From assembly GCF_003646465.1 (NCBI RefSeq), contig NZ_QZEX01000002.1:434001-498000 (forward strand): DNA of 64,000 bases, read 5' to 3'. Of this stretch, positions 1 through 64,000 are shown in pieces. A program made the position numbers and the translations under genes. Numbering within the stretch: position 1 is the stretch's first letter; each line of letters starts with the position of its first letter. A model generated the notes under the pieces. It was not told the origin of the DNA, did no database searches, and saw nothing but the letters and a program-made list of their open reading frames with translations. The DNA comes from Chachezhania antarctica (GTDB taxonomy: Bacteria > Pseudomonadota > Alphaproteobacteria > Rhodobacterales > Rhodobacteraceae).

Positions 1-5
1 TCGCC

Positions 6-1739
6 ATGGCCATCGTTGGCGGGATGTTCGTTCTTTTCCTGCGCGAGACCTACCCGACCGAGGTCGTGGCCCTGACCGGGGTGTCGCTGCTGCTGATCCT
101 TGGCATCCTGCCCTATGGCGATGCGCTGAAGGTCTTCAACAACCCCGCGCCGTGGACCATCGCGGCCATGTTCATCATCATGGGCGCGCTTGTCCGGACC
201 GGCGCGCTGGACGAATTCACCAGCCGGGCGCAGAACATGGCGGCCGAACGTCCACGCATGGCCATCGTGGCGCTGATGGCCTTCGTGATCGTGGCGTCGG
301 CCGTGGTGTCGAACACACCGGTCGTCGTGGTGATGATCCCGATCTTCGTGCAGGTGTCGCGGACGCTGAAGATCTCGGCCTCCAAGACATTGATTCCATT
401 GTCATATGCCGCGATCCTTGGCGGGCTGCTGACGCTGATCGGCACCTCGACCAACCTGCTGGTCGACGGCGTGGCCCGCGCCAACGGCCAGCCCGCCTTC
501 GGCATATTCGAGGTCACGCCTCTGGGCATCGCCCTTGTCATCTGGGGCATGATCTACCTGCGCTTCATCGGCACCCGGCTGCTGCCCGACCGCGACAGCC
601 TTGCGATGCTGCTGAGCGACCGGTCGAAGATGAAGTTCTTCACCGAAGCCGTCGTGCCGCCCGACAGTAACCTGATCGGCCGCGAGGTTACCGGCGTGCA
701 GCTGTTCCAGCGCGAAGGCGTGCGGCTGATCGACGTGGTCCGCGGCGATGCCTCGCTGCGGCGCAACCTTGAAGACGTGACGCTGGAAGTGGGCGACCGG
801 GTCGTGCTGCGGACGGAAATGACCGAGCTTCTGAGCCTTCAGCGCACCAAGTCGCTGAAGCGGGTCGACCAGGTGTCGGCGGTGGAAACATCCACGGTCG
901 AGGTGCTGATCACGCCGGGCTGCAAGATGGTGGGCCGGTCGCTGGGCGCGATGCGGCTGCGGCGGCGCTACGGGATCTACGTTCTGGCCGCGCACCGGCG
1001 GAACCAGAACATCGGCCGCCAGCTGGACGATCTGGTCGTCCGCGTGGGCGATACGCTGCTGCTGGAAGGCGCGCCGGGAGATATCCAGCGGCTGGCGACC
1101 GACATGGACATGGTTTCCGTCTCGCAACCCTCGGCCCGGGCCTTCCGCCGCAACCAGGCCCCCATCGCGCTGGCCGCCCTTCTGGGCATCGTGGCCCTGG
1201 CCGCCATCGGCGTGGCCCCGATCCTTGCCCTGTCGGTGGTCGCCGTGGCGACGGTGCTGGTGACCCGCTGTATCGACGCCGAGGAAGCGTTTTCCTTCAT
1301 CGACGGACGCCTGCTGGCGCTGATCTTCTCGATGCTGGCGGTGGGGGCGGCGCTTGAGGCCTCGGGTGCCGTCAAGCTGATGGTCGAGGCCGTGGCCCCT
1401 GCCCTGAAGGGTCTGCCGCCCTTCTTCCTTGTCTGGGCGATCTACCTGCTGACCTCGCTCCTGACCGAGCTTGTGTCGAACAATGCCGTGGCGGTCCTCG
1501 TGACGCCGGTGGCCATCGGGCTGGCGCAGGCCATGGGGGTGGAGCCACGGCCGCTGATCGTGGCGGTGATGGTCGCGGCCTCGGCTTCGTTCGCGACGCC
1601 CATCGGGTATCAGACCAACATGCTGGTCTACGGGCCGGGCGGGTACAAGTTCACCGACTTCATGAAGGTGGGTATCCCGCTGAACCTGTCGATCGGTTTG
1701 CTGGCCTCGGCGTTGATCCCGCTGCTCTGGCCGCTGTGA
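6..1739 (+). CDS. SLC13-type permease with two TrkA-C (RCK-C) domains, 5' end probably cut by window
   Basis: This is an inner-membrane transporter of the divalent anion:Na+ symporter/CitMHS type. Of the 577 residues seen, about 1-190 and 385-577 are hydrophobic membrane segments. They flank a soluble region (about 210-375) with two TrkA-C-like domains. Family-like hairpin motifs are visible: GTSTNLLVDG in the first half and SNNAVAVLVTP in the second. The ATG at 6 lies against the window edge. Alignment by eye with the paralogue at 3996-5774 suggests 8-10 residues are missing, so the true start is probably upstream. The substrate cannot be read from the sequence; TrkA-C domains usually bind ligands and regulate. 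The gene converges on the FAD dehydrogenase across a hairpin at 1748-1772. Confidence 0.88.
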   Translation: MAIVGGMFVLFLRETYPTEVVALTGVSLLLILGILPYGDALKVFNNPAPWTIAAMFIIMGALVRTGALDEFTSRAQNMAAERPRMAIVALMAFVIVASAVVSNTPVVVVMIPIFVQVSRTLKISASKTLIPLSYAAILGGLLTLIGTSTNLLVDGVARANGQPAFGIFEVTPLGIALVIWGMIYLRFIGTRLLPDRDSLAMLLSDRSKMKFFTEAVVPPDSNLIGREVTGVQLFQREGVRLIDVVRGDASLRRNLEDVTLEVGDRVVLRTEMTELLSLQRTKSLKRVDQVSAVETSTVEVLITPGCKMVGRSLGAMRLRRRYGIYVLAAHRRNQNIGRQLDDLVVRVGDTLLLEGAPGDIQRLATDMDMVSVSQPSARAFRRNQAPIALAALLGIVALAAIGVAPILALSVVAVATVLVTRCIDAEEAFSFIDGRLLALIFSMLAVGAALEASGAVKLMVEAVAPALKGLPPFFLVWAIYLLTSLLTELVSNNAVAVLVTPVAIGLAQAMGVEPRPLIVAVMVAASASFATPIGYQTNMLVYGPGGYKFTDFMKVGIPLNLSIGLLASALIPLLWPL

Positions 1740-1747
1740 CGCACGTC

Positions 1748-1772
1748 GCAAGGCCGTTGGACACGGCCTTGC
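1748..1772. terminator. Bidirectional hairpin between convergent genes
   Basis: A perfect 10-bp inverted repeat (GCAAGGCCGT / ACGGCCTTGC) with a 5-nt loop lies 8 bp after the permease stop and 15 bp beyond the stop of the convergent FAD dehydrogenase. There is no good T-run on either side, so it is a terminator-like stem rather than a textbook intrinsic terminator. Confidence 0.6.
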
Positions 1773-1787
1773 TGCCACTGTTTGCTT

Positions 1788-3446
1788 TCAGGCGATGAAA
1801 TCCGACCGTCCCGCCTGCCGGCCCGAGAAGATGCAACCGCCCAGGAACGTCCCTTCCAGCGCATTGTAGCCGTGATAGCCGCCACCACCGAAGCCTGCCA
1901 CTTCGCCCACGGCGAAGAGCCCGGGCACCGGCGCGCCGTCGGCCCCCAGCACCCGGGCATCGAGGTCGGTCTGCAGACCGCCCAGCGATTTCCGTGTCAG
2001 GATATGCAGCCGCACCGCGATCAGCGGGCCGTTGGCGGGATCGAGGAACCTGTGCGGCGGCGCGGTGCGCAGCAGCCTGTCCCCCCGATGATGGCGCGCG
2101 GCCTGAATGGCGATGATCTGCGCATCCTTGGCAAACGGGTTGTCCACCTGCCTGTCCCGCGCCTCGATCTGGGTGCGCAGGGACGAAGCGTCCAGCAGAT
2201 CGGAGCCCGCGATCCGGTTCATGCCGGCGACCAGAGTTTCCAGGTCCTTGGCCACGACGAAATCGTCACCCTTTTCCTTGAACGCCTCGATCGGGGCCGG
2301 CGCGCCCTTGCCCGACAACAGGCGCGCGCGGATCACCTCCATCCACTTGCCCGAGCTCAGATCCGGGTTCTGTTCCGAGCCGGACAGGGCGAACTCCTTC
2401 TCGATCACCTTCTGGGTGAGGATGAACCACGAATAGCCGTGGCCCGCGGCCAGGATCGCCTTCAGCGTCGCGCGCGTGTCGAAACCGGGCATCGCGGGCG
2501 GGGCCAGACGGCGGCCTGTCGCGTCGAACCACATCGAGGACGGGCCGGGCAGGATGCGGATGCCGTGCATGGGCCAGATCGGATCCCAGTTGGTGATGCC
2601 TTCGGTGTAGTGCCACATCCGGTCTTCGTTGATGACCCGGCCCCCCGCCGCGGCCGCGATGCCCTGCATCCGCCCGTCGACATGGAAGGGCACGCCCGAC
2701 AGCATTTCGGCCGGCGGCGCGCCCAGAGCTTCGACCGGCCAGACCTTGCGGACCATCTCGTGATTGCCGCCGATCCCGCCGGACGCGACGATGACCGCGC
2801 CCGCGCGGAATTCGAAACTTCCGGTCTCGTCGCGGTTGGTCTTCTGCCCGCGCGCGCCGGTGTCGGGCGCCAGCACCTGCCCGGAGACGCCTTTCACCGC
2901 GCCCCCTTCGGTCACGATCTGGTCGACCCGGTGGCGGAAGCGGAACGTGATCCGCCCGGCATCCGCATGGGCGCGCACGCGGCGCAGGAAGGGCGCCAGA
3001 ACGCCCGGGCCGGTGCCCCATGTCAGGTGGAAGCGTGGCACGGAATTGCCGTGCCCGTCGGCCCACGCGCCGCCGCGTTCCGCCCAGCCGACGACGGGGA
3101 ACCAGCGGAACCCCATCTCCTTCAGCCAGGGGCGCATGTCGGAGGCGGCGAAATCGAGATACGCCTCGGCCCATTTGCGGGGCCAGGCGTCTTCTTCCCG
3201 GTCGAAGCCGGCGGAGCCCATCCAGTCGGACCTTGCCAGCGCGTGGCTGTCCCTGATCCCCATGCGCCGCTGTTCCGGCGTGTCGATCATGAAGAGCCCG
3301 CCCAGCGACCAGAACGCCTGCCCGCCAAGAAAGGATTCGGGCTCCTGATCGACGATCAGGACCTGCTTTCCGCGGTCGCCCAGTTCCGCCGCGGCAACAA
3401 GGCCCGCAAGCCCGCCGCCGACGACGATGACATCGGCTGTGTCCAT
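1788..3446 (-). CDS. FAD-binding dehydrogenase (KsdD/FrdA-like flavoprotein)
   Basis: A cytoplasmic flavoprotein oxidoreductase of 552 residues, in the fumarate reductase/3-ketosteroid dehydrogenase superfamily. The N-terminus carries a dinucleotide-binding motif (VIVVGGGLAGLVAAAELG, about 6-23) followed by an acidic strand end (IVDQE). The C-terminus carries the second FAD-contact segment (GLFAVGEVAGFGGGG and GTFLGGCIFSG). The start chosen is the ATG at 3446, because GGGAGGGG lies just upstream and the Rossmann motif begins a few residues in; the open frame extends to 3566 without support. The physiological substrate is not evident. It resembles the conserved 'putative FAD-binding dehydrogenase' group rather than a characterised enzyme. 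Confidence 0.85.
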   Translation of the reverse strand: MDTADVIVVGGGLAGLVAAAELGDRGKQVLIVDQEPESFLGGQAFWSLGGLFMIDTPEQRRMGIRDSHALARSDWMGSAGFDREEDAWPRKWAEAYLDFAASDMRPWLKEMGFRWFPVVGWAERGGAWADGHGNSVPRFHLTWGTGPGVLAPFLRRVRAHADAGRITFRFRHRVDQIVTEGGAVKGVSGQVLAPDTGARGQKTNRDETGSFEFRAGAVIVASGGIGGNHEMVRKVWPVEALGAPPAEMLSGVPFHVDGRMQGIAAAAGGRVINEDRMWHYTEGITNWDPIWPMHGIRILPGPSSMWFDATGRRLAPPAMPGFDTRATLKAILAAGHGYSWFILTQKVIEKEFALSGSEQNPDLSSGKWMEVIRARLLSGKGAPAPIEAFKEKGDDFVVAKDLETLVAGMNRIAGSDLLDASSLRTQIEARDRQVDNPFAKDAQIIAIQAARHHRGDRLLRTAPPHRFLDPANGPLIAVRLHILTRKSLGGLQTDLDARVLGADGAPVPGLFAVGEVAGFGGGGYHGYNALEGTFLGGCIFSGRQAGRSDFIA

Positions 3447-3569
3447 GTGATCCCCTCCCGTTTTTTTGGGGAAGACTAGGACAGGATGGAGGTCTTGCGA
3501 AATGGTTTCGCGGGGACAAGGGGTAGCGAAAGTCGCTCGTAATCTGTCGCGAACCTCACCGTACAAGAG

Positions 3570-3842
3570 TTATTCAGGAAAACACTTACCCTGTTCGCGA
3601 ATCCAAATAGCTGACACCCGGGCTATTTGCGCTCTGGTTAGCAAAATTTCCCGATACACAGCGAGCATCAGCAATCCTATCAAGTAGAATGCCAAATGGT
3701 CCATATTCAGACCATACCACCAACCGATTAGAGATAAACCAACTACGGCAATAACCGGATGCCAATCTGCGTCGCGCTGGAGCCGTTTTTCGTATGCAAC
3801 GGCGTCTTCAAAAGCTGTTAAATACTCTCGATCTGCGGACAT
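3570..3842 (-). CDS. Small two-helix membrane protein, unknown function
   Basis: A 90-residue protein with a charged N-terminus (about 1-28) and two hydrophobic stretches (about 30-48 and 51-67), ending in a basic/hydrophilic tail. The ATG at 3842 has GGAGAG a few bases upstream; an in-frame ATG at 3854 has no clear ribosome site. The gene is visibly more AT-rich than its neighbours and ends about 120 bp upstream of the FAD dehydrogenase start, so it may be a recent arrival. I do not recognise a family. Confidence 0.55.
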   Translation of the reverse strand: MSADREYLTAFEDAVAYEKRLQRDADWHPVIAVVGLSLIGWWYGLNMDHLAFYLIGLLMLAVYREILLTRAQIARVSAIWIREQGKCFPE

Positions 3843-3923
3843 TGAACTCTCCATAGTTTGGCCAACGCTACTTCGGCCGGTACAATGTCCGAACCGTTAT
3901 ATGACGCAGGGTGCCTGCTACGC

Positions 3924-3971
3924 ACGCACCATTACCCCTTGCTGGCGAATGGTGCGTGGGGACCACGCACC
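3924..3971. repeat. Overlapping inverted repeats (two alternative hairpins)
   Basis: A 10-bp perfect inverted repeat (ACGCACCATT at 3924-3933 with AATGGTGCGT at 3948-3957) shares its right arm with a second perfect 9-bp inverted repeat (GGTGCGTGG at 3951-3959 with CCACGCACC at 3963-3971). The two stems exclude each other. The block sits 25 bp past the stop of the minus-strand permease, so it may end that transcript or be a REP-like intergenic repeat. Confidence 0.6.
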
Positions 3972-3995
3972 CTACCGGTCCTGCCCGGCCATGGC

Positions 3996-5774
3996 TCAGG
4001 GTGTCATCGGCCAGAACACCAAGAGCGCGGGGATCGATACCGCGACGATCAGGACTTCCAGCGGCAGGCCCATGCGCCAGTAGTCTCCGAACCGGTAGCC
4101 GCCCGGGCCAAGGACCAGCGTGTTGTTCTTGTGACCGATGGGCGTGAGGAACGCCGCCGAGGCCGCGACGGCCACCGCCATCAGGAACGGGTCCGGGGAG
4201 ACGTCCAGCGCGCGGGCCATCTCGATCCCCACGGGGGCCGCGACGATGGTCGTGGCGGTGTTGTTCAGCACGTCCGACAGGCTCATCGTGACGATCATCA
4301 GCACCGCCAGCACCGCCCAGGCCGGCAGGCCGTCGGTCAGCGTGATCAGGGCACGGGCGATCAGGTCGGTGCCGCCCGAGGTCTCCAGCGCCGCGCCAAG
4401 GGGGATCATCGAGCCCAGGAGCACCACGACGGGCCATTCGACATGGGTGTAGATCTCGGCGATCGGCAGGATGCGGGCCAGCACGTAGCCCACGACGACC
4501 AGTCCCAGCGCCACCGGCAGGTAGATCAGCCCGAAGGCCGCCGCCGCAACCGCGACGGCGAAAAGACCAAGCGCCAGCCAGATCTTGTCATCGGCGGTCA
4601 CGTCGCGGCCGCGTTCGGCCAGGGGCAGCACGCCCAGCCAGTCGGCCACCACCTGCCCCCGCCCCTTGGGGCTGAGCAGCAGGACGAGATCGCCCGGTTC
4701 CACCACCGTCCGGCGGATCTGCGACCGGATGCGACGACCCTGCCGGGACAGGCCCAGCAGGATCGCACCCTGCCGCCAGGCCAGCCCCAGCGCCTGCGCG
4801 GTGCGGCCGGCGATGCGGGCGCCTTCGGGCACCACGGCCTCGACCACTTCCAGCCCCTCGCCCGCGGCGGTCAGCTGGTCCTGCCGGTCCCCGTCGGAGA
4901 AATCGAGCGACAGGCCCGCACGGAATTCATCGAGCGCTTCCGACGTCGCCTCGATCACCAGCACGTCTCCGGCCATCAGCTTCACGGTGGAGGCACGGCC
5001 ATAGCGGCGTTCGCCGTCGCGGATCAGGCCCACGATGGCGACATCCGCGGCCTCGGCCTCTTCGTCCAGTTCGTTCACACGGCGGCCGATCTGGTCGGAT
5101 TCCTCGGGCACCGTCAACTCGGCGATGTAGGAGGCGAAATCGGCGGCCTCGGCCCCCGCATCGGCCCGGTTCGGGATCAGGCGCCAACCGATCAGCGAGA
5201 CGAAGAGAAGGCCCGCGATGGCAGCCAGCCCGCCAACGGGCGCGAAATCGAACATCGAATAGGGCGCGCCAAGGGCATCGTTGCGGATCGAGGCGATGAT
5301 GATGTTGGGCGGCGTGCCGATCAGCGTGGCCATGCCGCCAAGGATCGTCGCGAAGGACAGGGGCATCAGCGACAGGCCCGGCGGGCGCTTGGCCTTGCGG
5401 GCGGTCTGGATATCGACGGGCATCAAGAGCGCAAGGGCAGCCACGTTGTTCATGAAGGCCGACAGGACGGCGCCAAGCCCGCCCATCAGCGTGATATGCG
5501 CGCCAAGCCCGCGGCCGGTATCGACGAGCGTCCGCGTGATCAGCATCACGGCGCCCGACCGCACCAGCCCGGCCGACACGATCAGCACCAGCGCCACCAC
5601 CAGCGTCGCGGGATGGCCGAAGCCCGCAAAGGCCTGATCGGACGGCACGACCCCCAGCACCACGCCTGCAAGCAGCGCGGAAAAGGCCACGAGATCGTAG
5701 CGGAACCGCCCCCACAGAAGGAGGCCGAAGACAGCGCCGAACAGCGCGAAAAGAATGATCTGATCCTGGGTCAT
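3996..5774 (-). CDS. SLC13-type permease with two TrkA-C domains
   Basis: A second transporter of the same architecture as the gene at 6-1739, full length at 592 residues. It has an N-terminal membrane block (about 1-190), a soluble middle (about 205-380) with two TrkA-C-like domains (for example LMAGDVLVIEATSEAL and VVEPGDLVLLLSPKG), then a C-terminal membrane block. Characteristic loops are GGMATLIGTPPNIIIASI and LNNTATTIVAAPVG. The ATG at 5774 starts a typical MTQDQIILFAL leader. It lies downstream of marC on the same strand with a 139-bp gap, so it may have its own promoter. The substrate is unknown; anion or sulfate/dicarboxylate transport would fit the family. Confidence 0.88.
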   Translation of the reverse strand: MTQDQIILFALFGAVFGLLLWGRFRYDLVAFSALLAGVVLGVVPSDQAFAGFGHPATLVVALVLIVSAGLVRSGAVMLITRTLVDTGRGLGAHITLMGGLGAVLSAFMNNVAALALLMPVDIQTARKAKRPPGLSLMPLSFATILGGMATLIGTPPNIIIASIRNDALGAPYSMFDFAPVGGLAAIAGLLFVSLIGWRLIPNRADAGAEAADFASYIAELTVPEESDQIGRRVNELDEEAEAADVAIVGLIRDGERRYGRASTVKLMAGDVLVIEATSEALDEFRAGLSLDFSDGDRQDQLTAAGEGLEVVEAVVPEGARIAGRTAQALGLAWRQGAILLGLSRQGRRIRSQIRRTVVEPGDLVLLLSPKGRGQVVADWLGVLPLAERGRDVTADDKIWLALGLFAVAVAAAAFGLIYLPVALGLVVVGYVLARILPIAEIYTHVEWPVVVLLGSMIPLGAALETSGGTDLIARALITLTDGLPAWAVLAVLMIVTMSLSDVLNNTATTIVAAPVGIEMARALDVSPDPFLMAVAVAASAAFLTPIGHKNNTLVLGPGGYRFGDYWRMGLPLEVLIVAVSIPALLVFWPMTP

Positions 5775-5891
5775 GACCGCACCCTATGAGCCTCGCATCG
5801 TGGAGGCCAGAGGAAGGACGGCGGGGCGGCCAGTCCCGGCTAACACTCTGTAACCGTTTCGGTTCAGGGGACAAGATGGCATCGGCAGGCG

Positions 5892-5908
5892 CCGGCCGCG
5901 CGGGCCGG
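5892..5908 (-). terminator. GC hairpin just after marC
   Basis: CCGGCC and GGCCGG pair around a 5-nt GC loop immediately beyond the marC stop codon (5914). It is a short, T-less stem that may end the marC transcript. Confidence 0.35.
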
Positions 5909-5913
5909 ACCGT

Positions 5914-6531
5914 CTAGACCGCGGGCAGGCCGTCCCGGATCAGCTGCACGATGGCCTCGATCACGTTGTCGACGGCCACGGCGGCCAGGATCATGCCCAT
6001 CACCCGGCTGACGATGGCGGCGCCCGTGCGGCCGATCACCTTCAGGATCGGGGTGGCCGCCAGCATGAACAGGAAGGCCACGGCCAGCACCGACACCATC
6101 ACCCCCGCCGTCACCACCTGTTCGGGAACCGAGAAGCGGTAATTGTCGGTCAGAAGCACGATGGCCAGCATCGCCCCGGGTGACGCGAGAGACGGCACCG
6201 CCAGCGGAAAGATGGCCGGGTTGTCGTCTTCGGACGGCTCGGACTCCTTGCCGGTGTCCGCGAAGATCATGGTCAGCGCGAACAGGAACAGGACCAGCCC
6301 GCCCGCGATCTGGAAGGCAGGGAGCGAGATCCCCAGCGCATCGATCAGGAACTGCCCCAGCACGAGGAAGAACAAAAGCACGCCTGCGGCCACAAGTGCG
6401 GCCTGCAGCGCGGTCTTGCGTTGTTGCGCCGGGGAGAGGCCCGCCGTCACGGCGGTGAAGACGGGAATGGTTCCGATGGGGTCGATCACGACCCAGAGGA
6501 CGACGAACTGTTCGAAAAGATTGATAGTCAT
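5914..6531 (-). CDS. MarC-family inner-membrane protein
   Basis: A 205-residue protein of the MarC/UPF0056 family with about six hydrophobic helices and almost no soluble domain. The opening MTINLFEQFVVLWVVIDPIG and the segment IPVFTAVTAGLSP are typical of the family, which opens with a conserved IDPIG-like motif. The family has no settled function: the original link to multiple antibiotic resistance in E. coli was not upheld. The gene is divergent from yebC, with 258 bp between the two starts. Confidence 0.88.
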   Translation of the reverse strand: MTINLFEQFVVLWVVIDPIGTIPVFTAVTAGLSPAQQRKTALQAALVAAGVLLFFLVLGQFLIDALGISLPAFQIAGGLVLFLFALTMIFADTGKESEPSEDDNPAIFPLAVPSLASPGAMLAIVLLTDNYRFSVPEQVVTAGVMVSVLAVAFLFMLAATPILKVIGRTGAAIVSRVMGMILAAVAVDNVIEAIVQLIRDGLPAV

Positions 6532-6789
6532 GAAAATCCGTTTGGGTCGCGGCTGTGCCTATGCGCCGGGACGTGAGGAAACGCTGTGAGCTATGGGCCA
6601 CGGATGCATCTTTTATTCCATAGCGCAAGGGGTTATCCGGGGTCGGACCGCGTTTGCCCCTGCCCCGGCGCGGCGACGCCCCCTTCCCCGGCGGGCGCGC
6701 GGGGCGCGGACCAAGCGACGGCGGCTTGCAGGGCGTGGGGGCTCTGGCCTATAGAACGCGTCAGACAATTCACGAGCTGGAGATCATCA

Positions 6790-7530
6790 ATGGCCGGACA
6801 TTCCAAATGGGCCAATATTCAGCACCGCAAGGGGCGGCAGGATGCGGCCCGTTCGAAACTGTTTTCGAAGCTGTCGAAAGAGATCACCGTCGCCGCCAAG
6901 ATGGGCGACCCCGATCCCGACAAGAACCCGCGCCTGCGGCTGGCGGTGAAAGAGGCCAAGTCGCAATCCGTCCCCAAGGACGTGATCGACCGCGCCATCA
7001 AGAAATCGCAGGCCGGTGACGGCGACGATTACGAAGAGATCCGCTACGAAGGCTATGGCCCCAGCGGGGTCGCGATCATCGTCGAGGCGATGACCGACAA
7101 CCGCAACCGGACGGCATCGAACGTGCGGTCGACCTTTTCCAAGAACGGCGGCAACCTGGGCGAGACGGGCTCGGTCGGGTTCATGTTCGAACGCAAGGGC
7201 GAAGTGTCCTACCCCGCCGATGCGGGCGATGCCGAAACGGTGCTGGAAGCCGCGATCGAGGCCGGGGCGGAGGACGTCGACAGCTCGGAAGACGGGCATT
7301 TCATCTATTGCGCCGATACCGACCTGAACGAGGTGTCGAACGCGCTGGAAGAGTCGCTGGGCGAATCCGAGAGCACCAAGCTGGTCTGGAAGCCGATGAC
7401 GACGACCGAGATGGATCTGGACGGGTTGCAGAAGCTGATGAAGCTGGTGGACGCGCTGGAAGACGATGACGACGTCCAGCGGGTGACCACCAATTTCGAG
7501 GCGTCCGACGAGGTCATGGCGCAGCTGTAA
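6790..7530 (+). CDS. yebC: YebC/PmpR-family regulatory protein
   Basis: A 246-residue cytoplasmic protein of the widely conserved YebC/PmpR family. Members bind DNA as transcriptional regulators and, in some bacteria, help ribosomes through proline stretches. The start is fixed by the hallmark [16 protein letters not shown]-terminus at 6790; the longer open frame to 6586 is not real. Other family segments are [21 protein letters not shown] and [17 protein letters not shown], and the length matches the family. The surrounding genes give no clue to specific targets here. Confidence 0.96.
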
Positions 7531-7541
7531 GCGCAAAGTTT

Positions 7542-7616
7542 CGCCGCGCATGGCGCGGCGACAGACGCGGGGGCGCTGCCCCCGCGCGCCCCGTTCCCAC
7601 AGGGGGCAAGCCCCCT
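7542..7616. repeat. Three tandem GC-rich hairpins after yebC
   Basis: Three perfect stems follow each other: CGCCGCGC/GCGCGGCG (7542-7560), GCGGGGGC/GCCCCCGC (7567-7585) and AGGGGGC/GCCCCCT (7601-7616). They fill the gap between convergent yebC and the SpoIIAA-like gene and probably act as a two-way terminator. In my recollection such G/C blocks are common between genes in Rhodobacteraceae, which supports the taxonomic guess. Confidence 0.65.
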
Positions 7617-7626
7617 GCACCCCCGG

Positions 7627-7989
7627 TCATTTGGGCATGGTCAGCCATTCGCGGGCAGACGGTTCTTCCGTCAGCGGGAACGCCTTCACAGGATATGGCA
7701 GGAACACCGCGGCCGCGCGGACGGCCGTGGACACCCAGCCCAGGTCCGAACAGATCGCGATCCGGTCGAACGCGCCCAGATGGGACAGGCCCAGTTTCGT
7801 GTCCTCCCACGCGGCGGCCATGTCGTAGCCTTGGAAATCCTCACCCACCACGGCAAGCACCAGCAATTTCGGCTCGGCTTTCAGCGCGGCTTCCATCGCC
7901 GGTTCAAGCACGGCGGAATAATCGTGTTGCGTGACGGTGCCGCTGAGGCGCACCGTCAACTGGGCGCCGCTTTGCGTGACTTCGATCAT
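7627..7989 (-). CDS. SpoIIAA-like (STAS/SEC14-fold) protein
   Basis: A 120-residue soluble protein of the SpoIIAA-like family. It has alternating strands and helices, begins MIEVTQSGAQLTVRLSGTVT and contains the typical VLAVVGEDFQGYDMAAAWEDTK region. Family members adopt a STAS-like fold, but their role outside sporulation is not established. The ATG at 7989 is the only sensible start. It lies 29 bp before the end of the PhyH-like gene on the same strand, so it may be downstream of that gene (8019-8819) in the same transcript. Confidence 0.75.
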   Translation of the reverse strand: MIEVTQSGAQLTVRLSGTVTQHDYSAVLEPAMEAALKAEPKLLVLAVVGEDFQGYDMAAAWEDTKLGLSHLGAFDRIAICSDLGWVSTAVRAAAVFLPYPVKAFPLTEEPSAREWLTMPK

Positions 7990-8018
7990 GGTCCCATCCC
8001 CGTTGACTGTCAGGCACT

Positions 8019-8819
8019 CTACTCCAGCGAGAGCCAGTCTGTCATGCCGCCCGGCAGATGCGGGCGAAAATAGGCGATCATGCGCGGGTCCGCGTCATCC
8101 GCCTGCCACGGGGCCACGCCGTGGACCGCGAGCCGGTGAAGCAGCGTCGCCTCCCCCGGGCGGGCCGGAACGGTCACGCGCTTGCAGGTGTCGAACGCCG
8201 TGCGGCGGGCAGTCTGGTAGGGGTCGGTCAGGTCGATGTTTGGCCAGTCCGCGGGTGGATGCGGGGCCAGCGCCGCGCGCAGCGCGCGGGCGATCAGGTG
8301 GTGGCTGCCCTCCCACACGACCAGCGGCGCGGCCTCGGGCGCGGCATCGGTCAGCGGCAGGCCAAGGATGTAGGCGTGCGGTTCGCTGAGGAACCGCCGC
8401 CGCGCGGGGCCGTCGCGGCGCAGGCCATCGACATGGGCGGCATCGCGTTTCTCGCGGTAGCGCGCCGCGGCCTCGCTTTCACCATCGCGCGGGCGGGGAT
8501 AGCCGGGCCAGACGGTTGAAAGCTGGGCCCGGTGGAGGGGCAGCGGGCCATAGAGGCGTTCTATGAACGCCATCACCCACCCGTTCAGCGGCGCGGACCC
8601 TGCGACACGGCCAAGCGCATCGTTGGGCAGCGCTTCGAGGCCCACGAACCACGTGCCTTCGCAGACATGGAGCGCGGAATAGGCAGGATCGGTCAGTGCC
8701 GCTTCGCCGGCCCGCCGGGCGTGTTCGGCCCAGTCGAGAACGGCGGGATCGGCCGGAAACCGCAGCCAGCCATCGGCATGGAACGCACGTGACAGGTCGT
8801 CGAAATCGGGGCGGGTCAT
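8019..8819 (-). CDS. Phytanoyl-CoA dioxygenase (PhyH)-like protein
   Basis: A 266-residue protein resembling Fe(II)/2-oxoglutarate-dependent oxygenases of the PhyH family. A metal-binding H-x-D pair is visible at about H129-D131 (AAHVDGL) and a distal histidine cluster at about H228/H233 (LLHRLAVHGVAPW), followed by an arginine-containing end. The start is taken as ATG 8819 (MTRPDFDDL), with an alternative at 8837. The substrate is unknown. A 22-codon frame (8816-8884) overlaps its start as ATGA. dusA lies 67 bp upstream of that frame. Confidence 0.65.
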   Translation of the reverse strand: MTRPDFDDLSRAFHADGWLRFPADPAVLDWAEHARRAGEAALTDPAYSALHVCEGTWFVGLEALPNDALGRVAGSAPLNGWVMAFIERLYGPLPLHRAQLSTVWPGYPRPRDGESEAAARYREKRDAAHVDGLRRDGPARRRFLSEPHAYILGLPLTDAAPEAAPLVVWEGSHHLIARALRAALAPHPPADWPNIDLTDPYQTARRTAFDTCKRVTVPARPGEATLLHRLAVHGVAPWQADDADPRMIAYFRPHLPGGMTDWLSLE

Positions 8820-8884
8820 TTCGGGGTCACCTGCCATACGGCGGACCGCACCGGATTGCCTTGCATGAAAGCCACTGTCTTCAC
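8816..8884 (-). CDS. Possible 22-residue leader ORF coupled to the PhyH-like gene
   Basis: A GTG-started frame preceded by AGGAG encodes about 22 residues (MKTVAFMQGNPVRSAVWQVT..) and stops with TGA overlapping the ATG of the next gene (ATGA). Spacing and overlap suggest translational coupling, but so short a frame can arise by chance. I do not recognise it. Confidence 0.25.
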   Translation of the reverse strand: MKTVAFMQGNPVRSAVWQVTPK

Positions 8885-8950
8885 GGGCGGGCTCCTGTCA
8901 CCCGGTCAACGCGCTGCGGGTTTGCCAGAGGCGAAAGCGCGGGCCCCACC

Positions 8951-9973
8951 CTACTCTGCCGCCGCGCGATCCATGAGGTCGAAAATGGGTTCAAGCGCGG
9001 CTTCGACCACCTCCGGCCCGGCACCGGGGCGCACGCCCTGTTCCGACAGCGTCCGCCGCCACGCGCGGGCGCCGGGGCGGCCGGCGAACAGGCCCAGCAT
9101 GTGGCGGGTGATCTGGTGAAGACGGCCGCCGGAGGTCAGGTGATCGTCGATATAGGGCATCATCGTGCGCGCCACGGCGATGGGATCGCGGGCCGCGCCT
9201 GTGCCGAAGATCACCGGATCGGCGGCGGCAAGAATGTCCGCCGGTTCGTGATAGGCGGCGCGGCCGATCATGACACCGTCAAGGCCATCGGCCAGCAGCG
9301 CCTGCGCCTGTTCCAGCGTGGCAATCCCGCCGTTGATCGACACATGCATGTCCGGAAACGCGGCCTTCATCCGGCGCACCAGATCGTGGTTGAGCGGCGG
9401 CACCGTCCGGTTTTCCGCCGGGCTGAGCCCGTCGAGCCACGCCATCCGCGCATGGATGGTCACGCGCCTGCATCCCGCCGCGCGGATCTGGTCCAGAAAA
9501 TCGGGCAGGATCTCCTCCGGCTTTTGGTCATCGACACCGATGCGGCATTTCACGGTGACCTCGACATCCACCGCCTCGACCATCGCCGCCACGCACTCGG
9601 CCACCAGCGCTGGCTGGCGCATCAGTACCGCCCCGAACGCACCCGATTGCACGCGGTCGGACGGACAGCCGCAGTTCAGGTTGATCTCGTCATAGCCCGC
9701 CTGGGCCCCCAGCCGCGCGGCCTGGGCCAGTTCGGCCGGGTCCGAGCCGCCGAGTTGCAGCGCCACGGGATGTTCGGCCGGGTGATGGTCCAGCAGATGC
9801 AACGCGCCCCCCCGCACCAGGGCGGGCGCGGTGACCATTTCGGTGTAGAGCAACGCCTCCGCGCTCAGGAGCCGGTGGAAGTACCGGCAATGGCGGTCTG
9901 TCCAGTCCATCATCGGTGCCACGCTCAGTCGCGAAGCTCTTGATAAGTCTTGTTTTTTATATTTTTCCGCCAC
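8951..9973 (-). CDS. dusA: tRNA-dihydrouridine synthase DusA (5' end rebuilt by the integrated element)
   Basis: A 340-residue FMN-dependent enzyme that reduces uridine in the tRNA D-loop. The DusA core starts at RLSVAPMMDWTDRHCRYF and includes the catalytic-cysteine region NLNCGCPSDRVQSGAF. The first 14 residues (M-AEKYKKQDLSRAS) are encoded by AT-rich DNA from a GTG at 9973 and look unlike the rest of the gene. This fits insertion of the neighbouring element at the 5' end of dusA, with the element supplying a new start. The catalytic core is intact, so the enzyme is probably still made. Confidence 0.93.
   Translation of the reverse strand: MAEKYKKQDLSRASRLSVAPMMDWTDRHCRYFHRLLSAEALLYTEMVTAPALVRGGALHLLDHHPAEHPVALQLGGSDPAELAQAARLGAQAGYDEINLNCGCPSDRVQSGAFGAVLMRQPALVAECVAAMVEAVDVEVTVKCRIGVDDQKPEEILPDFLDQIRAAGCRRVTIHARMAWLDGLSPAENRTVPPLNHDLVRRMKAAFPDMHVSINGGIATLEQAQALLADGLDGVMIGRAAYHEPADILAAADPVIFGTGAARDPIAVARTMMPYIDDHLTSGGRLHQITRHMLGLFAGRPGARAWRRTLSEQGVRPGAGPEVVEAALEPIFDLMDRAAAE
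9895..9973. other. Probable attachment site (attL) inside dusA
   Basis: GC-rich dusA coding DNA changes to AT-rich DNA between about 9930 and 9960, and an integrase gene follows within 170 bp. The 5' end of dusA is an established target of a family of dusA-associated integrases. The core should lie in the stretch coding for SVAPMMDWTD. The matching right-hand copy is outside this window, so the exact core cannot be set. Confidence 0.6.
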
Positions 9974-10011
9974 TTACAGGCACCTACAGTTCGTCTCGTT
10001 TCCGCTCATCA

Positions 10012-10080
10012 TGGACCAAACCCGTCGATTTTGACACTGGATTTGGTCCCGTGGACCAAATACAATTTCGTGGACCAAAT
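10012..10080. repeat. Repeated GGACCAAA sites with a perfect palindrome upstream of the integrase
   Basis: TGGACCAAA occurs three times (10012-10020, 10052-10060, 10071-10079). An inverted copy at 10041-10049 makes a perfect 9-bp palindrome with the second (ATTTGGTCC, 3-bp spacer, GGACCAAAT, 10041-10061). The cluster ends 12 bp before the integrase ATG. It could be an operator for int or arm-type sites for Int/Xis. Confidence 0.7.
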
Positions 10081-10092
10081 GGGGAGACCATC

Positions 10093-11163
10093 ATGGGCTC
10101 GATCACCACACGCAAACGCAAGGATGGAAGTCACAGCTACAGGGCACGTGTACGAGTGATGCGCGAGGGCACCGTCTATCACGAGACGAAGACTTTTGAC
10201 AGACGCCCAGCTGCGACCGTCTGGATAAAGAAACGCGAGAAAGAGCTAGCAAAACCTGGTGCGCTGGAAGAGTTGAACGTATGCGACCCTCCGCTGTCCA
10301 AAGCGATCGAGCGCTATACTGAAGAAGCCGTGAAGGACATCGGTCGCACAAAAGCCCAGGTCCTCAGGACCATCGTCACCTACCCGATCGCCGATCTGCC
10401 CTGCTCCACCATCAAGTCGAAGGATGTCATCGAGTTCCTTCAGTCTCTGCCCGGACAACCGCAAACCGTCGGGAACTACGCGAGCCATCTCGCCTCGATG
10501 TTCGCCATAGCTCGACCGATGTGGGACTTCCGACTGGATGACCGGGAGATGAGAGACGCGATCACCGTCGCGCGCCGTATGGGGATCATCTCCCGTTCCG
10601 CGCAGCGTAACCGCAGGCCCACCCTCGATGAACTCGACCGGCTGCTGGCCCATTTCATTGATCGGCGCCAGAGAGCACCTCAAGCCATGCCCATGCACAA
10701 GGTGATCGTTTTCGCTCTCTTCTCGACGCGCCGACAGGCAGAGATAACCCGGCTCACCTGGGATGACTTGCAGAACGAGCACAAGCGCATCCTGGTCCGT
10801 GACATGAAGCATCCCGGCGAAAAGCTCGGAAACGATACCTGGGTCGACTTGCCCGAAGAGGCCATTCGGATCATCGACAGCATGCGCAAGAGCAAAGCTG
10901 AGATCTTCCCCTACTCTCCGGACGCAATCACGGCCAACTTTACCCGCGCTTGCAAGCTGCTCGGGATCGACGATCTGCGTTTCCACGATCTACGCCATGA
11001 AGGCATCTCGCGCTTGTTTGAGATGGGTTGGAACATTCCCCACGTCGCAGCTGTCAGTGGGCACAGGTCATGGGTCAGCCTCAAACGCTATACACACATC
11101 CGCGAAACCGGCGACAAGTATGCAAGCTGGCCTGGAATTCAACTCGCCATCGGCAACGAATGA
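10093..11163 (+). CDS. int: Tyrosine recombinase (integrase) of the dusA-targeting type
   Basis: A 356-residue phage-type integrase that would cut and join the element at attP/attB. The catalytic residues are readable: R214 (STRRQAEI), H298-x-x-R301 (FHDLRH), H324 (VSGHRS) and the nucleophile Y333 (LKRYTHI). An N-terminal arm-binding and a core-binding domain precede them. The start is ATG 10093, with GGGGAGA just upstream; the frame is open back to 9916 but crosses the repeat cluster and attL. Its position directly beside the 5' end of dusA fits the dusA-associated integrase group. Confidence 0.93.
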   Translation: MGSITTRKRKDGSHSYRARVRVMREGTVYHETKTFDRRPAATVWIKKREKELAKPGALEELNVCDPPLSKAIERYTEEAVKDIGRTKAQVLRTIVTYPIADLPCSTIKSKDVIEFLQSLPGQPQTVGNYASHLASMFAIARPMWDFRLDDREMRDAITVARRMGIISRSAQRNRRPTLDELDRLLAHFIDRRQRAPQAMPMHKVIVFALFSTRRQAEITRLTWDDLQNEHKRILVRDMKHPGEKLGNDTWVDLPEEAIRIIDSMRKSKAEIFPYSPDAITANFTRACKLLGIDDLRFHDLRHEGISRLFEMGWNIPHVAAVSGHRSWVSLKRYTHIRETGDKYASWPGIQLAIGNE

Positions 11164-11304
11164 TCCACCGACCAATCCTTAGCTTTCGCCCAGAACTTCG
11201 CGATTACGGTCTATGACCTAGACACCGATCCGAGTTATCGGAACTGACGCCCAACGATCCCGACAAGCTTTCTAAGCCTTCATGACAAGCCGGATTTCAG
11301 CCAT

Positions 11305-11733
11305 TCAAAGACCAACTTCATCGTGCTCGGTGAGGCATTCGGAGTGGTCACGCAACACCTCAAGGACACGGCAATCGGCGGTTCGTCCACCACTGCACTC
11401 ATGAACCATTCGTTCCAGCTCGGTTCGGAGCGCCTCTAGTCGGCTCAACCGTTGCTCCACTTGCTTAAGCTGCCGACGCGCAATGGCATCAGCGTCGGCG
11501 CAGGATGTCCCAGGATTGTCGCTCAAATTCAGAAGTTCACGAATAGCGTCAAGCGAGAAACCCAGTTGCCGAGCGTGTCGAACAAATGACAGCCTATCTA
11601 GTTCAGCATCTCCGTAGCGGCGTTGACCGCCTTCGGTTCTGCCTGGTTCGGGCATCAACCCTATCTGCTCGTAGTAGCGGATCGTCTGGACCTTTGTCCC
11701 GGTTTTTCTCGCCATCGCGCCAATTGTCAGCAT
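11305..11733 (-). CDS. MerR-family regulator, Zn/Cd/Pb-sensing type
   Basis: A 142-residue metal-responsive activator. The N-terminal winged helix is typical (MLTIGAMARKTGTKVQTIRY), followed by a long coiled-coil helix and a C-terminal metal loop. Cysteines at C78, C113 and C121 match the ligand positions of ZntR/CadR/PbrR-like members, and an extra C133 follows. The start at 11733 is chosen because family proteins begin here; upstream in-frame starts lead to 11805. It is divergent from the SCO operon, with a 19-bp-spacer promoter between them (11843-11873). Similar promoters lie before the L,D-transpeptidase and the P1B ATPase, so it probably controls all three. Zn, Cd and Pb cannot be told apart by eye. 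Confidence 0.85.
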   Translation of the reverse strand: MLTIGAMARKTGTKVQTIRYYEQIGLMPEPGRTEGGQRRYGDAELDRLSFVRHARQLGFSLDAIRELLNLSDNPGTSCADADAIARRQLKQVEQRLSRLEALRTELERMVHECSGGRTADCRVLEVLRDHSECLTEHDEVGL

Positions 11734-11842
11734 CTTACCCGACCTCATACCTACAGCGAGTGTAGCTTCGCGCCAGATCGATGACAAGTCTGAACCGTCA
11801 TTCACAGTTCAGTGAAGCTGTTCCTTGCGACGTCATCTTGGC

Positions 11843-11873
11843 TTGAAGCTATAGCTGCTAGAGGTCGTACACG
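11843..11873 (+). promoter_or_regulatory. MerR-type promoter/operator of the SCO operon
   Basis: A -35 element TTGAAG (11843-11848), a 19-bp spacer holding the imperfect dyad CTATAG-CTG-CTAGAGG, and a -10-like TACACG (11868-11873). The over-long 19-bp spacer is the mark of promoters activated by MerR-family proteins. It lies between divergent merR and the SCO gene. Confidence 0.75.
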
Positions 11874-11909
11874 AAGCCCGAGCAAACAATCGGAATCGGG
11901 CAAAGCAGT

Positions 11910-12512
11910 GTGAACCTTTCCAACTTGCAGAAAATACTGTGGGCGATGGCGGCCACGGCAGCACTTTTGTACATCGGCTTGCTACTGCGGCCTGACTCTG
12001 TCTCCGAAAACGAGCGGACCGCAAGCGATAGCCCGTTTTTCGCGGAATTCGAGCTGACGGATCATCGTGGCATGGTCCAAACACAGCGTGACTTCTCCGG
12101 CCGCTGGATGCTGATTTTCTTCGGATTCACAAATTGCCCGGACATTTGTCCGACAACACTCTCCGAGGTCGCCGCCGTAATGGAGGGACTGGGCGGCGAG
12201 GCAGAAAAGGTCCAGCCCATTTTCATTACAATAGACCGCGAACGCGATAGTCCGATGGTACTCTCCCAATACGTGGAGCAATTCGAAGCAGGTATAATTG
12301 GTCTGACTGGCACGGCTAACCAGATGGCTGCGATATCTGATAGCTTCCCCATATTTTTTGAAAGGAACGAGGAGGCATCCGCTCCGGGGGGCTACACAAT
12401 GAGCCATACCTCGAACTTGTTCCTATTTGACCCACAGGCGGGTTACTCAACCTCGTGGCCCTACGGCACGTCCGCTGAAGAGATCCTTGCTGATCTGCAG
12501 GAAAGGATCTGA
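11910..12512 (+). CDS. SCO1/SenC-family protein (first copy)
   Basis: A 200-residue membrane-anchored periplasmic thioredoxin-fold protein. A single N-terminal helix (about 9-27) precedes the SCO core with the copper/redox motif C76-P-D-I-C80 and the partner histidine H166 (TMSHTSN). SCO proteins bind copper and serve cytochrome oxidase CuA assembly or periplasmic thiol redox. The start is a GTG at 11910. It is the first gene of the operon behind the MerR-type promoter. A second SCO gene lies four genes downstream, and the two differ enough to be old paralogues. Confidence 0.9.
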   Translation: MNLSNLQKILWAMAATAALLYIGLLLRPDSVSENERTASDSPFFAEFELTDHRGMVQTQRDFSGRWMLIFFGFTNCPDICPTTLSEVAAVMEGLGGEAEKVQPIFITIDRERDSPMVLSQYVEQFEAGIIGLTGTANQMAAISDSFPIFFERNEEASAPGGYTMSHTSNLFLFDPQAGYSTSWPYGTSAEEILADLQERI

Positions 12513-12517
12513 CCGAC

Positions 12518-12940
12518 ATGAAACGCATTCCCGGAGACATGGCCATCGGGCTGGCCTGGACCGTCGCCACTTCTGCCTCGTTGGCGGTTCTTTTCATCGG
12601 CGAAGTGCTCGGCCAAACGCCCTGTCTGCTCTGCTGGTTTCAACGCGCCTTCATGTTTCCGCTGGCGATCATCCTCGGGCTAGGGCTGTGGTGGAATGAC
12701 CATGGCGTCGGGCGCTACGGGATCGCGCTCGCCTTAGGCGGCGCGGCCGTGGCGGTCTGGCATTTGGGCCTCTATGCGGGCCTGGTCCCCGAGCAAATTC
12801 AGCCCTGCACCGCGACCGGCCCCTCCTGCACCGACGACAACCAGCTGGTCTTCGGAATTCCGATTCCGCTGATGGCCTTGGTCGCCTTCACCGTGATTGG
12901 AGCACTCTCCGCCCTCTCCCTGAAGGAACCGCAAGAATGA
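12518..12940 (+). CDS. DsbB/BdbC-like disulfide bond formation protein
   Basis: A 140-residue four-helix membrane protein that would reoxidise a DsbA partner and pass electrons to quinone. Both cysteine pairs are present: C36-L-L-C39 in the first periplasmic loop and C97/C104 in the second. The short length fits the BdbC subgroup better than E. coli DsbB (176 residues). It starts 5 bp after the SCO gene, and its stop overlaps the start of the DsbA-like gene as ATGA, so the oxidase and its partner are co-translated. Confidence 0.9.
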   Translation: MKRIPGDMAIGLAWTVATSASLAVLFIGEVLGQTPCLLCWFQRAFMFPLAIILGLGLWWNDHGVGRYGIALALGGAAVAVWHLGLYAGLVPEQIQPCTATGPSCTDDNQLVFGIPIPLMALVAFTVIGALSALSLKEPQE

Positions 12941-13596
12941 ACAGACGTGCCCTGATCCTCTCCGTGCTCACCTTTGGTCTAGCAGGGTTTGGCGCAGCAT
13001 CCTGGTATGTGACCCGCCCTTCTCCGGCCCCCGTGGGAGAGGCCGTTCCGCCGGAACTGTCCGATGCGCTGATCCGGTCCTACTCGCCGATCCTCGGGTC
13101 GGAAACCGCACCTGTAACGATTGTCGAATTCTTCGACCCGGCCTGCGAGGCTTGTCGGGCCTTTTATCCGGTGGTCAAGAACATCATGTCCGAACACGGC
13201 AACGACGTGCGCGTGGTGATCCGTTACACGCCATTTCATGGTGAGGCGTCAGAAGAGGCCATCCGAGTGCTCGAGGCGGCTCGCATGCAAGACGTCTTCG
13301 AACCCGTGCTCGAAGCCGTCCTGCGCGAGCAGCCGCGTTGGGCCTCTCATGGGGCGCCTGAACCGGATCTGATACTCGATATTGCCGCCTCCGCCGGACT
13401 GGACGTCGAGGAGGCGCGTGAACAGTTGCTCTTTCCAGGGACGACGGCCGTTCTCAACCAGGATCGCGCGGATGTCGAAGCCATGGGCGTAGTCCAGACA
13501 CCGACCTTTTTCGTGAACGGCCGCCCGCTAAACCCGTTCGGTGAGGACGAACTGCGACGCCTCGTGGCGGCCGAAGTCGCCGCGGCGCGGAGCTGA
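12937..13596 (+). CDS. DsbA-family thioredoxin-fold oxidoreductase
   Basis: A 219-residue periplasmic protein with an N-terminal signal anchor (about 1-24) and a DsbA/thioredoxin fold. The active site is C70-E-A-C73, followed late by the cis-proline loop (VVQTPTFFVNG). It probably oxidises cysteine pairs in exported proteins and is recharged by the adjacent DsbB-like protein, with which it overlaps by 4 bp. The motif CEAC is unusual compared with CPHC of E. coli DsbA, so its redox potential may differ. Plausible clients are the SCO, DUF411 and L,D-transpeptidase proteins of the same cargo. Confidence 0.88.
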   Translation: MNRRALILSVLTFGLAGFGAASWYVTRPSPAPVGEAVPPELSDALIRSYSPILGSETAPVTIVEFFDPACEACRAFYPVVKNIMSEHGNDVRVVIRYTPFHGEASEEAIRVLEAARMQDVFEPVLEAVLREQPRWASHGAPEPDLILDIAASAGLDVEEAREQLLFPGTTAVLNQDRADVEAMGVVQTPTFFVNGRPLNPFGEDELRRLVAAEVAAARS

Positions 13597-13599
13597 ACC

Positions 13600-14088
13600 A
13601 TGCAAATCGGAAAGGCTGTTGTGAAGAAGAACCATCTCATCAAAGTACTTGTTTCGCTGCTGACATTCGTGGGCGCTCCAACATCAACTCTGGCAGGTTC
13701 GGAGGATTTGGTCGTCGAGGGCGCATGGGCCCGGGCATCTATCGGGACAAGCCGCCCCGGCGCCGCCTACATGAGCATTCGCAATACCGGTGACACGCCT
13801 GTGACTATCGTCGGCCTGGCGACACCAATCGCACAGATGTCCGAGATACACGAAACCCGAACCAATGCCGAAGGCGTGAGCTCCATGTCCTCAGCCGGGG
13901 AGATTACTATCGAGCCGGGCCAGAACGTGGCACTGGAGCCGGGCGGTCTGCATGCAATGCTGATGCGCCTGCAGTCGCCGATGCAGGAAGGAGAGAGCTT
14001 TCCGCTAACGCTGAAGTTCGACAACGGAAGCACGGTTGAAATCGTGGTCCCCATCCTAGGAATAGCGGCGCGCGGTCCGAGCGAGTGA
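13600..14088 (+). CDS. PCu(A)C-type periplasmic copper chaperone
   Basis: A 162-residue exported protein (signal peptide about 1-32) of the PCuAC family (DUF461). The copper site motif is complete in spacing: H84, M96, then H118-x-M120, with the optional methionine after H84 replaced by glutamate. PCuAC hands Cu(I) to CuA or SCO sites of cytochrome oxidase, and here it is sandwiched between two SCO genes. It overlaps the next SCO gene by 4 bp. Confidence 0.9.
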   Translation: MQIGKAVVKKNHLIKVLVSLLTFVGAPTSTLAGSEDLVVEGAWARASIGTSRPGAAYMSIRNTGDTPVTIVGLATPIAQMSEIHETRTNAEGVSSMSSAGEITIEPGQNVALEPGGLHAMLMRLQSPMQEGESFPLTLKFDNGSTVEIVVPILGIAARGPSE

Positions 14089-14702
14089 TGCGGCGACGGA
14101 CAATCCTTGGATACGCCGTAGCCGGCGCCGGGGCGCTTGCTTCCGTGCTCTTATTCGGTTGGTGGCAGGTAGACGGCCCAGGTGCGCCGGAATCGACCGG
14201 CCTGCTTCCCCTTGACCTATCCGTCATGGATTTCAGCTTGACCGACCACGAGGGCAACGAGGTCGGGCCAGAATCTCTGATCGGGCGCCCGTCCATGGTG
14301 TTCTTCGGCTTCACCTACTGTCCGGACGTATGCCCGACCACACTGTCGGACATCTCTGGCTGGTTGGACGAGCTGGGCGACGACGCCACGGAGATGAATG
14401 TGGTCTTTATCACCGTCGATCCTGCGCGAGACACCGTCGAAACGATGGAAGAGTATGTCAGCTATTTCCATTCAGCTATCCGTGGATGGACCGGGGCCCA
14501 AGATCAGATCGCACAAGCCGTGCGCGGTTTCCGTGCAAGCTACGAGCGCGTACCGACCGAAAGCGGCGATTACACGATGAACCATACCGCGAGTGTCTTC
14601 CTGTTCGATCGTTCGGGCCGGTTCGTCTCCATGATTGACTATCACGAACCGAGAGAATTCGCCGTGCCTAAAATCCGGCGTGCACTTGAAGAAGAATCTT
14701 AG
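14085..14702 (+). CDS. SCO1/SenC-family protein (second copy)
   Basis: A 205-residue membrane-anchored SCO protein with an N-terminal helix (about 8-27), the motif C79-P-D-V-C83 and the partner histidine in YTMNHTASVF. Function and fold are as for the first copy. It starts inside the PCuAC stop (ATGATG), giving a PCuAC-SCO pair, the usual minimal set for copper delivery to CuA. Two SCO proteins may split the work between copper transfer and thiol reduction. Confidence 0.9.
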   Translation: MMRRRTILGYAVAGAGALASVLLFGWWQVDGPGAPESTGLLPLDLSVMDFSLTDHEGNEVGPESLIGRPSMVFFGFTYCPDVCPTTLSDISGWLDELGDDATEMNVVFITVDPARDTVETMEEYVSYFHSAIRGWTGAQDQIAQAVRGFRASYERVPTESGDYTMNHTASVFLFDRSGRFVSMIDYHEPREFAVPKIRRALEEES

Positions 14703-14711
14703 GGGGCCACC

Positions 14712-16091
14712 ATGAAGTTTGGAATATTCGCGGCAAGTTTCACAGGCTTAGCGGCATTGTCAGCTGGGGGACTTGCATTATCCTGGGAATGGTCGATCGA
14801 TCCAGTTCCTCCGGAGCTCGCCGCAGCTAGCGCGTGGTCTCCGCCGGCGTTGCAAGCTCCCAGGGTTTTGGAAACCGCCTTTCCGGCACAGGGACAGCCA
14901 GGTATCGAAAGAATTCCCGAATTCAAACCCTTGCCGCTCCTGCAGGAGATCGCGGCCAGCGACAATGCATTGCCGGAGATTGAACCCGTTCTGACGAGAT
15001 GGTCGCGCGAAATCGCGCCTGGCGAAACCCTCGATGCAGTCCTGGCGGAGGCCGGCCTCGCGGCAAACACACGGGCAGAAGTCGCCTTGGCAATAGGTGC
15101 TGAATATGACCTGCGGCGCCTCCGGCCCGGACATTCCATCACCCTCATCTCGAACGCACATGGTGCTGCGCGCTCGGTATCGCTTACCGTCGGAGACGGT
15201 GTTCGAATTGAGGCCACCTTCGGTGAAGAGCTGTCTACATCAGTCGTTTCACCTGAACCCGAACTCGTAACACTCGCGGGTGAGGCGGTGATCGGCAGTT
15301 CACTCTTCGCCGCCCTCGAAGAGGCCGAGATGCCCGCCCGGTTTGCCGTGGACCTTGCGCAAATGCTCGGCGGAACTGTGGATTTCCGTCGTGACATGTC
15401 GGGCGGCGAAAAACTGCAACTTCTTTGGAGAGAGGCCCGGCTTGGAAACGAAAGAATCGGGCAGCCTGACCTGGCATTCGCTGCTCTGGAGATCGGCGGA
15501 GCCCTCTACGAAATCGTCTGGCCGGATAACGGAAGCGGTCAGGCGACGATCTATGTGGACGGTGAGGTCTTGCGGGTCTTTGCACAACCGGTCGAAGGTG
15601 CGCGCCTCAGTTCTGTTTTTGGACGTCGCACACACCCGGTCTATGGCAATGTTCGAATGCACACTGGAGTCGACTTCGCAGCAGCGGGTGGAACTCCGGT
15701 CCATGCGACAGCCCCCGGTCAAGTCAGCTTCATCGGCTGGCGGAATGGGTACGGCCGCGTCGTCGAACTCACTCACGGCTCGGACACCATGACGAGATAC
15801 GCGCATCTAAGCTCGACCCCCGACGAGCTCGCTCAAGGCCAGCGCGTGGCGGCGGGGGACATGATTGGTCGCGTCGGCGCCACCGGTACGGCAACCGGGC
15901 CCAATCTTCACTACGAAGTTCTCGTCGAAGGTCGCCCAACCGATCCTCTCTCCGACGACCGTCTCGCCAATGCAATAGAGCGCCAGGCGGATGATGATAC
16001 CTACGCGTTGTCACGCCTTGCTGAGGCACGCGCCCGTCTGGCCACCAGCCTGGAACGCGAGATCGCCCGGCAAGCAACTGAAAGCCTGTGA
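14712..16091 (+). CDS. M23-family (LytM-type) peptidoglycan endopeptidase
   Basis: A 459-residue exported protein. After an N-terminal signal/anchor (about 1-22) comes a LysM-like/OapA-like region (GETLDAVLAEAGLAANTRAE, about 105-140) and a C-terminal M23 domain (about 295-415). Zn ligands are H317-x-x-x-D321 (MHTGVDF), H365 (YAHLS) and H400 (LHYEV), so the enzyme should be active on peptide cross-links. It sits in the metal operon 9 bp after the second SCO gene. Cell-wall cutting here pairs with the L,D-transpeptidase encoded further on. Confidence 0.9.
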   Translation: MKFGIFAASFTGLAALSAGGLALSWEWSIDPVPPELAAASAWSPPALQAPRVLETAFPAQGQPGIERIPEFKPLPLLQEIAASDNALPEIEPVLTRWSREIAPGETLDAVLAEAGLAANTRAEVALAIGAEYDLRRLRPGHSITLISNAHGAARSVSLTVGDGVRIEATFGEELSTSVVSPEPELVTLAGEAVIGSSLFAALEEAEMPARFAVDLAQMLGGTVDFRRDMSGGEKLQLLWREARLGNERIGQPDLAFAALEIGGALYEIVWPDNGSGQATIYVDGEVLRVFAQPVEGARLSSVFGRRTHPVYGNVRMHTGVDFAAAGGTPVHATAPGQVSFIGWRNGYGRVVELTHGSDTMTRYAHLSSTPDELAQGQRVAAGDMIGRVGATGTATGPNLHYEVLVEGRPTDPLSDDRLANAIERQADDDTYALSRLAEARARLATSLEREIARQATESL

Positions 16092-16094
16092 CCC

Positions 16095-16550
16095 ATGAAT
16101 AGTCTGAAACATATACTTGTTTTCGCAATCTCACTGCTTCCGGCTGCCCAGGCATTCGCAGAAGTTACAGCTATCGAGGTTCGCAAGACGAACGGCTGTG
16201 GCTGCTGCCTGTCGTGGATGAACCATCTCGAGGAAAACGGTTTTGTTCCCACCGGCGAAGACATGTTCGGCGGGCTGCTGGTTCGTTTCAAGCTGGAGAG
16301 AGGTGTGCCCCAACGCATGGTCTCCTGCCATACCGGTTTGGTGGAAGGATATGTGATCGAAGGGCATGTACCGGCTTCCGACATCCGCCGTCTTCTGGAA
16401 GAACGTCCTGACGCAATCGGCCTTGCGGTGCCCGGAATGCCTTACGGTTCGCCCGGCATGGGTCCCGAAGAAGACCGGGAAGCCTACGATGTCTTTCTAA
16501 TCCGGCAGGACGGGTCGACCGAGATCTACTCGAGTTACCCAGAAGGGTGA
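16095..16550 (+). CDS. DUF411 metal-binding protein
   Basis: A 151-residue periplasmic protein (signal peptide about 1-22) of the DUF411 family, often found beside copper or silver resistance genes. Conserved features are the cysteine cluster C35-G-C37-C38 (NGCGCC), the SCHTG motif (C78-H79) and H91 in EGHVP, a likely soft-metal site. The gene starts 3 bp after the M23 peptidase stop. A role as a periplasmic metal sequestration or delivery protein is inferred, as none is firmly established for the family. Confidence 0.85.
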   Translation: MNSLKHILVFAISLLPAAQAFAEVTAIEVRKTNGCGCCLSWMNHLEENGFVPTGEDMFGGLLVRFKLERGVPQRMVSCHTGLVEGYVIEGHVPASDIRRLLEERPDAIGLAVPGMPYGSPGMGPEEDREAYDVFLIRQDGSTEIYSSYPEG

Positions 16551-16562
16551 ACCAGCTCAGAC

Positions 16563-17345
16563 ATGGACACCCTGCCCCCGATACTGCTCGGTCTGATTGG
16601 AAGTCTCGCCGCCGGCACGCTGACGGCCGTCGGCGCGGTGCCCGTTTTGTTCGGTCACATTCCGTCGCGGGCAACTCGCGACCTGTCGCTCGGCTTCGCG
16701 GCCGGGGTGATGCTTGCCGCCTCCTTTTTCTCCTTGATTATCCCTGCACTCGATGCCGCCGAAACCTTGTTCGACAACGGAGCTGCACCGGCCGCCATCG
16801 TCTGCGTTGCGATCCTTCTGGGAATGGGGGCGGTAGCGCTGATGAACGAGAAGCTGCCCCATGAACACTTCAGATCGGGTCGTGAAGGACCGGAGGCGGA
16901 GTCCTTGCGGCGGGTTTGGCTCTTCATCTTCGCGATTACGATTCACAACTTCCCAGAGGGCCTTGCAGTCGGCGTGGGATTTGGTTCGGGAGGCATGGAG
17001 GGCGGTCTGCCGATCGCGATCGGCATCGGTCTTCAGAACGCTCCTGAGGGGCTCGCCGTCGCGGTATCGCTCTTGGGTGAAGGGTATCCCAGGCTCCGCG
17101 CCTGGGCCATCGCGGCCCTCACCGGCATGGTCGAACCGATTGGTGGCTTGCTCGGAGCGGGCATCATCACACTGTCGGAACCGCTACTCCCATGGGGCCT
17201 CGCCTTTGCAGCAGGTGCGATGCTTTACGTAATCAGCCACGAAATAATTCCTGAGACTCATCGAAGCGGCCATCAGAACAAAGCGACCCTCGGACTATCA
17301 ATTGGCCTTGTTCTCATGTTGTTTCTAGACGTTTGGCTGGGGTGA
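16563..17345 (+). CDS. ZIP-family metal transporter (ZupT-like)
   Basis: A 260-residue inner-membrane transporter with about eight helices. The binuclear site motifs are present: H128-N-F-P-E-G133 in helix 4 and Q158-N-A-P-E-G163 in helix 5, as in ZupT/GufA-type ZIPs. ZIPs bring Zn and other divalent ions into the cytosol, which is odd in a resistance cargo. It may restore essential Zn or Mn while the P1B ATPase expels toxic ions, or it may run outward as suggested for some GufA proteins. The gap to DUF411 is 12 bp. Confidence 0.88.
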   Translation: MDTLPPILLGLIGSLAAGTLTAVGAVPVLFGHIPSRATRDLSLGFAAGVMLAASFFSLIIPALDAAETLFDNGAAPAAIVCVAILLGMGAVALMNEKLPHEHFRSGREGPEAESLRRVWLFIFAITIHNFPEGLAVGVGFGSGGMEGGLPIAIGIGLQNAPEGLAVAVSLLGEGYPRLRAWAIAALTGMVEPIGGLLGAGIITLSEPLLPWGLAFAAGAMLYVISHEIIPETHRSGHQNKATLGLSIGLVLMLFLDVWLG

Positions 17346-17349
17346 CGAC

Positions 17350-17832
17350 ATGCCGCCCTCTCTAAAAGCGTCAGTTAGCGGCACTCTTGCCATTTTCATC
17401 GCTTTCTCCGTCGATCAAGTCACAAAAGCTATCGTGGTTGCGAATGCGGAATCCCTGCGCGCTAGCGTCCCGATCGCCCCTGGGTTTAATCTCACGTACT
17501 TGCGTAATGACGGCGTGACCTTCGGCCTTCTCAGCGGCACATCATGGTGGGTCCTGGCGGCGCTGGCCATTGCCGTCTGCGTCTGGTTGACGTTCATGAT
17601 GTGTCAAGCTGCCAACAGAGTCGAAGCCGTCGCATACGGCGCGATCATAGGAGGCGCTTTCGGCAACGTAACGGATCGCCTGCGTTTTCAGGGGGTCACG
17701 GATTTCCTCGATTTCTATGTGAGCACCGCCCATTGGCCCGCCTTCAATATGGCCGATGTGTTTGTGGTATGTGGCGTCGGATTGCTCCTCATTGGGCCGA
17801 AGGTCCAGCAAGCACACCAGAGTGGTCCATGA
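17350..17832 (+). CDS. lspA: Lipoprotein signal peptidase LspA
   Basis: A 160-residue inner-membrane aspartyl protease (signal peptidase II) that removes signal peptides from prolipoproteins. Catalytic aspartates are D109 in GNVTDRL and D136 in FNMADVF. An element-borne lspA recalls PbrC of the Cupriavidus lead operon, where an LspA homologue belongs to metal resistance. Here it is coupled (ATGA) to lnt, so the element carries two of the three lipoprotein maturation steps; lgt is not seen. Confidence 0.93.
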   Translation: MPPSLKASVSGTLAIFIAFSVDQVTKAIVVANAESLRASVPIAPGFNLTYLRNDGVTFGLLSGTSWWVLAALAIAVCVWLTFMMCQAANRVEAVAYGAIIGGAFGNVTDRLRFQGVTDFLDFYVSTAHWPAFNMADVFVVCGVGLLLIGPKVQQAHQSGP

Positions 17833-19412
17833 GGTCGCCTTTGCCTTTTTGCAGAGGCTGGGTGACTTCCTTGCCGTCTCGCGCCATTGTCGCGACCGCA
17901 GCAGGAGCGATGACCGTTCTGTCGCTTCCGCCCTTCTCGATCATTCTGCTCGTGCCCGTATCCTTTTCAGTGCTGCTACTTCTGCTGCGCGCTGGTTCCG
18001 TCGGGGCGGCCGCACTGGTGGGGTGGGCCTTCGGCCTCGGTCAGTTCGGCTTCGGCCTCTCATGGATCTCCGAGAGCTTCTATGTGGACCCCGATAAATT
18101 CGGGGCGCTGGCCATCCCGGCCGTTGCCGCACTGGCCGCCGGTCTGGCCACCTTTCCGGCCTTGGCGGCGGCGCTGTTTTCCGGCACTATGTCCCGCCGT
18201 GCAGTCACCGGCGTAACGACCTGCCTGCTGTTCGCAACCTCGTGGACGGCGGCAGAGTGGCTGCGCGGGCACGTCCTCACGGGATTTCCCTGGAACCTCA
18301 CCGCCTACGCCCTTGTCGACTACCCGACACTGAGGCAGCCGGCCGCATGGATTGGCAGCTATGGGCTGGGCTTTCTTTTAGTCCTGGCCGGAACGCTGCC
18401 GGCCGCGGCCCTGGTGACGGAGAGACGGCGGCGCTGGGTCCCCGCTAGTCTATTCGCGGCTGTGATCGCGACGATATGGACCGTAGGCCAAGGCCGACTC
18501 GGGTTAGAGCCGGGACCTGCGCCCGATGCCGATGTGCGTATAGTCCAAGGCAACGTGCCGCAAAGGGAGAAGTGGGCGCCCGAACAGCGAGACGAGACCT
18601 TAACGCGCTATCTGGACCTCTCGAGCGGTCCCGGCGAGGTGGATGTGCTCCTGTGGCCGGAAACCGCCTTTCCGGGCTTTCTCGATGAGGATCTGCGGGC
18701 GCGATCTCGCATTGCCGCCATCTTGCAGGACGGCGCTTTGCTTCTGACCGGCGTCCCGGACCGCACGCGAAAGGACCAAGAAACGCTCTATTTCAACACC
18801 GTCCAAGCTTACAATCAAACCGGAGACATTCTGACCGGCTATGCAAAACACCATCTCGTTCCATTCGGCGAGTATGTCCCCTTCCGCGGCTGGCTTAAGC
18901 TCGACCGGATCACCCAAGGCCTGGGAGACTTTACGCCCGGTGCAGGACCGCGAACGCTGACCCTGCCCGGCGCTCCCCCGCTGGCTGTGGCCATCTGCTA
19001 CGAGATCATCTTTCCGGGCGACGTCATCGACGATCAGCATCGGCCCGACTGGATATTCAACGCAACAAACGATGCCTGGTTCGGCACCAGTATAGGACCC
19101 GAGCAGCACCTTGCTGCGGTCCGCATGCGTGCCGTCGAAGAAGGACTTCCGATTGTGAGGGCCGCGAACACCGGCATCTCAGCGGTAATCGACGCGAAGG
19201 GCGAGCTCATTGTGAAGCTTGGCATCGAAGAGACCGGTGTCATCGATGCCGAACTTCCCGGCGCCCTAAAACCCACGCCATATGCACGGTTCGGCGACTG
19301 GATGTTCCTGGCGTTAATCGCCGTTACTTGGATCGTGTTTCTTGGCTCAAGGCTGTCAGGCATGCATCGGGCAAGAAATAAAAAAGCATCAGTGGAGGCA
19401 AAGTCATGTTGA
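17829..19412 (+). CDS. lnt: Apolipoprotein N-acyltransferase Lnt
   Basis: A 527-residue inner-membrane enzyme that adds the third acyl chain to lipoproteins. An N-terminal membrane block of about six helices precedes the nitrilase-like periplasmic domain. The catalytic triad is E278 (LLWPETAF), K340 (YAKHHLVPFGEY) and C390 (AICYEIIF), all intact. A longer open frame upstream to 17544 lies in the lspA gene and is not used; the ATG at 17829 overlaps the lspA stop. The host surely has its own essential lnt, so this is an additional copy. Confidence 0.93.
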   Translation: MRSPLPFCRGWVTSLPSRAIVATAAGAMTVLSLPPFSIILLVPVSFSVLLLLLRAGSVGAAALVGWAFGLGQFGFGLSWISESFYVDPDKFGALAIPAVAALAAGLATFPALAAALFSGTMSRRAVTGVTTCLLFATSWTAAEWLRGHVLTGFPWNLTAYALVDYPTLRQPAAWIGSYGLGFLLVLAGTLPAAALVTERRRRWVPASLFAAVIATIWTVGQGRLGLEPGPAPDADVRIVQGNVPQREKWAPEQRDETLTRYLDLSSGPGEVDVLLWPETAFPGFLDEDLRARSRIAAILQDGALLLTGVPDRTRKDQETLYFNTVQAYNQTGDILTGYAKHHLVPFGEYVPFRGWLKLDRITQGLGDFTPGAGPRTLTLPGAPPLAVAICYEIIFPGDVIDDQHRPDWIFNATNDAWFGTSIGPEQHLAAVRMRAVEEGLPIVRAANTGISAVIDAKGELIVKLGIEETGVIDAELPGALKPTPYARFGDWMFLALIAVTWIVFLGSRLSGMHRARNKKASVEAKSC

Positions 19413-19573
19413 CGATCGCGGGTATCCTCGCAGGAGCAATCTGGGGTGGGTATCTGGCGCGTCGCCGTAAAGGAAACCGGCTGGATATCATGCAATATGC
19501 GGTCAGCTCGGGTATCGCTTTTGGCCTCCTGACTTTCTTCGTATCATTGGTCTTCCTGCGTTTGGCGTCTTAG
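19406..19573 (+). CDS. 55-residue membrane protein coupled to lnt
   Basis: A short gene overlapping the lnt stop. The ATG at 19406 is preceded by GGAGG inside lnt. It encodes 55 residues: a first hydrophobic helix (MLTIAGILAGAIWGGYLA), a basic loop (RRRKGNRLD) and a second helix ending at RLAS. The basic loop predicts a hairpin with both ends outside. Overlap, ribosome site and amphipathic layout argue that it is real. The function is unknown; an accessory of Lnt/LspA is a guess from position only. Confidence 0.65.
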   Translation: MLTIAGILAGAIWGGYLARRRKGNRLDIMQYAVSSGIAFGLLTFFVSLVFLRLAS

Positions 19574-19596
19574 AAAACCTTTGAGGTGCCATAAAA

Positions 19597-21498
19597 TTGC
19601 GACGTCTTTTCAGAACTTTGCTGTATACTTTCGGGACTCTCGCCACTTTGGCTCTGGCTGTATCGGCGTTCATGTACGTATTACTGACCGCATCTGTTCC
19701 GGACTACGACGAAGACTTCACAGTCGCTGGCATAGAACAGACAGTCGATGTTCTGAGAGACTCCTTTGCAATCCCACATATTATAGGGAGTTCGGCTGCC
19801 GACATATACTTCGCGATTGGGTTTTCCCACGCGCAGGACAGGCTGAGCCAATTATTAAGCGCACGACAGAAAGCGAACGCAGGACGACTTGCGAACCTGA
19901 CGATCCCCCTCCCAAATACTGTCGAAGACGACCTTGCAGCCTATACAGCCGGCGTCAACGCATGGCTGGACATTGTCTCTAAGGGTTGGCGAGGTCGTGG
20001 CGCCCCGGAATTATTGATCTCCGGCCAAAATGAAATTACGCCTTGGAGGCCCGCGGATAGCCTCAACATCGCGAAGTATTTCCTGGCCAGCCTCCGTCTG
20101 ACGCCCCATGAGTTAGCCAATTCTGGCCTCGTTGAAGACACGCCCTCAGAAAATCCACCATTTCCCCAAGATATGATCACGTATAACCCTAGAGTGAGCC
20201 TTGATGCGTGGGCGGTGGAAAGTGCCCAAAGCGTGACTGGAGTTCCTATTCTTGCCGCGGATAGTATTGGTCCTCTATCCTTACCTTCAGAATGGTACTT
20301 GGCTGATCTTCAGTTACCGACAGGGGCAGTCATGGGGAGTACTCTGCCGGGAATACCGTTCGTATTTGTGGGGCGCAATGACCGTATCGCATGGGCATTC
20401 CGTTCAAGTGACTTTCCTCGTGACGAAGCACTGGAACCACTTCAGGTTGCGAGCGCGGTCAGCTTCATAACCATATTAGAAAAACTTCCCCGATCAACCG
20501 ACGCAGGCGACGCGGTTGAAGAGGCATCGGACATTTTGCCTGCAGGATTGGAAATATTGGTTATTGATCGGAACACCTCGGCTTCAAGTCCACAAGACGA
20601 TCGCTCTCGAAAACCATCGCTTCGAGCCTTGCGCCTGTCCACACTTCAGGACCGGCAGACAGTCTTCTCCATGGAGGGTGTGAAAGCAGTCCAGCGCGAT
20701 ACCGTGAGCGAAGCTTCGCGAGTCTTGCTCCCACTGATGGCCCGCGAGCTCTGGTTTCAAAACCCCGTTCTTTCCAGCGAAGATCGGAACCTCGTCCAGC
20801 TTCGGAGCCAGGTTCTTGATCTTCTCGCTGCATGGAACGGAAATATGGATCGCTATTCGCCTGAGCCTCTGGCTTTCTGGGCTTGGTCACTCGCTCTGCA
20901 ACGACGCATCCTCAAAGACGAGTTCCCCATACAAGAGCAGCTGTGGAAACTTCCAAATCCTGAATTCCTTATCTCGGCTCTTAGCGCACGAGGCGAGAGT
21001 GCCGACTGGTGCGATATCCGGACATCATCACGGGTCGAAACCTGCCAAGATCAGATTGAAGCAGCACTGGACGATGCGGTTGACTGGTTAAACCAGCGCC
21101 ATGGCTCCGACCCCTCCAGCTGGATGTGGGGAAGTGAGCATTACGTGGAAATGAACTCGTCGACGATATCATCAGAAGGTCTGCTGAAGGAATTCCTGTC
21201 TCTTCGGAAAGAAATCTCCGGGGATCCATATACGCAGTTCTCCACATCCTTCGATCCTACGAATGATCGCCCATTTGTCAGCAATACTGGCAGCAACTTT
21301 CAGGCGATCATGAGTATGTCGGAAGACATGGCCTCCTACTTCCTGCTGCCTGCCGGACAGTCGGGGCATCCAATGTCACCATTCTTCGACAACTTTTTTC
21401 AAATCTGGAGCCAGAATGCGTATCTGACGATGACCTCAGACCTGTCGGCGGCGAGAAGTGGCTCCGTTGGATTGTCGCGTCTATCGCCCGACCGGTAA
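19597..21498 (+). CDS. Penicillin-acylase family protein lacking the serine nucleophile
   Basis: A 633-residue exported protein (anchor about 7-32) with the penicillin/AHL acylase fold. The alpha-part starts VAGIEQTVDVLRDSFAIPHI; the beta-part shows PILAADSIGPLSLPSEWYLA and VGRNDRIAWAF; the C-terminal GQSGHPMSPFF is normal. In active enzymes the beta chain begins S-N-x-W. Here the equivalent stretch is V-S201-L202-D-A-W205, so the nucleophile position is Leu and self-cleavage is not expected. It is also shorter than usual (about 750-800). It is the last gene of the 12-gene operon. A binding or structural role seems likelier than hydrolysis, unless S201 takes over. Confidence 0.8.
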   Translation: MRRLFRTLLYTFGTLATLALAVSAFMYVLLTASVPDYDEDFTVAGIEQTVDVLRDSFAIPHIIGSSAADIYFAIGFSHAQDRLSQLLSARQKANAGRLANLTIPLPNTVEDDLAAYTAGVNAWLDIVSKGWRGRGAPELLISGQNEITPWRPADSLNIAKYFLASLRLTPHELANSGLVEDTPSENPPFPQDMITYNPRVSLDAWAVESAQSVTGVPILAADSIGPLSLPSEWYLADLQLPTGAVMGSTLPGIPFVFVGRNDRIAWAFRSSDFPRDEALEPLQVASAVSFITILEKLPRSTDAGDAVEEASDILPAGLEILVIDRNTSASSPQDDRSRKPSLRALRLSTLQDRQTVFSMEGVKAVQRDTVSEASRVLLPLMARELWFQNPVLSSEDRNLVQLRSQVLDLLAAWNGNMDRYSPEPLAFWAWSLALQRRILKDEFPIQEQLWKLPNPEFLISALSARGESADWCDIRTSSRVETCQDQIEAALDDAVDWLNQRHGSDPSSWMWGSEHYVEMNSSTISSEGLLKEFLSLRKEISGDPYTQFSTSFDPTNDRPFVSNTGSNFQAIMSMSEDMASYFLLPAGQSGHPMSPFFDNFFQIWSQNAYLTMTSDLSAARSGSVGLSRLSPDR

Positions 21499-21611
21499 GG
21501 CTTACGCCAGACTCCAACAGAATAAGTCGCGGGCATGGACATGGAAGCTCGCCGAATGGTTCGGAAAACCAGATTGACCTCAGGATGAGTTGCCCTCACA
21601 CTTACCAAGAT

Positions 21612-21634
21612 CCTATAGCTCCTAAAGCTATAGG
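21612..21634. repeat. Perfect dyad CCTATAGCT / AGCTATAGG
   Basis: A 9-bp perfect inverted repeat with a 5-bp centre lies 113 bp after the acylase stop and 99 bp before the lipoprotein start. The half-site (CTATAG) matches that in the MerR-type promoter at 11843, but the spacing differs and no -35/-10 pair fits. It may be an operator or the end hairpin of the long operon. Confidence 0.45.
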
Positions 21635-21733
21635 TAACACCGCAAGATGGATCGGATCGATCCAAGTGCGTTGGACAGCGACCTGGAGTGGCAACATGAC
21701 AGGAAAGCAATAGACGCCCCAATGGAGGCAGCC

Positions 21734-22021
21734 ATGCAAACAAAGTACAGAAACTGTTCCCTAGTAATTATCGCCTCCGCTCTGCTTGCCAGCTGCGGGA
21801 TCACAAACACGGAAGGCCAGAACGATCGATATGAAATCGGCAATATTCCAGAGAATGTTGTTGCCATGGCCGCTCCCGATCAGGATTTGTCGACGGCTCG
21901 CCTGCTAAGCGAAGACGATTGTTACTGGTATATGCATGCCGGCCCAGTGGAAACCACTCTCGTGCCGCTTCGCGCAACAGGCGGCCGCCCAATATGCGTG
22001 GTGCAGCCGCCGGTATCATGA
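21734..22021 (+). CDS. Small lipoprotein, unknown function
   Basis: A 95-residue protein with a lipoprotein signal peptide ending in LLASC (lipid-attachment cysteine at about 20), so it is a predicted client of the lspA/lnt pair in the same cargo. The mature part has two more cysteines (DDCYWYM and RPICVVQ) that could pair. ATG 21734 has GGAGG upstream; the frame open to 21647 is not supported. It converges on the L,D-transpeptidase across a strong hairpin. No family is recognised. Confidence 0.7.
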   Translation: MQTKYRNCSLVIIASALLASCGITNTEGQNDRYEIGNIPENVVAMAAPDQDLSTARLLSEDDCYWYMHAGPVETTLVPLRATGGRPICVVQPPVS

Positions 22022-22027
22022 GCGATT

Positions 22028-22060
22028 TCTGGCCTTCCACGCCTCAGGTGGAAGGCCAGA
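22028..22060. terminator. Strong two-way hairpin between lipoprotein and L,D-transpeptidase
   Basis: A perfect 13-bp stem (TCTGGCCTTCCAC / GTGGAAGGCCAGA) with a 7-nt loop fills the 41-bp gap between the two convergent stop codons. Few T residues follow, but the stem is long and well placed for both transcripts. Confidence 0.75.
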
Positions 22061-22062
22061 GT

Positions 22063-22725
22063 TCATCCCGGCATCACGAGGCTTTCCTCGGCTGAGTAAA
22101 GGTAGACTGTCGAACCGATTTCAACATTCTCGAACAGATCAATTATATGCGCCATCACCATTCGGACGCAGCCCGAGCTTGCCCGCCCGCCAATGCTTTC
22201 TGGATACGGGGTGCCATGAATGCGGAGATATGTGTCCCTGTCGCCGACATACAGATAGATGGCTCTTGAACCGAGTGCATTTTCGGGGCCGGGCTCCACA
22301 CCACCTGCATACTGAGCATTCTCGGGGTTCCGCTCGATCATGTTTCGTGTAGGCCGCCAGTGCGGCCACCTAACCATGCGTTTGACGGTGTACGTACCTG
22401 GCTCGTAGAGATCCCCTTGGGCAATGGCCACACCATAGCGCATGGCGGTACCGCCTTCTTCTATGTGGTAAAGGTACCTTGCCACTGCATCGACATGGAT
22501 ATCTCCGGGACGCAGCTCGTCGTTCGCCAATACTCTTTGAGGGAGGAACCTGGGATGCAGCCCCCAAGGGTTTGTGGTCGCGGGATCATAGCCAAGCGGA
22601 GTGACCTGCGCGTCCCAAGCGGTTTTCTGTTCTTCGCTGGGCCAGTTATTGGCAAACGAAAGCGTCGGGATCGACGATGGGAGCAGCGCCGCAGTTGTCT
22701 GTATAAAGTGTCGTCTCGTCAGCAT
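22063..22725 (-). CDS. L,D-transpeptidase (YkuD domain)
   Basis: A 220-residue exported enzyme with a twin-arginine-like start (MLTRRHFIQTTAALLPSS) and a YkuD catalytic domain. The active-site motif is complete: H170-G-T and S183-S-G-C186-V-R188. Such enzymes make 3-3 peptidoglycan cross-links or attach proteins to the wall through the cysteine thiol. ATG 22725 is chosen over an upstream start at 22812 because the MerR-type promoter (22782-22812) would overlap the longer frame. Copper is known to inhibit L,D-transpeptidases, so a metal-induced extra copy makes sense as a replacement. Confidence 0.9.
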   Translation of the reverse strand: MLTRRHFIQTTAALLPSSIPTLSFANNWPSEEQKTAWDAQVTPLGYDPATTNPWGLHPRFLPQRVLANDELRPGDIHVDAVARYLYHIEEGGTAMRYGVAIAQGDLYEPGTYTVKRMVRWPHWRPTRNMIERNPENAQYAGGVEPGPENALGSRAIYLYVGDRDTYLRIHGTPYPESIGGRASSGCVRMVMAHIIDLFENVEIGSTVYLYSAEESLVMPG

Positions 22726-22781
22726 CTCAAGTTTCCCAAATACACAGTGAACCGGTTCGATCGCTTGTACGCGATAGATGC

Positions 22782-22812
22782 GGTATAAAACCTCTAGCCC
22801 CTGTAGCATCAA
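22782..22812 (-). promoter_or_regulatory. MerR-type promoter of the L,D-transpeptidase gene
   Basis: Read on the minus strand: TTGATG (22812-22807), a 19-bp spacer with CTACAG-GGG-CTAGAGG, and TATACC (22787-22782). The dyad and spacing match the promoters at 11843 and 22998. The transcript would begin about 50 bases before the ATG at 22725. Confidence 0.75.
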
Positions 22813-22997
22813 GGGTCTTCGCGGTTTTTGTAGTGGAAAGCATCACATCCGTCGAAAAGTGAATCTCCTGCAGTTCTGGTCGCGACAGAACCCGATCAGA
22901 TTGGCGATGAATCCCACTAGATAGCAGCCGTTCGCTGATACCGACCTCGATCAAAGAGCAATGTGGGCGAAGCAATCCATGCAGCATCGAAAAGGAC

Positions 22998-23028
22998 TTG
23001 AAGCTACAGTTACTTTAGCCTGTAAGAA
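22998..23028 (+). promoter_or_regulatory. MerR-type promoter of the P1B ATPase gene
   Basis: TTGAAG (22998-23003), a 19-bp spacer containing CTACAG-TTA-CTTTAGCC, and TAAGAA (23023-23028). Same layout as the other two MerR-type promoters, with a weaker right half-site. It lies about 50 bp upstream of the ATPase ATG. Confidence 0.75.
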
Positions 23029-23080
23029 CCGACTCGGTCAAAGATAGCCCCGGCCAGTTGCCGGGCCAGGAGCAAAGAAA

Positions 23081-25345
23081 ATGAGTGGAGCCGAGCGCCG
23101 GGAGTGGACTGTCAGCGGCATGGATTGTGCCGCCTGCACTGTAAAAGTGACGAAGGCGGTCGAGCGCCTCCCGGGTGTCAGAGATGTAAAGGTCGCCCTG
23201 ATGAGCGAACGCCTTTCGCTTGATCTCGAGCCTGCCCGGACGGACCCGACGGAGATCGAAACCATCGTGAAGCGTCTCGGATACGGAATTGCGCAGCGTG
23301 GCGCTACATCGGAGAGAAAACCGCTCGACGCCGCGGACAAGCCGCTTAGCCATGGTCACGACTGTGACGGCCATGACCGTGAACACGATCACGACGGGAC
23401 GCCGCCAGACGAGGGCGACGCGGGGCATGGCAGCCCAGGTCACGTGCATGACGACCCCGCCGATCGCGGCAAGAATTGGTATCAGACCGACAAGGGCCGG
23501 CTGGTGATCTTCACCGGCGCCTTGCTGGTCCTGGCCTGGGGGTTCGAGCTTCTGACCTCGGCGGACTACGGCTACTGGGCCTTTGCCCTCGCCTGCGTGA
23601 TCGGGGTCGCCCCGGTGGCCAGGCGCGCCTTCGAGGCCGTTCGCCTCGGCCAGCCTTTCACCATCGAAAGCCTGATGACCATTGCAGCCGTCGGCGCCTT
23701 ATTTATCGGCGCAGCCGAGGAAGCGGCACTTGTCGTGTTTCTTTTTGCAGTGGGCGAGGTACTGGAAGGCGTGGCCGCTGGCAAGGCACGCGACGGTATC
23801 CGAGCGCTGGCCAGTTTGGTGCCCAAGACCGCGCTTCTGGAAATCGACGGCAAGACCCGCGAAGTCCCGGCCGACCAGCTTCAAATTGGCCAGCGCGTTT
23901 TGGTACGTCCCGGCGACCGGATCCCCTCCGACGGCGAGATTTTCGAGGGCACTAGCGGTATCGACGAAAGCCCGGTCACCGGCGAAAGTGTACCCGTTAC
24001 CCGGGGTCCGGGTGAGAAAGTCTTTGCAGGGTCGATCAACACCGAAGCCGCGCTTCGCGTGACGGTCACGAAAACTGCGGCGGACAACACGATTGCGCGC
24101 ATCATTCAGCTGGTCGAGGACGCCGAGGACGCCCGCGCGCCGACCGAGCGATTCATTGATCGATTCAGCCGCTGGTACATGCCAGCCATCGTCGCGCTCG
24201 CGGCACTGGTCATCCTGATCCCGCCGCTGTTGACAGGGGCGGACTGGGGTACCTGGATCTATCGTGGCCTCGCATTGTTGCTCATCGGCTGCCCCTGCGC
24301 GTTGGTGATCTCGGTTCCGGCCTCGATTGCCTCTGCGCTGTCCTCAGGCGCCAAGAAAGGTCTGTTGATGAAGGGGGGCGCGGTGATCGAGTCCACCGCA
24401 AAGGTCTCGGCCATCGCCTTTGACAAGACCGGCACGCTGACCCATGGCAAACCCAAGGTGACCGACGTCCTGCCCGCCCTTGGCGTCACAGAAGACAACC
24501 TGCTGGCCGTGGCCGCCGCAGTCGAGACCGGATCGTCGCACCCGCTGGCTCAAGCCATCCTCCGCCGAACGGAGGAGGCCGGGATCGAGGCTCTGCCCGC
24601 GACAGAAGCGCGCGCGATCGTGGGTAAGGGCGTTGAAGCGCTGGTCGGCGGCACGAAGGCCTGGGTGGCATCGCCACGCCATGCCGAGGTGGCCGGGGGT
24701 ATCGCCGCCGGCCAGGCCGAGTTCGCGGCACAGCTCGAGACTGAGGGCAAGACCGTGGTCGCGGTGTTCCGTTCCGGCCAACCCCTCGGCCTCGTTGCCT
24801 TGCGCGACGAGCCGCGCGGCGACGCCGCCGAGGCCATGGCCCAACTGCGGGCGATGGACATCGCCCCAGTTATCCTGACCGGCGACAATCCCCGCACGGC
24901 CGAGGCCATCGCCGGGAGGCTCGGCATGGAATTCCACGCCAGCATGATGCCCGAGGACAAGCTGAGGCTGATCCGCGAGATGGGCGCATCCGGCGGCGTC
25001 ATGATGATTGGCGACGGCATCAACGACGCACCAGCGCTAAAGCAGGCGAACGTAGGTGTGGCGATGGGCTCCGGCACCGACGTGGCGCTGGAAACCGCCG
25101 ATGCGGCGATCCTGCGCGACAGGGTGGTGGACATACCTGCCCTGATCCGGCTCGCCCGAGCCGCCATGGCCAACATCCATCAGAACGTGGCCCTGGCACT
25201 GGGTCTGAAAGCTGTGTTTTTGGTAACGTCGGTGCTAGGGCTGACCGGGCTCTGGATCGCCATCCTGGCCGATACCGGCGCAACAGTGCTGGTCACGCTC
25301 AACGCCCTGCGACTGTTGCGCTTCAACCCGTCTGACAATCGCTAG
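23081..25345 (+). CDS. P1B-type heavy-metal ATPase (Zn/Cd/Pb exporter)
   Basis: A 754-residue inner-membrane pump. It has an N-terminal HMA domain with GMDC16-A-A-C19, a His/Asp-rich linker (about 87-125), eight membrane helices, the ion site C404-P-C406, the phosphorylated D448 (DKTGTLT), the SSHP signature, TGDN and GDGINDAP. The CPC motif with His-rich linker and no copper-type signatures points to the P1B-2 (ZntA/CadA) group, which exports Zn(II), Cd(II) and Pb(II). AGGAG precedes the ATG. It has its own MerR-type promoter. The gene is standard; cadA or zntA would both be reasonable names. Confidence 0.93.
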   Translation: MSGAERREWTVSGMDCAACTVKVTKAVERLPGVRDVKVALMSERLSLDLEPARTDPTEIETIVKRLGYGIAQRGATSERKPLDAADKPLSHGHDCDGHDREHDHDGTPPDEGDAGHGSPGHVHDDPADRGKNWYQTDKGRLVIFTGALLVLAWGFELLTSADYGYWAFALACVIGVAPVARRAFEAVRLGQPFTIESLMTIAAVGALFIGAAEEAALVVFLFAVGEVLEGVAAGKARDGIRALASLVPKTALLEIDGKTREVPADQLQIGQRVLVRPGDRIPSDGEIFEGTSGIDESPVTGESVPVTRGPGEKVFAGSINTEAALRVTVTKTAADNTIARIIQLVEDAEDARAPTERFIDRFSRWYMPAIVALAALVILIPPLLTGADWGTWIYRGLALLLIGCPCALVISVPASIASALSSGAKKGLLMKGGAVIESTAKVSAIAFDKTGTLTHGKPKVTDVLPALGVTEDNLLAVAAAVETGSSHPLAQAILRRTEEAGIEALPATEARAIVGKGVEALVGGTKAWVASPRHAEVAGGIAAGQAEFAAQLETEGKTVVAVFRSGQPLGLVALRDEPRGDAAEAMAQLRAMDIAPVILTGDNPRTAEAIAGRLGMEFHASMMPEDKLRLIREMGASGGVMMIGDGINDAPALKQANVGVAMGSGTDVALETADAAILRDRVVDIPALIRLARAAMANIHQNVALALGLKAVFLVTSVLGLTGLWIAILADTGATVLVTLNALRLLRFNPSDNR

Positions 25346-25371
25346 CAATTCCACGCAGAGCATACGCCGCC

Positions 25372-25388
25372 TTGAAACAAAGTTTCAA
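25372..25388. promoter_or_regulatory. Putative LysR box upstream of the lysR gene
   Basis: TTGAA-N7-TTCAA inside a longer perfect palindrome (CTTGAAAC AAA GTTTCAAG, 25371-25389). This matches the T-N11-A type of site bound by LysR regulators, about 80 bp upstream of the regulator, so autoregulation is likely. It could also be the hairpin ending the ATPase transcript. Confidence 0.5.
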
Positions 25389-25469
25389 GACTTGGATTGA
25401 GTTTCGGCTCGTCAGTGTAGCGCTCCACAGAAAAGGACCTAAACACGAGGTGCGAGAGGATGTCGGAAA

Positions 25470-26450
25470 GTGGAAAGGAGAAAACATGAAATTGAGATTC
25501 GACACCTTCGATGCTTCGTCAACGCCGCTGATCATGGCAGTTTCCGAAAGGCTGGTAGCGTTATGCGTATCCGACAGTCATCAGTCAGCCGTTGCATCCG
25601 CGACCTTGAGGATCGGCTCGGAACATCATTGTTTCACCGTCATCGAAGCGGCGTGAGCCTAAACCGCGCCGGGCACCAGTTTCTGCCTCGCGCACGTCAG
25701 ACAATTCGCGGGCTTGATGAGAGCTTGTACGCGATGGCGGCACTTGGCAGATCGGAAAACGGCCGTATAAGAGTCGGCATTTATTCATCGATTGCCTCGG
25801 GCTTTCTGGCCGAATTGCTGCGCTCCTTCGGGGAGCAGCACAATCATGTGCAGATCGAATTGATCGATGGAAACCCGGAAGAACACGTCGCTGCCATTCG
25901 CGGGCTCAAACTCGACGTCGCTTTCCTAACCGGAACCCGAACCTGGCAAGATTGCGACAGCGCATTGATGTGGTCGGAAGGTGTTTTCGTTGTCCTGCCT
26001 GAACGCCATGAGTTAGCCATCCGGACAGCAGTCGACTGGCGCGAGCTTAGCGGCGAGGCTTTCATGGTCAGCGAAACAGCGCCGGGCCAAGAGATCTATG
26101 ACTATCTGGTGAGGAAGCTGGCAGAGCTCAGTTGGCACCCTGACATACATGTGCAGTCCGTAAGTCGAGATAACCTGCTGTCATTGGTTGCCATTGGGCG
26201 AGGTTTGACCGTGGTCAGCGAGGCAATGACAGTGACGACCCATCCGGGAGTGGTCTTTCGACCGATCAAGGGCGAGCGCCTTCCATTTTCTGCAATCTGG
26301 TCTCCGAATAACGACAACCCAGCGTTCAGGCGTCTTCTGAGCATGGCAAGGGCTAAGGCAGAGCTGGAAAATCGCGGGGTGATCAATGGGCATCCCTGTG
26401 GGATTGAGCAGCCCGCCTCGCCTTCGCAAACCCACGATCCGTCGCCATGA
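25470..26450 (+). CDS. LysR-family transcriptional regulator
   Basis: A 326-residue regulator with an N-terminal helix-turn-helix (LRCFVNAADHGSFRKAGSV.. QSSVSRCIRDLEDRLG) and a type-2 periplasmic-binding-like effector domain. The in-frame start is a GTG at 25470. A better site (AAAGGAG then ATG at 25486) drives a frame that is out of phase with the protein and stops at 25656, so a one-base loss in the A-run after that ATG is suspected. The C-terminal 20 or so residues overlap the convergent DUF2274 gene and look like read-through into backbone DNA. The effector and targets are unknown. Confidence 0.8.
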   Translation: MERRKHEIEIRHLRCFVNAADHGSFRKAGSVMRIRQSSVSRCIRDLEDRLGTSLFHRHRSGVSLNRAGHQFLPRARQTIRGLDESLYAMAALGRSENGRIRVGIYSSIASGFLAELLRSFGEQHNHVQIELIDGNPEEHVAAIRGLKLDVAFLTGTRTWQDCDSALMWSEGVFVVLPERHELAIRTAVDWRELSGEAFMVSETAPGQEIYDYLVRKLAELSWHPDIHVQSVSRDNLLSLVAIGRGLTVVSEAMTVTTHPGVVFRPIKGERLPFSAIWSPNNDNPAFRRLLSMARAKAELENRGVINGHPCGIEQPASPSQTHDPSP

Positions 26451-26622
26451 ACCGCTCCAGCATCGGCACGATCAGCCGGACAGGATCGGCAACAGCTTGC
26501 CCCGTCTCCCGTCCCAGCACCTCTGCATAGGCGACAAGGTCGCGATGAATGGACGCGGGCAATTCCACCGTCACTTTCACCGGCTTTTCGTCGGGCAGAG
26601 GCCCAAGCTTGAGTTTCGACAT
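26383..26622 (-). CDS. DUF2274 protein of the trb module
   Basis: A 79-residue protein (MSKLKLGPLPDEKPVKVTVELP) resembling a ribbon-helix-helix fold; the family accompanies trbI in alphaproteobacterial trb clusters. The start ATG 26622 overlaps the trbI stop (26625) closely. It is the last gene of the mating-pair operon. It may be a small regulator, but no function is established. Confidence 0.8.
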   Translation of the reverse strand: MSKLKLGPLPDEKPVKVTVELPASIHRDLVAYAEVLGRETGQAVADPVRLIVPMLERFMATDRGFAKARRAAQSHRDAH

Positions 26623-26624
26623 GA

Positions 26625-27746
26625 TCAACCTCCTGCCGGTTCGAATACGAGATCGCGGGTGACGATGATCCTGACCGGGAACCCCGGGCGGATGGTCAAT
26701 GTCGGCGCGACCTGCAACTGACGCTGCACGATCTGCTGACCGGCCTGGTTGATCGTGTCCACAGCGCCATCGCGGATCGCCTGGACCAGGCGGTCTTCGT
26801 CATCGGTGGCGAGGTCCGCGCCGATCGCGAGCAGCGTGGACAGGCCCGCCGCGCGCATCAGATCCCACCAGTGATAATCGACGCCATCTTCGAGACCGGC
26901 ATAGCCGCTCGCATCCGCCCCCGGCAGACGTTCGAGAACAATGGACCGGCCTCCGGGAAGGATCAGGCGGTTCCAGACCAACAGCACGCGGCGTTGGCCG
27001 AACGTCACGCCGTCATCGTATTGGCCGATGATGCGGGTTCCTTGTGGGATCAACAGCAGTGATCCGGTCGGGCTGTCATAGACATTCTCGGTGACCTGCG
27101 CGGTGATCTGCCCCGGGAGATCAGAGCGAATGCCGGTGATAAGCGCGGCCGGGATCACCGCTCCAGCCTGAAGGATGTACGGCGAGGCTGGCGGCTGAAT
27201 GCGATCCGATGCGACGGTCTGCCGGTCCACCGGACCGTTGAGGAAAGCCGTATGCCGACTCCCCTCGGGTTGCTCAGCACCACCCAGTCCCGGAAGGTTC
27301 ATGCCGACCCCGGCCGTCGTCGCCCTGCCAGACGCCGTCTGAAAGAAGACACCGCTCAGACGCGCGGTTTCCTCTTCTGCCCTGCGGCGCTCCGCGTCCG
27401 GATCGACGGTCGGGCCCGCAATCGGCGGAGGGCCCACGGGAATTCCCCGCTCCTGCGCGTCGAGGATCGGCCTCCCGAGGTCACCGGGCAGCGCAGGTCC
27501 CAGAACCGGTCCGGTATAGTCGGACGGCAACCCTTCCAGGCCGTCCGCGGCCGGTCGGTTGTCGATGGAGTAGAGTTCTCCCCCTCCCGGCCCTGCTTCA
27601 CGGGTCTGGAGCGCATAAATCAGCGCACCCCCGATGCCGAACAAGGCGACCGCTCCGACACCGGCCAGAACCTTGCGCGACAGCCTCGTCACGCGCGGCG
27701 GATCGGGGCGCAGACGCATCGGCGCTGCAGGATCGGTGTCACTCAT
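26625..27746 (-). CDS. trbI: TrbI (VirB10-like) conjugal transfer protein
   Basis: A 373-residue envelope-spanning scaffold of the type IV secretion channel. It has a short cytoplasmic tail, a single membrane helix (about 27-48), a proline-rich stretch and the VirB10 beta-barrel domain (LIPQGTRIIGQYDDGVTFGQ and LPGADASGYAGLEDGVDYHW). TrbI links inner- and outer-membrane rings with TrbG and TrbF. Its ATG overlaps the trbG stop by 4 bp. Confidence 0.94.
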   Translation of the reverse strand: MSDTDPAAPMRLRPDPPRVTRLSRKVLAGVGAVALFGIGGALIYALQTREAGPGGGELYSIDNRPAADGLEGLPSDYTGPVLGPALPGDLGRPILDAQERGIPVGPPPIAGPTVDPDAERRRAEEETARLSGVFFQTASGRATTAGVGMNLPGLGGAEQPEGSRHTAFLNGPVDRQTVASDRIQPPASPYILQAGAVIPAALITGIRSDLPGQITAQVTENVYDSPTGSLLLIPQGTRIIGQYDDGVTFGQRRVLLVWNRLILPGGRSIVLERLPGADASGYAGLEDGVDYHWWDLMRAAGLSTLLAIGADLATDDEDRLVQAIRDGAVDTINQAGQQIVQRQLQVAPTLTIRPGFPVRIIVTRDLVFEPAGG

Positions 27747-28771
27747 GACGCCCCTCCCCTTCGCGCATCCACCTCCGTCCGCGCATCGGCCTGCCGCTCC
27801 TCCATGCGCACGATCCGGACCACCTGCTGGCGGTCTCCTGCGCCCAACCGGAGCTCGGCGGCGCCGAAGAGGCGATCCACGATCAGAACGTTCCGGTGCA
27901 TGCGGCTGTTCACGATCTCGGGCTCCCCGTCCGAACCGAGCACGAAGAGCGGTGGCATCTCACCTTGGGCGATGCCAGCCGGGAAGACGACATAGACGCG
28001 GCGGCCGTCGTCGAAGACCGAGACCGGTCGCCAGGGCGGGCTGTCCCCCTGGATCTGCAAGCCGTAGCGATGATTGCGGGCCGCCGGCGCCGGGATGGTC
28101 GGCGCGGGCGCCACAGCCTGTCGACCGCCACGCGGCGCAGCCGGATAAGCCCAGGCGACGGACGGCATGTAGAGCGCCTCGCGCGCACGCAGCTCGATCG
28201 TGTACACCCGCCTGTCAGTGCTGATCACCAGATTGGTCGAGATATCGTCTCGCGTCGGTTTGACGAGGATGTGGACGCGAGCGGTGGACCCAGACCCGCT
28301 CTCCGTGTCGCCGATGATCCAGCGCGTGGTATCTCCCGCGGCGATCGGACCCGCGCCGGTCAGACGTTCGCCCGGCTCGAGTGCGATGTTGGTGATCTGA
28401 CCCGGTGCGGCATAGACCTGATAGAGCGCGCCTTCCGACCAGGGATAGATCTGGATCGCATTGTAATAGCCTTCCCGGCGCGGTTCGATCCGGGCGGCAG
28501 CATTGGCGTTTTCGATGCGATCAGTCGGTGTGCCTGCCACCGCTCCGCCATGCGCCACTGTCCAGACCGGCGGCGTGTGCAGGGGTCGAGGACGTTCCTC
28601 GGCAGCCGAGGCGGGCGGAGTGGGTAGCGGCGGCACGGACTCGTCGTAGCTGAATTCCGGCACCCGGTTGCTGGCACATCCCGCCAGCACGGATGCGGAT
28701 AGCAGGAGGGCCACCAACGTCGGCGTCCTGACGCTCGAAGACCTGATTGCACGAACATGCGTTTCAGTCAT
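27743..28771 (-). CDS. trbG: TrbG (VirB9-like) conjugal transfer protein
   Basis: A 342-residue outer-ring protein of the transfer channel. It starts with a lipoprotein-type signal (SASVLAGC), so unlike many VirB9 proteins it appears lipid-anchored. The C-terminal VirB9 beta-sandwich carries conserved stretches such as RVYTIELRAREALYMPSVAW and PPLFVLGSDGEPEIVNSRM. It overlaps its neighbours trbF and trbI by 4 bp each. Confidence 0.93.
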   Translation of the reverse strand: MTETHVRAIRSSSVRTPTLVALLLSASVLAGCASNRVPEFSYDESVPPLPTPPASAAEERPRPLHTPPVWTVAHGGAVAGTPTDRIENANAAARIEPRREGYYNAIQIYPWSEGALYQVYAAPGQITNIALEPGERLTGAGPIAAGDTTRWIIGDTESGSGSTARVHILVKPTRDDISTNLVISTDRRVYTIELRAREALYMPSVAWAYPAAPRGGRQAVAPAPTIPAPAARNHRYGLQIQGDSPPWRPVSVFDDGRRVYVVFPAGIAQGEMPPLFVLGSDGEPEIVNSRMHRNVLIVDRLFGAAELRLGAGDRQQVVRIVRMEERQADARTEVDARRGGAS

Positions 28772-29457
28772 TGGCTCATCTCCCGCGACCAGGAGATCGC
28801 ATTGACATAGATTCCGAGGGGGTTGGCGCGCAGACGCTCGGCGCTGCGCGGGGTCTGGATCACGACGGTCAGGATCGCGGTCCAGCGCTCGGTCGTGGAA
28901 AGCTGACCGTTCTCGTAGTGGCGCTCGGTCCAGGCGACGCGGAACGATCCCGGCGAGGCCCGGATGACCGAGGACACCTCGACTGCGATCTGTTGGCGAC
29001 CGACGCGGGTGAACGGGTCGTTGGCGCGGGCGAAGTCGTTGAGCGCAGCCGCGCCACGATCCGTGGTGAACTCATAGGCGCGCAGCCAGTTCTGCCGCAC
29101 AATGATCGGGTCGGCAGGGATGGAACGAACCTGCTCGATGAAGCGACCAAGATGGAAAGCGATCTGCGGATCGGTGGGCTCGTAATCGGCGGAGGCCGGA
29201 GCGACAGCCTGGGCCTCGCCGAGCGCGTCGACCTGAACGACCCAGGGCACGACGGTGCCACGCGCGGAGTGCCAGACCAGGGCGCCGGCAAAACCCGCCG
29301 CCAGGATCAGGCTGCCGAAGGCCATGTAGCGCCAGTTGCGGGCCTGAACGCGGGCGGAGCCGATGCGCTCGTCCCAGACCTGCGCAGCCTTCTGATAGGG
29401 CGTCTCTGGTTGAGGTGTCTTGCCATAATGCGTGGCGGAACGCCTGAAGAGGTTCAT
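28768..29457 (-). CDS. trbF: TrbF (VirB8-like) conjugal transfer protein
   Basis: A 229-residue bitopic inner-membrane protein. One helix (about 46-66) follows an N-terminal cytoplasmic part, and the rest is a VirB8-like NTF2-fold domain (SFRVAWTERHYENGQLSTTE). VirB8-type proteins nucleate the channel. Starts and stops overlap with trbL and trbG (ATGA). Confidence 0.93.
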   Translation of the reverse strand: MNLFRRSATHYGKTPQPETPYQKAAQVWDERIGSARVQARNWRYMAFGSLILAAGFAGALVWHSARGTVVPWVVQVDALGEAQAVAPASADYEPTDPQIAFHLGRFIEQVRSIPADPIIVRQNWLRAYEFTTDRGAAALNDFARANDPFTRVGRQQIAVEVSSVIRASPGSFRVAWTERHYENGQLSTTERWTAILTVVIQTPRSAERLRANPLGIYVNAISWSREMSQ

Positions 29458-30803
29458 GAGCGATCCCTTTCGGAGAGATTGACGGAGGAGCCCGAGCCGT
29501 GGCTGTCGCCCGACCGGACGGCATGGGCCGCAGCGCGCACGCCATGGCTCACGGCCTGGCTATGACGCATGCGCTTCGCCCAGGCTGGCGGGCCATCGGA
29601 AGCGGACGGGCCGGAAGAAGGCTCGGGCACCGCTCCGCCGACCGTGCCCATCGAGGTGGTTCCGCCCGTCGCCGCAACACCGCCCTTGACGCCCTCGGCG
29701 TAGCTGGACTGGATGCCGCCAGCCGCGCGAGAGGACGCCTTCTTGAGCGGTGATGCCGCGGTAGCGGCCCCGGCGCGCGCTACACCGGCCATCCCGCCGG
29801 CGAGACCTCCTCCGCCGATCGAGCCGAGCGTGTAGGCGCTCGAGGCAGCGCCCGCCGCGGCCGCGCCGCCGCGTGCGAGGGCGGCGCCTCCGGAGAGTAC
29901 TGATCCGGCTCCGCGTGCTGCAAGCATGCTCGCCCCTCCGACCCCGATCGCAGCGCCACCAACGGCAAGGCCGGTGCCTATGGCGGCACCCGCGCTGAGT
30001 TGCGGCCCGCCGGACACCAGACCTGAGGCGATGCCCGGGCCGAATATTCCGAGGCCCAGCAGAGACAGGGCGGCCAGAACAATTGCCATGGCATCATCGA
30101 TGGTCGGCGTCACGCCGCCGAAGCCAGCGGTGAACTGGCCGAAGAGCGTCGATCCAATGCCGATGATCACGGCGAGGACGAGAACCTTGATGCCGGAAGA
30201 GATGACGTTGCCCAGCACGCGCTCGGCCATGAAGGCGGTCTTGCCGAAGAGGCCGAAGGGGATCAGCACGAAGCCCGCGAGGGTCGTGAGCTTGAACTCG
30301 ATCAGAGTGACGAAGAGCTGTACCGCGAGGATGAAGAAGGCGAGGATCACCAGCGCCCAGGCGAAGAACAGGCAGAGAATCTGGACGAGGTTCTCGAAGA
30401 CCGCGACCCAGCCCATCAGATCGGAGATGCTCTCGAGCAGCGGCCGCCCCGCCTCGAGCCCGGTCTGGGCGACGCGGCCGGGGCGCAGAAGATCGGCGGC
30501 GGAAAACCCGGTGCCCGAGGCCATCAGACCGAGGCCCGCGAAGCTCTCGAAGACGATGCGGGCAAGGTTGTTCCAGTTGGAGATGATATAGGCGAAGACC
30601 CCGACGAAGAGCGTCTTCTTCACCAGCCGGGCGATGATGTCGTCATCGGCGCCCCAGGCCCAGAACAGCGCCGCCAGCGTCACGTCGATGACGATCAGCG
30701 TGGTGGCGATGAAGGCCACCTCACCCCCGAGCAGCCCAAACCCGCTGTCGATGTAGCTGGTGAAGATGCCCAGAAAGTTGTCGATGACGCCGGTTCCACC
30801 CAT
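29454..30803 (-). CDS. trbL: TrbL (VirB6-like) conjugal transfer protein
   Basis: A 449-residue polytopic inner-membrane protein. The N-terminal two thirds hold about six helices (for example FIATTLIVIDVTLAALFWAW and FFAWALVILAFFILAVQLFV). The last third is a long Gly/Ala/Ser-rich tail, usual for TrbL. It would form the DNA-conducting part of the channel. It follows the trbK-like gene by 3 bp. Confidence 0.93.
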   Translation of the reverse strand: MGGTGVIDNFLGIFTSYIDSGFGLLGGEVAFIATTLIVIDVTLAALFWAWGADDDIIARLVKKTLFVGVFAYIISNWNNLARIVFESFAGLGLMASGTGFSAADLLRPGRVAQTGLEAGRPLLESISDLMGWVAVFENLVQILCLFFAWALVILAFFILAVQLFVTLIEFKLTTLAGFVLIPFGLFGKTAFMAERVLGNVISSGIKVLVLAVIIGIGSTLFGQFTAGFGGVTPTIDDAMAIVLAALSLLGLGIFGPGIASGLVSGGPQLSAGAAIGTGLAVGGAAIGVGGASMLAARGAGSVLSGGAALARGGAAAAGAASSAYTLGSIGGGGLAGGMAGVARAGAATAASPLKKASSRAAGGIQSSYAEGVKGGVAATGGTTSMGTVGGAVPEPSSGPSASDGPPAWAKRMRHSQAVSHGVRAAAHAVRSGDSHGSGSSVNLSERDRS

Positions 30804-30806
30804 GGC

Positions 30807-31094
30807 TCACTGATCTCCCGGACGCTGCGGCGCTTCAGATGCAGGCGTCCGACCGAAGAACCGGTCACGGCTCTCGGCCCAGGCGGCTAGGCAATCGGCA
30901 TCGCGGGAAGCGGCCTCGCCACGCTGCTGGCACCGGCGCAGGGTCGCGCGGAGGGGATCGGCAGACGGCTGGAGCGCGGGCGCGGTGCTGGCCGGCACGG
31001 GAGCTTCCTCGCGCGTCATCTCGATCACTGTGGCGGTGATCGCGATCGCCACGAACGCGATGGCCGCGATCCGGGCCAGCACCTTCCCCTCCAT
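30807..31094 (-). CDS. TrbK-like putative entry-exclusion protein
   Basis: A 95-residue protein with an N-terminal helix (about 5-24) and a C-terminal segment RRCQQRGEAASRDADCLAAW with two cysteines, as in the alternative TrbK family found between trbJ and trbL. TrbK proteins reduce uptake of the same element by a host that already has it. The assignment rests on position and this cysteine segment. Confidence 0.8.
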   Translation of the reverse strand: MEGKVLARIAAIAFVAIAITATVIEMTREEAPVPASTAPALQPSADPLRATLRRCQQRGEAASRDADCLAAWAESRDRFFGRTPASEAPQRPGDQ

Positions 31095-31111
31095 CGTCGC
31101 CCCTCCCGGCC

Positions 31112-31894
31112 TCAGTTAAACATTTGCGCGTTGCCGGGCTGGTAGCCCGCGCCCGGTGTCAGGAAGCGCTCGCGCTGGATGCGGCCCTGTTCCGCAGCGG
31201 TGGCGCGCTCGGCCTCGGTCAGCGCGTTGGCGCGGCCGTTTGCCGAGATCACCGCGATCAGATCCGAGAGCTGCTGCGATTGCAGTGCGAGGAGCTGGTT
31301 GCCCGCCTGTGTGGCCTGCAGAGCACCGACCGCGTTCTGGCTCTGCCCCACGAGCGCGGACATCTCGGCGCGGTTGGCATCGATATTGCCGACGACACCG
31401 GCCTGCACGCGCATCGCATCCTGCAGGCCACCGACGGTGTTCTCCCAACGGGACCGGGCCTCGGCGATCAGCTGCTGGTCGGTCGCGGTCAGGGAGAGGT
31501 TGCCATAGTCCTGCTGGAACATCTGGTCGATGCTCTGCACATCGAAGGCGATGTTCTGCGCCTGCGCCAGGAGTTGTTGCGTGCGGCTGACGTTCTGCTG
31601 GATCTGCTGGAGCGCGGAATACGGCAGGTTGGCGAGATTGCGCGCCTGGTTGATCAGCATCTGCGCTTCGTTCTGGAGCTGTGCGATCTGGTTGTTGATC
31701 TGCTCCAGAGCCCGCGCCGCGGTCAGGAGGTTTTCCGCGTGGTTGGTCGGGTCATAGACGATGAACGGACCGCCGCCGATGCCGAAGAGCGCATGCGCGG
31801 GCGGCGCTGCGATGGGCGACATGGCCATGGGCATCGCCAGCGCGAGGGCGAGCAGCGACGGGCCGGCGAACAGGTGCGTAATCTTGCGAGTCAT
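31112..31894 (-). CDS. trbJ: TrbJ (VirB5-like) conjugal transfer protein
   Basis: A 260-residue exported protein with signal peptide (about 1-34, ending in AHA) and a long, Gln/Asn-rich helical body (LEQINNQIAQLQNEAQML, IQQNVSRTQQLLAQAQNI) as in VirB5/TrbJ pilus-tip proteins. The start is ATG 31894, overlapping the trbE stop; the frame open to 32038 lies inside trbE and is not used. Confidence 0.92.
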   Translation of the reverse strand: MTRKITHLFAGPSLLALALAMPMAMSPIAAPPAHALFGIGGGPFIVYDPTNHAENLLTAARALEQINNQIAQLQNEAQMLINQARNLANLPYSALQQIQQNVSRTQQLLAQAQNIAFDVQSIDQMFQQDYGNLSLTATDQQLIAEARSRWENTVGGLQDAMRVQAGVVGNIDANRAEMSALVGQSQNAVGALQATQAGNQLLALQSQQLSDLIAVISANGRANALTEAERATAAEQGRIQRERFLTPGAGYQPGNAQMFN

Positions 31895-34401
31895 GATGTG
31901 ATCTCCTCTTCTTTCAGGACAGGTTCGGCGTCCTCGACAGCGATGGTGGCCGAAGAGGCCGCGTCTGCGTCGAGGGCGAGATTGGTGAGATCGGGGATCA
32001 GCTCGGCGGCCCAATCCAGGTCGTGCGCCTTCAGCCAAGCGACGAGGAAGCCGTCTCGGCCGTGCCCGGCGCAGATCTCGGCAATCAGCGCCTGATCCGA
32101 TTTGGACGATGCCGCGCAGAGGGCCAGACCGACATCGCTGAGACCCAGCTCGAACAGCCGGTTGCCGCGCCGCGACTGGCAGTAGTAGTCGCGTTTGGGC
32201 GTGGCCCGCGCGAGGATCTCGATCTGCCGGTCATTGAGGCCGAAGCGGCGATAGATCGCGGTGATCTGCGGCTCGATGGCCCGCTCGTTGGGCAACAGTA
32301 GCCGTGTCGGGCAGCTTTCGATGATCGCAGGCGCGATGGCGCTGCCGTCGATGTCGCTGAGGCTCTGCGTCGCGAAGATCACCGAAGCATTCTTCTTCCT
32401 CAGCGTCTTCAGCCATTCGCGGAGCTGCTCCGCGAAGGCATCGTCATCGAGCGCGAGCCAGCCCTCGTCGATGATGAGCAGCGTGGGGCGTCCATCGAGC
32501 CGATCACCGATCCGGTGGAACAGGTAAGAGAGGACGGCGGGCGCCGCGCCGGTTCCCACCAACCCCTCGATCTCGAAGGCCTGCACATCTGCCGAACCCA
32601 GCTGTTCGGTCTCGGCATCGAGTAGCCGGCCATAGGGTCCACCCACGCAGTATGCGCGGAGCGCCTGCTTCAGGTCGTTGGACTGCAGCAGGACCGCGAG
32701 GCCGGTCATGGTCCGCTCGCCGACAGGAGCTGAGGCCAGCGAGGTCAGCGCCGTCCAGATATGTTCCTTCACATCCGGGGTGATCTGGATGTTCTCGCGC
32801 GTGAGGATCGCGACAATCCAGTCAGCCGCCCAGGCGCGCTCGGAGGTCTCGTGGATACAGGCCAGCGGCTGTAGCGAGACGGAGGTGTCGGCCGCGTCGG
32901 TCAGCTCTCCGCCGAGGTCATGCCAGTCGCCGCCCATGGCGAGCGCGGCGGCGCGGATCGAGCCACCGAAGTCGAAGGCGAAGATCTGGCTGCGCGGATA
33001 CCGGCGGAACTGAAGCGCCATCAGCGCCAGCAGCACGGACTTGCCCGCCCCGGTCGGGCCGACGACGAGGGTGTGACCAACATCCCCGACATGAAGAGAA
33101 AACCGGAACGGGGTGGAGCCTTCGGTCCTGGCGTAGAGCAATGGAGCGTCGCCGAAATGCTCATCCTGCGCCTCGCCCGCCCAGACCGCCGAGAGCGGGA
33201 TCATATGGGCGAGATTCAATGTGCTGATCGGTGGCTGGCGGACATTGGCATAGGCATGTCCGGGCAAACTTCCGAGCCAGGCATCGACGGCGTTGACCGT
33301 CTCGACCATGACGCTGAAATCGCGGGACTGGACGATCTTCTCGACCAGCCTGAGCTTCTCGTCAGCGCGGCGGACATCCTCGTCCCAAACCACGATCGTC
33401 GCGGTGACGTAGGCCATGCCTGCCACATCCGCGCCGAGTTCCTGCAAGGCCATGTCCGCGTCAGCGGCCTTGTTCGCCGCGTCTGTATCGACCAGCGCGG
33501 ATTGCTCGTTGGTCATCACCTCCTTGAGGATCGCGGCGATACTCTTGCGTTTGGCAAACCACTGACGGCGTATCCGGGTCAGCAGCTTCGTCGCATCCAG
33601 CTTGTCCATGAGGATGGCCCGGGTCGACCAGCGATAGGGAAAGGCCAGCCGGTTCAACTCGTCGAGCAGGCCCGGGGTCGTGGCGCCGGGAAAGCCTGTG
33701 ATCGTCAGGACGCGGAGATGCTGATTGCCCAGGCGCGGCTCCAGCCCGCCGGCCAGCGGCTGGTCGGGCAAGAGCGCGTCGAGATAGACCGGCACCTCGG
33801 GCACGCGCACGCGGTGCCGGTTGGTCGAAATCGTCGAATGCAGGTAGGTCAGCGTAGCCGCGTCATCGAGCCAATGGCAGTCCGGCATGAAGCCATCGAG
33901 CAGTGCCAGCACACGATCCGTTCGATCGATGAAGCTGCGCACCTGTTCCCAGGGATTCACACCCGAGGTTTCGCGTCCCTCGTAGAGCCAGGACTCCGAA
34001 CGCGCCGCGTCCTCGGCAGGCGGAAGCCAGAGGAGGGTCAGGAAATAGCCGGAAACGAAGTGGCTCCCCTTCTCCTCGAATTCGGCCTTGCGCTCGGCAT
34101 CGACCAGCGCCGATGCCGCATCCGGAAAGATGCTCACCGGATAGGTCGCGGCCTCAGAGCGCTGTGCTTCCACGAAGATCGCCCACCCGGAACCGAGGCG
34201 ACGGAAAGCGTTGTTCAGCCGTCCCGCCACCGCGACCAGTTCGGCCGCGACGGCGCTGTCGAGATCGGGCCCCCGAAACTTCGCCGTCCTCTGGAACGAG
34301 CCGTCCTTGTTGAGGACCACGCCCTCCCCGACCAGCGCCACCCAGGGCAGGTAGTCGGCAAGGCGCGACGCGGTGCGGCGGTATTCAGCAAGATTCATCA
34401 T
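31891..34401 (-). CDS. trbE: TrbE (VirB4-like) conjugation ATPase
   Basis: An 836-residue cytoplasmic ATPase that powers pilus assembly and transfer. The CagE/VirB4 N-terminal domain is followed by Walker A GPTGAGKS (about 448-455) and Walker B LLIIDEGWLALDD. Length and order are normal for TrbE. It lies between trbD (6-bp gap) and trbJ (overlap). Confidence 0.95.
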   Translation of the reverse strand: MMNLAEYRRTASRLADYLPWVALVGEGVVLNKDGSFQRTAKFRGPDLDSAVAAELVAVAGRLNNAFRRLGSGWAIFVEAQRSEAATYPVSIFPDAASALVDAERKAEFEEKGSHFVSGYFLTLLWLPPAEDAARSESWLYEGRETSGVNPWEQVRSFIDRTDRVLALLDGFMPDCHWLDDAATLTYLHSTISTNRHRVRVPEVPVYLDALLPDQPLAGGLEPRLGNQHLRVLTITGFPGATTPGLLDELNRLAFPYRWSTRAILMDKLDATKLLTRIRRQWFAKRKSIAAILKEVMTNEQSALVDTDAANKAADADMALQELGADVAGMAYVTATIVVWDEDVRRADEKLRLVEKIVQSRDFSVMVETVNAVDAWLGSLPGHAYANVRQPPISTLNLAHMIPLSAVWAGEAQDEHFGDAPLLYARTEGSTPFRFSLHVGDVGHTLVVGPTGAGKSVLLALMALQFRRYPRSQIFAFDFGGSIRAAALAMGGDWHDLGGELTDAADTSVSLQPLACIHETSERAWAADWIVAILTRENIQITPDVKEHIWTALTSLASAPVGERTMTGLAVLLQSNDLKQALRAYCVGGPYGRLLDAETEQLGSADVQAFEIEGLVGTGAAPAVLSYLFHRIGDRLDGRPTLLIIDEGWLALDDDAFAEQLREWLKTLRKKNASVIFATQSLSDIDGSAIAPAIIESCPTRLLLPNERAIEPQITAIYRRFGLNDRQIEILARATPKRDYYCQSRRGNRLFELGLSDVGLALCAASSKSDQALIAEICAGHGRDGFLVAWLKAHDLDWAAELIPDLTNLALDADAASSATIAVEDAEPVLKEEEITS

Positions 34402-34407
34402 GGGGGT

Positions 34408-34689
34408 TCACACCGAGAGATGACCGGGAATGCGCAAATGGCGGCGCGCGACATCGACGAAGAGCGGATCGCGCCTGGCCGCCCAGACAGCTGCGATGTG
34501 GCCAACTGCCCAGATCAGGATCCCGACCAGCCAGAGCTGAAGCCCAAGGCCGACCGCACCGGCGAGCGTGCCGTTCAGGATCGCGACCGAGCGCGGTGCG
34601 CCGCCGAGCAGGATCGGCTCGTTCAGCGCGCGGTGGACCGGAACGCTGAACCCCGGAACTGCGTCGAGGGCCTCGAAACTCACCGCCAT
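34408..34689 (-). CDS. trbD: TrbD (VirB3-like) conjugal transfer protein
   Basis: A 93-residue protein with a hydrophobic middle (LAGAVGLGLQLWLVGILIWA) and the VirB3-type N-terminus (VPVHRALNEPILLGGAPR). It associates with the VirB4 ATPase in the inner membrane. The start ATG 34689 shares one base with the trbC stop; the much longer open frame to 35112 is a shadow of trbC. Confidence 0.9.
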   Translation of the reverse strand: MAVSFEALDAVPGFSVPVHRALNEPILLGGAPRSVAILNGTLAGAVGLGLQLWLVGILIWAVGHIAAVWAARRDPLFVDVARRHLRIPGHLSV

Positions 34690-35021
34690 CAGATCAGCGC
34701 TCCGCCACCAAAGCTGAAGAAGCTCAGGAAGAAGGACGAGGCCGCAAAGGCGATGGAAATCCCGAAGACGATCTGGATCAGCCGCCGGAAGCCACCGCCG
34801 GTATCGCCGAAGGCCAGCGTCAGACCGGTGACGATGATGATGATCACCGCCACGATCTTGGCCACCGGCCCCTCGACGGAGTCGAGGATGGATTGCAGCG
34901 GCGCTTCCCAGGGCATGGAAGAACCGGAAGCATGAGCGGCCGGGGCGATGATCAGGCTGACATAGGTGGCGGTGGCCGCGGTGGCGACGTGGCGGCGAAT
35001 GCGCAGGGCGTGACGGATCAT
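34689..35021 (-). CDS. trbC: TrbC (VirB2-like) prepilin
   Basis: A 110-residue pilin precursor. A signal region ends near AHA (about 31) and two hydrophobic helices follow (AKIVAVIIIIVTGLTLAFG and IQIVFGISIAFAASSFFLSF). TrbC pilins are processed, and often cyclised, by TraF; a traF gene is present at 54715. It overlaps trbB by 4 bp. Confidence 0.92.
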   Translation of the reverse strand: MIRHALRIRRHVATAATATYVSLIIAPAAHASGSSMPWEAPLQSILDSVEGPVAKIVAVIIIIVTGLTLAFGDTGGGFRRLIQIVFGISIAFAASSFFLSFFSFGGGALI

Positions 35022-36013
35022 TCGAGGTCTCCTGGTTCGTGAGTGGTGGGTTCTGAAATGACAGGTGAAATCCGGTAGTCGCCGTCCGGCCCGAGGCCCT
35101 CGACGCGGGCAAGTTCGACCAGACGGCGTGCGGAGCCGCGCCCGGCCAGGACGGCTACGAGATCAATGGTCTCCGCGATCATGGCCCGCGGCACGGTAAC
35201 GACGGCTTCCTGGATGAGCTGTTCGAGACGGCGCAACGCGCCGATCCCGGTACCGGCATGGATGGTGCCGATGCCGCCGGGATGGCCGGTGCCCCAGGCT
35301 TTGAGCAGGTCGAGCGCCTCGGCGCCACGCACCTCACCGATCGGAATACGATCGGGGCGCAGACGCAGCGAAGACCGAACCAGATCGGACAGGCTTGCAA
35401 CGCCGTCCTTGGTGCGCATCGCCACGAGGTTCGGCGCGGCGCATTGCAGTTCTCGGGTGTCTTCGATGATCACGACGCGATCGGAGGTCTTGGCCACCTC
35501 GGCGAGCAGCGCATTGGTCAGCGTGGTCTTGCCGGTCGAGGTGCCCCCCGCCACCAGGATATTGGCACGTGCCGCAACCGCCTGCCGCAGCGCCTCGGCC
35601 TGCGCAGGGGTCATGATCCCGGCGGCGGAGTAATCGTCGAGCGTGAAGACGGCTACGGCTGGCTTACGGATGGCAAAGGCCGGGGCTGAGACCACGGGAG
35701 GCAGCAGCCCCTCGAAGCGCTCGCCGGTTTCCGGGAGCTCCGCAGAGACGCGTGGGGACAGGCCATGAACTTCGACGCCGACATGGTGCGCGACCAGTCG
35801 TACGATGCGCTCACCATCGGCTGCGCTGAGCGTCTTGCCGCTGTCGGCCAGCCCCTCGGAAAGTCGGTCGACCCAGAGCCGCCCATCGGGGTTGAGCATC
35901 ACCTCGACGGTCATGGGGTCGTCCAGAAACCCGGCGATCGCCGGCCCGAGCGCGGTGCGCAGCATCCGCGCGCCTCTCCGGATCGCCTCTGGTCTCTGAT
36001 CGGTCTTCGCCAT
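35018..36013 (-). CDS. trbB: TrbB (VirB11-like) conjugation ATPase
   Basis: A 331-residue hexameric traffic ATPase. Walker A GGTSTGKT is at 156-163, the Asp box ([12 protein letters not shown]) follows, and the conserved [24 protein letters not shown] is split here as it runs over 20 residues. It begins the mating-pair operon. In related elements a copG-like gene and traG lie directly upstream; here 13 kb of plus-strand cargo separates them. Confidence 0.95.
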
Positions 36014-36589
36014 GCCGGCCCCGCTCTTTTGCAGGCGCCTCCAACAGGCCGCCCTGGATCGGGGTCGATTAAGAAAGCCGTAAATGCCTACGGCTCAACA
36101 GGTTTCCGAGGGGCGTCGTAGCGTGGCGTGCAATGACAGGAAAACGGCGGAATGATCCCCAGTTTCATTCCGTGAGGAAGGCATCGTGGCAACCGTCATG
36201 AGAACATGGTGAATTCGGGCGGGAAGCAGCCTGATGGCAGTGCGGCATGGCGAGCGCAACAACTCTGGCGAACCAGACGTTCATGCAGGTCGCCGCGACC
36301 ACCGTGGGCGAGTATTCCGTGTCGAGCGGAGATCGGCCTGACGGCAATGCAGCATCCCCTACTTCTCCGGCCTCCATCGCCGCAAGTGCCTGGCAATTTA
36401 CGAGCGCGCCGCGACCAGCCACCTGTCATCCTCGGACGTCGTCGAACTCGAAAGCCTGGGCGGGTTGATCCGCACGCTTCAAAATCTCAAGATTCGCTTG
36501 TTTTTCGACCTACTGAGGTCGTAGTACTCAATGTGTGTCTGTCATCAGCAATGCACGATTTGGCCACTCTGCCAGATTGGATTTCATCA
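36014..36589. other. 576-bp gap at the left border of the defence cargo
   Basis: No full gene is convincing. The gap holds an 8-bp perfect inverted repeat (CGGAATGA / TCATTCCG, 36148-36172) and a 60-codon open stretch without start (36342-36524) described separately. The DNA changes here from minus-strand backbone to plus-strand cargo, so a promoter for both trbB and the HNH gene is expected in it, though I cannot place one. Confidence 0.5.
36342..36524 (+). pseudogene. Possible C-terminal gene fragment
   Basis: A 60-codon frame between two stops without a start codon reads like protein (segments YFSGLHRRKCLAIYERAAT and LGGLIRTLQNLKIRLFFDLL). It may be the tail of a gene cut when the cargo entered. 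No family is recognised, and chance coding cannot be ruled out. Confidence 0.3.
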
Positions 36590-37873
36590 ATGAGCGCCAC
36601 CTTCAACAATCTGCTTTTGGAACGTGGTATTGCTCCAGAGGAGGTCGCGCTTCTTCGCCATCACACTCCCAAACGCGGCGCTTCCGCGGCGAGCATCGCA
36701 GATCTTTGGCGCGACGACCCGGAGGGTTTCATCCTCTACCAAGACACCCAAGAGAAGAACCGCCCTATCTTGCGCAAGCGAAGGATATGGGCCTCGTTCG
36801 TCTCACCGAATCCGGGCGATACACTCTTCGTCGGGCTATTCGATGCGAAGTATTTGAATACGGGAGTGGCCGATTGGACCTGTCCGTATCGCGGGGACTG
36901 GCCCGGTGAAGGAAAGCCCGTCGACCGCTTTTCCACGCACCTCCGGAGCGAACTGTCCGAGCAGATTGGGAAGCTCCGCGTTGACTGGCCGGATTCCAAT
37001 GTCCGAACCTGGAAACGCAAAGCTGAGGGGCTGAGCCTCCCGGTGGTGCCATCGACGCTCGTGCGGCAGAATGGACTTCCTATTCATGATGCGGACCTTG
37101 TCGATGCGCTGGAGACGTTGGGTTTCGAACAGCGTAATCGCACCGGCAAGGTAGTGCAGATGCGACGCGGCGATTTCATTATTTACGTGAAGCGGGAAAC
37201 TGCTATTCGGCCCCTGGTCGTTCACCCAGGCTTCCTCGACGTGGCGGATAGCCTTCGGGCTCTAGGCGTCGATACCGTCGAGCCACCTCGGAGCTACGTG
37301 AACGCGCATCTTCGGGAATTCCCGGAATACATCGCGCCACATCGCACGACCGTCGGCCGTCACGGGTTTGCTCTCGGCGTCTCCGATAGGAATCTGGCTG
37401 CTACGATCGCGTTGTTGGAGCGCGCAAGTCGCCTGGAGACTGACGACGGCCCAGTCAGGGTGGTGGCGCCTCCCGAGGACCCGCTCACTGAAAAGGAGCG
37501 CTTGCAAGCCGCGAGGATCGGTCAAGGCGACTTTCGGAACGCCCTCGTCGTCGCTTGGGGCGGGACGTGTCCGCTGGCTGGCGTTGATCACCTTCCGCTT
37601 TTGCGTGCCTCCCACATCAAGCCGTGGCGAAGCTCCACGAACACTGAGCGGCTCGACCCCTTCAACGGACTCTTGCTCGCAGTGCATGTCGATGCCTTGT
37701 TCGATCGAGGTCTCATTTCCTTCGAGGACAACGGAACGCTGCTCGTCTCCAACACGCTGAGCCAGGATAATCTCGACCGATTGGGTATCGTCCGAGGCGC
37801 GATGATCTCCGGACTCGACGCACGCCATGGGGCGTACCTTGCGCATCATCGCGCCCACTGTTTCGTCCCATAG
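36590..37873 (+). CDS. HNH endonuclease, first gene of a four-gene operon
   Basis: A 427-residue protein. The C-terminal part is an HNH_2-type nuclease: GTCPLAGVDHLPLLRASHIK then PW, followed by LDPFNGLLLAVHVDALFDRG with the catalytic His and Asn region. The N-terminal 280 residues are not recognised; a target-recognition domain is plausible. The ATG at 36590 (MSATFNNLL) is preferred; 36551 is the alternative and neither has a strong ribosome site. The next gene starts 12 bp downstream and three more are coupled, so it probably acts with them. Confidence 0.75.
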   Translation: MSATFNNLLLERGIAPEEVALLRHHTPKRGASAASIADLWRDDPEGFILYQDTQEKNRPILRKRRIWASFVSPNPGDTLFVGLFDAKYLNTGVADWTCPYRGDWPGEGKPVDRFSTHLRSELSEQIGKLRVDWPDSNVRTWKRKAEGLSLPVVPSTLVRQNGLPIHDADLVDALETLGFEQRNRTGKVVQMRRGDFIIYVKRETAIRPLVVHPGFLDVADSLRALGVDTVEPPRSYVNAHLREFPEYIAPHRTTVGRHGFALGVSDRNLAATIALLERASRLETDDGPVRVVAPPEDPLTEKERLQAARIGQGDFRNALVVAWGGTCPLAGVDHLPLLRASHIKPWRSSTNTERLDPFNGLLLAVHVDALFDRGLISFEDNGTLLVSNTLSQDNLDRLGIVRGAMISGLDARHGAYLAHHRAHCFVP

Positions 37874-37885
37874 CGCGGCTCCTTA

Positions 37886-38467
37886 ATGAGCACGTTTTCC
37901 CACATCACATTGGAGGGCCGTGACGAACCCCTGACCCTGGCCTGGCCGGCGACGGGCAACGCCGCAGCATTCCTGCATTTCGACCGCGCGGACGCCTGGA
38001 GGGCCTTCATCGCTGGGCTGGGGATAGACCGGCGAATCCCAGAGATTATCCAGCGAAAATTCGTCCGGGCGCAGACGCTCTACTTGTTGGGCTGGATCGA
38101 CTTCAGCCTGATCAAGGCCGGCGAGCTGGCCACACTGATTGCGCTCGAACGGGCCGTGATGGACCGCCACGGCGGGGAGCTCTTGAAGAGAAAACGCGGC
38201 TTCGCTGCACGCCTCAAGCATATGGTGACAGCCGATGGGCTGACCGGCAGGGACATACCTACGGTCGAGCGCTGCGGTGGGACAGCGATCGGGCAGCTCG
38301 CCGGCGACGTTCACCCAACCCTTGCCGAGCGGCGGAACACACTCGCCTACGGCGACCCGTTCGACGGCCTCCCGACCGGCAGCCTCCTTGAGCTCGTCCG
38401 CGACCTGATCAACTACGCTTATCGCGATTGCATCGCCGAGGCAGCTTCGTTGGGAGCGCCAACATGA
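37886..38467 (+). CDS. Unknown helical protein with HEPN-like tail (RNTLAYG)
   Basis: A 193-residue soluble protein, largely helical. Near its end it has ERRNTLAYGDPF, which resembles the RNxxxHG turn of HEPN domains but with Tyr in place of the catalytic His. It begins 12 bp after the HNH gene and overlaps the next gene by ATGA. No family is recognised. A degenerate, RNA-binding or antitoxin-like HEPN role is an inference. Confidence 0.6.
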   Translation: MSTFSHITLEGRDEPLTLAWPATGNAAAFLHFDRADAWRAFIAGLGIDRRIPEIIQRKFVRAQTLYLLGWIDFSLIKAGELATLIALERAVMDRHGGELLKRKRGFAARLKHMVTADGLTGRDIPTVERCGGTAIGQLAGDVHPTLAERRNTLAYGDPFDGLPTGSLLELVRDLINYAYRDCIAEAASLGAPT

Positions 38468-39198
38468 CCACGTTTCGCTGGAAGAACTGCTTCGCCGACG
38501 TCCTGACGAGCAAGCACGGCCTGACCATCCACTCCTACCTGGACGACGTGATGGTGCCGGCGCTCGAGACGCTCGACGCAAAGATCGCGGAACTGGGGGC
38601 GAGCGACTCGCCCGGTCATCAATTCGCTCAGGCCGACATGGAAGCGGTGAAGAGTGAGGCGATCTTGACCTTCGGCTTGTCGATCCAGTCGATCTGGGAA
38701 CGGCAGATTCGCAGCTATCTGCGCGGTTGCGCGAACGAACTACGCCCCGGCGAGCCCATCGCCGACAAGATCGACAAGGCCAACTGGAAAGATTTGCAAA
38801 AGTGGTTCCGAGGGTTGCGCGGTATAAATTTGGACGAGTTTCCGAGCTTCCCGCTCATCGATATCCTCCAGCACCTCGGCAATGCGTGCCGCCATGGTGA
38901 CGGGGACTCGGCGATAGAACTGCATCGGCGCCGACCCGACCTTTGGCCTGTGATGCCGCCCATGCCGCCCGGCTTTGGCGAGCCGCAGGCAGGGCCCGCG
39001 CCACCGCCTGCAGGCTCGATGGTGATCCCGGTCGCCACCCTGCGCGAGTTCGTCACCGCGATCGCCGCGTTCTGGCGGGATGCCGAATATATCTACAATG
39101 AGAGCATCGAGCGGAAGCACGAAAACCTCGAAGCCCATCTGGTCAAGCAGCGGGCGGAGCGCAGCTGGTTTCCACAGGCGCGCAGCGAGGCCGGCTGA
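38464..39198 (+). CDS. Unknown helical protein with HEPN-like signature (NACRHGDG)
   Basis: A 244-residue protein. Helices in the first half (IQSIWERQIRSYLRG) lead to LQHLGNACRHGDG, again like the end of a HEPN domain, with the catalytic Arg position occupied by Gly. A proline-rich linker (MPPMPPGF, APPPAG) and a C-terminal helix follow. The start ATG 38464 overlaps the previous stop, and its own stop overlaps the next start (TGATG). No family is recognised. Confidence 0.6.
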   Translation: MTTFRWKNCFADVLTSKHGLTIHSYLDDVMVPALETLDAKIAELGASDSPGHQFAQADMEAVKSEAILTFGLSIQSIWERQIRSYLRGCANELRPGEPIADKIDKANWKDLQKWFRGLRGINLDEFPSFPLIDILQHLGNACRHGDGDSAIELHRRRPDLWPVMPPMPPGFGEPQAGPAPPPAGSMVIPVATLREFVTAIAAFWRDAEYIYNESIERKHENLEAHLVKQRAERSWFPQARSEAG

Positions 39199-40508
39199 TG
39201 GGCGCGAACGCCGCCATGATCGCCGTGGTCGAGGATCTCTGGCGCATCCCTCGGCCAGGCCCCAAGAACCTCCTGAGAGCGCCGCGCTTCAACGCTCTGA
39301 GCGAGCTCTGCGCGGCGGAGTATGGCATCGACAAGCCCGTGTTCGCGCTCAGCACCGCTCTGCGATCGCTTGGGCTCCCGTGCCATCTGCCGGCAGGGAA
39401 GACTCATCTGGCGCTCGATCCTGTCGTTGCGGCGAACGCTCTCGATGAGGCTTGCCGCCGCAAGACGTCGGTGCGCCGTCACTTATGCCCGCTCGATCTC
39501 GCCGACGATCTCCCGGTCATGACGTTTGGGCGGTCGCGGGTTGCGCAATTCAGTGCCGACGAGTTGGCCGCTCTTTTCGATGCCCCACGGATTGAGCGGA
39601 CCATGCCCAACGAGCCGCTCGACGCTCGGCGGCTTGCGCAATTTCAGTGGTTGGTCGTCGAGGAGGAGATTGCCCTCGATCCTCAACCGGAGAAGCGCGC
39701 GTCGCCGTGGCTGTATATGGCGATGAACCGCGACTTCGGGGAGATCGACCCGCACCTTGGGCAATTTCCGCCGGCAGTTGAGGCTGCGCTCTTCTACTTG
39801 ATCCTCGCCCCGTGGGAGGACTGGTCGACTATGCAGGAGGTCGACTGGCGCGGCTTCCGGCTGCCCTGGATTCACACGGTGGACGAGGACCTGTTCATCC
39901 GGCCGGCGACCCCACCGAGCGCGGACAGCCTCACGCTCGAACCATGGATTGTCGATGACGACGGCGAAGAGATCGAACTTGAGCGGGCGACTGAGCTTCC
40001 ACTGAGCGACGATGCCAAGCGGGGGCTCGCGTTGATGACCGATCAGGCTTGGCGCGTCGTTGAGGCTGCCCGCGCGACCCCCCTATTCGAGACGCCGATC
40101 GTGCACTTTCTAGTGCGGGCCTTCCTGTCGGACGGCATCGATGAGGTCATGGCCCACATGACCGCGATCGAAGCGGCGGTTGGTCTGGAGATGGATCACA
40201 AGGCGTTTATGCGACCGAGGCCGGACCAGCATAAGGGCATGAAGGCGACAGACCGGGTTGCAGCTCGCATCGGCGCGCTCCTCAACGATCGGTCAAGCGT
40301 GCAGGCTTACAAGGACCTGTTCGAGCTGCGCAGTCAGTTCATCCATGGTCGGGCCGATCTGCAGAAAATATCGACCCAACAGCGTGTGCTGGCGAGAAGC
40401 CTAGCCCGCAGAGTCGCCGCCGGGACCGTGGACGTGGCATTGCAAGGTCCGCGCCCGCGCGTCGAAGTTCTGTCGGAGCTGCTCGATCAGGGTGCGCCGC
40501 TTTTATAA
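39198..40508 (+). CDS. Large HEPN-like protein with intact R-x4-H motif
   Basis: A 436-residue protein ending the four-gene operon. The C-terminal third carries YKDLFELRSQFIHGRADL, with R-x4-H intact as in RNase-active (Apea-like) HEPN domains. The N-terminal 300 residues are unfamiliar. Because the two preceding proteins carry broken versions of the same signature, this one is the likely catalytic HEPN member. Translational coupling (TGATG) suggests a fixed complex. Confidence 0.65.
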   Translation: MGANAAMIAVVEDLWRIPRPGPKNLLRAPRFNALSELCAAEYGIDKPVFALSTALRSLGLPCHLPAGKTHLALDPVVAANALDEACRRKTSVRRHLCPLDLADDLPVMTFGRSRVAQFSADELAALFDAPRIERTMPNEPLDARRLAQFQWLVVEEEIALDPQPEKRASPWLYMAMNRDFGEIDPHLGQFPPAVEAALFYLILAPWEDWSTMQEVDWRGFRLPWIHTVDEDLFIRPATPPSADSLTLEPWIVDDDGEEIELERATELPLSDDAKRGLALMTDQAWRVVEAARATPLFETPIVHFLVRAFLSDGIDEVMAHMTAIEAAVGLEMDHKAFMRPRPDQHKGMKATDRVAARIGALLNDRSSVQAYKDLFELRSQFIHGRADLQKISTQQRVLARSLARRVAAGTVDVALQGPRPRVEVLSELLDQGAPLL

Positions 40509-40730
40509 GGGGATATTGAAAGGGGGAGGTATGGGCGGGAAGCTAACCTTCGCTGCTATAGCATGGTATGGGACGGCTTCCTGCAAAAGCAGACATTCGG
40601 CAGAGAAATTGGTACAGCAAGAGGGAGACTGTAACCGGGCTTCCGGAATCGCGTTATCTAAACCGGCATAGTCCAAAGCAGGTCGTTCGTATACTGAAGC
40701 TCTTAAGCATAAAGAAGCAGAAAAGGCGTA

Positions 40731-43700
40731 ATGGGTTTGACGGGTAGAAGAAATAATGTCGGGACGCTCTTCGATATAGATGAATCCTCGCCCGAGATCG
40801 ATATCGATTTTGATCGCAGGCTAGCTGTTTTTGGAGCGCAGTTTGGCGCTAGTATTGAGGCAATTGCGGAACCGGCCATTACTCGGCGACTTAGAATAAG
40901 ACCGTTTTCACAACGACATCTCGTCGGTGTCGTCGGCGAAGATCAGGACGGACACGAAATCCTGTTTCTTCCGCGTAAGACAACCTCATCTGTTCCGTTC
41001 GACAAAGTGTATGTGTGCCCCTCGGCAGTTGACGTCGAGACCTTCGTCAAGAGGGCATCTGATGCACCACTCACCCTTCTAGCGCCGTTGCCGCTGAACC
41101 CGAAAAAAGATGCTGACGAAATTGCGAAGCTTTGCAATGAGATCGCTTCCAGCTGGACTAATGGCGTTTCTTTCGCAAGCGAGCAAACGGATGGCGATCA
41201 GGTCATAAAACCAGGTTTCCGTTCACCTCAGATTGGCGCTCTACACGCTTTGCAAGCCCATTGGACTGTGTCCGCGAAGATCGCCACGGTCGTTATGCCG
41301 ACGGGAACCGGTAAGACGGAGACGATGATTGCAGCAGGTCTTCAAGAACGGGCAAATTGCATTCTGGTGATCGTGCCAAGCGACGCGCTCAGAACACAGA
41401 TTGCAAATGCGTTCGAGCAACTGGGTATACTGCCTAAAGCTGGCTTGATTGATGAAGGCGCGCAATACCCAGTGGTATCGTTGCTGCGCAAGCGACCAAC
41501 GAGTGTCGAGGAAGCACGTGGTCTGTTCGCCATCTCGAACGTCGTTATCACAACGATGTCTATCGCCGCTGGTGTGTCGTCAGAAATTCAAGCGGCAATG
41601 GCTGAGTGTACGTCGCATCTTTTCATCGATGAGGCTCACCACGTGGCTGCGAGAACCTGGCGCGAATTCAGGGAAGCGTTCGGTAAGGTCAAGATCGTTC
41701 AATTCACAGCAACGCCGTTTCGCAATGATGGAATGCGGGTCGATGGCAAGTTCATTTTTGTTTACCCGCTGGGACTGGCTCAAGCGGAGGGCTATTTCAG
41801 AAAAATCGACTATCAGCCCGTCGATGGGCTCGACCGCGACGATATCGACGAACAAATCATTGAGAAAGTCGGTGAAGCTCTCGAAGCGGACGAGGCGAAC
41901 GGATATCGCCACCTTGCGATGGCGCGGGGAAACAAGCGGACCCGAGCGGAAGAGTTGCATGAGAAGTATCGGCGTCGTTGGCCTCAATACAATCCAGTTC
42001 TTCTACACAGCGGTTTGAGCGCATCTGAGCAAGCTGATGCGATCACGAAATTACGAGCAGGCAAGCATCGCATCGTCGTTTGTGTCGATATGCTCGGTGA
42101 GGGTTTTGATCTGCCCGAGCTCAAGATAGCGGGATTGCATGATCCGAAGAAGTCAGAGGCCGTGACGCTGCAGTTCATTGGTCGTTTCACGCGCACTCGC
42201 GACGATCTGGGTGAGGCAACAGTTATCGCTGCGGTGACGCGAGATGAAGGAAGCCCCTTGGCAAGTTTGTTTGCTGAGGATGCGGATTGGAACAAGCTCA
42301 TCAATCAGATTGGTTCAAAAGCAACCGAGCGTGCCGTCCGACGCGAAGAGGTGTTCGAGGGCTTTGGGGGAATCGATGCAGAGATACCTTTGGAAACATT
42401 GCGCCCGACCTTGGGGACGATTGTCTACAAGACAACCCAATCGCCTTGGGACCCAATTGGTGGCATTGAAAGGTTCGACCACCGACAGCTGATCGTCGAC
42501 GGTCCACACATTAACCACCACGACGCGCTGGCAATCTTCATCACCGAACGCGCCGACCTACCGAAATGGAGCCGCTTCAAAGGCATCGCCGATGTTACCT
42601 ACGATCTCTTCATGGTGCATTGGGATCAAGAGGCCGGTCTGCTTTATGTCTCGGCTTCGCATGATGATCGCTTGGACGATTTGGCCAAGGCGCTATGCGG
42701 CGACGATGCAGAACGAATTCGGGGCGAAGATATCTTTCGGGCGCTCGATCCTTTGCGGCGTCCGGTGCTGAATACGTTAGGCTTGAGTGAAACGCGTCGC
42801 CGCAAGATTCGTTATTCGCAATATCAAGGCAGCGATATTGCTGATGAATTGCGAAGCCGAAGTGGGAACAGGACGCGCAGCAAGACAAACCTGATGGTTG
42901 TCGGCTTCACTGACGATGGCAGGGTGTCGCTCGGCTGTTCGCGAAAGGGAAAGATCTGGGCGCAAGAGCGTACCAATGATTTCGGACGCTGGATGGACTG
43001 GTGCCACGACCTTGGTCGTTCACTTCTCGATGAGACGATCTCGACGGCCGGCATCATTGATCGCCTCATTCAGCCCGAGCTTGTCTCGGAGGTTCCCCAA
43101 AAGTCTCCAGTCGCAGTCGATTGGTATGAGGGGATGTCTGTCCTTGATGAAGATAGTTGGGTTTTCACAATCAACGGTGAACGACACTCCATTTATGACT
43201 GCGAACTGGAGCTTTCGTCGCATGACGCACAGAACCGCATCGAGTTCTCGATAGTGGCAGGTACTGCGCGTGCAGAGTTTACGATGACGATCAACGACGA
43301 AGGCGTGCGGTACGCGTTGAAGGAAGGTCAATCTGCGTCAGCCGAAAAGAGTGCGACGCCTGTCCCGTTGTCACGCTGGTTTCATGAGTATCCCCCGACG
43401 ATCTACTTCGCCGACGGTGATTCCCTTGTGGCGGATGAACTCTTTCCACTTCCCGATACGGAAGTGCCGTACTTCCCAGATGACCATTTCGAGGTCTGGG
43501 ATTGGACCGGTGTGGATATCCGCGTTGAATCGCTCGGACTTGAGCGGCGGGCCGATAGTGTTCAAGCGAGGACAATCGAGCAGGTTCGCTCAGCTACGGG
43601 AAGCCACATCATATTTAATGATGATGGGACCGGTGAGGTCGCTGATGTCGTGGCTTTCGAGCAAGATGGCAATCACGTCACGGTGCGATTGTATCACTGC

Positions 43701-44063
43701 AAGTATTCGTCTTCGGATGCGCCTGGTGCGAGGGTCGGCGACCTCTACGAGGTGTGTGGTCAAGCCCAACGGTCAGTTCGAAGGTGCGAACGACCACAGA
43801 GGTTGATCGATCGGTTGCTTAGGCGTGAAGGTGATCGTCTGCGAGCTGGCAAGCCAAGTCGCTTCGAAGAAGGCGGAGTTGACGATTTGAAGGCCCTGCG
43901 CTCGCAGCGAAACCAGCTCGAATACCAATTCGAGATCTTTGTGGTCCAGCCAGGGTACTCGCTCGCGGCCAAGAATAGTACACATTCACAAGTCTTGGCC
44001 TCAACGGAGTCATTCGTTGTTGATACCTTCGCATCAAAATTTCGAATGATATGTAGCACATAG
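40731..44063 (+). CDS. SF2 DEAH helicase fused to a C-terminal nuclease-like domain
   Basis: A 1110-residue protein. Helicase motifs are clear: Walker A MPTGTGKT (189-196), DEAH (300-303), FTATPFRND, and motif VI QFIGRFTRTRDD (from 481). A middle region of about 450 residues is not recognised. Near the C-terminus a PD-(D/E)xK-like signature appears: D972 (GEVADVVAF) and H989-C-K991 (LYHCKYS). This looks like a restriction or defence helicase-nuclease that acts alone, as 222 bp precede it and no partner is coupled. It is AT-richer than the backbone. Confidence 0.75.
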   Translation: MGLTGRRNNVGTLFDIDESSPEIDIDFDRRLAVFGAQFGASIEAIAEPAITRRLRIRPFSQRHLVGVVGEDQDGHEILFLPRKTTSSVPFDKVYVCPSAVDVETFVKRASDAPLTLLAPLPLNPKKDADEIAKLCNEIASSWTNGVSFASEQTDGDQVIKPGFRSPQIGALHALQAHWTVSAKIATVVMPTGTGKTETMIAAGLQERANCILVIVPSDALRTQIANAFEQLGILPKAGLIDEGAQYPVVSLLRKRPTSVEEARGLFAISNVVITTMSIAAGVSSEIQAAMAECTSHLFIDEAHHVAARTWREFREAFGKVKIVQFTATPFRNDGMRVDGKFIFVYPLGLAQAEGYFRKIDYQPVDGLDRDDIDEQIIEKVGEALEADEANGYRHLAMARGNKRTRAEELHEKYRRRWPQYNPVLLHSGLSASEQADAITKLRAGKHRIVVCVDMLGEGFDLPELKIAGLHDPKKSEAVTLQFIGRFTRTRDDLGEATVIAAVTRDEGSPLASLFAEDADWNKLINQIGSKATERAVRREEVFEGFGGIDAEIPLETLRPTLGTIVYKTTQSPWDPIGGIERFDHRQLIVDGPHINHHDALAIFITERADLPKWSRFKGIADVTYDLFMVHWDQEAGLLYVSASHDDRLDDLAKALCGDDAERIRGEDIFRALDPLRRPVLNTLGLSETRRRKIRYSQYQGSDIADELRSRSGNRTRSKTNLMVVGFTDDGRVSLGCSRKGKIWAQERTNDFGRWMDWCHDLGRSLLDETISTAGIIDRLIQPELVSEVPQKSPVAVDWYEGMSVLDEDSWVFTINGERHSIYDCELELSSHDAQNRIEFSIVAGTARAEFTMTINDEGVRYALKEGQSASAEKSATPVPLSRWFHEYPPTIYFADGDSLVADELFPLPDTEVPYFPDDHFEVWDWTGVDIRVESLGLERRADSVQARTIEQVRSATGSHIIFNDDGTGEVADVVAFEQDGNHVTVRLYHCKYSSSDAPGARVGDLYEVCGQAQRSVRRCERPQRLIDRLLRREGDRLRAGKPSRFEEGGVDDLKALRSQRNQLEYQFEIFVVQPGYSLAAKNSTHSQVLASTESFVVDTFASKFRMICST

Positions 44064-44479
44064 AAGACGGCATGCCTCTGCGCACCGTTAGCGGAACGGG
44101 TAGATGATATGAGATGAAGTCGTTCGATGATTTACCCAAGCGCGATCGCAATCATGCGTTGGAAGACGAGGCTGTCGGCCTTCTTGCCTCAAAGTTAGGG
44201 AGCAAAGCGTCTACAAATCTAGGGGCATCTCAATTTGCGTATGCGAAATGGCACACGCGAACGGCAACCAGGCCGTCCAATCTGCCGGAGTGGAACATCT
44301 TCGGACACTGTCAGGACCGATTTTGACAGTGTGACTTGGAGATGTGAAGCTACCCGCGTCTTCAGAAACTATTTTTTTGCTGGTTCTACGCATGCCAATT
44401 ACCGACACTGGCATTCGACGTACTCGTTCTGTCCGGTCAGGAGCTGCTCCAGGACCCCGCACGCCGAAAGGAATTCAAT
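44064..44479. other. 416-bp gap between helicase and ATPase genes
   Basis: Contains one short frame (44114-44326, listed separately) and in the frame of the next gene an open stretch just before its GTG start (LPTLAFDVLVLSGQELL..) that reads like protein. The gap probably holds the remains of a shortened gene plus the promoter of the ATPase operon. Confidence 0.4.
44114..44326 (+). pseudogene. Truncated gene, start resembles DUF4365 proteins
   Basis: A 70-codon frame with a believable start (MKSFDDLPKRDRNHALEDEA) similar to the beginning of DUF4365-type nuclease-like proteins, but it loses any family likeness after about 30 residues and stops. It is best read as a broken remnant. The likeness is from memory and weak. 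Confidence 0.3.
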
Positions 44480-46723
44480 GTGAGGTTTGTCGATCGTAAT
44501 GCCATCTCTGTCCCGGCAGCGTTCTCTCGCTCAACCGCACATGAAGCACGCCGCAATTTGTTGGAAATGTTCCGCCAGGATGCCCGCAAATTGCATCAGA
44601 CGCGGGTCGAATCTGTTCTTGATCCCAAGGGTCCGAGCACAAGTGAGAATGTTCGCGATGCTTTGGAGACACTTTTCAAGAGCAGATGTGCATTCTGCGA
44701 GACACCTCTTAGCGAAACTTCGGTCTATCGTTTTCGGCCAAGTGCAAATGCCGAACCGGTCGAAGATGCCAGCGTGTCTCACCTGTACTACGCCTGGCTC
44801 GCGGAAGCCTGGGAAAACCTTTACCCCATTTGCCATGACTGTAGGCCTGAGAACCCAAGCTTCTTTCCGGTAAATGGGCGACGGATAAAAATACCAGACC
44901 TTCAGATGCTGGAGAGCTTTGTCGAGCGCAACGATGGGCGTTGGCCGGACTATCCGCTGGAAGAACGACACGTGCTTCTCGATCCCTGCAAGGACAAGCA
45001 ACTTTGGAGAAGCCTATTTTTTCGCTCAACCGGGGAGGTCGTTGGTCTCAGTCGACGCGGCCACGAGACAATCAGGCATTTCCGACTTGATCGGACTGAG
45101 CTCCAAGAAAGCCGCGAACGCGCAATTAGACACTCGATCCAACAAACAGAGCTCCAGTTACGGCGCGAGACCGAAAGGCCAGAGCCGACAGAATTCGGAC
45201 ACGAGGGCGCCTGTGATCTGTTCCTACGCGAGGTTCTTCATGAAGCGTTGGAGCGCCGTGTGTCCCGCGACCGGCGCGGTCAGATCGCAGCGCTTGCTCG
45301 AACGAATGACGGAATTGATCGGTTCCGTGCTGCGATTGAAAGCATCGACGCGCGTGGGGTCTACGAAGAGGCCGCGGCTCCAATGCTTGTGCTTCCCGGT
45401 AAACCAGCATCGCTGCGGTCGGTGTCAATCCGCAATTTTAAGTCGCTCGAGCAAATTGACTTCGATCTGCCGCCATCGGAACCAAGTCAGCCCGCGCCCG
45501 CATTGTTGATTCTGGGCGAGAACGCCACGGGCAAGAGCACAATTCTGGAGGCTGTTGCCCTGGCGGTCATGCCGCAGGCCGCGCGAGCGAAGCTGCGCTT
45601 CGAAGTGTCAAACGCCGTGCTCGATCCAAAATATCTAGGAGCCCCCGATCAGGCGCCGCCGCCCAATGCCGAGATATTGGCAGAGTTCACTGAGCACCCC
45701 AACATATCGCTCATGTTGTCGCGCGGAGAAGGCGGCCGGATGACCCCAAGCGGCTCCGTGCATCTGCCCATTTTTGCATACGGTGCCTACCGACAATTTC
45801 TGAAAGGCGAGCGCAACTTCGCGGTCCACAAACATGTGAGATCGCTCTTTCATTCAGACGAGCTCCTCTCCAATCCGGAACGTTGGTTGCTCAAACTGGA
45901 TGATGCGAACTTCGATATGGTGGTACGTGCCCTGCGCGAAGTCTTCAGTATCGAGGGTGCGTTCGACGTCCTTGAGCGAAGTGAGGGCAAGGTTTTCGTC
46001 GTCGCTGAGCCGTCCGACAAGGAGCAGGGAAGTCCCCTCAGAACACCCATTGAGCAGGTATCGTCCGGGTTTCGCGCCGTGCTCGCCATGCTCTGCGACA
46101 TCATGCAGGGATTGATGGACCCGCGGGTGAACCCTGGCTTTGAGTCTCTCGATGGAGCGACGGCACTGGTCTTGGTCGACGAGGTCGAGGCCCACCTTCA
46201 TCCCCGCTGGAAAATGTCAATCATGACCGGTTTGAGAAAGGCGTTGCCGGGCGTCACGTTCATTGCGACGTCGCATGATCCGCTTTGTCTAAGAGGCATG
46301 AAGAAAGGCGAGGTCATGGTCCTGGAGCGGATATCCGGCGATCAGGCCCGCACCGACCTTCCCGTATTTACCCATAGTCTCGTCGATCTGCCCGACAACG
46401 AGAACTGGACGGTGGAGCAGCTTCTGACCGCCGATTTCTTCCAGATGCGAACAACAGAAAGCCTCGCCGCGGAAAAGCGCGCGGCGGACATGGAGGACCG
46501 TTTGGCCAAGGGTACCAAACCTTCGGATGATCCGGAGCTTTCTGCTTATCTTGCGGAACTCTCCGCGGACCTGCCGATTGGCCACACGGAGGTCCAGCGG
46601 CTGGTCCAGGAGGCAATAGCGACATTCCTGCGTGAGCGTCGCGACGCCAGCGACGAAAAGCTGCGGCAGCTGCGCGACGACACCCGCCAATCGATTCTCG
46701 AAGCCTTGCGGCGCGTCGGATGA
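44480..46723 (+). CDS. Septu PtuA-like ATPase with a degenerate HNH domain at its N-terminus
   Basis: A 747-residue protein started by GTG (AAAGGA upstream). Residues about 60-130 form a zinc-knuckle HNH fold like that of the next gene: C70-x2-C73 and C118-x2-C121, but the catalytic E-H of EHFRP is replaced (VYRFRP). An SMC/AAA15-type ATPase follows: Walker A GENATGKS (346-353), signature QVSSGFRAV, Walker B VLVDEVEAHLHP (D567/E568) and the TSHDP switch. With the coupled HNH gene it forms a PtuA/PtuB-like pair. Fusion of a dead HNH to PtuA is not something I know from described Septu systems. Confidence 0.78.
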   Translation: MRFVDRNAISVPAAFSRSTAHEARRNLLEMFRQDARKLHQTRVESVLDPKGPSTSENVRDALETLFKSRCAFCETPLSETSVYRFRPSANAEPVEDASVSHLYYAWLAEAWENLYPICHDCRPENPSFFPVNGRRIKIPDLQMLESFVERNDGRWPDYPLEERHVLLDPCKDKQLWRSLFFRSTGEVVGLSRRGHETIRHFRLDRTELQESRERAIRHSIQQTELQLRRETERPEPTEFGHEGACDLFLREVLHEALERRVSRDRRGQIAALARTNDGIDRFRAAIESIDARGVYEEAAAPMLVLPGKPASLRSVSIRNFKSLEQIDFDLPPSEPSQPAPALLILGENATGKSTILEAVALAVMPQAARAKLRFEVSNAVLDPKYLGAPDQAPPPNAEILAEFTEHPNISLMLSRGEGGRMTPSGSVHLPIFAYGAYRQFLKGERNFAVHKHVRSLFHSDELLSNPERWLLKLDDANFDMVVRALREVFSIEGAFDVLERSEGKVFVVAEPSDKEQGSPLRTPIEQVSSGFRAVLAMLCDIMQGLMDPRVNPGFESLDGATALVLVDEVEAHLHPRWKMSIMTGLRKALPGVTFIATSHDPLCLRGMKKGEVMVLERISGDQARTDLPVFTHSLVDLPDNENWTVEQLLTADFFQMRTTESLAAEKRAADMEDRLAKGTKPSDDPELSAYLAELSADLPIGHTEVQRLVQEAIATFLRERRDASDEKLRQLRDDTRQSILEALRRVG

Positions 46724-47670
46724 GAAAGGTCGATCGAACAGAAGCGGCGCCCGAGGATCTGAGTGAGAAGGGCGGTCAAGAGCTTCTTGATGCGATCACG
46801 CATTTTGAAGGCAATCCTCCAAATCCAGCGAGCTTTGACTTCAAGAGATACAAGCTCAAGTCTGTTAAAGACGCGCTCGAAAAGATGTTTCATGGCAAGT
46901 GTGCCTACTGCGAAACCTTCTATGCGAGCTCTCAGCCGCTCGACGTTGAACACTTCCGTCCCAAAGGCGCCGTGGCGGGTGAAAGCGACCACAGGGGCTA
47001 CTGGTGGCTGGCGATGGTGTGGGAAAACCTGCTTCCAAGTTGCATCGATTGCAATCGAAAGCGGAACCAGGTCACCCCTAAAGGGGATACGTCCCAAGTG
47101 CGACTGCTGGAGGAAACGGCTGGGTATTCGGCATCGGCCACCGTCGGATCAGGAAAGAAGGACAGTTTTCCGCTCGCAGGGACGGGCGTTCGTGCTTCGA
47201 AGCGCACGGACCAGATAACGGCCGAGAAGGCGCTTCTGTTGAATCCGTGCGAGGACGACCCGGAACTTCATATCAGATACTTCTTTGACAGAGAGAGGCC
47301 TGTCTCCTTCGTCCTCGCGAAGGAGCTCGCCGGCGATCCGGACTTTACAGGTGCGGACGGCTTGAGTTCGAAGGGTGCCACGTCGGTACATGTCTACGGC
47401 CTCAATCGCCTGAGGCTCGTACAAGCCCGCACGCGCCTTCTTCGCCGGCTGGAATTTCTGGCCGATCTCGCAATCGATCTGAAACTCCTGGCTGAACAGT
47501 TGAAGGGAAATGCGGACCCGGACATCAGGCGTGCGGGATTGCAAGTGGACGGGTTCGGGGACCGAACGCTTGCCGAGCTGGTAGAGATGTGTGCTGAAGA
47601 TCAGCCTTATTCCGCCATGGCGCAGTCCTGGATGCGCGAGTTTAAAGAACGGCTCGAAGCGGTAGTGTGA
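46720..47670 (+). CDS. PtuB-like HNH endonuclease
   Basis: A 316-residue nuclease with the full HNH zinc fold: C61-A-Y-C64, E77-H78-F-R-P, and C108-x2-C111 followed by N-R-K-R-N. In Septu the HNH subunit PtuB cuts DNA while bound to PtuA ATPase rings. It overlaps the ATPase stop as ATGA and is followed after 9 bp by a DUF2235 gene. The C-terminal 190 residues are not recognised. Confidence 0.8.
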   Translation: MRKVDRTEAAPEDLSEKGGQELLDAITHFEGNPPNPASFDFKRYKLKSVKDALEKMFHGKCAYCETFYASSQPLDVEHFRPKGAVAGESDHRGYWWLAMVWENLLPSCIDCNRKRNQVTPKGDTSQVRLLEETAGYSASATVGSGKKDSFPLAGTGVRASKRTDQITAEKALLLNPCEDDPELHIRYFFDRERPVSFVLAKELAGDPDFTGADGLSSKGATSVHVYGLNRLRLVQARTRLLRRLEFLADLAIDLKLLAEQLKGNADPDIRRAGLQVDGFGDRTLAELVEMCAEDQPYSAMAQSWMREFKERLEAVV

Positions 47671-47679
47671 GGTACGCAT

Positions 47680-48822
47680 ATGCCAAAGAATATCGTCATT
47701 CTGCTTGACGGCACATCAAACGAAATATCAGCCGACCGGACCAACATCCTTCGGCTATATGGAACGCTGACGAAGAACGAAAAGCAGCTCGTCTACTATG
47801 ATCCAGGCGTGGGAACCTTCGGCGCTGAAGGGGCCTGGTCTCATCTTTGGCGCAAGGCCGTTGAGATCTGGGGTATGGCGACAGGGTGGGGCCTCGATGC
47901 CAATGTGAAGCAGGCTTATCGATTTCTTATCGAGAACTACGAGCGCAACGACGGCGGGGAGCGCGATAGGATTTACATTTTCGGGTTCTCACGCGGAGCG
48001 TACTCGGCCCGCGTTCTGTCGGGTTTCATTCACACGTTCGGTTTGATGGAAGCGAGGAACCTTAATCTTCTCGACTACGCTTACAGGGCCTACAAGCGCA
48101 TTGGTTCCAGCGGCGAGGATGCCTTCGCCGAAATGCGTCTGTTCGAGAGGATCATGCGACCGGACCGTCCACCCGTACGACTGCTCGGACTTTTTGATAC
48201 TGTCGCATCTGTCATCGAGAGTGGTCGCACTCTGCCTCGCCTGCGCAGCCATGCCCATACCCGCAACAATTCCTCCGTTGAGGCAGTGCGTCATGCCGTG
48301 GCTATTTCCGATCGACGAACGATGTTCAGGCCTCAGCTTTGGAACGAGGGTCAAACATTCAGGGCGAACAGATTTGATGATACTGACGGAACGCCGCAAG
48401 ATTTCAAGGAAGTGTGGTTTGCCGGTGTTCACGGCGATATCGGAGGCGGGTATCCGGAGGAGGAGGCTGGGTTGGCCAAGATCCCCCTACATTGGATGAT
48501 CGAAGAAACGAAAGACTTTGGCCTGCTTTACAAGACACGAACCGTAAATGAACTGGTTCTCGGAAAGGCCGATCACGGACAATACGTTGGTCCGGATCCG
48601 ACCTCGGACGAGCATGACTCCATGAGCGTTGGCTGGCGTCTGCTGGAATTCGTTCCGCGGAGAAAGCCTTCGGACTCCACGAGACGTGACGTCTTTGGGT
48701 GGATCATTCCGAGAATGGAACCTCGGCGCATCCCTTCAGGCTCGTGCATCCATCATTCGGTTTTCGCAGGAGGTCGGAAACCGGAAAATCTACCGGAGGA
48801 GCATATCGTCGACGGCGAATGA
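47680..48822 (+). CDS. DUF2235 alpha/beta-hydrolase (Tle1-like phospholipase)
   Basis: A 380-residue protein with the DUF2235 start (NIVILLDGTSNE) and a serine-hydrolase elbow G-F-S104-R-G (FGFSRGAYSAR). Candidate partners are D173 (LLGLFDTVAS) and H251 (GVHGDIGGGYPE). DUF2235 members include type VI phospholipase effectors. No signal peptide is seen, so it would act in the cytoplasm or on the inner membrane. Nine bases separate it from the HNH gene, so it is probably the third gene of the Septu-like operon and could be a membrane-damaging effector. Confidence 0.82.
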   Translation: MPKNIVILLDGTSNEISADRTNILRLYGTLTKNEKQLVYYDPGVGTFGAEGAWSHLWRKAVEIWGMATGWGLDANVKQAYRFLIENYERNDGGERDRIYIFGFSRGAYSARVLSGFIHTFGLMEARNLNLLDYAYRAYKRIGSSGEDAFAEMRLFERIMRPDRPPVRLLGLFDTVASVIESGRTLPRLRSHAHTRNNSSVEAVRHAVAISDRRTMFRPQLWNEGQTFRANRFDDTDGTPQDFKEVWFAGVHGDIGGGYPEEEAGLAKIPLHWMIEETKDFGLLYKTRTVNELVLGKADHGQYVGPDPTSDEHDSMSVGWRLLEFVPRRKPSDSTRRDVFGWIIPRMEPRRIPSGSCIHHSVFAGGRKPENLPEEHIVDGE

Positions 48823-49100
48823 GCGCCCGCAGGACTGTTGTTTGTCCCGATACTCCTACGAGTCACGTTCACCTGTACTCAGTCTAGCAACCGATAAGCG
48901 GGAATGACGGTTACGATATTGCGACCCATCATGGTTGCCCTGAACCAACGCGCCTTGGCTTAAGTGGTGGACGTCCGCCTTGGGGAAGCTGCATCGCAGC
49001 ATTTGGCGTCAACTTCAGCGGCAGCTCTGGGCCGATCAGCCCGGACACGGTGATCACGGCTACAGTTCCGACGTCTGCGGCTGAGATAGGTGACATCCAT
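48823..49100. other. 278-bp gap at the right border of the defence cargo
   Basis: No gene is convincing. A minus-strand frame directly after the copG-like stop reads MSPISAADVGTVAVITVSG.. and ends at 48929, perhaps a broken backbone gene. No terminator hairpin or direct repeat marking the island edge was found by eye. Confidence 0.4.
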
Positions 49101-49532
49101 TCAGGCACCTGCCCCGCCGTCCACATCTTCCGACACCTCCTGCCGCAGCTTCGGCCCCTGGGCCAGGCGCCTACCGAGAGCCGAGATGAATGCCTCGTAA
49201 CGCTCCCCTGCCTTGGCCCGCGCCGCCTTGGCTGCGGGTTCCGGCAGAGCCGGTGTTGTCGCAAGCCAGAAACGGATGAACACAGCCAGGCTTTCGACGG
49301 AGATCCCGACATCGCGTTCCAGCCGGGTGATCCGCCTGTCGATCTGATCCAGGCGTCGGGCCAGAACCGCGTCGCGGCGCTCTGCGTCATCCGGAGAGAG
49401 GAAGGATGCGATCGCGGCCTCGGCCACCATCGATTGGGATCGATCACGCCGGGCGGCGAAGTCTGCCAGCATCTTCATGACCTCAGGATCGAGGTAGACC
49501 GAAATCTTCGTCTTCTTGCGGCTGGTGGTCAT
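49101..49532 (-). CDS. CopG-like ribbon-helix-helix protein beside traG
   Basis: A 143-residue protein with an N-terminal ribbon-helix-helix (KKTKISVYLDPEVMKMLADF) and a coiled-coil-like helix (RLDQIDRRITRLERDVG). Such genes lie between traG and trbB in trb-type ICEs, and they may regulate transfer or help the relaxosome. Its ATG overlaps the traG stop region. The defence cargo enters just downstream, splitting it from trbB. Confidence 0.85.
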   Translation of the reverse strand: MTTSRKKTKISVYLDPEVMKMLADFAARRDRSQSMVAEAAIASFLSPDDAERRDAVLARRLDQIDRRITRLERDVGISVESLAVFIRFWLATTPALPEPAAKAARAKAGERYEAFISALGRRLAQGPKLRQEVSEDVDGGAGA

Positions 49533-49534
49533 GA

Positions 49535-51520
49535 TCAAAGCTCCATCCCGTCGTCGGGATTGAGGGAGACCTGCCGCGCGATACCGCGCATCTGGTGCGC
49601 GATGCGGCGATTGCGGATGGCGCCATCTTCTTCGTCCTCGGGTGGGTCGAATTCAAACTCGTTCTCGAGAGGCGTCTGCCTGTCGACCGGCTGAGGCTGC
49701 GCCAGCTCCGGCTGAAGACGGCGCTCCGACGCTGTCGGGTCCTCATCCTCCGGTACCGTCTCGGATACTGGCTCGAGCTCGTCGTCTTGGGTTGGGACTG
49801 CCAGGCTGCTCCAGTCATCTTTCCCCGAAGCGTCCACATCCACCAAGTCGGGTGGCGGCAAGACCCGTTCGGTGAACCGCGTATCTTCGTAATACCGTGC
49901 TTTCGTCGCCCGGATCGGCGGTGTACCGGCCACCATGACGATCTCGTCGGAGGGCGGCAGTTGCATGATTTCTCCGGGCGTGAGCAAGGCCCGCGCAGTT
50001 TCCGACCGGGACACCATGAGATGGCTGAGCCAGGGCGCCAGACGGTGCCCGGCATAGTTTTTCATCGCCTTCATCTCGGTGGCGGTGCCGAGAGCATCAG
50101 AAACCCGTTTGGCCGTACGCTCATCATTGGTCGCAAAGCTCACCCGGACGTGGCAATTGTCGAGGATCGAGTTGTTCGGGCCGTAGGCCTTCTCGATCTG
50201 GTTCAGCGACTGGGCGATGAGGAAGCTCTTCAGCCCGTAGCCTGCCATGAAGGCCAGCGCGCTCTCGAAGAAATCCAACCGGCCAAGCGCCGGGAACTCA
50301 TCGAGCATCAGAAGTAGCCGATGACGGTCATCCTTGCCCTGCAGGTCTTCGGTCAGGCGTCGGCCGACCTGGTTGAGGATCAGCCGGATGAGCGGCTTGG
50401 TGCGATTGATGTCAGAGGGCGGCACCACGAGATACAGCGTGACGGGGCGCACTCCCCCGACAATATCGCCGATCCGCCAGTCGCAGCGGCGCGTGACCTG
50501 GGCGACCACGGGGTCTCGATAGAGGCCAAGGAATGACATCGCCGTCGACAGCACACCGGAGCGTTCATTCTCGGACTTGTTGAGCAACTCGCGGGCAGCA
50601 CTGGCGACCACGGGATGCGGCCCCGCCTCGCCCAGGTGCGGCGTCCGCATCATGGCGCGCAGCGTCGACTCTACAGGACGCCGCGGGTCGGACAGGAAGT
50701 TGGCGACACCGGCCAGCGTCTTGTCCTTCTCGGCATAGAGGACGTGCAGGATCGCGCCGACGAGCAGACTGTGGCTGGTCTTCTCCCAGTGGTTCCGCCG
50801 CTCCAGGCTCCCCTCGGGGTCGACGAGGATGTCGGCGATGTTCTGAACATCACGAACCTCCCACTCTCCGCGGCGCACTTCGAGCAGGGGATTGTAGGCT
50901 GAAGAGTTCGGATTGGTCGGATCGAACAGCAGGACCCGACCATGCCGGGCCCGGAACCCTGCGGTCAGCTGCCAGTTCTCGCCCTTGATGTCATGAACGA
51001 TGGCCGAGCCGGGCCAGGTGAGAAGCGAGGGTACGACAAGCCCTACCCCCTTGCCGGATCGTGTCGGCGCGAAACAAAGCACATGCTCCGGCCCATCGTG
51101 GCGCAGGTATTCCCGCTCATAGCGGCCGAGGACCACGCCATCCGGGTCTAGAAGTCCGGCCGCCTTCACCTCGCCCTTCTCAGCCCATCGGGCAGAACCG
51201 TAAGTCGCGACGTTGTGCGCCTCGCGGGCGCGCCAGACCGACATGGCGATGGCTACGCCGATGGCGATGAAGCCCCCGGATGCCGCGATGATCCCGCCCG
51301 TCGCGAAGACCGGTGGCGCGTAGGCCTCGTAGAAATACCACCACCAGAAGATGGCGGGAGGATAGTAGACGGGCGTCCCGAACAGCACGAACCAGGGCGA
51401 GCCCAGCTGTGCCTGATAGCCGAGGCTCACGGCCACGTATTGCGTTGCGCCCCAGGTGGTGGCCAAAATGATGAGGAAGACGATGGAGATCTGCCCCCAG
51501 AGGATCTTGGTCGCGGACAT
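49535..51520 (-). CDS. traG: TraG/VirD4 type IV coupling protein
   Basis: A 661-residue inner-membrane ATPase that brings the relaxase-DNA complex to the channel. Two N-terminal helices (about 9-28 and 72-94) precede Walker A APTRSGKG (151-158) and Walker B LLLMLDEFPALG. The start ATG 51520 has GGAG upstream; the frame open to 51547 has no such support. It follows the relaxase gene by 27 bp and overlaps the copG-like gene. Confidence 0.95.
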   Translation of the reverse strand: MSATKILWGQISIVFLIILATTWGATQYVAVSLGYQAQLGSPWFVLFGTPVYYPPAIFWWWYFYEAYAPPVFATGGIIAASGGFIAIGVAIAMSVWRAREAHNVATYGSARWAEKGEVKAAGLLDPDGVVLGRYEREYLRHDGPEHVLCFAPTRSGKGVGLVVPSLLTWPGSAIVHDIKGENWQLTAGFRARHGRVLLFDPTNPNSSAYNPLLEVRRGEWEVRDVQNIADILVDPEGSLERRNHWEKTSHSLLVGAILHVLYAEKDKTLAGVANFLSDPRRPVESTLRAMMRTPHLGEAGPHPVVASAARELLNKSENERSGVLSTAMSFLGLYRDPVVAQVTRRCDWRIGDIVGGVRPVTLYLVVPPSDINRTKPLIRLILNQVGRRLTEDLQGKDDRHRLLLMLDEFPALGRLDFFESALAFMAGYGLKSFLIAQSLNQIEKAYGPNNSILDNCHVRVSFATNDERTAKRVSDALGTATEMKAMKNYAGHRLAPWLSHLMVSRSETARALLTPGEIMQLPPSDEIVMVAGTPPIRATKARYYEDTRFTERVLPPPDLVDVDASGKDDWSSLAVPTQDDELEPVSETVPEDEDPTASERRLQPELAQPQPVDRQTPLENEFEFDPPEDEEDGAIRNRRIAHQMRGIARQVSLNPDDGMEL

Positions 51521-51547
51521 GACTGTCGCTCCTTTCCAGTGTTTCAA

Positions 51548-53302
51548 TCAGAGGCCGAGGCCGCGCTTGCGGCCGAAGTCCCAGTCCACCCAGCCGTCCC
51601 CGCGTGCGACGCCGGTGACATCCCGGCCGAGGTGCTTTTCGAGAGACGGAGACCAGGGCACGAGCTGGAAGCCGAGCGCGCCGTCGGCACCGTAGCCTTC
51701 GATCATGGCAAAGCGCCCCGAAGCCAGCGCGAGGCGCTGGCGATAGAGGCCGCTGACGTAGTCGCCCGCCCCCGCCTTGTTGAACGGCAACCCGGTTTCT
51801 CCCGAGAGCTGCGCGCCAACCGCCTGCAACTCCCGGTCGCGCAAGGTTCCGAGCAGGCGCCGGGCAAAGACCACCCTGCCGCCCCGCTGCTCGACCAGCC
51901 CCTCCGAGGTCAGATGATCGGCGCGCGCGTCCAGGGCCTGCCGGACCTCGGCACCGAAGCCATGGTCCGACAGGGCGAGCGGGTCCCGCGCGATGGCCTG
52001 CCGGTCGAGCCAGGTGGCCCCGGACGCGGTAATCTGCGCAGCAAGGTGCAGGTCGGACCGAGCCGCCAGTGCAACGCGACGCTGGCCGCGCGCATCGTCA
52101 TAGGTGCGGAGTTCCACGATCGAGCCTAGGGCGCTGTCGCCGGCGGCGTCGAGATGGGGCAGACGGATATGGTGGCTCCGGCCATCGACACCATCGACGA
52201 CGGCATAGGCTGTCCCCTTCAGCTCGTCATCGAGGCCCCGCTGGACCAGACGACCGATGACGGGAACATCGAGGCTCTCCGCGGCAAGGACGAAACTCGA
52301 GGACCCGCGCTCGATCCCCCGGTCAGTCAGGGCACGATGCATCCGCTTAATGATGTCGCCACGCTCCCCCATCTCCCGCAGGACTGCCTCTGCATCATCC
52401 CTGATGTGCCATTGCGCCTGTCCGATCTGGTCAGCAACGCCGAGGACTTCCAGCCGGCGCAACCGCCCGACCTTCAGCGCGTGAAACGCATCCGGCTGCC
52501 GATCCGTATCCGGCGCCATGTCGAGGATGCGCGAACGCCCCGCATCCCGCATCAACTGACGGTCGAGCTGCGTCCAGCGCTCGGCCTCGATCTGACGTTC
52601 AAGCGTCTGGTGGATGTCGAGATCGCTGCGTGGGCCCAGTTCCTGGGTGATGAGATCCCGTGCCCTGTCCCGCATGCCCTCCTTGATGTAGTCCCGCGAG
52701 ATCACGAGATCCTGGCCGTCGTCGCGCATGCCGCGAACGATCAGATGGACATGCGGATGGGCGGTGTTCCAGTGATCGACGCCAACCCAGTCAAGCGACG
52801 TGCCGAGGTCCTGTTCCATCCGCCCGACGAGATCGCGGGTAAAGGATTGCAGGTCGGACATGTCCGGCGCGTCGTCGGGTGAGACGATGAACCGGAAATG
52901 ATGACGGTCATCGCGACACCGCTCGGCAAATGCCCGGCCATCGGCATCCTCCGTTCCGGGCCCGAAGAGTCTGGCCTTCTCCCCGTCGCGGGTCACGCCG
53001 TCCCGGCGCAGGTAATCGAGGTGGGCTCCGAGAGGCGCGGACGCCCCGCTGTGCCGCACCACACGCGCCTTGACCACCGCGCCGCGCGTGCGGGCGGTGA
53101 TCAGGCGATTGGCCTGAATACTGGCGCGCTGACCGCGCCCGAAGCGGGACCGATTGCCCGGGGTGACGCGCCCCGCTCGCGAGACCCCATCCCCGGCCTT
53201 TTTCGCGGCAGCCAGGGCCTGTGCGATGAAGGGCCGGGCCTGCTGCGCCCGTGTCGAGCGGATACGCCCCGGGCGGATGCGGAACTCGCGATCATCGGGC
53301 AT
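51548..53302 (-). CDS. MOBP/VirD2-like relaxase with DUF3363
   Basis: A 584-residue relaxase that would nick oriT and lead the transferred strand. A likely nucleophile tyrosine is Y97 (AHLDYLRRDG). The metal-binding motif III is H184-x-H186 (AHPHVHLIVRG), preceded by D176-H177. The C-terminal two thirds are DUF3363-like. The start ATG 53302 (MPDDREFRI) fits family starts. The 240 bp upstream carry repeats and an IncP-type nick sequence, so oriT lies next to the gene. Confidence 0.92.
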   Translation of the reverse strand: MPDDREFRIRPGRIRSTRAQQARPFIAQALAAAKKAGDGVSRAGRVTPGNRSRFGRGQRASIQANRLITARTRGAVVKARVVRHSGASAPLGAHLDYLRRDGVTRDGEKARLFGPGTEDADGRAFAERCRDDRHHFRFIVSPDDAPDMSDLQSFTRDLVGRMEQDLGTSLDWVGVDHWNTAHPHVHLIVRGMRDDGQDLVISRDYIKEGMRDRARDLITQELGPRSDLDIHQTLERQIEAERWTQLDRQLMRDAGRSRILDMAPDTDRQPDAFHALKVGRLRRLEVLGVADQIGQAQWHIRDDAEAVLREMGERGDIIKRMHRALTDRGIERGSSSFVLAAESLDVPVIGRLVQRGLDDELKGTAYAVVDGVDGRSHHIRLPHLDAAGDSALGSIVELRTYDDARGQRRVALAARSDLHLAAQITASGATWLDRQAIARDPLALSDHGFGAEVRQALDARADHLTSEGLVEQRGGRVVFARRLLGTLRDRELQAVGAQLSGETGLPFNKAGAGDYVSGLYRQRLALASGRFAMIEGYGADGALGFQLVPWSPSLEKHLGRDVTGVARGDGWVDWDFGRKRGLGL

Positions 53303-53312
53303 AAGAAATCCC

Positions 53313-53443
53313 CGCACAGTGCGAAACAACGCAAAAGATCAGAATGTTAGGCACATCTCGCACAGTACGGGCACGCGCCACACGGTGCGGAGCGCGGCAA
53401 AAACATAAACAAAAACAACCGTCCAACCGCCGCGCACCGTGCG
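53313..53443. repeat. Four near-palindromic CGCACmGTGCG sites upstream of the relaxase
   Basis: Eleven-bp near-palindromes lie at 53313-53323 (CGCACAGTGCG), 53359-53369 (CGCACAGTACG), 53379-53389 (CACACGGTGCG) and 53433-53443 (CGCACCGTGCG). They look like binding sites of a dimeric regulator or relaxosome protein, such as the ribbon-helix-helix protein at 49101. Confidence 0.6.
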
Positions 53444-53465
53444 CCCTTTTATCCTGCCATCCTTC
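53425..53465 (+). other. oriT: Candidate oriT with IncP-like nick site
   Basis: TATCCTGCC at 53450-53458 equals the RP4/IncP-type nick sequence, in which cleavage falls after TATCCTG (here between 53456 and 53457). It is preceded within 6 bp by a hairpin (GCGCAC-C-GTGCGC, 53432-53444), as in MOBP oriT regions, and lies about 150 bp upstream of a MOBP relaxase gene. Confidence 0.65.
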
Positions 53466-53545
53466 GGTCGTGGTGCCCGCCGCCACCCCTCCCGCCCTCC
53501 AAGACACGCCAGAGCACGATAGAATTCGAAGTGTCGTCGCGCGGA

Positions 53546-61797: not shown

Positions 61798-62844
61798 CTA
61801 TGGCGCGCGTGACATGAAACGGCTGACGTCCTCAGGGGCGATCTGCACCCGGATCTGCGCCCTAAGCGCCTCCAGGCCGAGGCTCACGAGATCGTCGTTG
61901 AAATCCCCCAGCATGGGCGAGAGCGTGATGGCCTCGATCCCGGCTCCGATGGCCCGGTCCACCAGGCTGTCCCGCGCGGCGTCACCTGCCGGATCGTTGT
62001 CGCGGACGATGTAGAGCCTGCGCAGATGCGGGGAGAACTGGATGGCGGAGAGGTGCCCGGCCGAAAGTGCGGAGGCCATCGGCATCCTAGGCAATGCCTG
62101 CCGCAGCGAGAGGATGGTTTCGATCCCCTCGCCTGCCGCCATGACAACCTGCACCCCGCCAAACCGGACGGCGTTTCCGAGCAGGTCTCCCATTGCCTTT
62201 CTCGGCGGATCGAGCGGCGCCTTGCCGGAGCCGTCGCGGATGAGCCAGGTGCGATGCGCGCCGGTGATCCTGCCATCGAGGTCGGTCACCGCGGCAATCA
62301 TGGCGGGCCATGCCTCTGTCGGCCCATCGCCCTCGGGTCGCCAGTAGCAGCTCGGATGGAACCGCAGATTCGCGGTTCCGCGTAAATCCGTAATGCCGCG
62401 TCCGCGTAAATACGTCTCCGCGAGGCTGCCGATCAATGGCCGGGTCATGTGCCAGAGGCGGCGCGCCGCTTCGGACGAACCGGATGGTACCGGCGGTGTT
62501 CGGAACTTGCGGGACTGTGGCTCCGGTTCGGGATGCGGCAGGCTGAGGAAGCGGCGGGCTTCCTCGGCAACATCAGCAAAATCGATAAGGCCGAGGCTTT
62601 CGCCGATCACGTCGAGCAGATCGCCATGTTCCCCGCTCTGCGCATCGGTCCATTTGCCGGCCGCGCCCTTGCCCGATTCCGGCCCGGTCAGACGGACGAA
62701 CATGGAGCGGCCGGGACTGTTCTGCACATCGCCGACCTGCCAGTAATTGCCCTGTTTGCGCCCATTCGAGAGATAGTGGCGGCATACCGCCTCGGCCTCT
62801 CGGCCGAGACGCTGCGCCAGTTCGGAAGCGTTGAGGCGTGCCAT
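61798..62844 (-). CDS. Toprim-domain (DnaG/primase-like) protein
   Basis: A 348-residue protein. The N-terminal part resembles phage/plasmid primase zinc-less domains (MARLNASELAQRLGREAEAV). The C-terminal toprim domain shows the glutamate of MAAGEGIETILSL and the D-x-D of VRDNDPAGDAA. It may prime or repair element DNA during transfer. The start ATG 62844 shares one base with the upstream gene's stop (TGATG); a longer open frame is not used. Confidence 0.85.
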   Translation of the reverse strand: MARLNASELAQRLGREAEAVCRHYLSNGRKQGNYWQVGDVQNSPGRSMFVRLTGPESGKGAAGKWTDAQSGEHGDLLDVIGESLGLIDFADVAEEARRFLSLPHPEPEPQSRKFRTPPVPSGSSEAARRLWHMTRPLIGSLAETYLRGRGITDLRGTANLRFHPSCYWRPEGDGPTEAWPAMIAAVTDLDGRITGAHRTWLIRDGSGKAPLDPPRKAMGDLLGNAVRFGGVQVVMAAGEGIETILSLRQALPRMPMASALSAGHLSAIQFSPHLRRLYIVRDNDPAGDAARDSLVDRAIGAGIEAITLSPMLGDFNDDLVSLGLEALRAQIRVQIAPEDVSRFMSRAP

Positions 62845-64000
62845 CACGCGGCCTCCCGCTCGGAAATGCGCTCGACCGGGAAGCGGTCGAGCAGTCTGCC
62901 GATGATCTCCGGCCCGGCTTCCCCGACCGGAACGAAGAAGCGAAGTTTCCAGGAAATGATCTCGCTGAAGAGCCCATAGGCGCGCAGCCGATCGCGCATG
63001 GTATCGGTGAAGCCGGTGAGCTCGATCCGGTTCGCGCCCATGACACGCGAGCGTCGCAGTTGCAGCCCTTCGGCCAGATCGAAGATCGTCCGGCCCTCGA
63101 TCAGCGCGGCATAGGCCTCGTCCGGGGTGATGCTGGTCGCAACCCCGCTGGTGGCGGCATTGGCCGCCCAAGCGGGTGAGACCCGGCGACCGATGATGCG
63201 CTCGCCCTCATCGGTCTGGAGCCGATAGACGCGGGAGGAGTCCTGCGGCAGGCGCTTCCAGATCGGCAGCAGCAGCCCGGTCACCATATGCAGGATGCTG
63301 TCGGTGAACTCCGGCACTTCGTCCAACTCGGCCTGCCATGCCGAGGCGAAGGCAGCGCGTTCGGCCTCGACCCAGTGGGTCTCGCCCATCGCCCGCGCTG
63401 GCATGTTCATCGCTTCCATCGGCCGGATCAGCCGGACGCGGCGCTCGATCTCGCCATCGTCCAGCATGACGCTGGTGGTGGGGATCTGCATGGCGGCACG
63501 ACCGGACCGCTCGTTGACGAGCAGCTTCGCCCGTGGATCATCCAGTTCTGCAAGAGCTGCATCCAGCGTCACCGGCTGATTGCGCTTGCGCTCGGTCAGG
63601 GTCAGGAGCCGCGTTTCGGCACCGGTGCCGGGATGGGTACGGATCACCTGCCGGTCGGTGACGATGAAGCTTTCCGCCTTCAGGGTCTCCAGCCCCATGT
63701 CATAGGTGCCCGATGCAATGGCGCCGTCGATGCGCGCCTGCAGAAGCTGCTCGAAGGCCGAGAACAGGATGCCCTGCATCTCGATGGTCAGCGCCAGAAG
63801 GCGGTTGAGAAAAGTGGTGATCGGCGGCAGATCGTCCTTGATCCCATTGCTGTCCATCAGTTTGAGACCGGTAGCGGATTCAAACCTCTCCAGCGAGCAG
63901 CCCTCGACCTTGCCGCTCACGATCAGCAGATAGAGCTGGCGTAGCGCATCGCGAGCGTAGGCGGATTCCAGATTGTCCTCGGGCCGGAACAGGCCCTGTC
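62844..64000 (-). CDS. Strawberry-notch-type helicase, C-terminal part (runs off window)
   Basis: The last 384 residues of a large SF2 helicase-like protein whose start lies beyond the right edge. The segments ESATGLKLMDSNGIKDDLPP and LLQARIDGAIASGTYDMGLE are typical of the strawberry-notch C-terminal region in plasmid and ICE proteins of about 1400 residues, which often carry an N-terminal methyltransferase. The frame is open through to base 64000. Role in the element is unknown. Confidence 0.85.
   Translation of the reverse strand, partial: QGLFRPEDNLESAYARDALRQLYLLIVSGKVEGCSLERFESATGLKLMDSNGIKDDLPPITTFLNRLLALTIEMQGILFSAFEQLLQARIDGAIASGTYDMGLETLKAESFIVTDRQVIRTHPGTGAETRLLTLTERKRNQPVTLDAALAELDDPRAKLLVNERSGRAAMQIPTTSVMLDDGEIERRVRLIRPMEAMNMPARAMGETHWVEAERAAFASAWQAELDEVPEFTDSILHMVTGLLLPIWKRLPQDSSRVYRLQTDEGERIIGRRVSPAWAANAATSGVATSITPDEAYAALIEGRTIFDLAEGLQLRRSRVMGANRIELTGFTDTMRDRLRAYGLFSEIISWKLRFFVPVGEAGPEIIGRLLDRFPVERISEREAA

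Follow-up and report, generated by a model that had tools for sequence, protein, structure and literature searches.

Does a metal sensor on a mobile element of the marine bacterium Chachezhania antarctica control enzymes of the cell envelope together with a metal efflux pump? The window analyzed here, a stretch of 64,000 nucleotides, carries a merR gene, a P1B-type ATPase, an L,D-transpeptidase (LDT) and a 12-gene envelope operon, the last three of which a sequence-only reading had assigned to one MerR regulon. Phylogenetic footprinting supports this proposal: the same promoter stands 5' of the SCO operon, the LDT and the P1B ATPase across genera, with its 19-bp geometry kept. We therefore consider it very probable that the three units form one metal-induced, CadR/PbrR-like MerR regulon, with merR repressing itself through a dyad of its own. 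Through a conserved mobile regulon of this kind, the sensing of metal would be coupled to three envelope processes: the cross-linking of peptidoglycan, the formation of disulfides and the maturation of lipoproteins.

The putative operon lies on the plus strand and begins with a SCO1/SenC protein (11910..12512, Pfam PF02630), followed by DsbB (12518..12940, PF02600), a DsbA-like thioredoxin recognized by Pfam (PF13462/PF01323) and by its CEAC motif (12937..13596), a PCu(A)C copper chaperone (13600..14088, PF04314), a second SCO1/SenC protein (14085..14702, PF02630), an M23 peptidase (14712..16091, PF01551), a DUF411 protein (16095..16550, PF04214) and a ZIP metal transporter (16563..17345, PF02535). 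Signal peptidase II (LspA, 17350..17832, PF01252) and apolipoprotein N-acyltransferase (Lnt, 17829..19412, PF20154/PF00795) come next, each one of 3 genome matches, then an open frame for a 55-aa protein without a Pfam match (19406..19573) and, as the last gene, a penicillin-amidase family protein (19597..21498, PF01804). The 12 genes probably form one transcript; a sigma-70 and terminator scan, with counts near shuffle level (6 promoter-like sites vs a mean of 4.5, 18 terminator-like sites vs 12.9), does not decide the extent of the operon. Further downstream, a small lipoprotein-like gene (21734..22021, plus strand), recognized by sequence and without a Pfam match, stands tail to tail with the LDT (22063..22725, minus strand), an arrangement found in 24/24 loci among the matches listed. 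The LDT combines a YkuD domain (PF03734, 1.6e-22) with SSGCVRM, which we take to be the YkuD catalytic Cys motif, and has a twin-arginine-like leader (MLTRRHFIQ). The ZntA-type P1B ATPase (23081..25345, plus strand) has an HMA domain, a CPC motif and a His/Asp-rich stretch; it scored above the cut-offs of the heavy-metal (TIGR01525, 596.9 vs 346.25) and cadmium-subfamily (TIGR01512, 538.7 vs 313.5) models and below those of the ZntA-level models (859.8 vs 1005; 763 vs 1240).

The sequence-only reading had described TTGA(A/T)G, 19 bp and a -10-like box 5' of all three units, around one common dyad, and direct inspection of the letters confirmed both the elements and their spacing. Each promoter consists of TTGA(A/T)G, a 19-bp spacer containing a CTnnAG-N3-CTnnAG dyad, and a -10 beginning with TA. 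The SCO-operon promoter (11843..11873, plus strand) reads TTGAAG at 11843-11848, dyad CTATAGCTGCTAGAG at 11849-11863, GTCG, and TACACG at 11868-11873. On the minus strand, the LDT promoter (22782..22812) reads TTGATG at 22812-22807, dyad CTACAGGGGCTAGAG at 22806-22792, GTTT, and TATACC at 22787-22782. That of the P1B ATPase (22998..23028, plus strand) reads TTGAAG at 22998-23003, dyad CTACAGTTACTTTAG at 23004-23018, CCTG, and TAAGAA at 23023-23028. All three thus have the geometry of MerR-activated promoters, with 19-20 bp between -35 and -10 and the dyad inside. In 3/3 sites the dyad centre stands 7 bp beyond the last base of the -35, as in the rule published for the 21-bp sites of CadR-PbrR regulators (PMC5045206), and the core is the same as that of the measured CadR site CCTGTAGTTACTACAGG (PMC12301328).

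The regulator encoded by merR (11305..11733, minus strand; 142 aa, Pfam MerR) has CadR as its closest solved chain. We take C77, C112 and C119 of CadR to be its metal cysteines and the aligned C78, C113 and C121 to be their equivalents here; these three and C133 are kept in 42/42 distinct orthologues of at least 70% identity. From this alignment we infer an inducer of the Zn/Cd/Pb type. The second-best solved relative, 5gpe, described only as MerR-family and presumably PbrR691, shares the V-Q-T helix. The protein stayed under every NCBIfam equivalog cut-off, with CueR ranked first (123.5 bits vs 147.4); we call it CadR/PbrR-like rather than file it as a member because it missed the cut-off of TIGR02047 (107.4 bits vs 151.45). 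CueR has a serine at the position of CadR C77, where this protein has Cys78; CopR likewise has S77 (PMC11591864). The ZntR consensus ACTCTGGAGTCGACTCCAGAGT is given with a 20-bp spacer (PMC1526738), against 19 bp in the window, and the ZntR models were also missed (102.5 bits vs 167.95; 115.3 vs 143). CueR and ZntR were accordingly rejected as identities of the regulator on sensor residue, spacer and model cut-offs. With numbering transferred, the recognition-helix residue is Q rather than the E of CadR, so the E14 with G5/C14 pairing is absent. The A5-Q14 pairing given for CadR-PbrR-like proteins (PMC5045206) occurs in 3/3 window sites; most sites of the relatives lack it (present in LDT 5/27, P1B 12/36, SCO1 7/26), and the recognition code is therefore not used as proof.

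A further dyad, CTACACTCGCTGTAG (11751..11765, minus strand), lies in front of merR itself. It overlaps the -10 of a promoter-like site with an ordinary 17-bp spacer (TTGTCA at 11787, TACACT), which is a repression geometry. Among merR orthologues, a dyad 15-45 bp 5' of the start was found in 35/77 distinct upstream regions by the patterns used. The regulator gene of Pseudomonas CadR is similarly described as unregulated or only repressed (PMC1526738). This promoter-like site was the sole useful item of the sigma-70 scan.

The claim that one MerR gene is present holds for the element and fails for the genome: merR is the sole MerR match on its 744-kb contig (C12) in an own-genome search, and a 73% identical paralog with the same recognition core, VQT, lies on an island on contig C11. 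The two proteins may use the sites in common. It is also conceivable, if unlikely, that the promoters are genuine MerR-type promoters whose regulator at the LDT and SCO operon is the C11 paralog or a CueR-type copper sensor, in which case these two units and the pump might respond to different metals. The shared VQT core is compatible with this, as are the copper-type names of SCO, PCuAC and DUF411, the presence of LDT genes in a copper-type module of the Dinoroseobacter shibae plasmid pDSHI01, and the cross-talk of CadR and CopR on each other's promoters described for Rubrivivax gelatinosus (PMC11591864). Position and company, however, favor the element's own MerR, which adjoins the SCO operon divergently and travels with the LDT: among the matches listed, 36/37 genomes whose best LDT match reached at least 368.8 bits have a MerR of at least 70% identity, compared with 72/394 genomes overall, genomes just under that score being counted as without the LDT. 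Part of this co-occurrence is owed to linkage on one island. Moreover, at the sensor position the host's CueR-type regulators (L003-L005) have Ser, their helix contains Lys, and the sites found near them are built of CTCCAG/TTCCAG and CTGGAG/CTGGAA halves, unlike those of the window.

Conservation in relatives supports control by a single regulator, and it is this comparison that constitutes the proof beyond chance. We searched 65 sequences of related Rhodobacteraceae (1,278,418 bases), namely representatives of 21 of the 22 LDT clusters derived from 80 loci (L114 omitted), L152, L153, the C11 island, 40 MerR regions hand-chosen for spread among the MerR matches listed, and the window; L152, L153 and one MerR region (L186) come from the same genome, G239. 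The search returned 94 exact sites, of which 87 remained after deduplication solely by identical 36-mers. Not all entries in these counts are independent, as a single mobile island has given rise to many of the loci by recent copying. No exact site occurred in the reversed sequences or in three first-order Markov sets of the same 65 sequences, and at one mismatch there were 54 sites vs 8 and 8 in these controls. Although the -10 was not included in the search, TA stands at the 19-bp spacing in 81/87 distinct exact sites and, at 0-1 mismatch, in 36/36 P1B, 23/27 LDT and 23/26 SCO1 sites. The median distance from site to start is 67 bp for SCO1, 63 bp for P1B and 89 bp for the LDT. A site with 0-1 mismatch precedes SCO1 in 22/22 loci, and in operons led by M23 it precedes M23 (exact in L192, one mismatch in L209). 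Of the sites in the scan, 43 had no known downstream gene, and 20 of these were inspected.

The pattern also recurs module by module. A 29.8-kb stretch of D. shibae pDSHI01 has exactly four sites matching every fixed letter, one per module, 5' of the LDT, the P1B ATPase, the SCO operon and transglutaminase/CDF genes. In strain DFL 12 the LDT gene is DSHI_RS18260, the P1B gene RS18265, the sco gene RS18330 and the CDF gene RS18350, and a MerR gene is RS18335. On the C11 island of the same genome as the window, sites precede a CDF gene, a SCO operon, a P1B ATPase and a transglutaminase-like gene. D. shibae has been called a model organism, and the Cu, Co, Zn and Ag tests described in that report (PMC9426580) concern strains differing in another plasmid, of 102 kb, and so have no bearing on pDSHI01.

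A site with 0-1 mismatch precedes the LDT gene in 20/22 clusters of at least 76% identity (L084 and L110 are without one). Among 40 upstream pieces of more distant LDTs, hand-chosen among the matches listed, it was found in 5/18 at 70-76% identity, with 2 more at two mismatches, and in 0/22 below 70%, with 1 at two mismatches; two 74% identical paralogs of the host (on C3 and C15) also lack it. The LDT might have been acquired together with a metal-responsive promoter that persists as an inherited relic, inducing the enzyme with metal and without a role in resistance. We judge this improbable. The near-confinement of the site to one subclade of the sampled homologues and the many loci that are copies of one island (80 loci in 22 clusters) would fit such a history; on the other hand, the site is kept in the 20 clusters at distances varying from 79 to 153 bp and with differing dyad sequences, the -10 is in place at 19 bp in 23 of the 27 distinct LDT sites, and a site with 0-1 mismatch also accompanies three LDT-like genes elsewhere (L111, L195 and L218) whose identity is just 36-37%.

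Taken by itself, the dyad shows no more than weak enrichment in the window, with 27 occurrences at up to two mismatches vs a mean of 18.58 (sd 4.90) in shuffles, 5/100 of which reach 27. The sequence-only reading had suggested scanning the host genome with the motif, and the scan with the full pattern TTGAWGCTAYAGNNNCTNKAG, itself a fit to the window promoters, gave 4 exact matches in 5,036,402 bases: the three promoters plus a single site in another metal island. A looser pattern, TTGANNCTNNAGNNNCTNNAG, gave 6, of which 3 are in the window, 2 on C11 and 1, of CueR type, on C9. When mismatches were allowed genome-wide, matches did not exceed those of the reversed pattern (18 vs 33 at up to one mismatch, 27 vs 168 at up to three), so only exact or gene-tied sites carry weight. 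Weak window enrichment and these mismatch counts notwithstanding, we reject chance resemblance of the three promoters as extremely improbable, given the exact matches in 5.04 Mb, the sites across genera with TA at 19 bp and empty exact-match controls, and the sites 5' of SCO1.

Regulators of the MerR family sit as dimers on an over-long promoter spacer, and their metal-bound form distorts the DNA so that RNA polymerase can start. By analogy, in the regulon proposed here the dimer would occupy the dyad between -35 and -10 when metal is absent, the two boxes being 2 bp too far apart at 19 bp. Binding of a divalent metal with affinity for thiols (Zn, Cd or Pb) at the MerR cysteines would distort the DNA and let RNA polymerase start at all three promoters, inducing jointly the efflux ATPase, the LDT and the 12 genes that start with SCO1 and end with the penicillin-amidase gene. 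The second dyad, over the 17-bp-spacer promoter, would meanwhile keep merR repressed.

This arrangement resembles the Pseudomonas CadR regulon (cadA), which is likewise of MerR type, with aligned metal cysteines, the core CTnnAG-N3-CTnnAG and a 19-bp spacer, and drives a Zn/Cd P1B ATPase (PMC12301328, PMC1526738). For P. aeruginosa CadR, two genomic sites bound with high affinity in vitro are described (PMC12301328), whereas here three sites of the activator type lie on a single element, including those of the envelope operon and the LDT. MerR metal regulons are mostly small: in a family survey, the sites come to roughly one for each regulator of CadR-PbrR type (172 proteins with 174 sites, 100 CadR-PbrR-like ones with 110; PMC5045206). 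In the pbr system of Cupriavidus metallidurans, too, a MerR-type regulator (PbrR) shares its regulon with a P1B ATPase and with a signal peptidase, which is PbrC there and LspA here (PMC1526738); SCO, Dsb, M23, DUF411, ZIP, Lnt and the LDT are additional here, and no PbrT, PbrB or PbrD was noticed among the genes described above. E. coli LdtD is an LDT induced by envelope stress, as predicted here for metal, but there through the Cpx envelope-stress system (PMC12729407) and here through an element-borne metal sensor of MerR type. CadR-type control beyond cadA, again predicted here, is described for R. gelatinosus, where the targets concern copper tolerance (PMC11591864) and not cell-wall and lipoprotein enzymes. 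We regard the proposed regulon as a CadR/PbrR-like one that has been extended to enzymes of the envelope. Open-access titles and abstract openings yielded no MerR regulon with an LDT or a SCO-Dsb-Lnt operon, and an earlier prediction elsewhere in the literature is possible.

With such a regulon, resistance to metal and upkeep of the envelope would be connected, and exposure to metal could affect the chemistry of the wall; copper is reported to inhibit L,D-transpeptidases (PMC8263019). Its purpose, for which we claim less than for common control, is likely to provide spare enzymes of the envelope, many of them with a catalytic cysteine, at a time when metal poisons their housekeeping counterparts. 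LDT, Lnt, LspA, DsbA/DsbB, SCO and M23 have cysteines or metal centres that metal may attack. As a full model, in which Zn/Cd/Pb stress leads the mobile element to supply efflux plus a second enzyme set, this is a tentative suggestion. If true, wall cross-linking and lipoprotein maturation would continue while housekeeping copies are poisoned, and replacing damaged machinery would form a second arm of metal resistance besides ion export.

Three features had been overlooked by the sequence-only reading, namely merR's own dyad, the paralogous island on C11, and a candidate extra dyad, CTATAGCTCCTAAAG (21613..21627). The last lies inside a longer palindrome 5' of the small lipoprotein gene, with no TTGA -35 found in front of it, and the exact CTnnAG-N3-CTnnAG recurs in L041 and L153.

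In the 5.04-Mb host genome, the window lies on contig C12. A phage-integrase-family gene (9916-11163) precedes merR (11305-11733, minus strand), followed by a 12-gene operon from SCO1 to a penicillin-amidase gene (11910-21498, plus strand), a small lipoprotein-like gene (21734-22021) without a Pfam family, an L,D-transpeptidase gene (LDT; 22063-22725, minus strand), genes for a ZntA-type P1B ATPase and a LysR protein, and a conjugation block (TrbI, CagX, VirB8, TrbL, an ATPase matching both TraG and CagE/TrbE/VirB, and a T2SSE-family ATPase). An HNH_2 endonuclease-domain gene (36206-37870) lies past this block. The LDT leader, MLTRRHFIQ, resembles a twin-arginine export signal. The small lipoprotein-like gene and LDT stand tail to tail in 24/24 loci of one listing; in L206, from a separate comparison, both matches are on the same strand.

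The sequence-only reading had placed the SCO operon (site at 11843), LDT (22812, minus strand) and the P1B ATPase gene (22998) under promoters sharing one dyad, CTAyAG-N3-CTnkAG, within 19-bp spacers. Read directly from the sequence, positions and spacers were exactly as claimed. Taken alone, the dyad carries little weight (at up to two mismatches the window holds 27, where 18.58 are expected). In the genome-wide motif scan that the reading proposed, the whole promoter pattern, itself fitted to the three sites, matched exactly four times, at these sites and once on contig C11. With only the TTGA and CTnnAG letters fixed, six exact genome matches were found (three in the window, two on C11 and one CueR-type on C9), and at up to one mismatch this loose pattern gave 18 matches, fewer than the reversed-pattern control (33). 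A CTnnAG-N3-CTnnAG dyad at 21613-21627, 5' of the small lipoprotein-like gene and within a long palindrome, is kept in loci L041 and L153; no -35 box stands in front of it.

The evidence beyond chance came from comparing related loci. We collected the surroundings of 40 MerR relatives (10.7-19.9 kb each) from genomes of the family, and counted sites in a comparative set of 65 sequences (1,278,418 bases). This set contained 94 exact sites (87 distinct 36-mers) and 54 at one mismatch, against none and eight in the reversed-sequence control, and none and eight in three first-order Markov sets combined. Sites at 0-1 mismatch preceded genes for P1B (40), LDT (28, including three distant ones), SCO1 (26), DUF411 (3), PCuAC (3), CDF (2), M23 (2) and MerR (1), while 43 had no gene of a known kind assigned downstream; among 20 of these inspected, several stand before transglutaminase-like or CDF genes. 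All 22 SCO1-bearing loci of the set carry such a site before SCO1, and where M23 leads the operon (L192, L209), the site precedes M23. Although the -10 element lay outside the search pattern, TA occurred at 19-bp spacing in 81/87 distinct sites; at other spacings (15-24 bp) it reached at most 14 sites, at 21 bp, bearing in mind that TA at 19 excludes TA at 18 or 20. This spacing is the strongest sign that the sites would be functional MerR-type promoters, for which a 19-20-bp spacer rule (PMC1526738) and a 7-bp rule for the dyad (PMC5045206) have been described. A transglutaminase-like protein of ~260 aa, so named from its sequence and the annotation of Dinoroseobacter shibae pDSHI01, has its own exact site in several loci (L187 11110, L191 10098, L216 10595 and others). 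At L216 14033, 61 bp separate the start of a site with one mismatch from a gene whose product resembles pseudoazurin-type copper proteins.

Among the best 80 of 382 LDT loci, the closest being 99% identical, 78 had the site (up to three mismatches) in the 400 bp preceding the gene. One island accounts for many of these loci as copies, so we clustered them at 95% LDT DNA identity; 20 of the 22 resulting clusters, counting L102, have the site at 0-1 mismatch, 79-153 bp from the start codon, 19 match TTGA-N2-CT-N2-AG-N3-CT-N2-(A/C), and L084 and L110 lack it. We sampled 40 further homologues. At 70-76% identity, 5/18 had the site at 0-1 mismatch and two more at two mismatches; below 70%, none of 22 had it at 0-1 mismatch and one at two, and the opposite-strand control gave 1/40. 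The host's own two 74% paralogs (C3, C15) also lack it. Given this rarity in more distant LDTs, the site marks mainly one LDT subclade. Three LDT-like genes only 36-37% identical to the window's nevertheless carry it, one exactly and two at one mismatch (L111 7247; L195 6297 and L218 4336, both minus strand).

LDT and MerR also co-occur: across 394 family genomes, 37 had an LDT match of at least 368.8 bits, 72 a MerR of at least 70% identity and 36 both (Fisher p about 1e-29, to which physical linkage on one island contributes). On pDSHI01 the order is LDT, a small hypothetical protein, P1B, a hypothetical gene, an MntR-annotated gene, Lnt, LspA, ZIP, DUF411, M23, SCO, PCuAC, a thioredoxin-domain protein, DsbB, SCO, MerR (annotated as a helix-turn-helix protein), a cation transporter, a transglutaminase-like gene and a CDF gene. 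With the -10 TA counted among the fixed letters, this 29.8-kb stretch holds only four perfect sites, one each in front of LDT, P1B, the SCO operon and the transglutaminase/CDF genes; no such site occurred in five Markov control sequences. In the host itself, a second island (C11, 1-20000) encodes a MerR that shares 73% identity with that of the window, and an operon in the same order (SCO1, DsbB, DsbA, PCuAC, SCO2, M23, DUF411, ZIP, LspA, Lnt), with exact sites before a P1B ATPase gene and a transglutaminase-like frame close to the contig end, and one-mismatch sites before a CDF gene and the SCO operon. The predicted regulon logic thus occurs twice in this genome, and the two regulators might cross-talk. 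Conservation supports well the proposal that the three window promoters form one regulon; metal induction and MerR binding stand as predictions.

As to the inducing metal, SCO, PCuAC and DUF411 bear names that come from copper biology. NCBIfam models for CueR, ZntR, MerR and CadR-PbrR all scored below cut-off on the window's MerR, CueR highest. Among solved structures, CadR ranked first and 5gpe, listed merely as MerR-family and which we take to be PbrR691, second. The CadR sensor-region cysteines align with the window's MerR, whose four cysteines (C78 onward) are kept in 42/42 distinct orthologues of at least 70% identity and 29/29 of 55-70%. CueR has Ser at the first of these positions, as do three other host MerR proteins (L003-L005). 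Given the cysteines aligned with those of CadR, where L003-L005 begin with Ser, the likely signal is a thiol-binding divalent metal (Zn, Cd, Pb), despite the copper-related gene names. The regulon would be of the CadR/PbrR kind, broader than the pump-plus-regulator pattern; among the titles and abstract starts listed by open-access literature searches, no report of such a regulon appeared. In a class-wide sample, MerR was found at E 1e-45 or better in 54/385 genomes; across 29 loci from these, the neighbour of merR in most of the distant ones is a CDF-like or P1B gene, and SCO-Dsb genes adjoin it in the closest (L226-L228), which suggests that a plain pump regulon came first and was widened later. 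The dyad of merR itself (11751-11765) overlies the -10 of an ordinary promoter-like site with a 17-bp spacer. By the patterns used, a dyad lies 15-45 bp before the merR start in 35/77 distinct orthologue upstream regions, and on visual inspection several more seem to hold a degenerate one. The cadR gene is described as unregulated or repressed only (PMC1526738), and the placement here fits autorepression of merR.

The catalytic residues of these enzyme families can be recognised in the proteins that the island encodes (LDT SSGC, Lnt ICYE, DsbA CEAC, DsbB CLLC, SCO CPDIC). LspA and Lnt each have three genome matches (C12, C11, C1), so the island's are extra copies; SCO1 has six. Copper has been reported to inhibit L,D-transpeptidases (PMC8263019). 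A tentative and rather doubtful hypothesis is that the operon and LDT supply spare envelope enzymes during metal stress. Envelope enzymes also recur in a copper-type stretch neighbouring the pDSHI01 island (L307 1024-9944), which contains a copper P-type ATPase, a multicopper oxidase, two further LDT genes, DsbB and Lgt.
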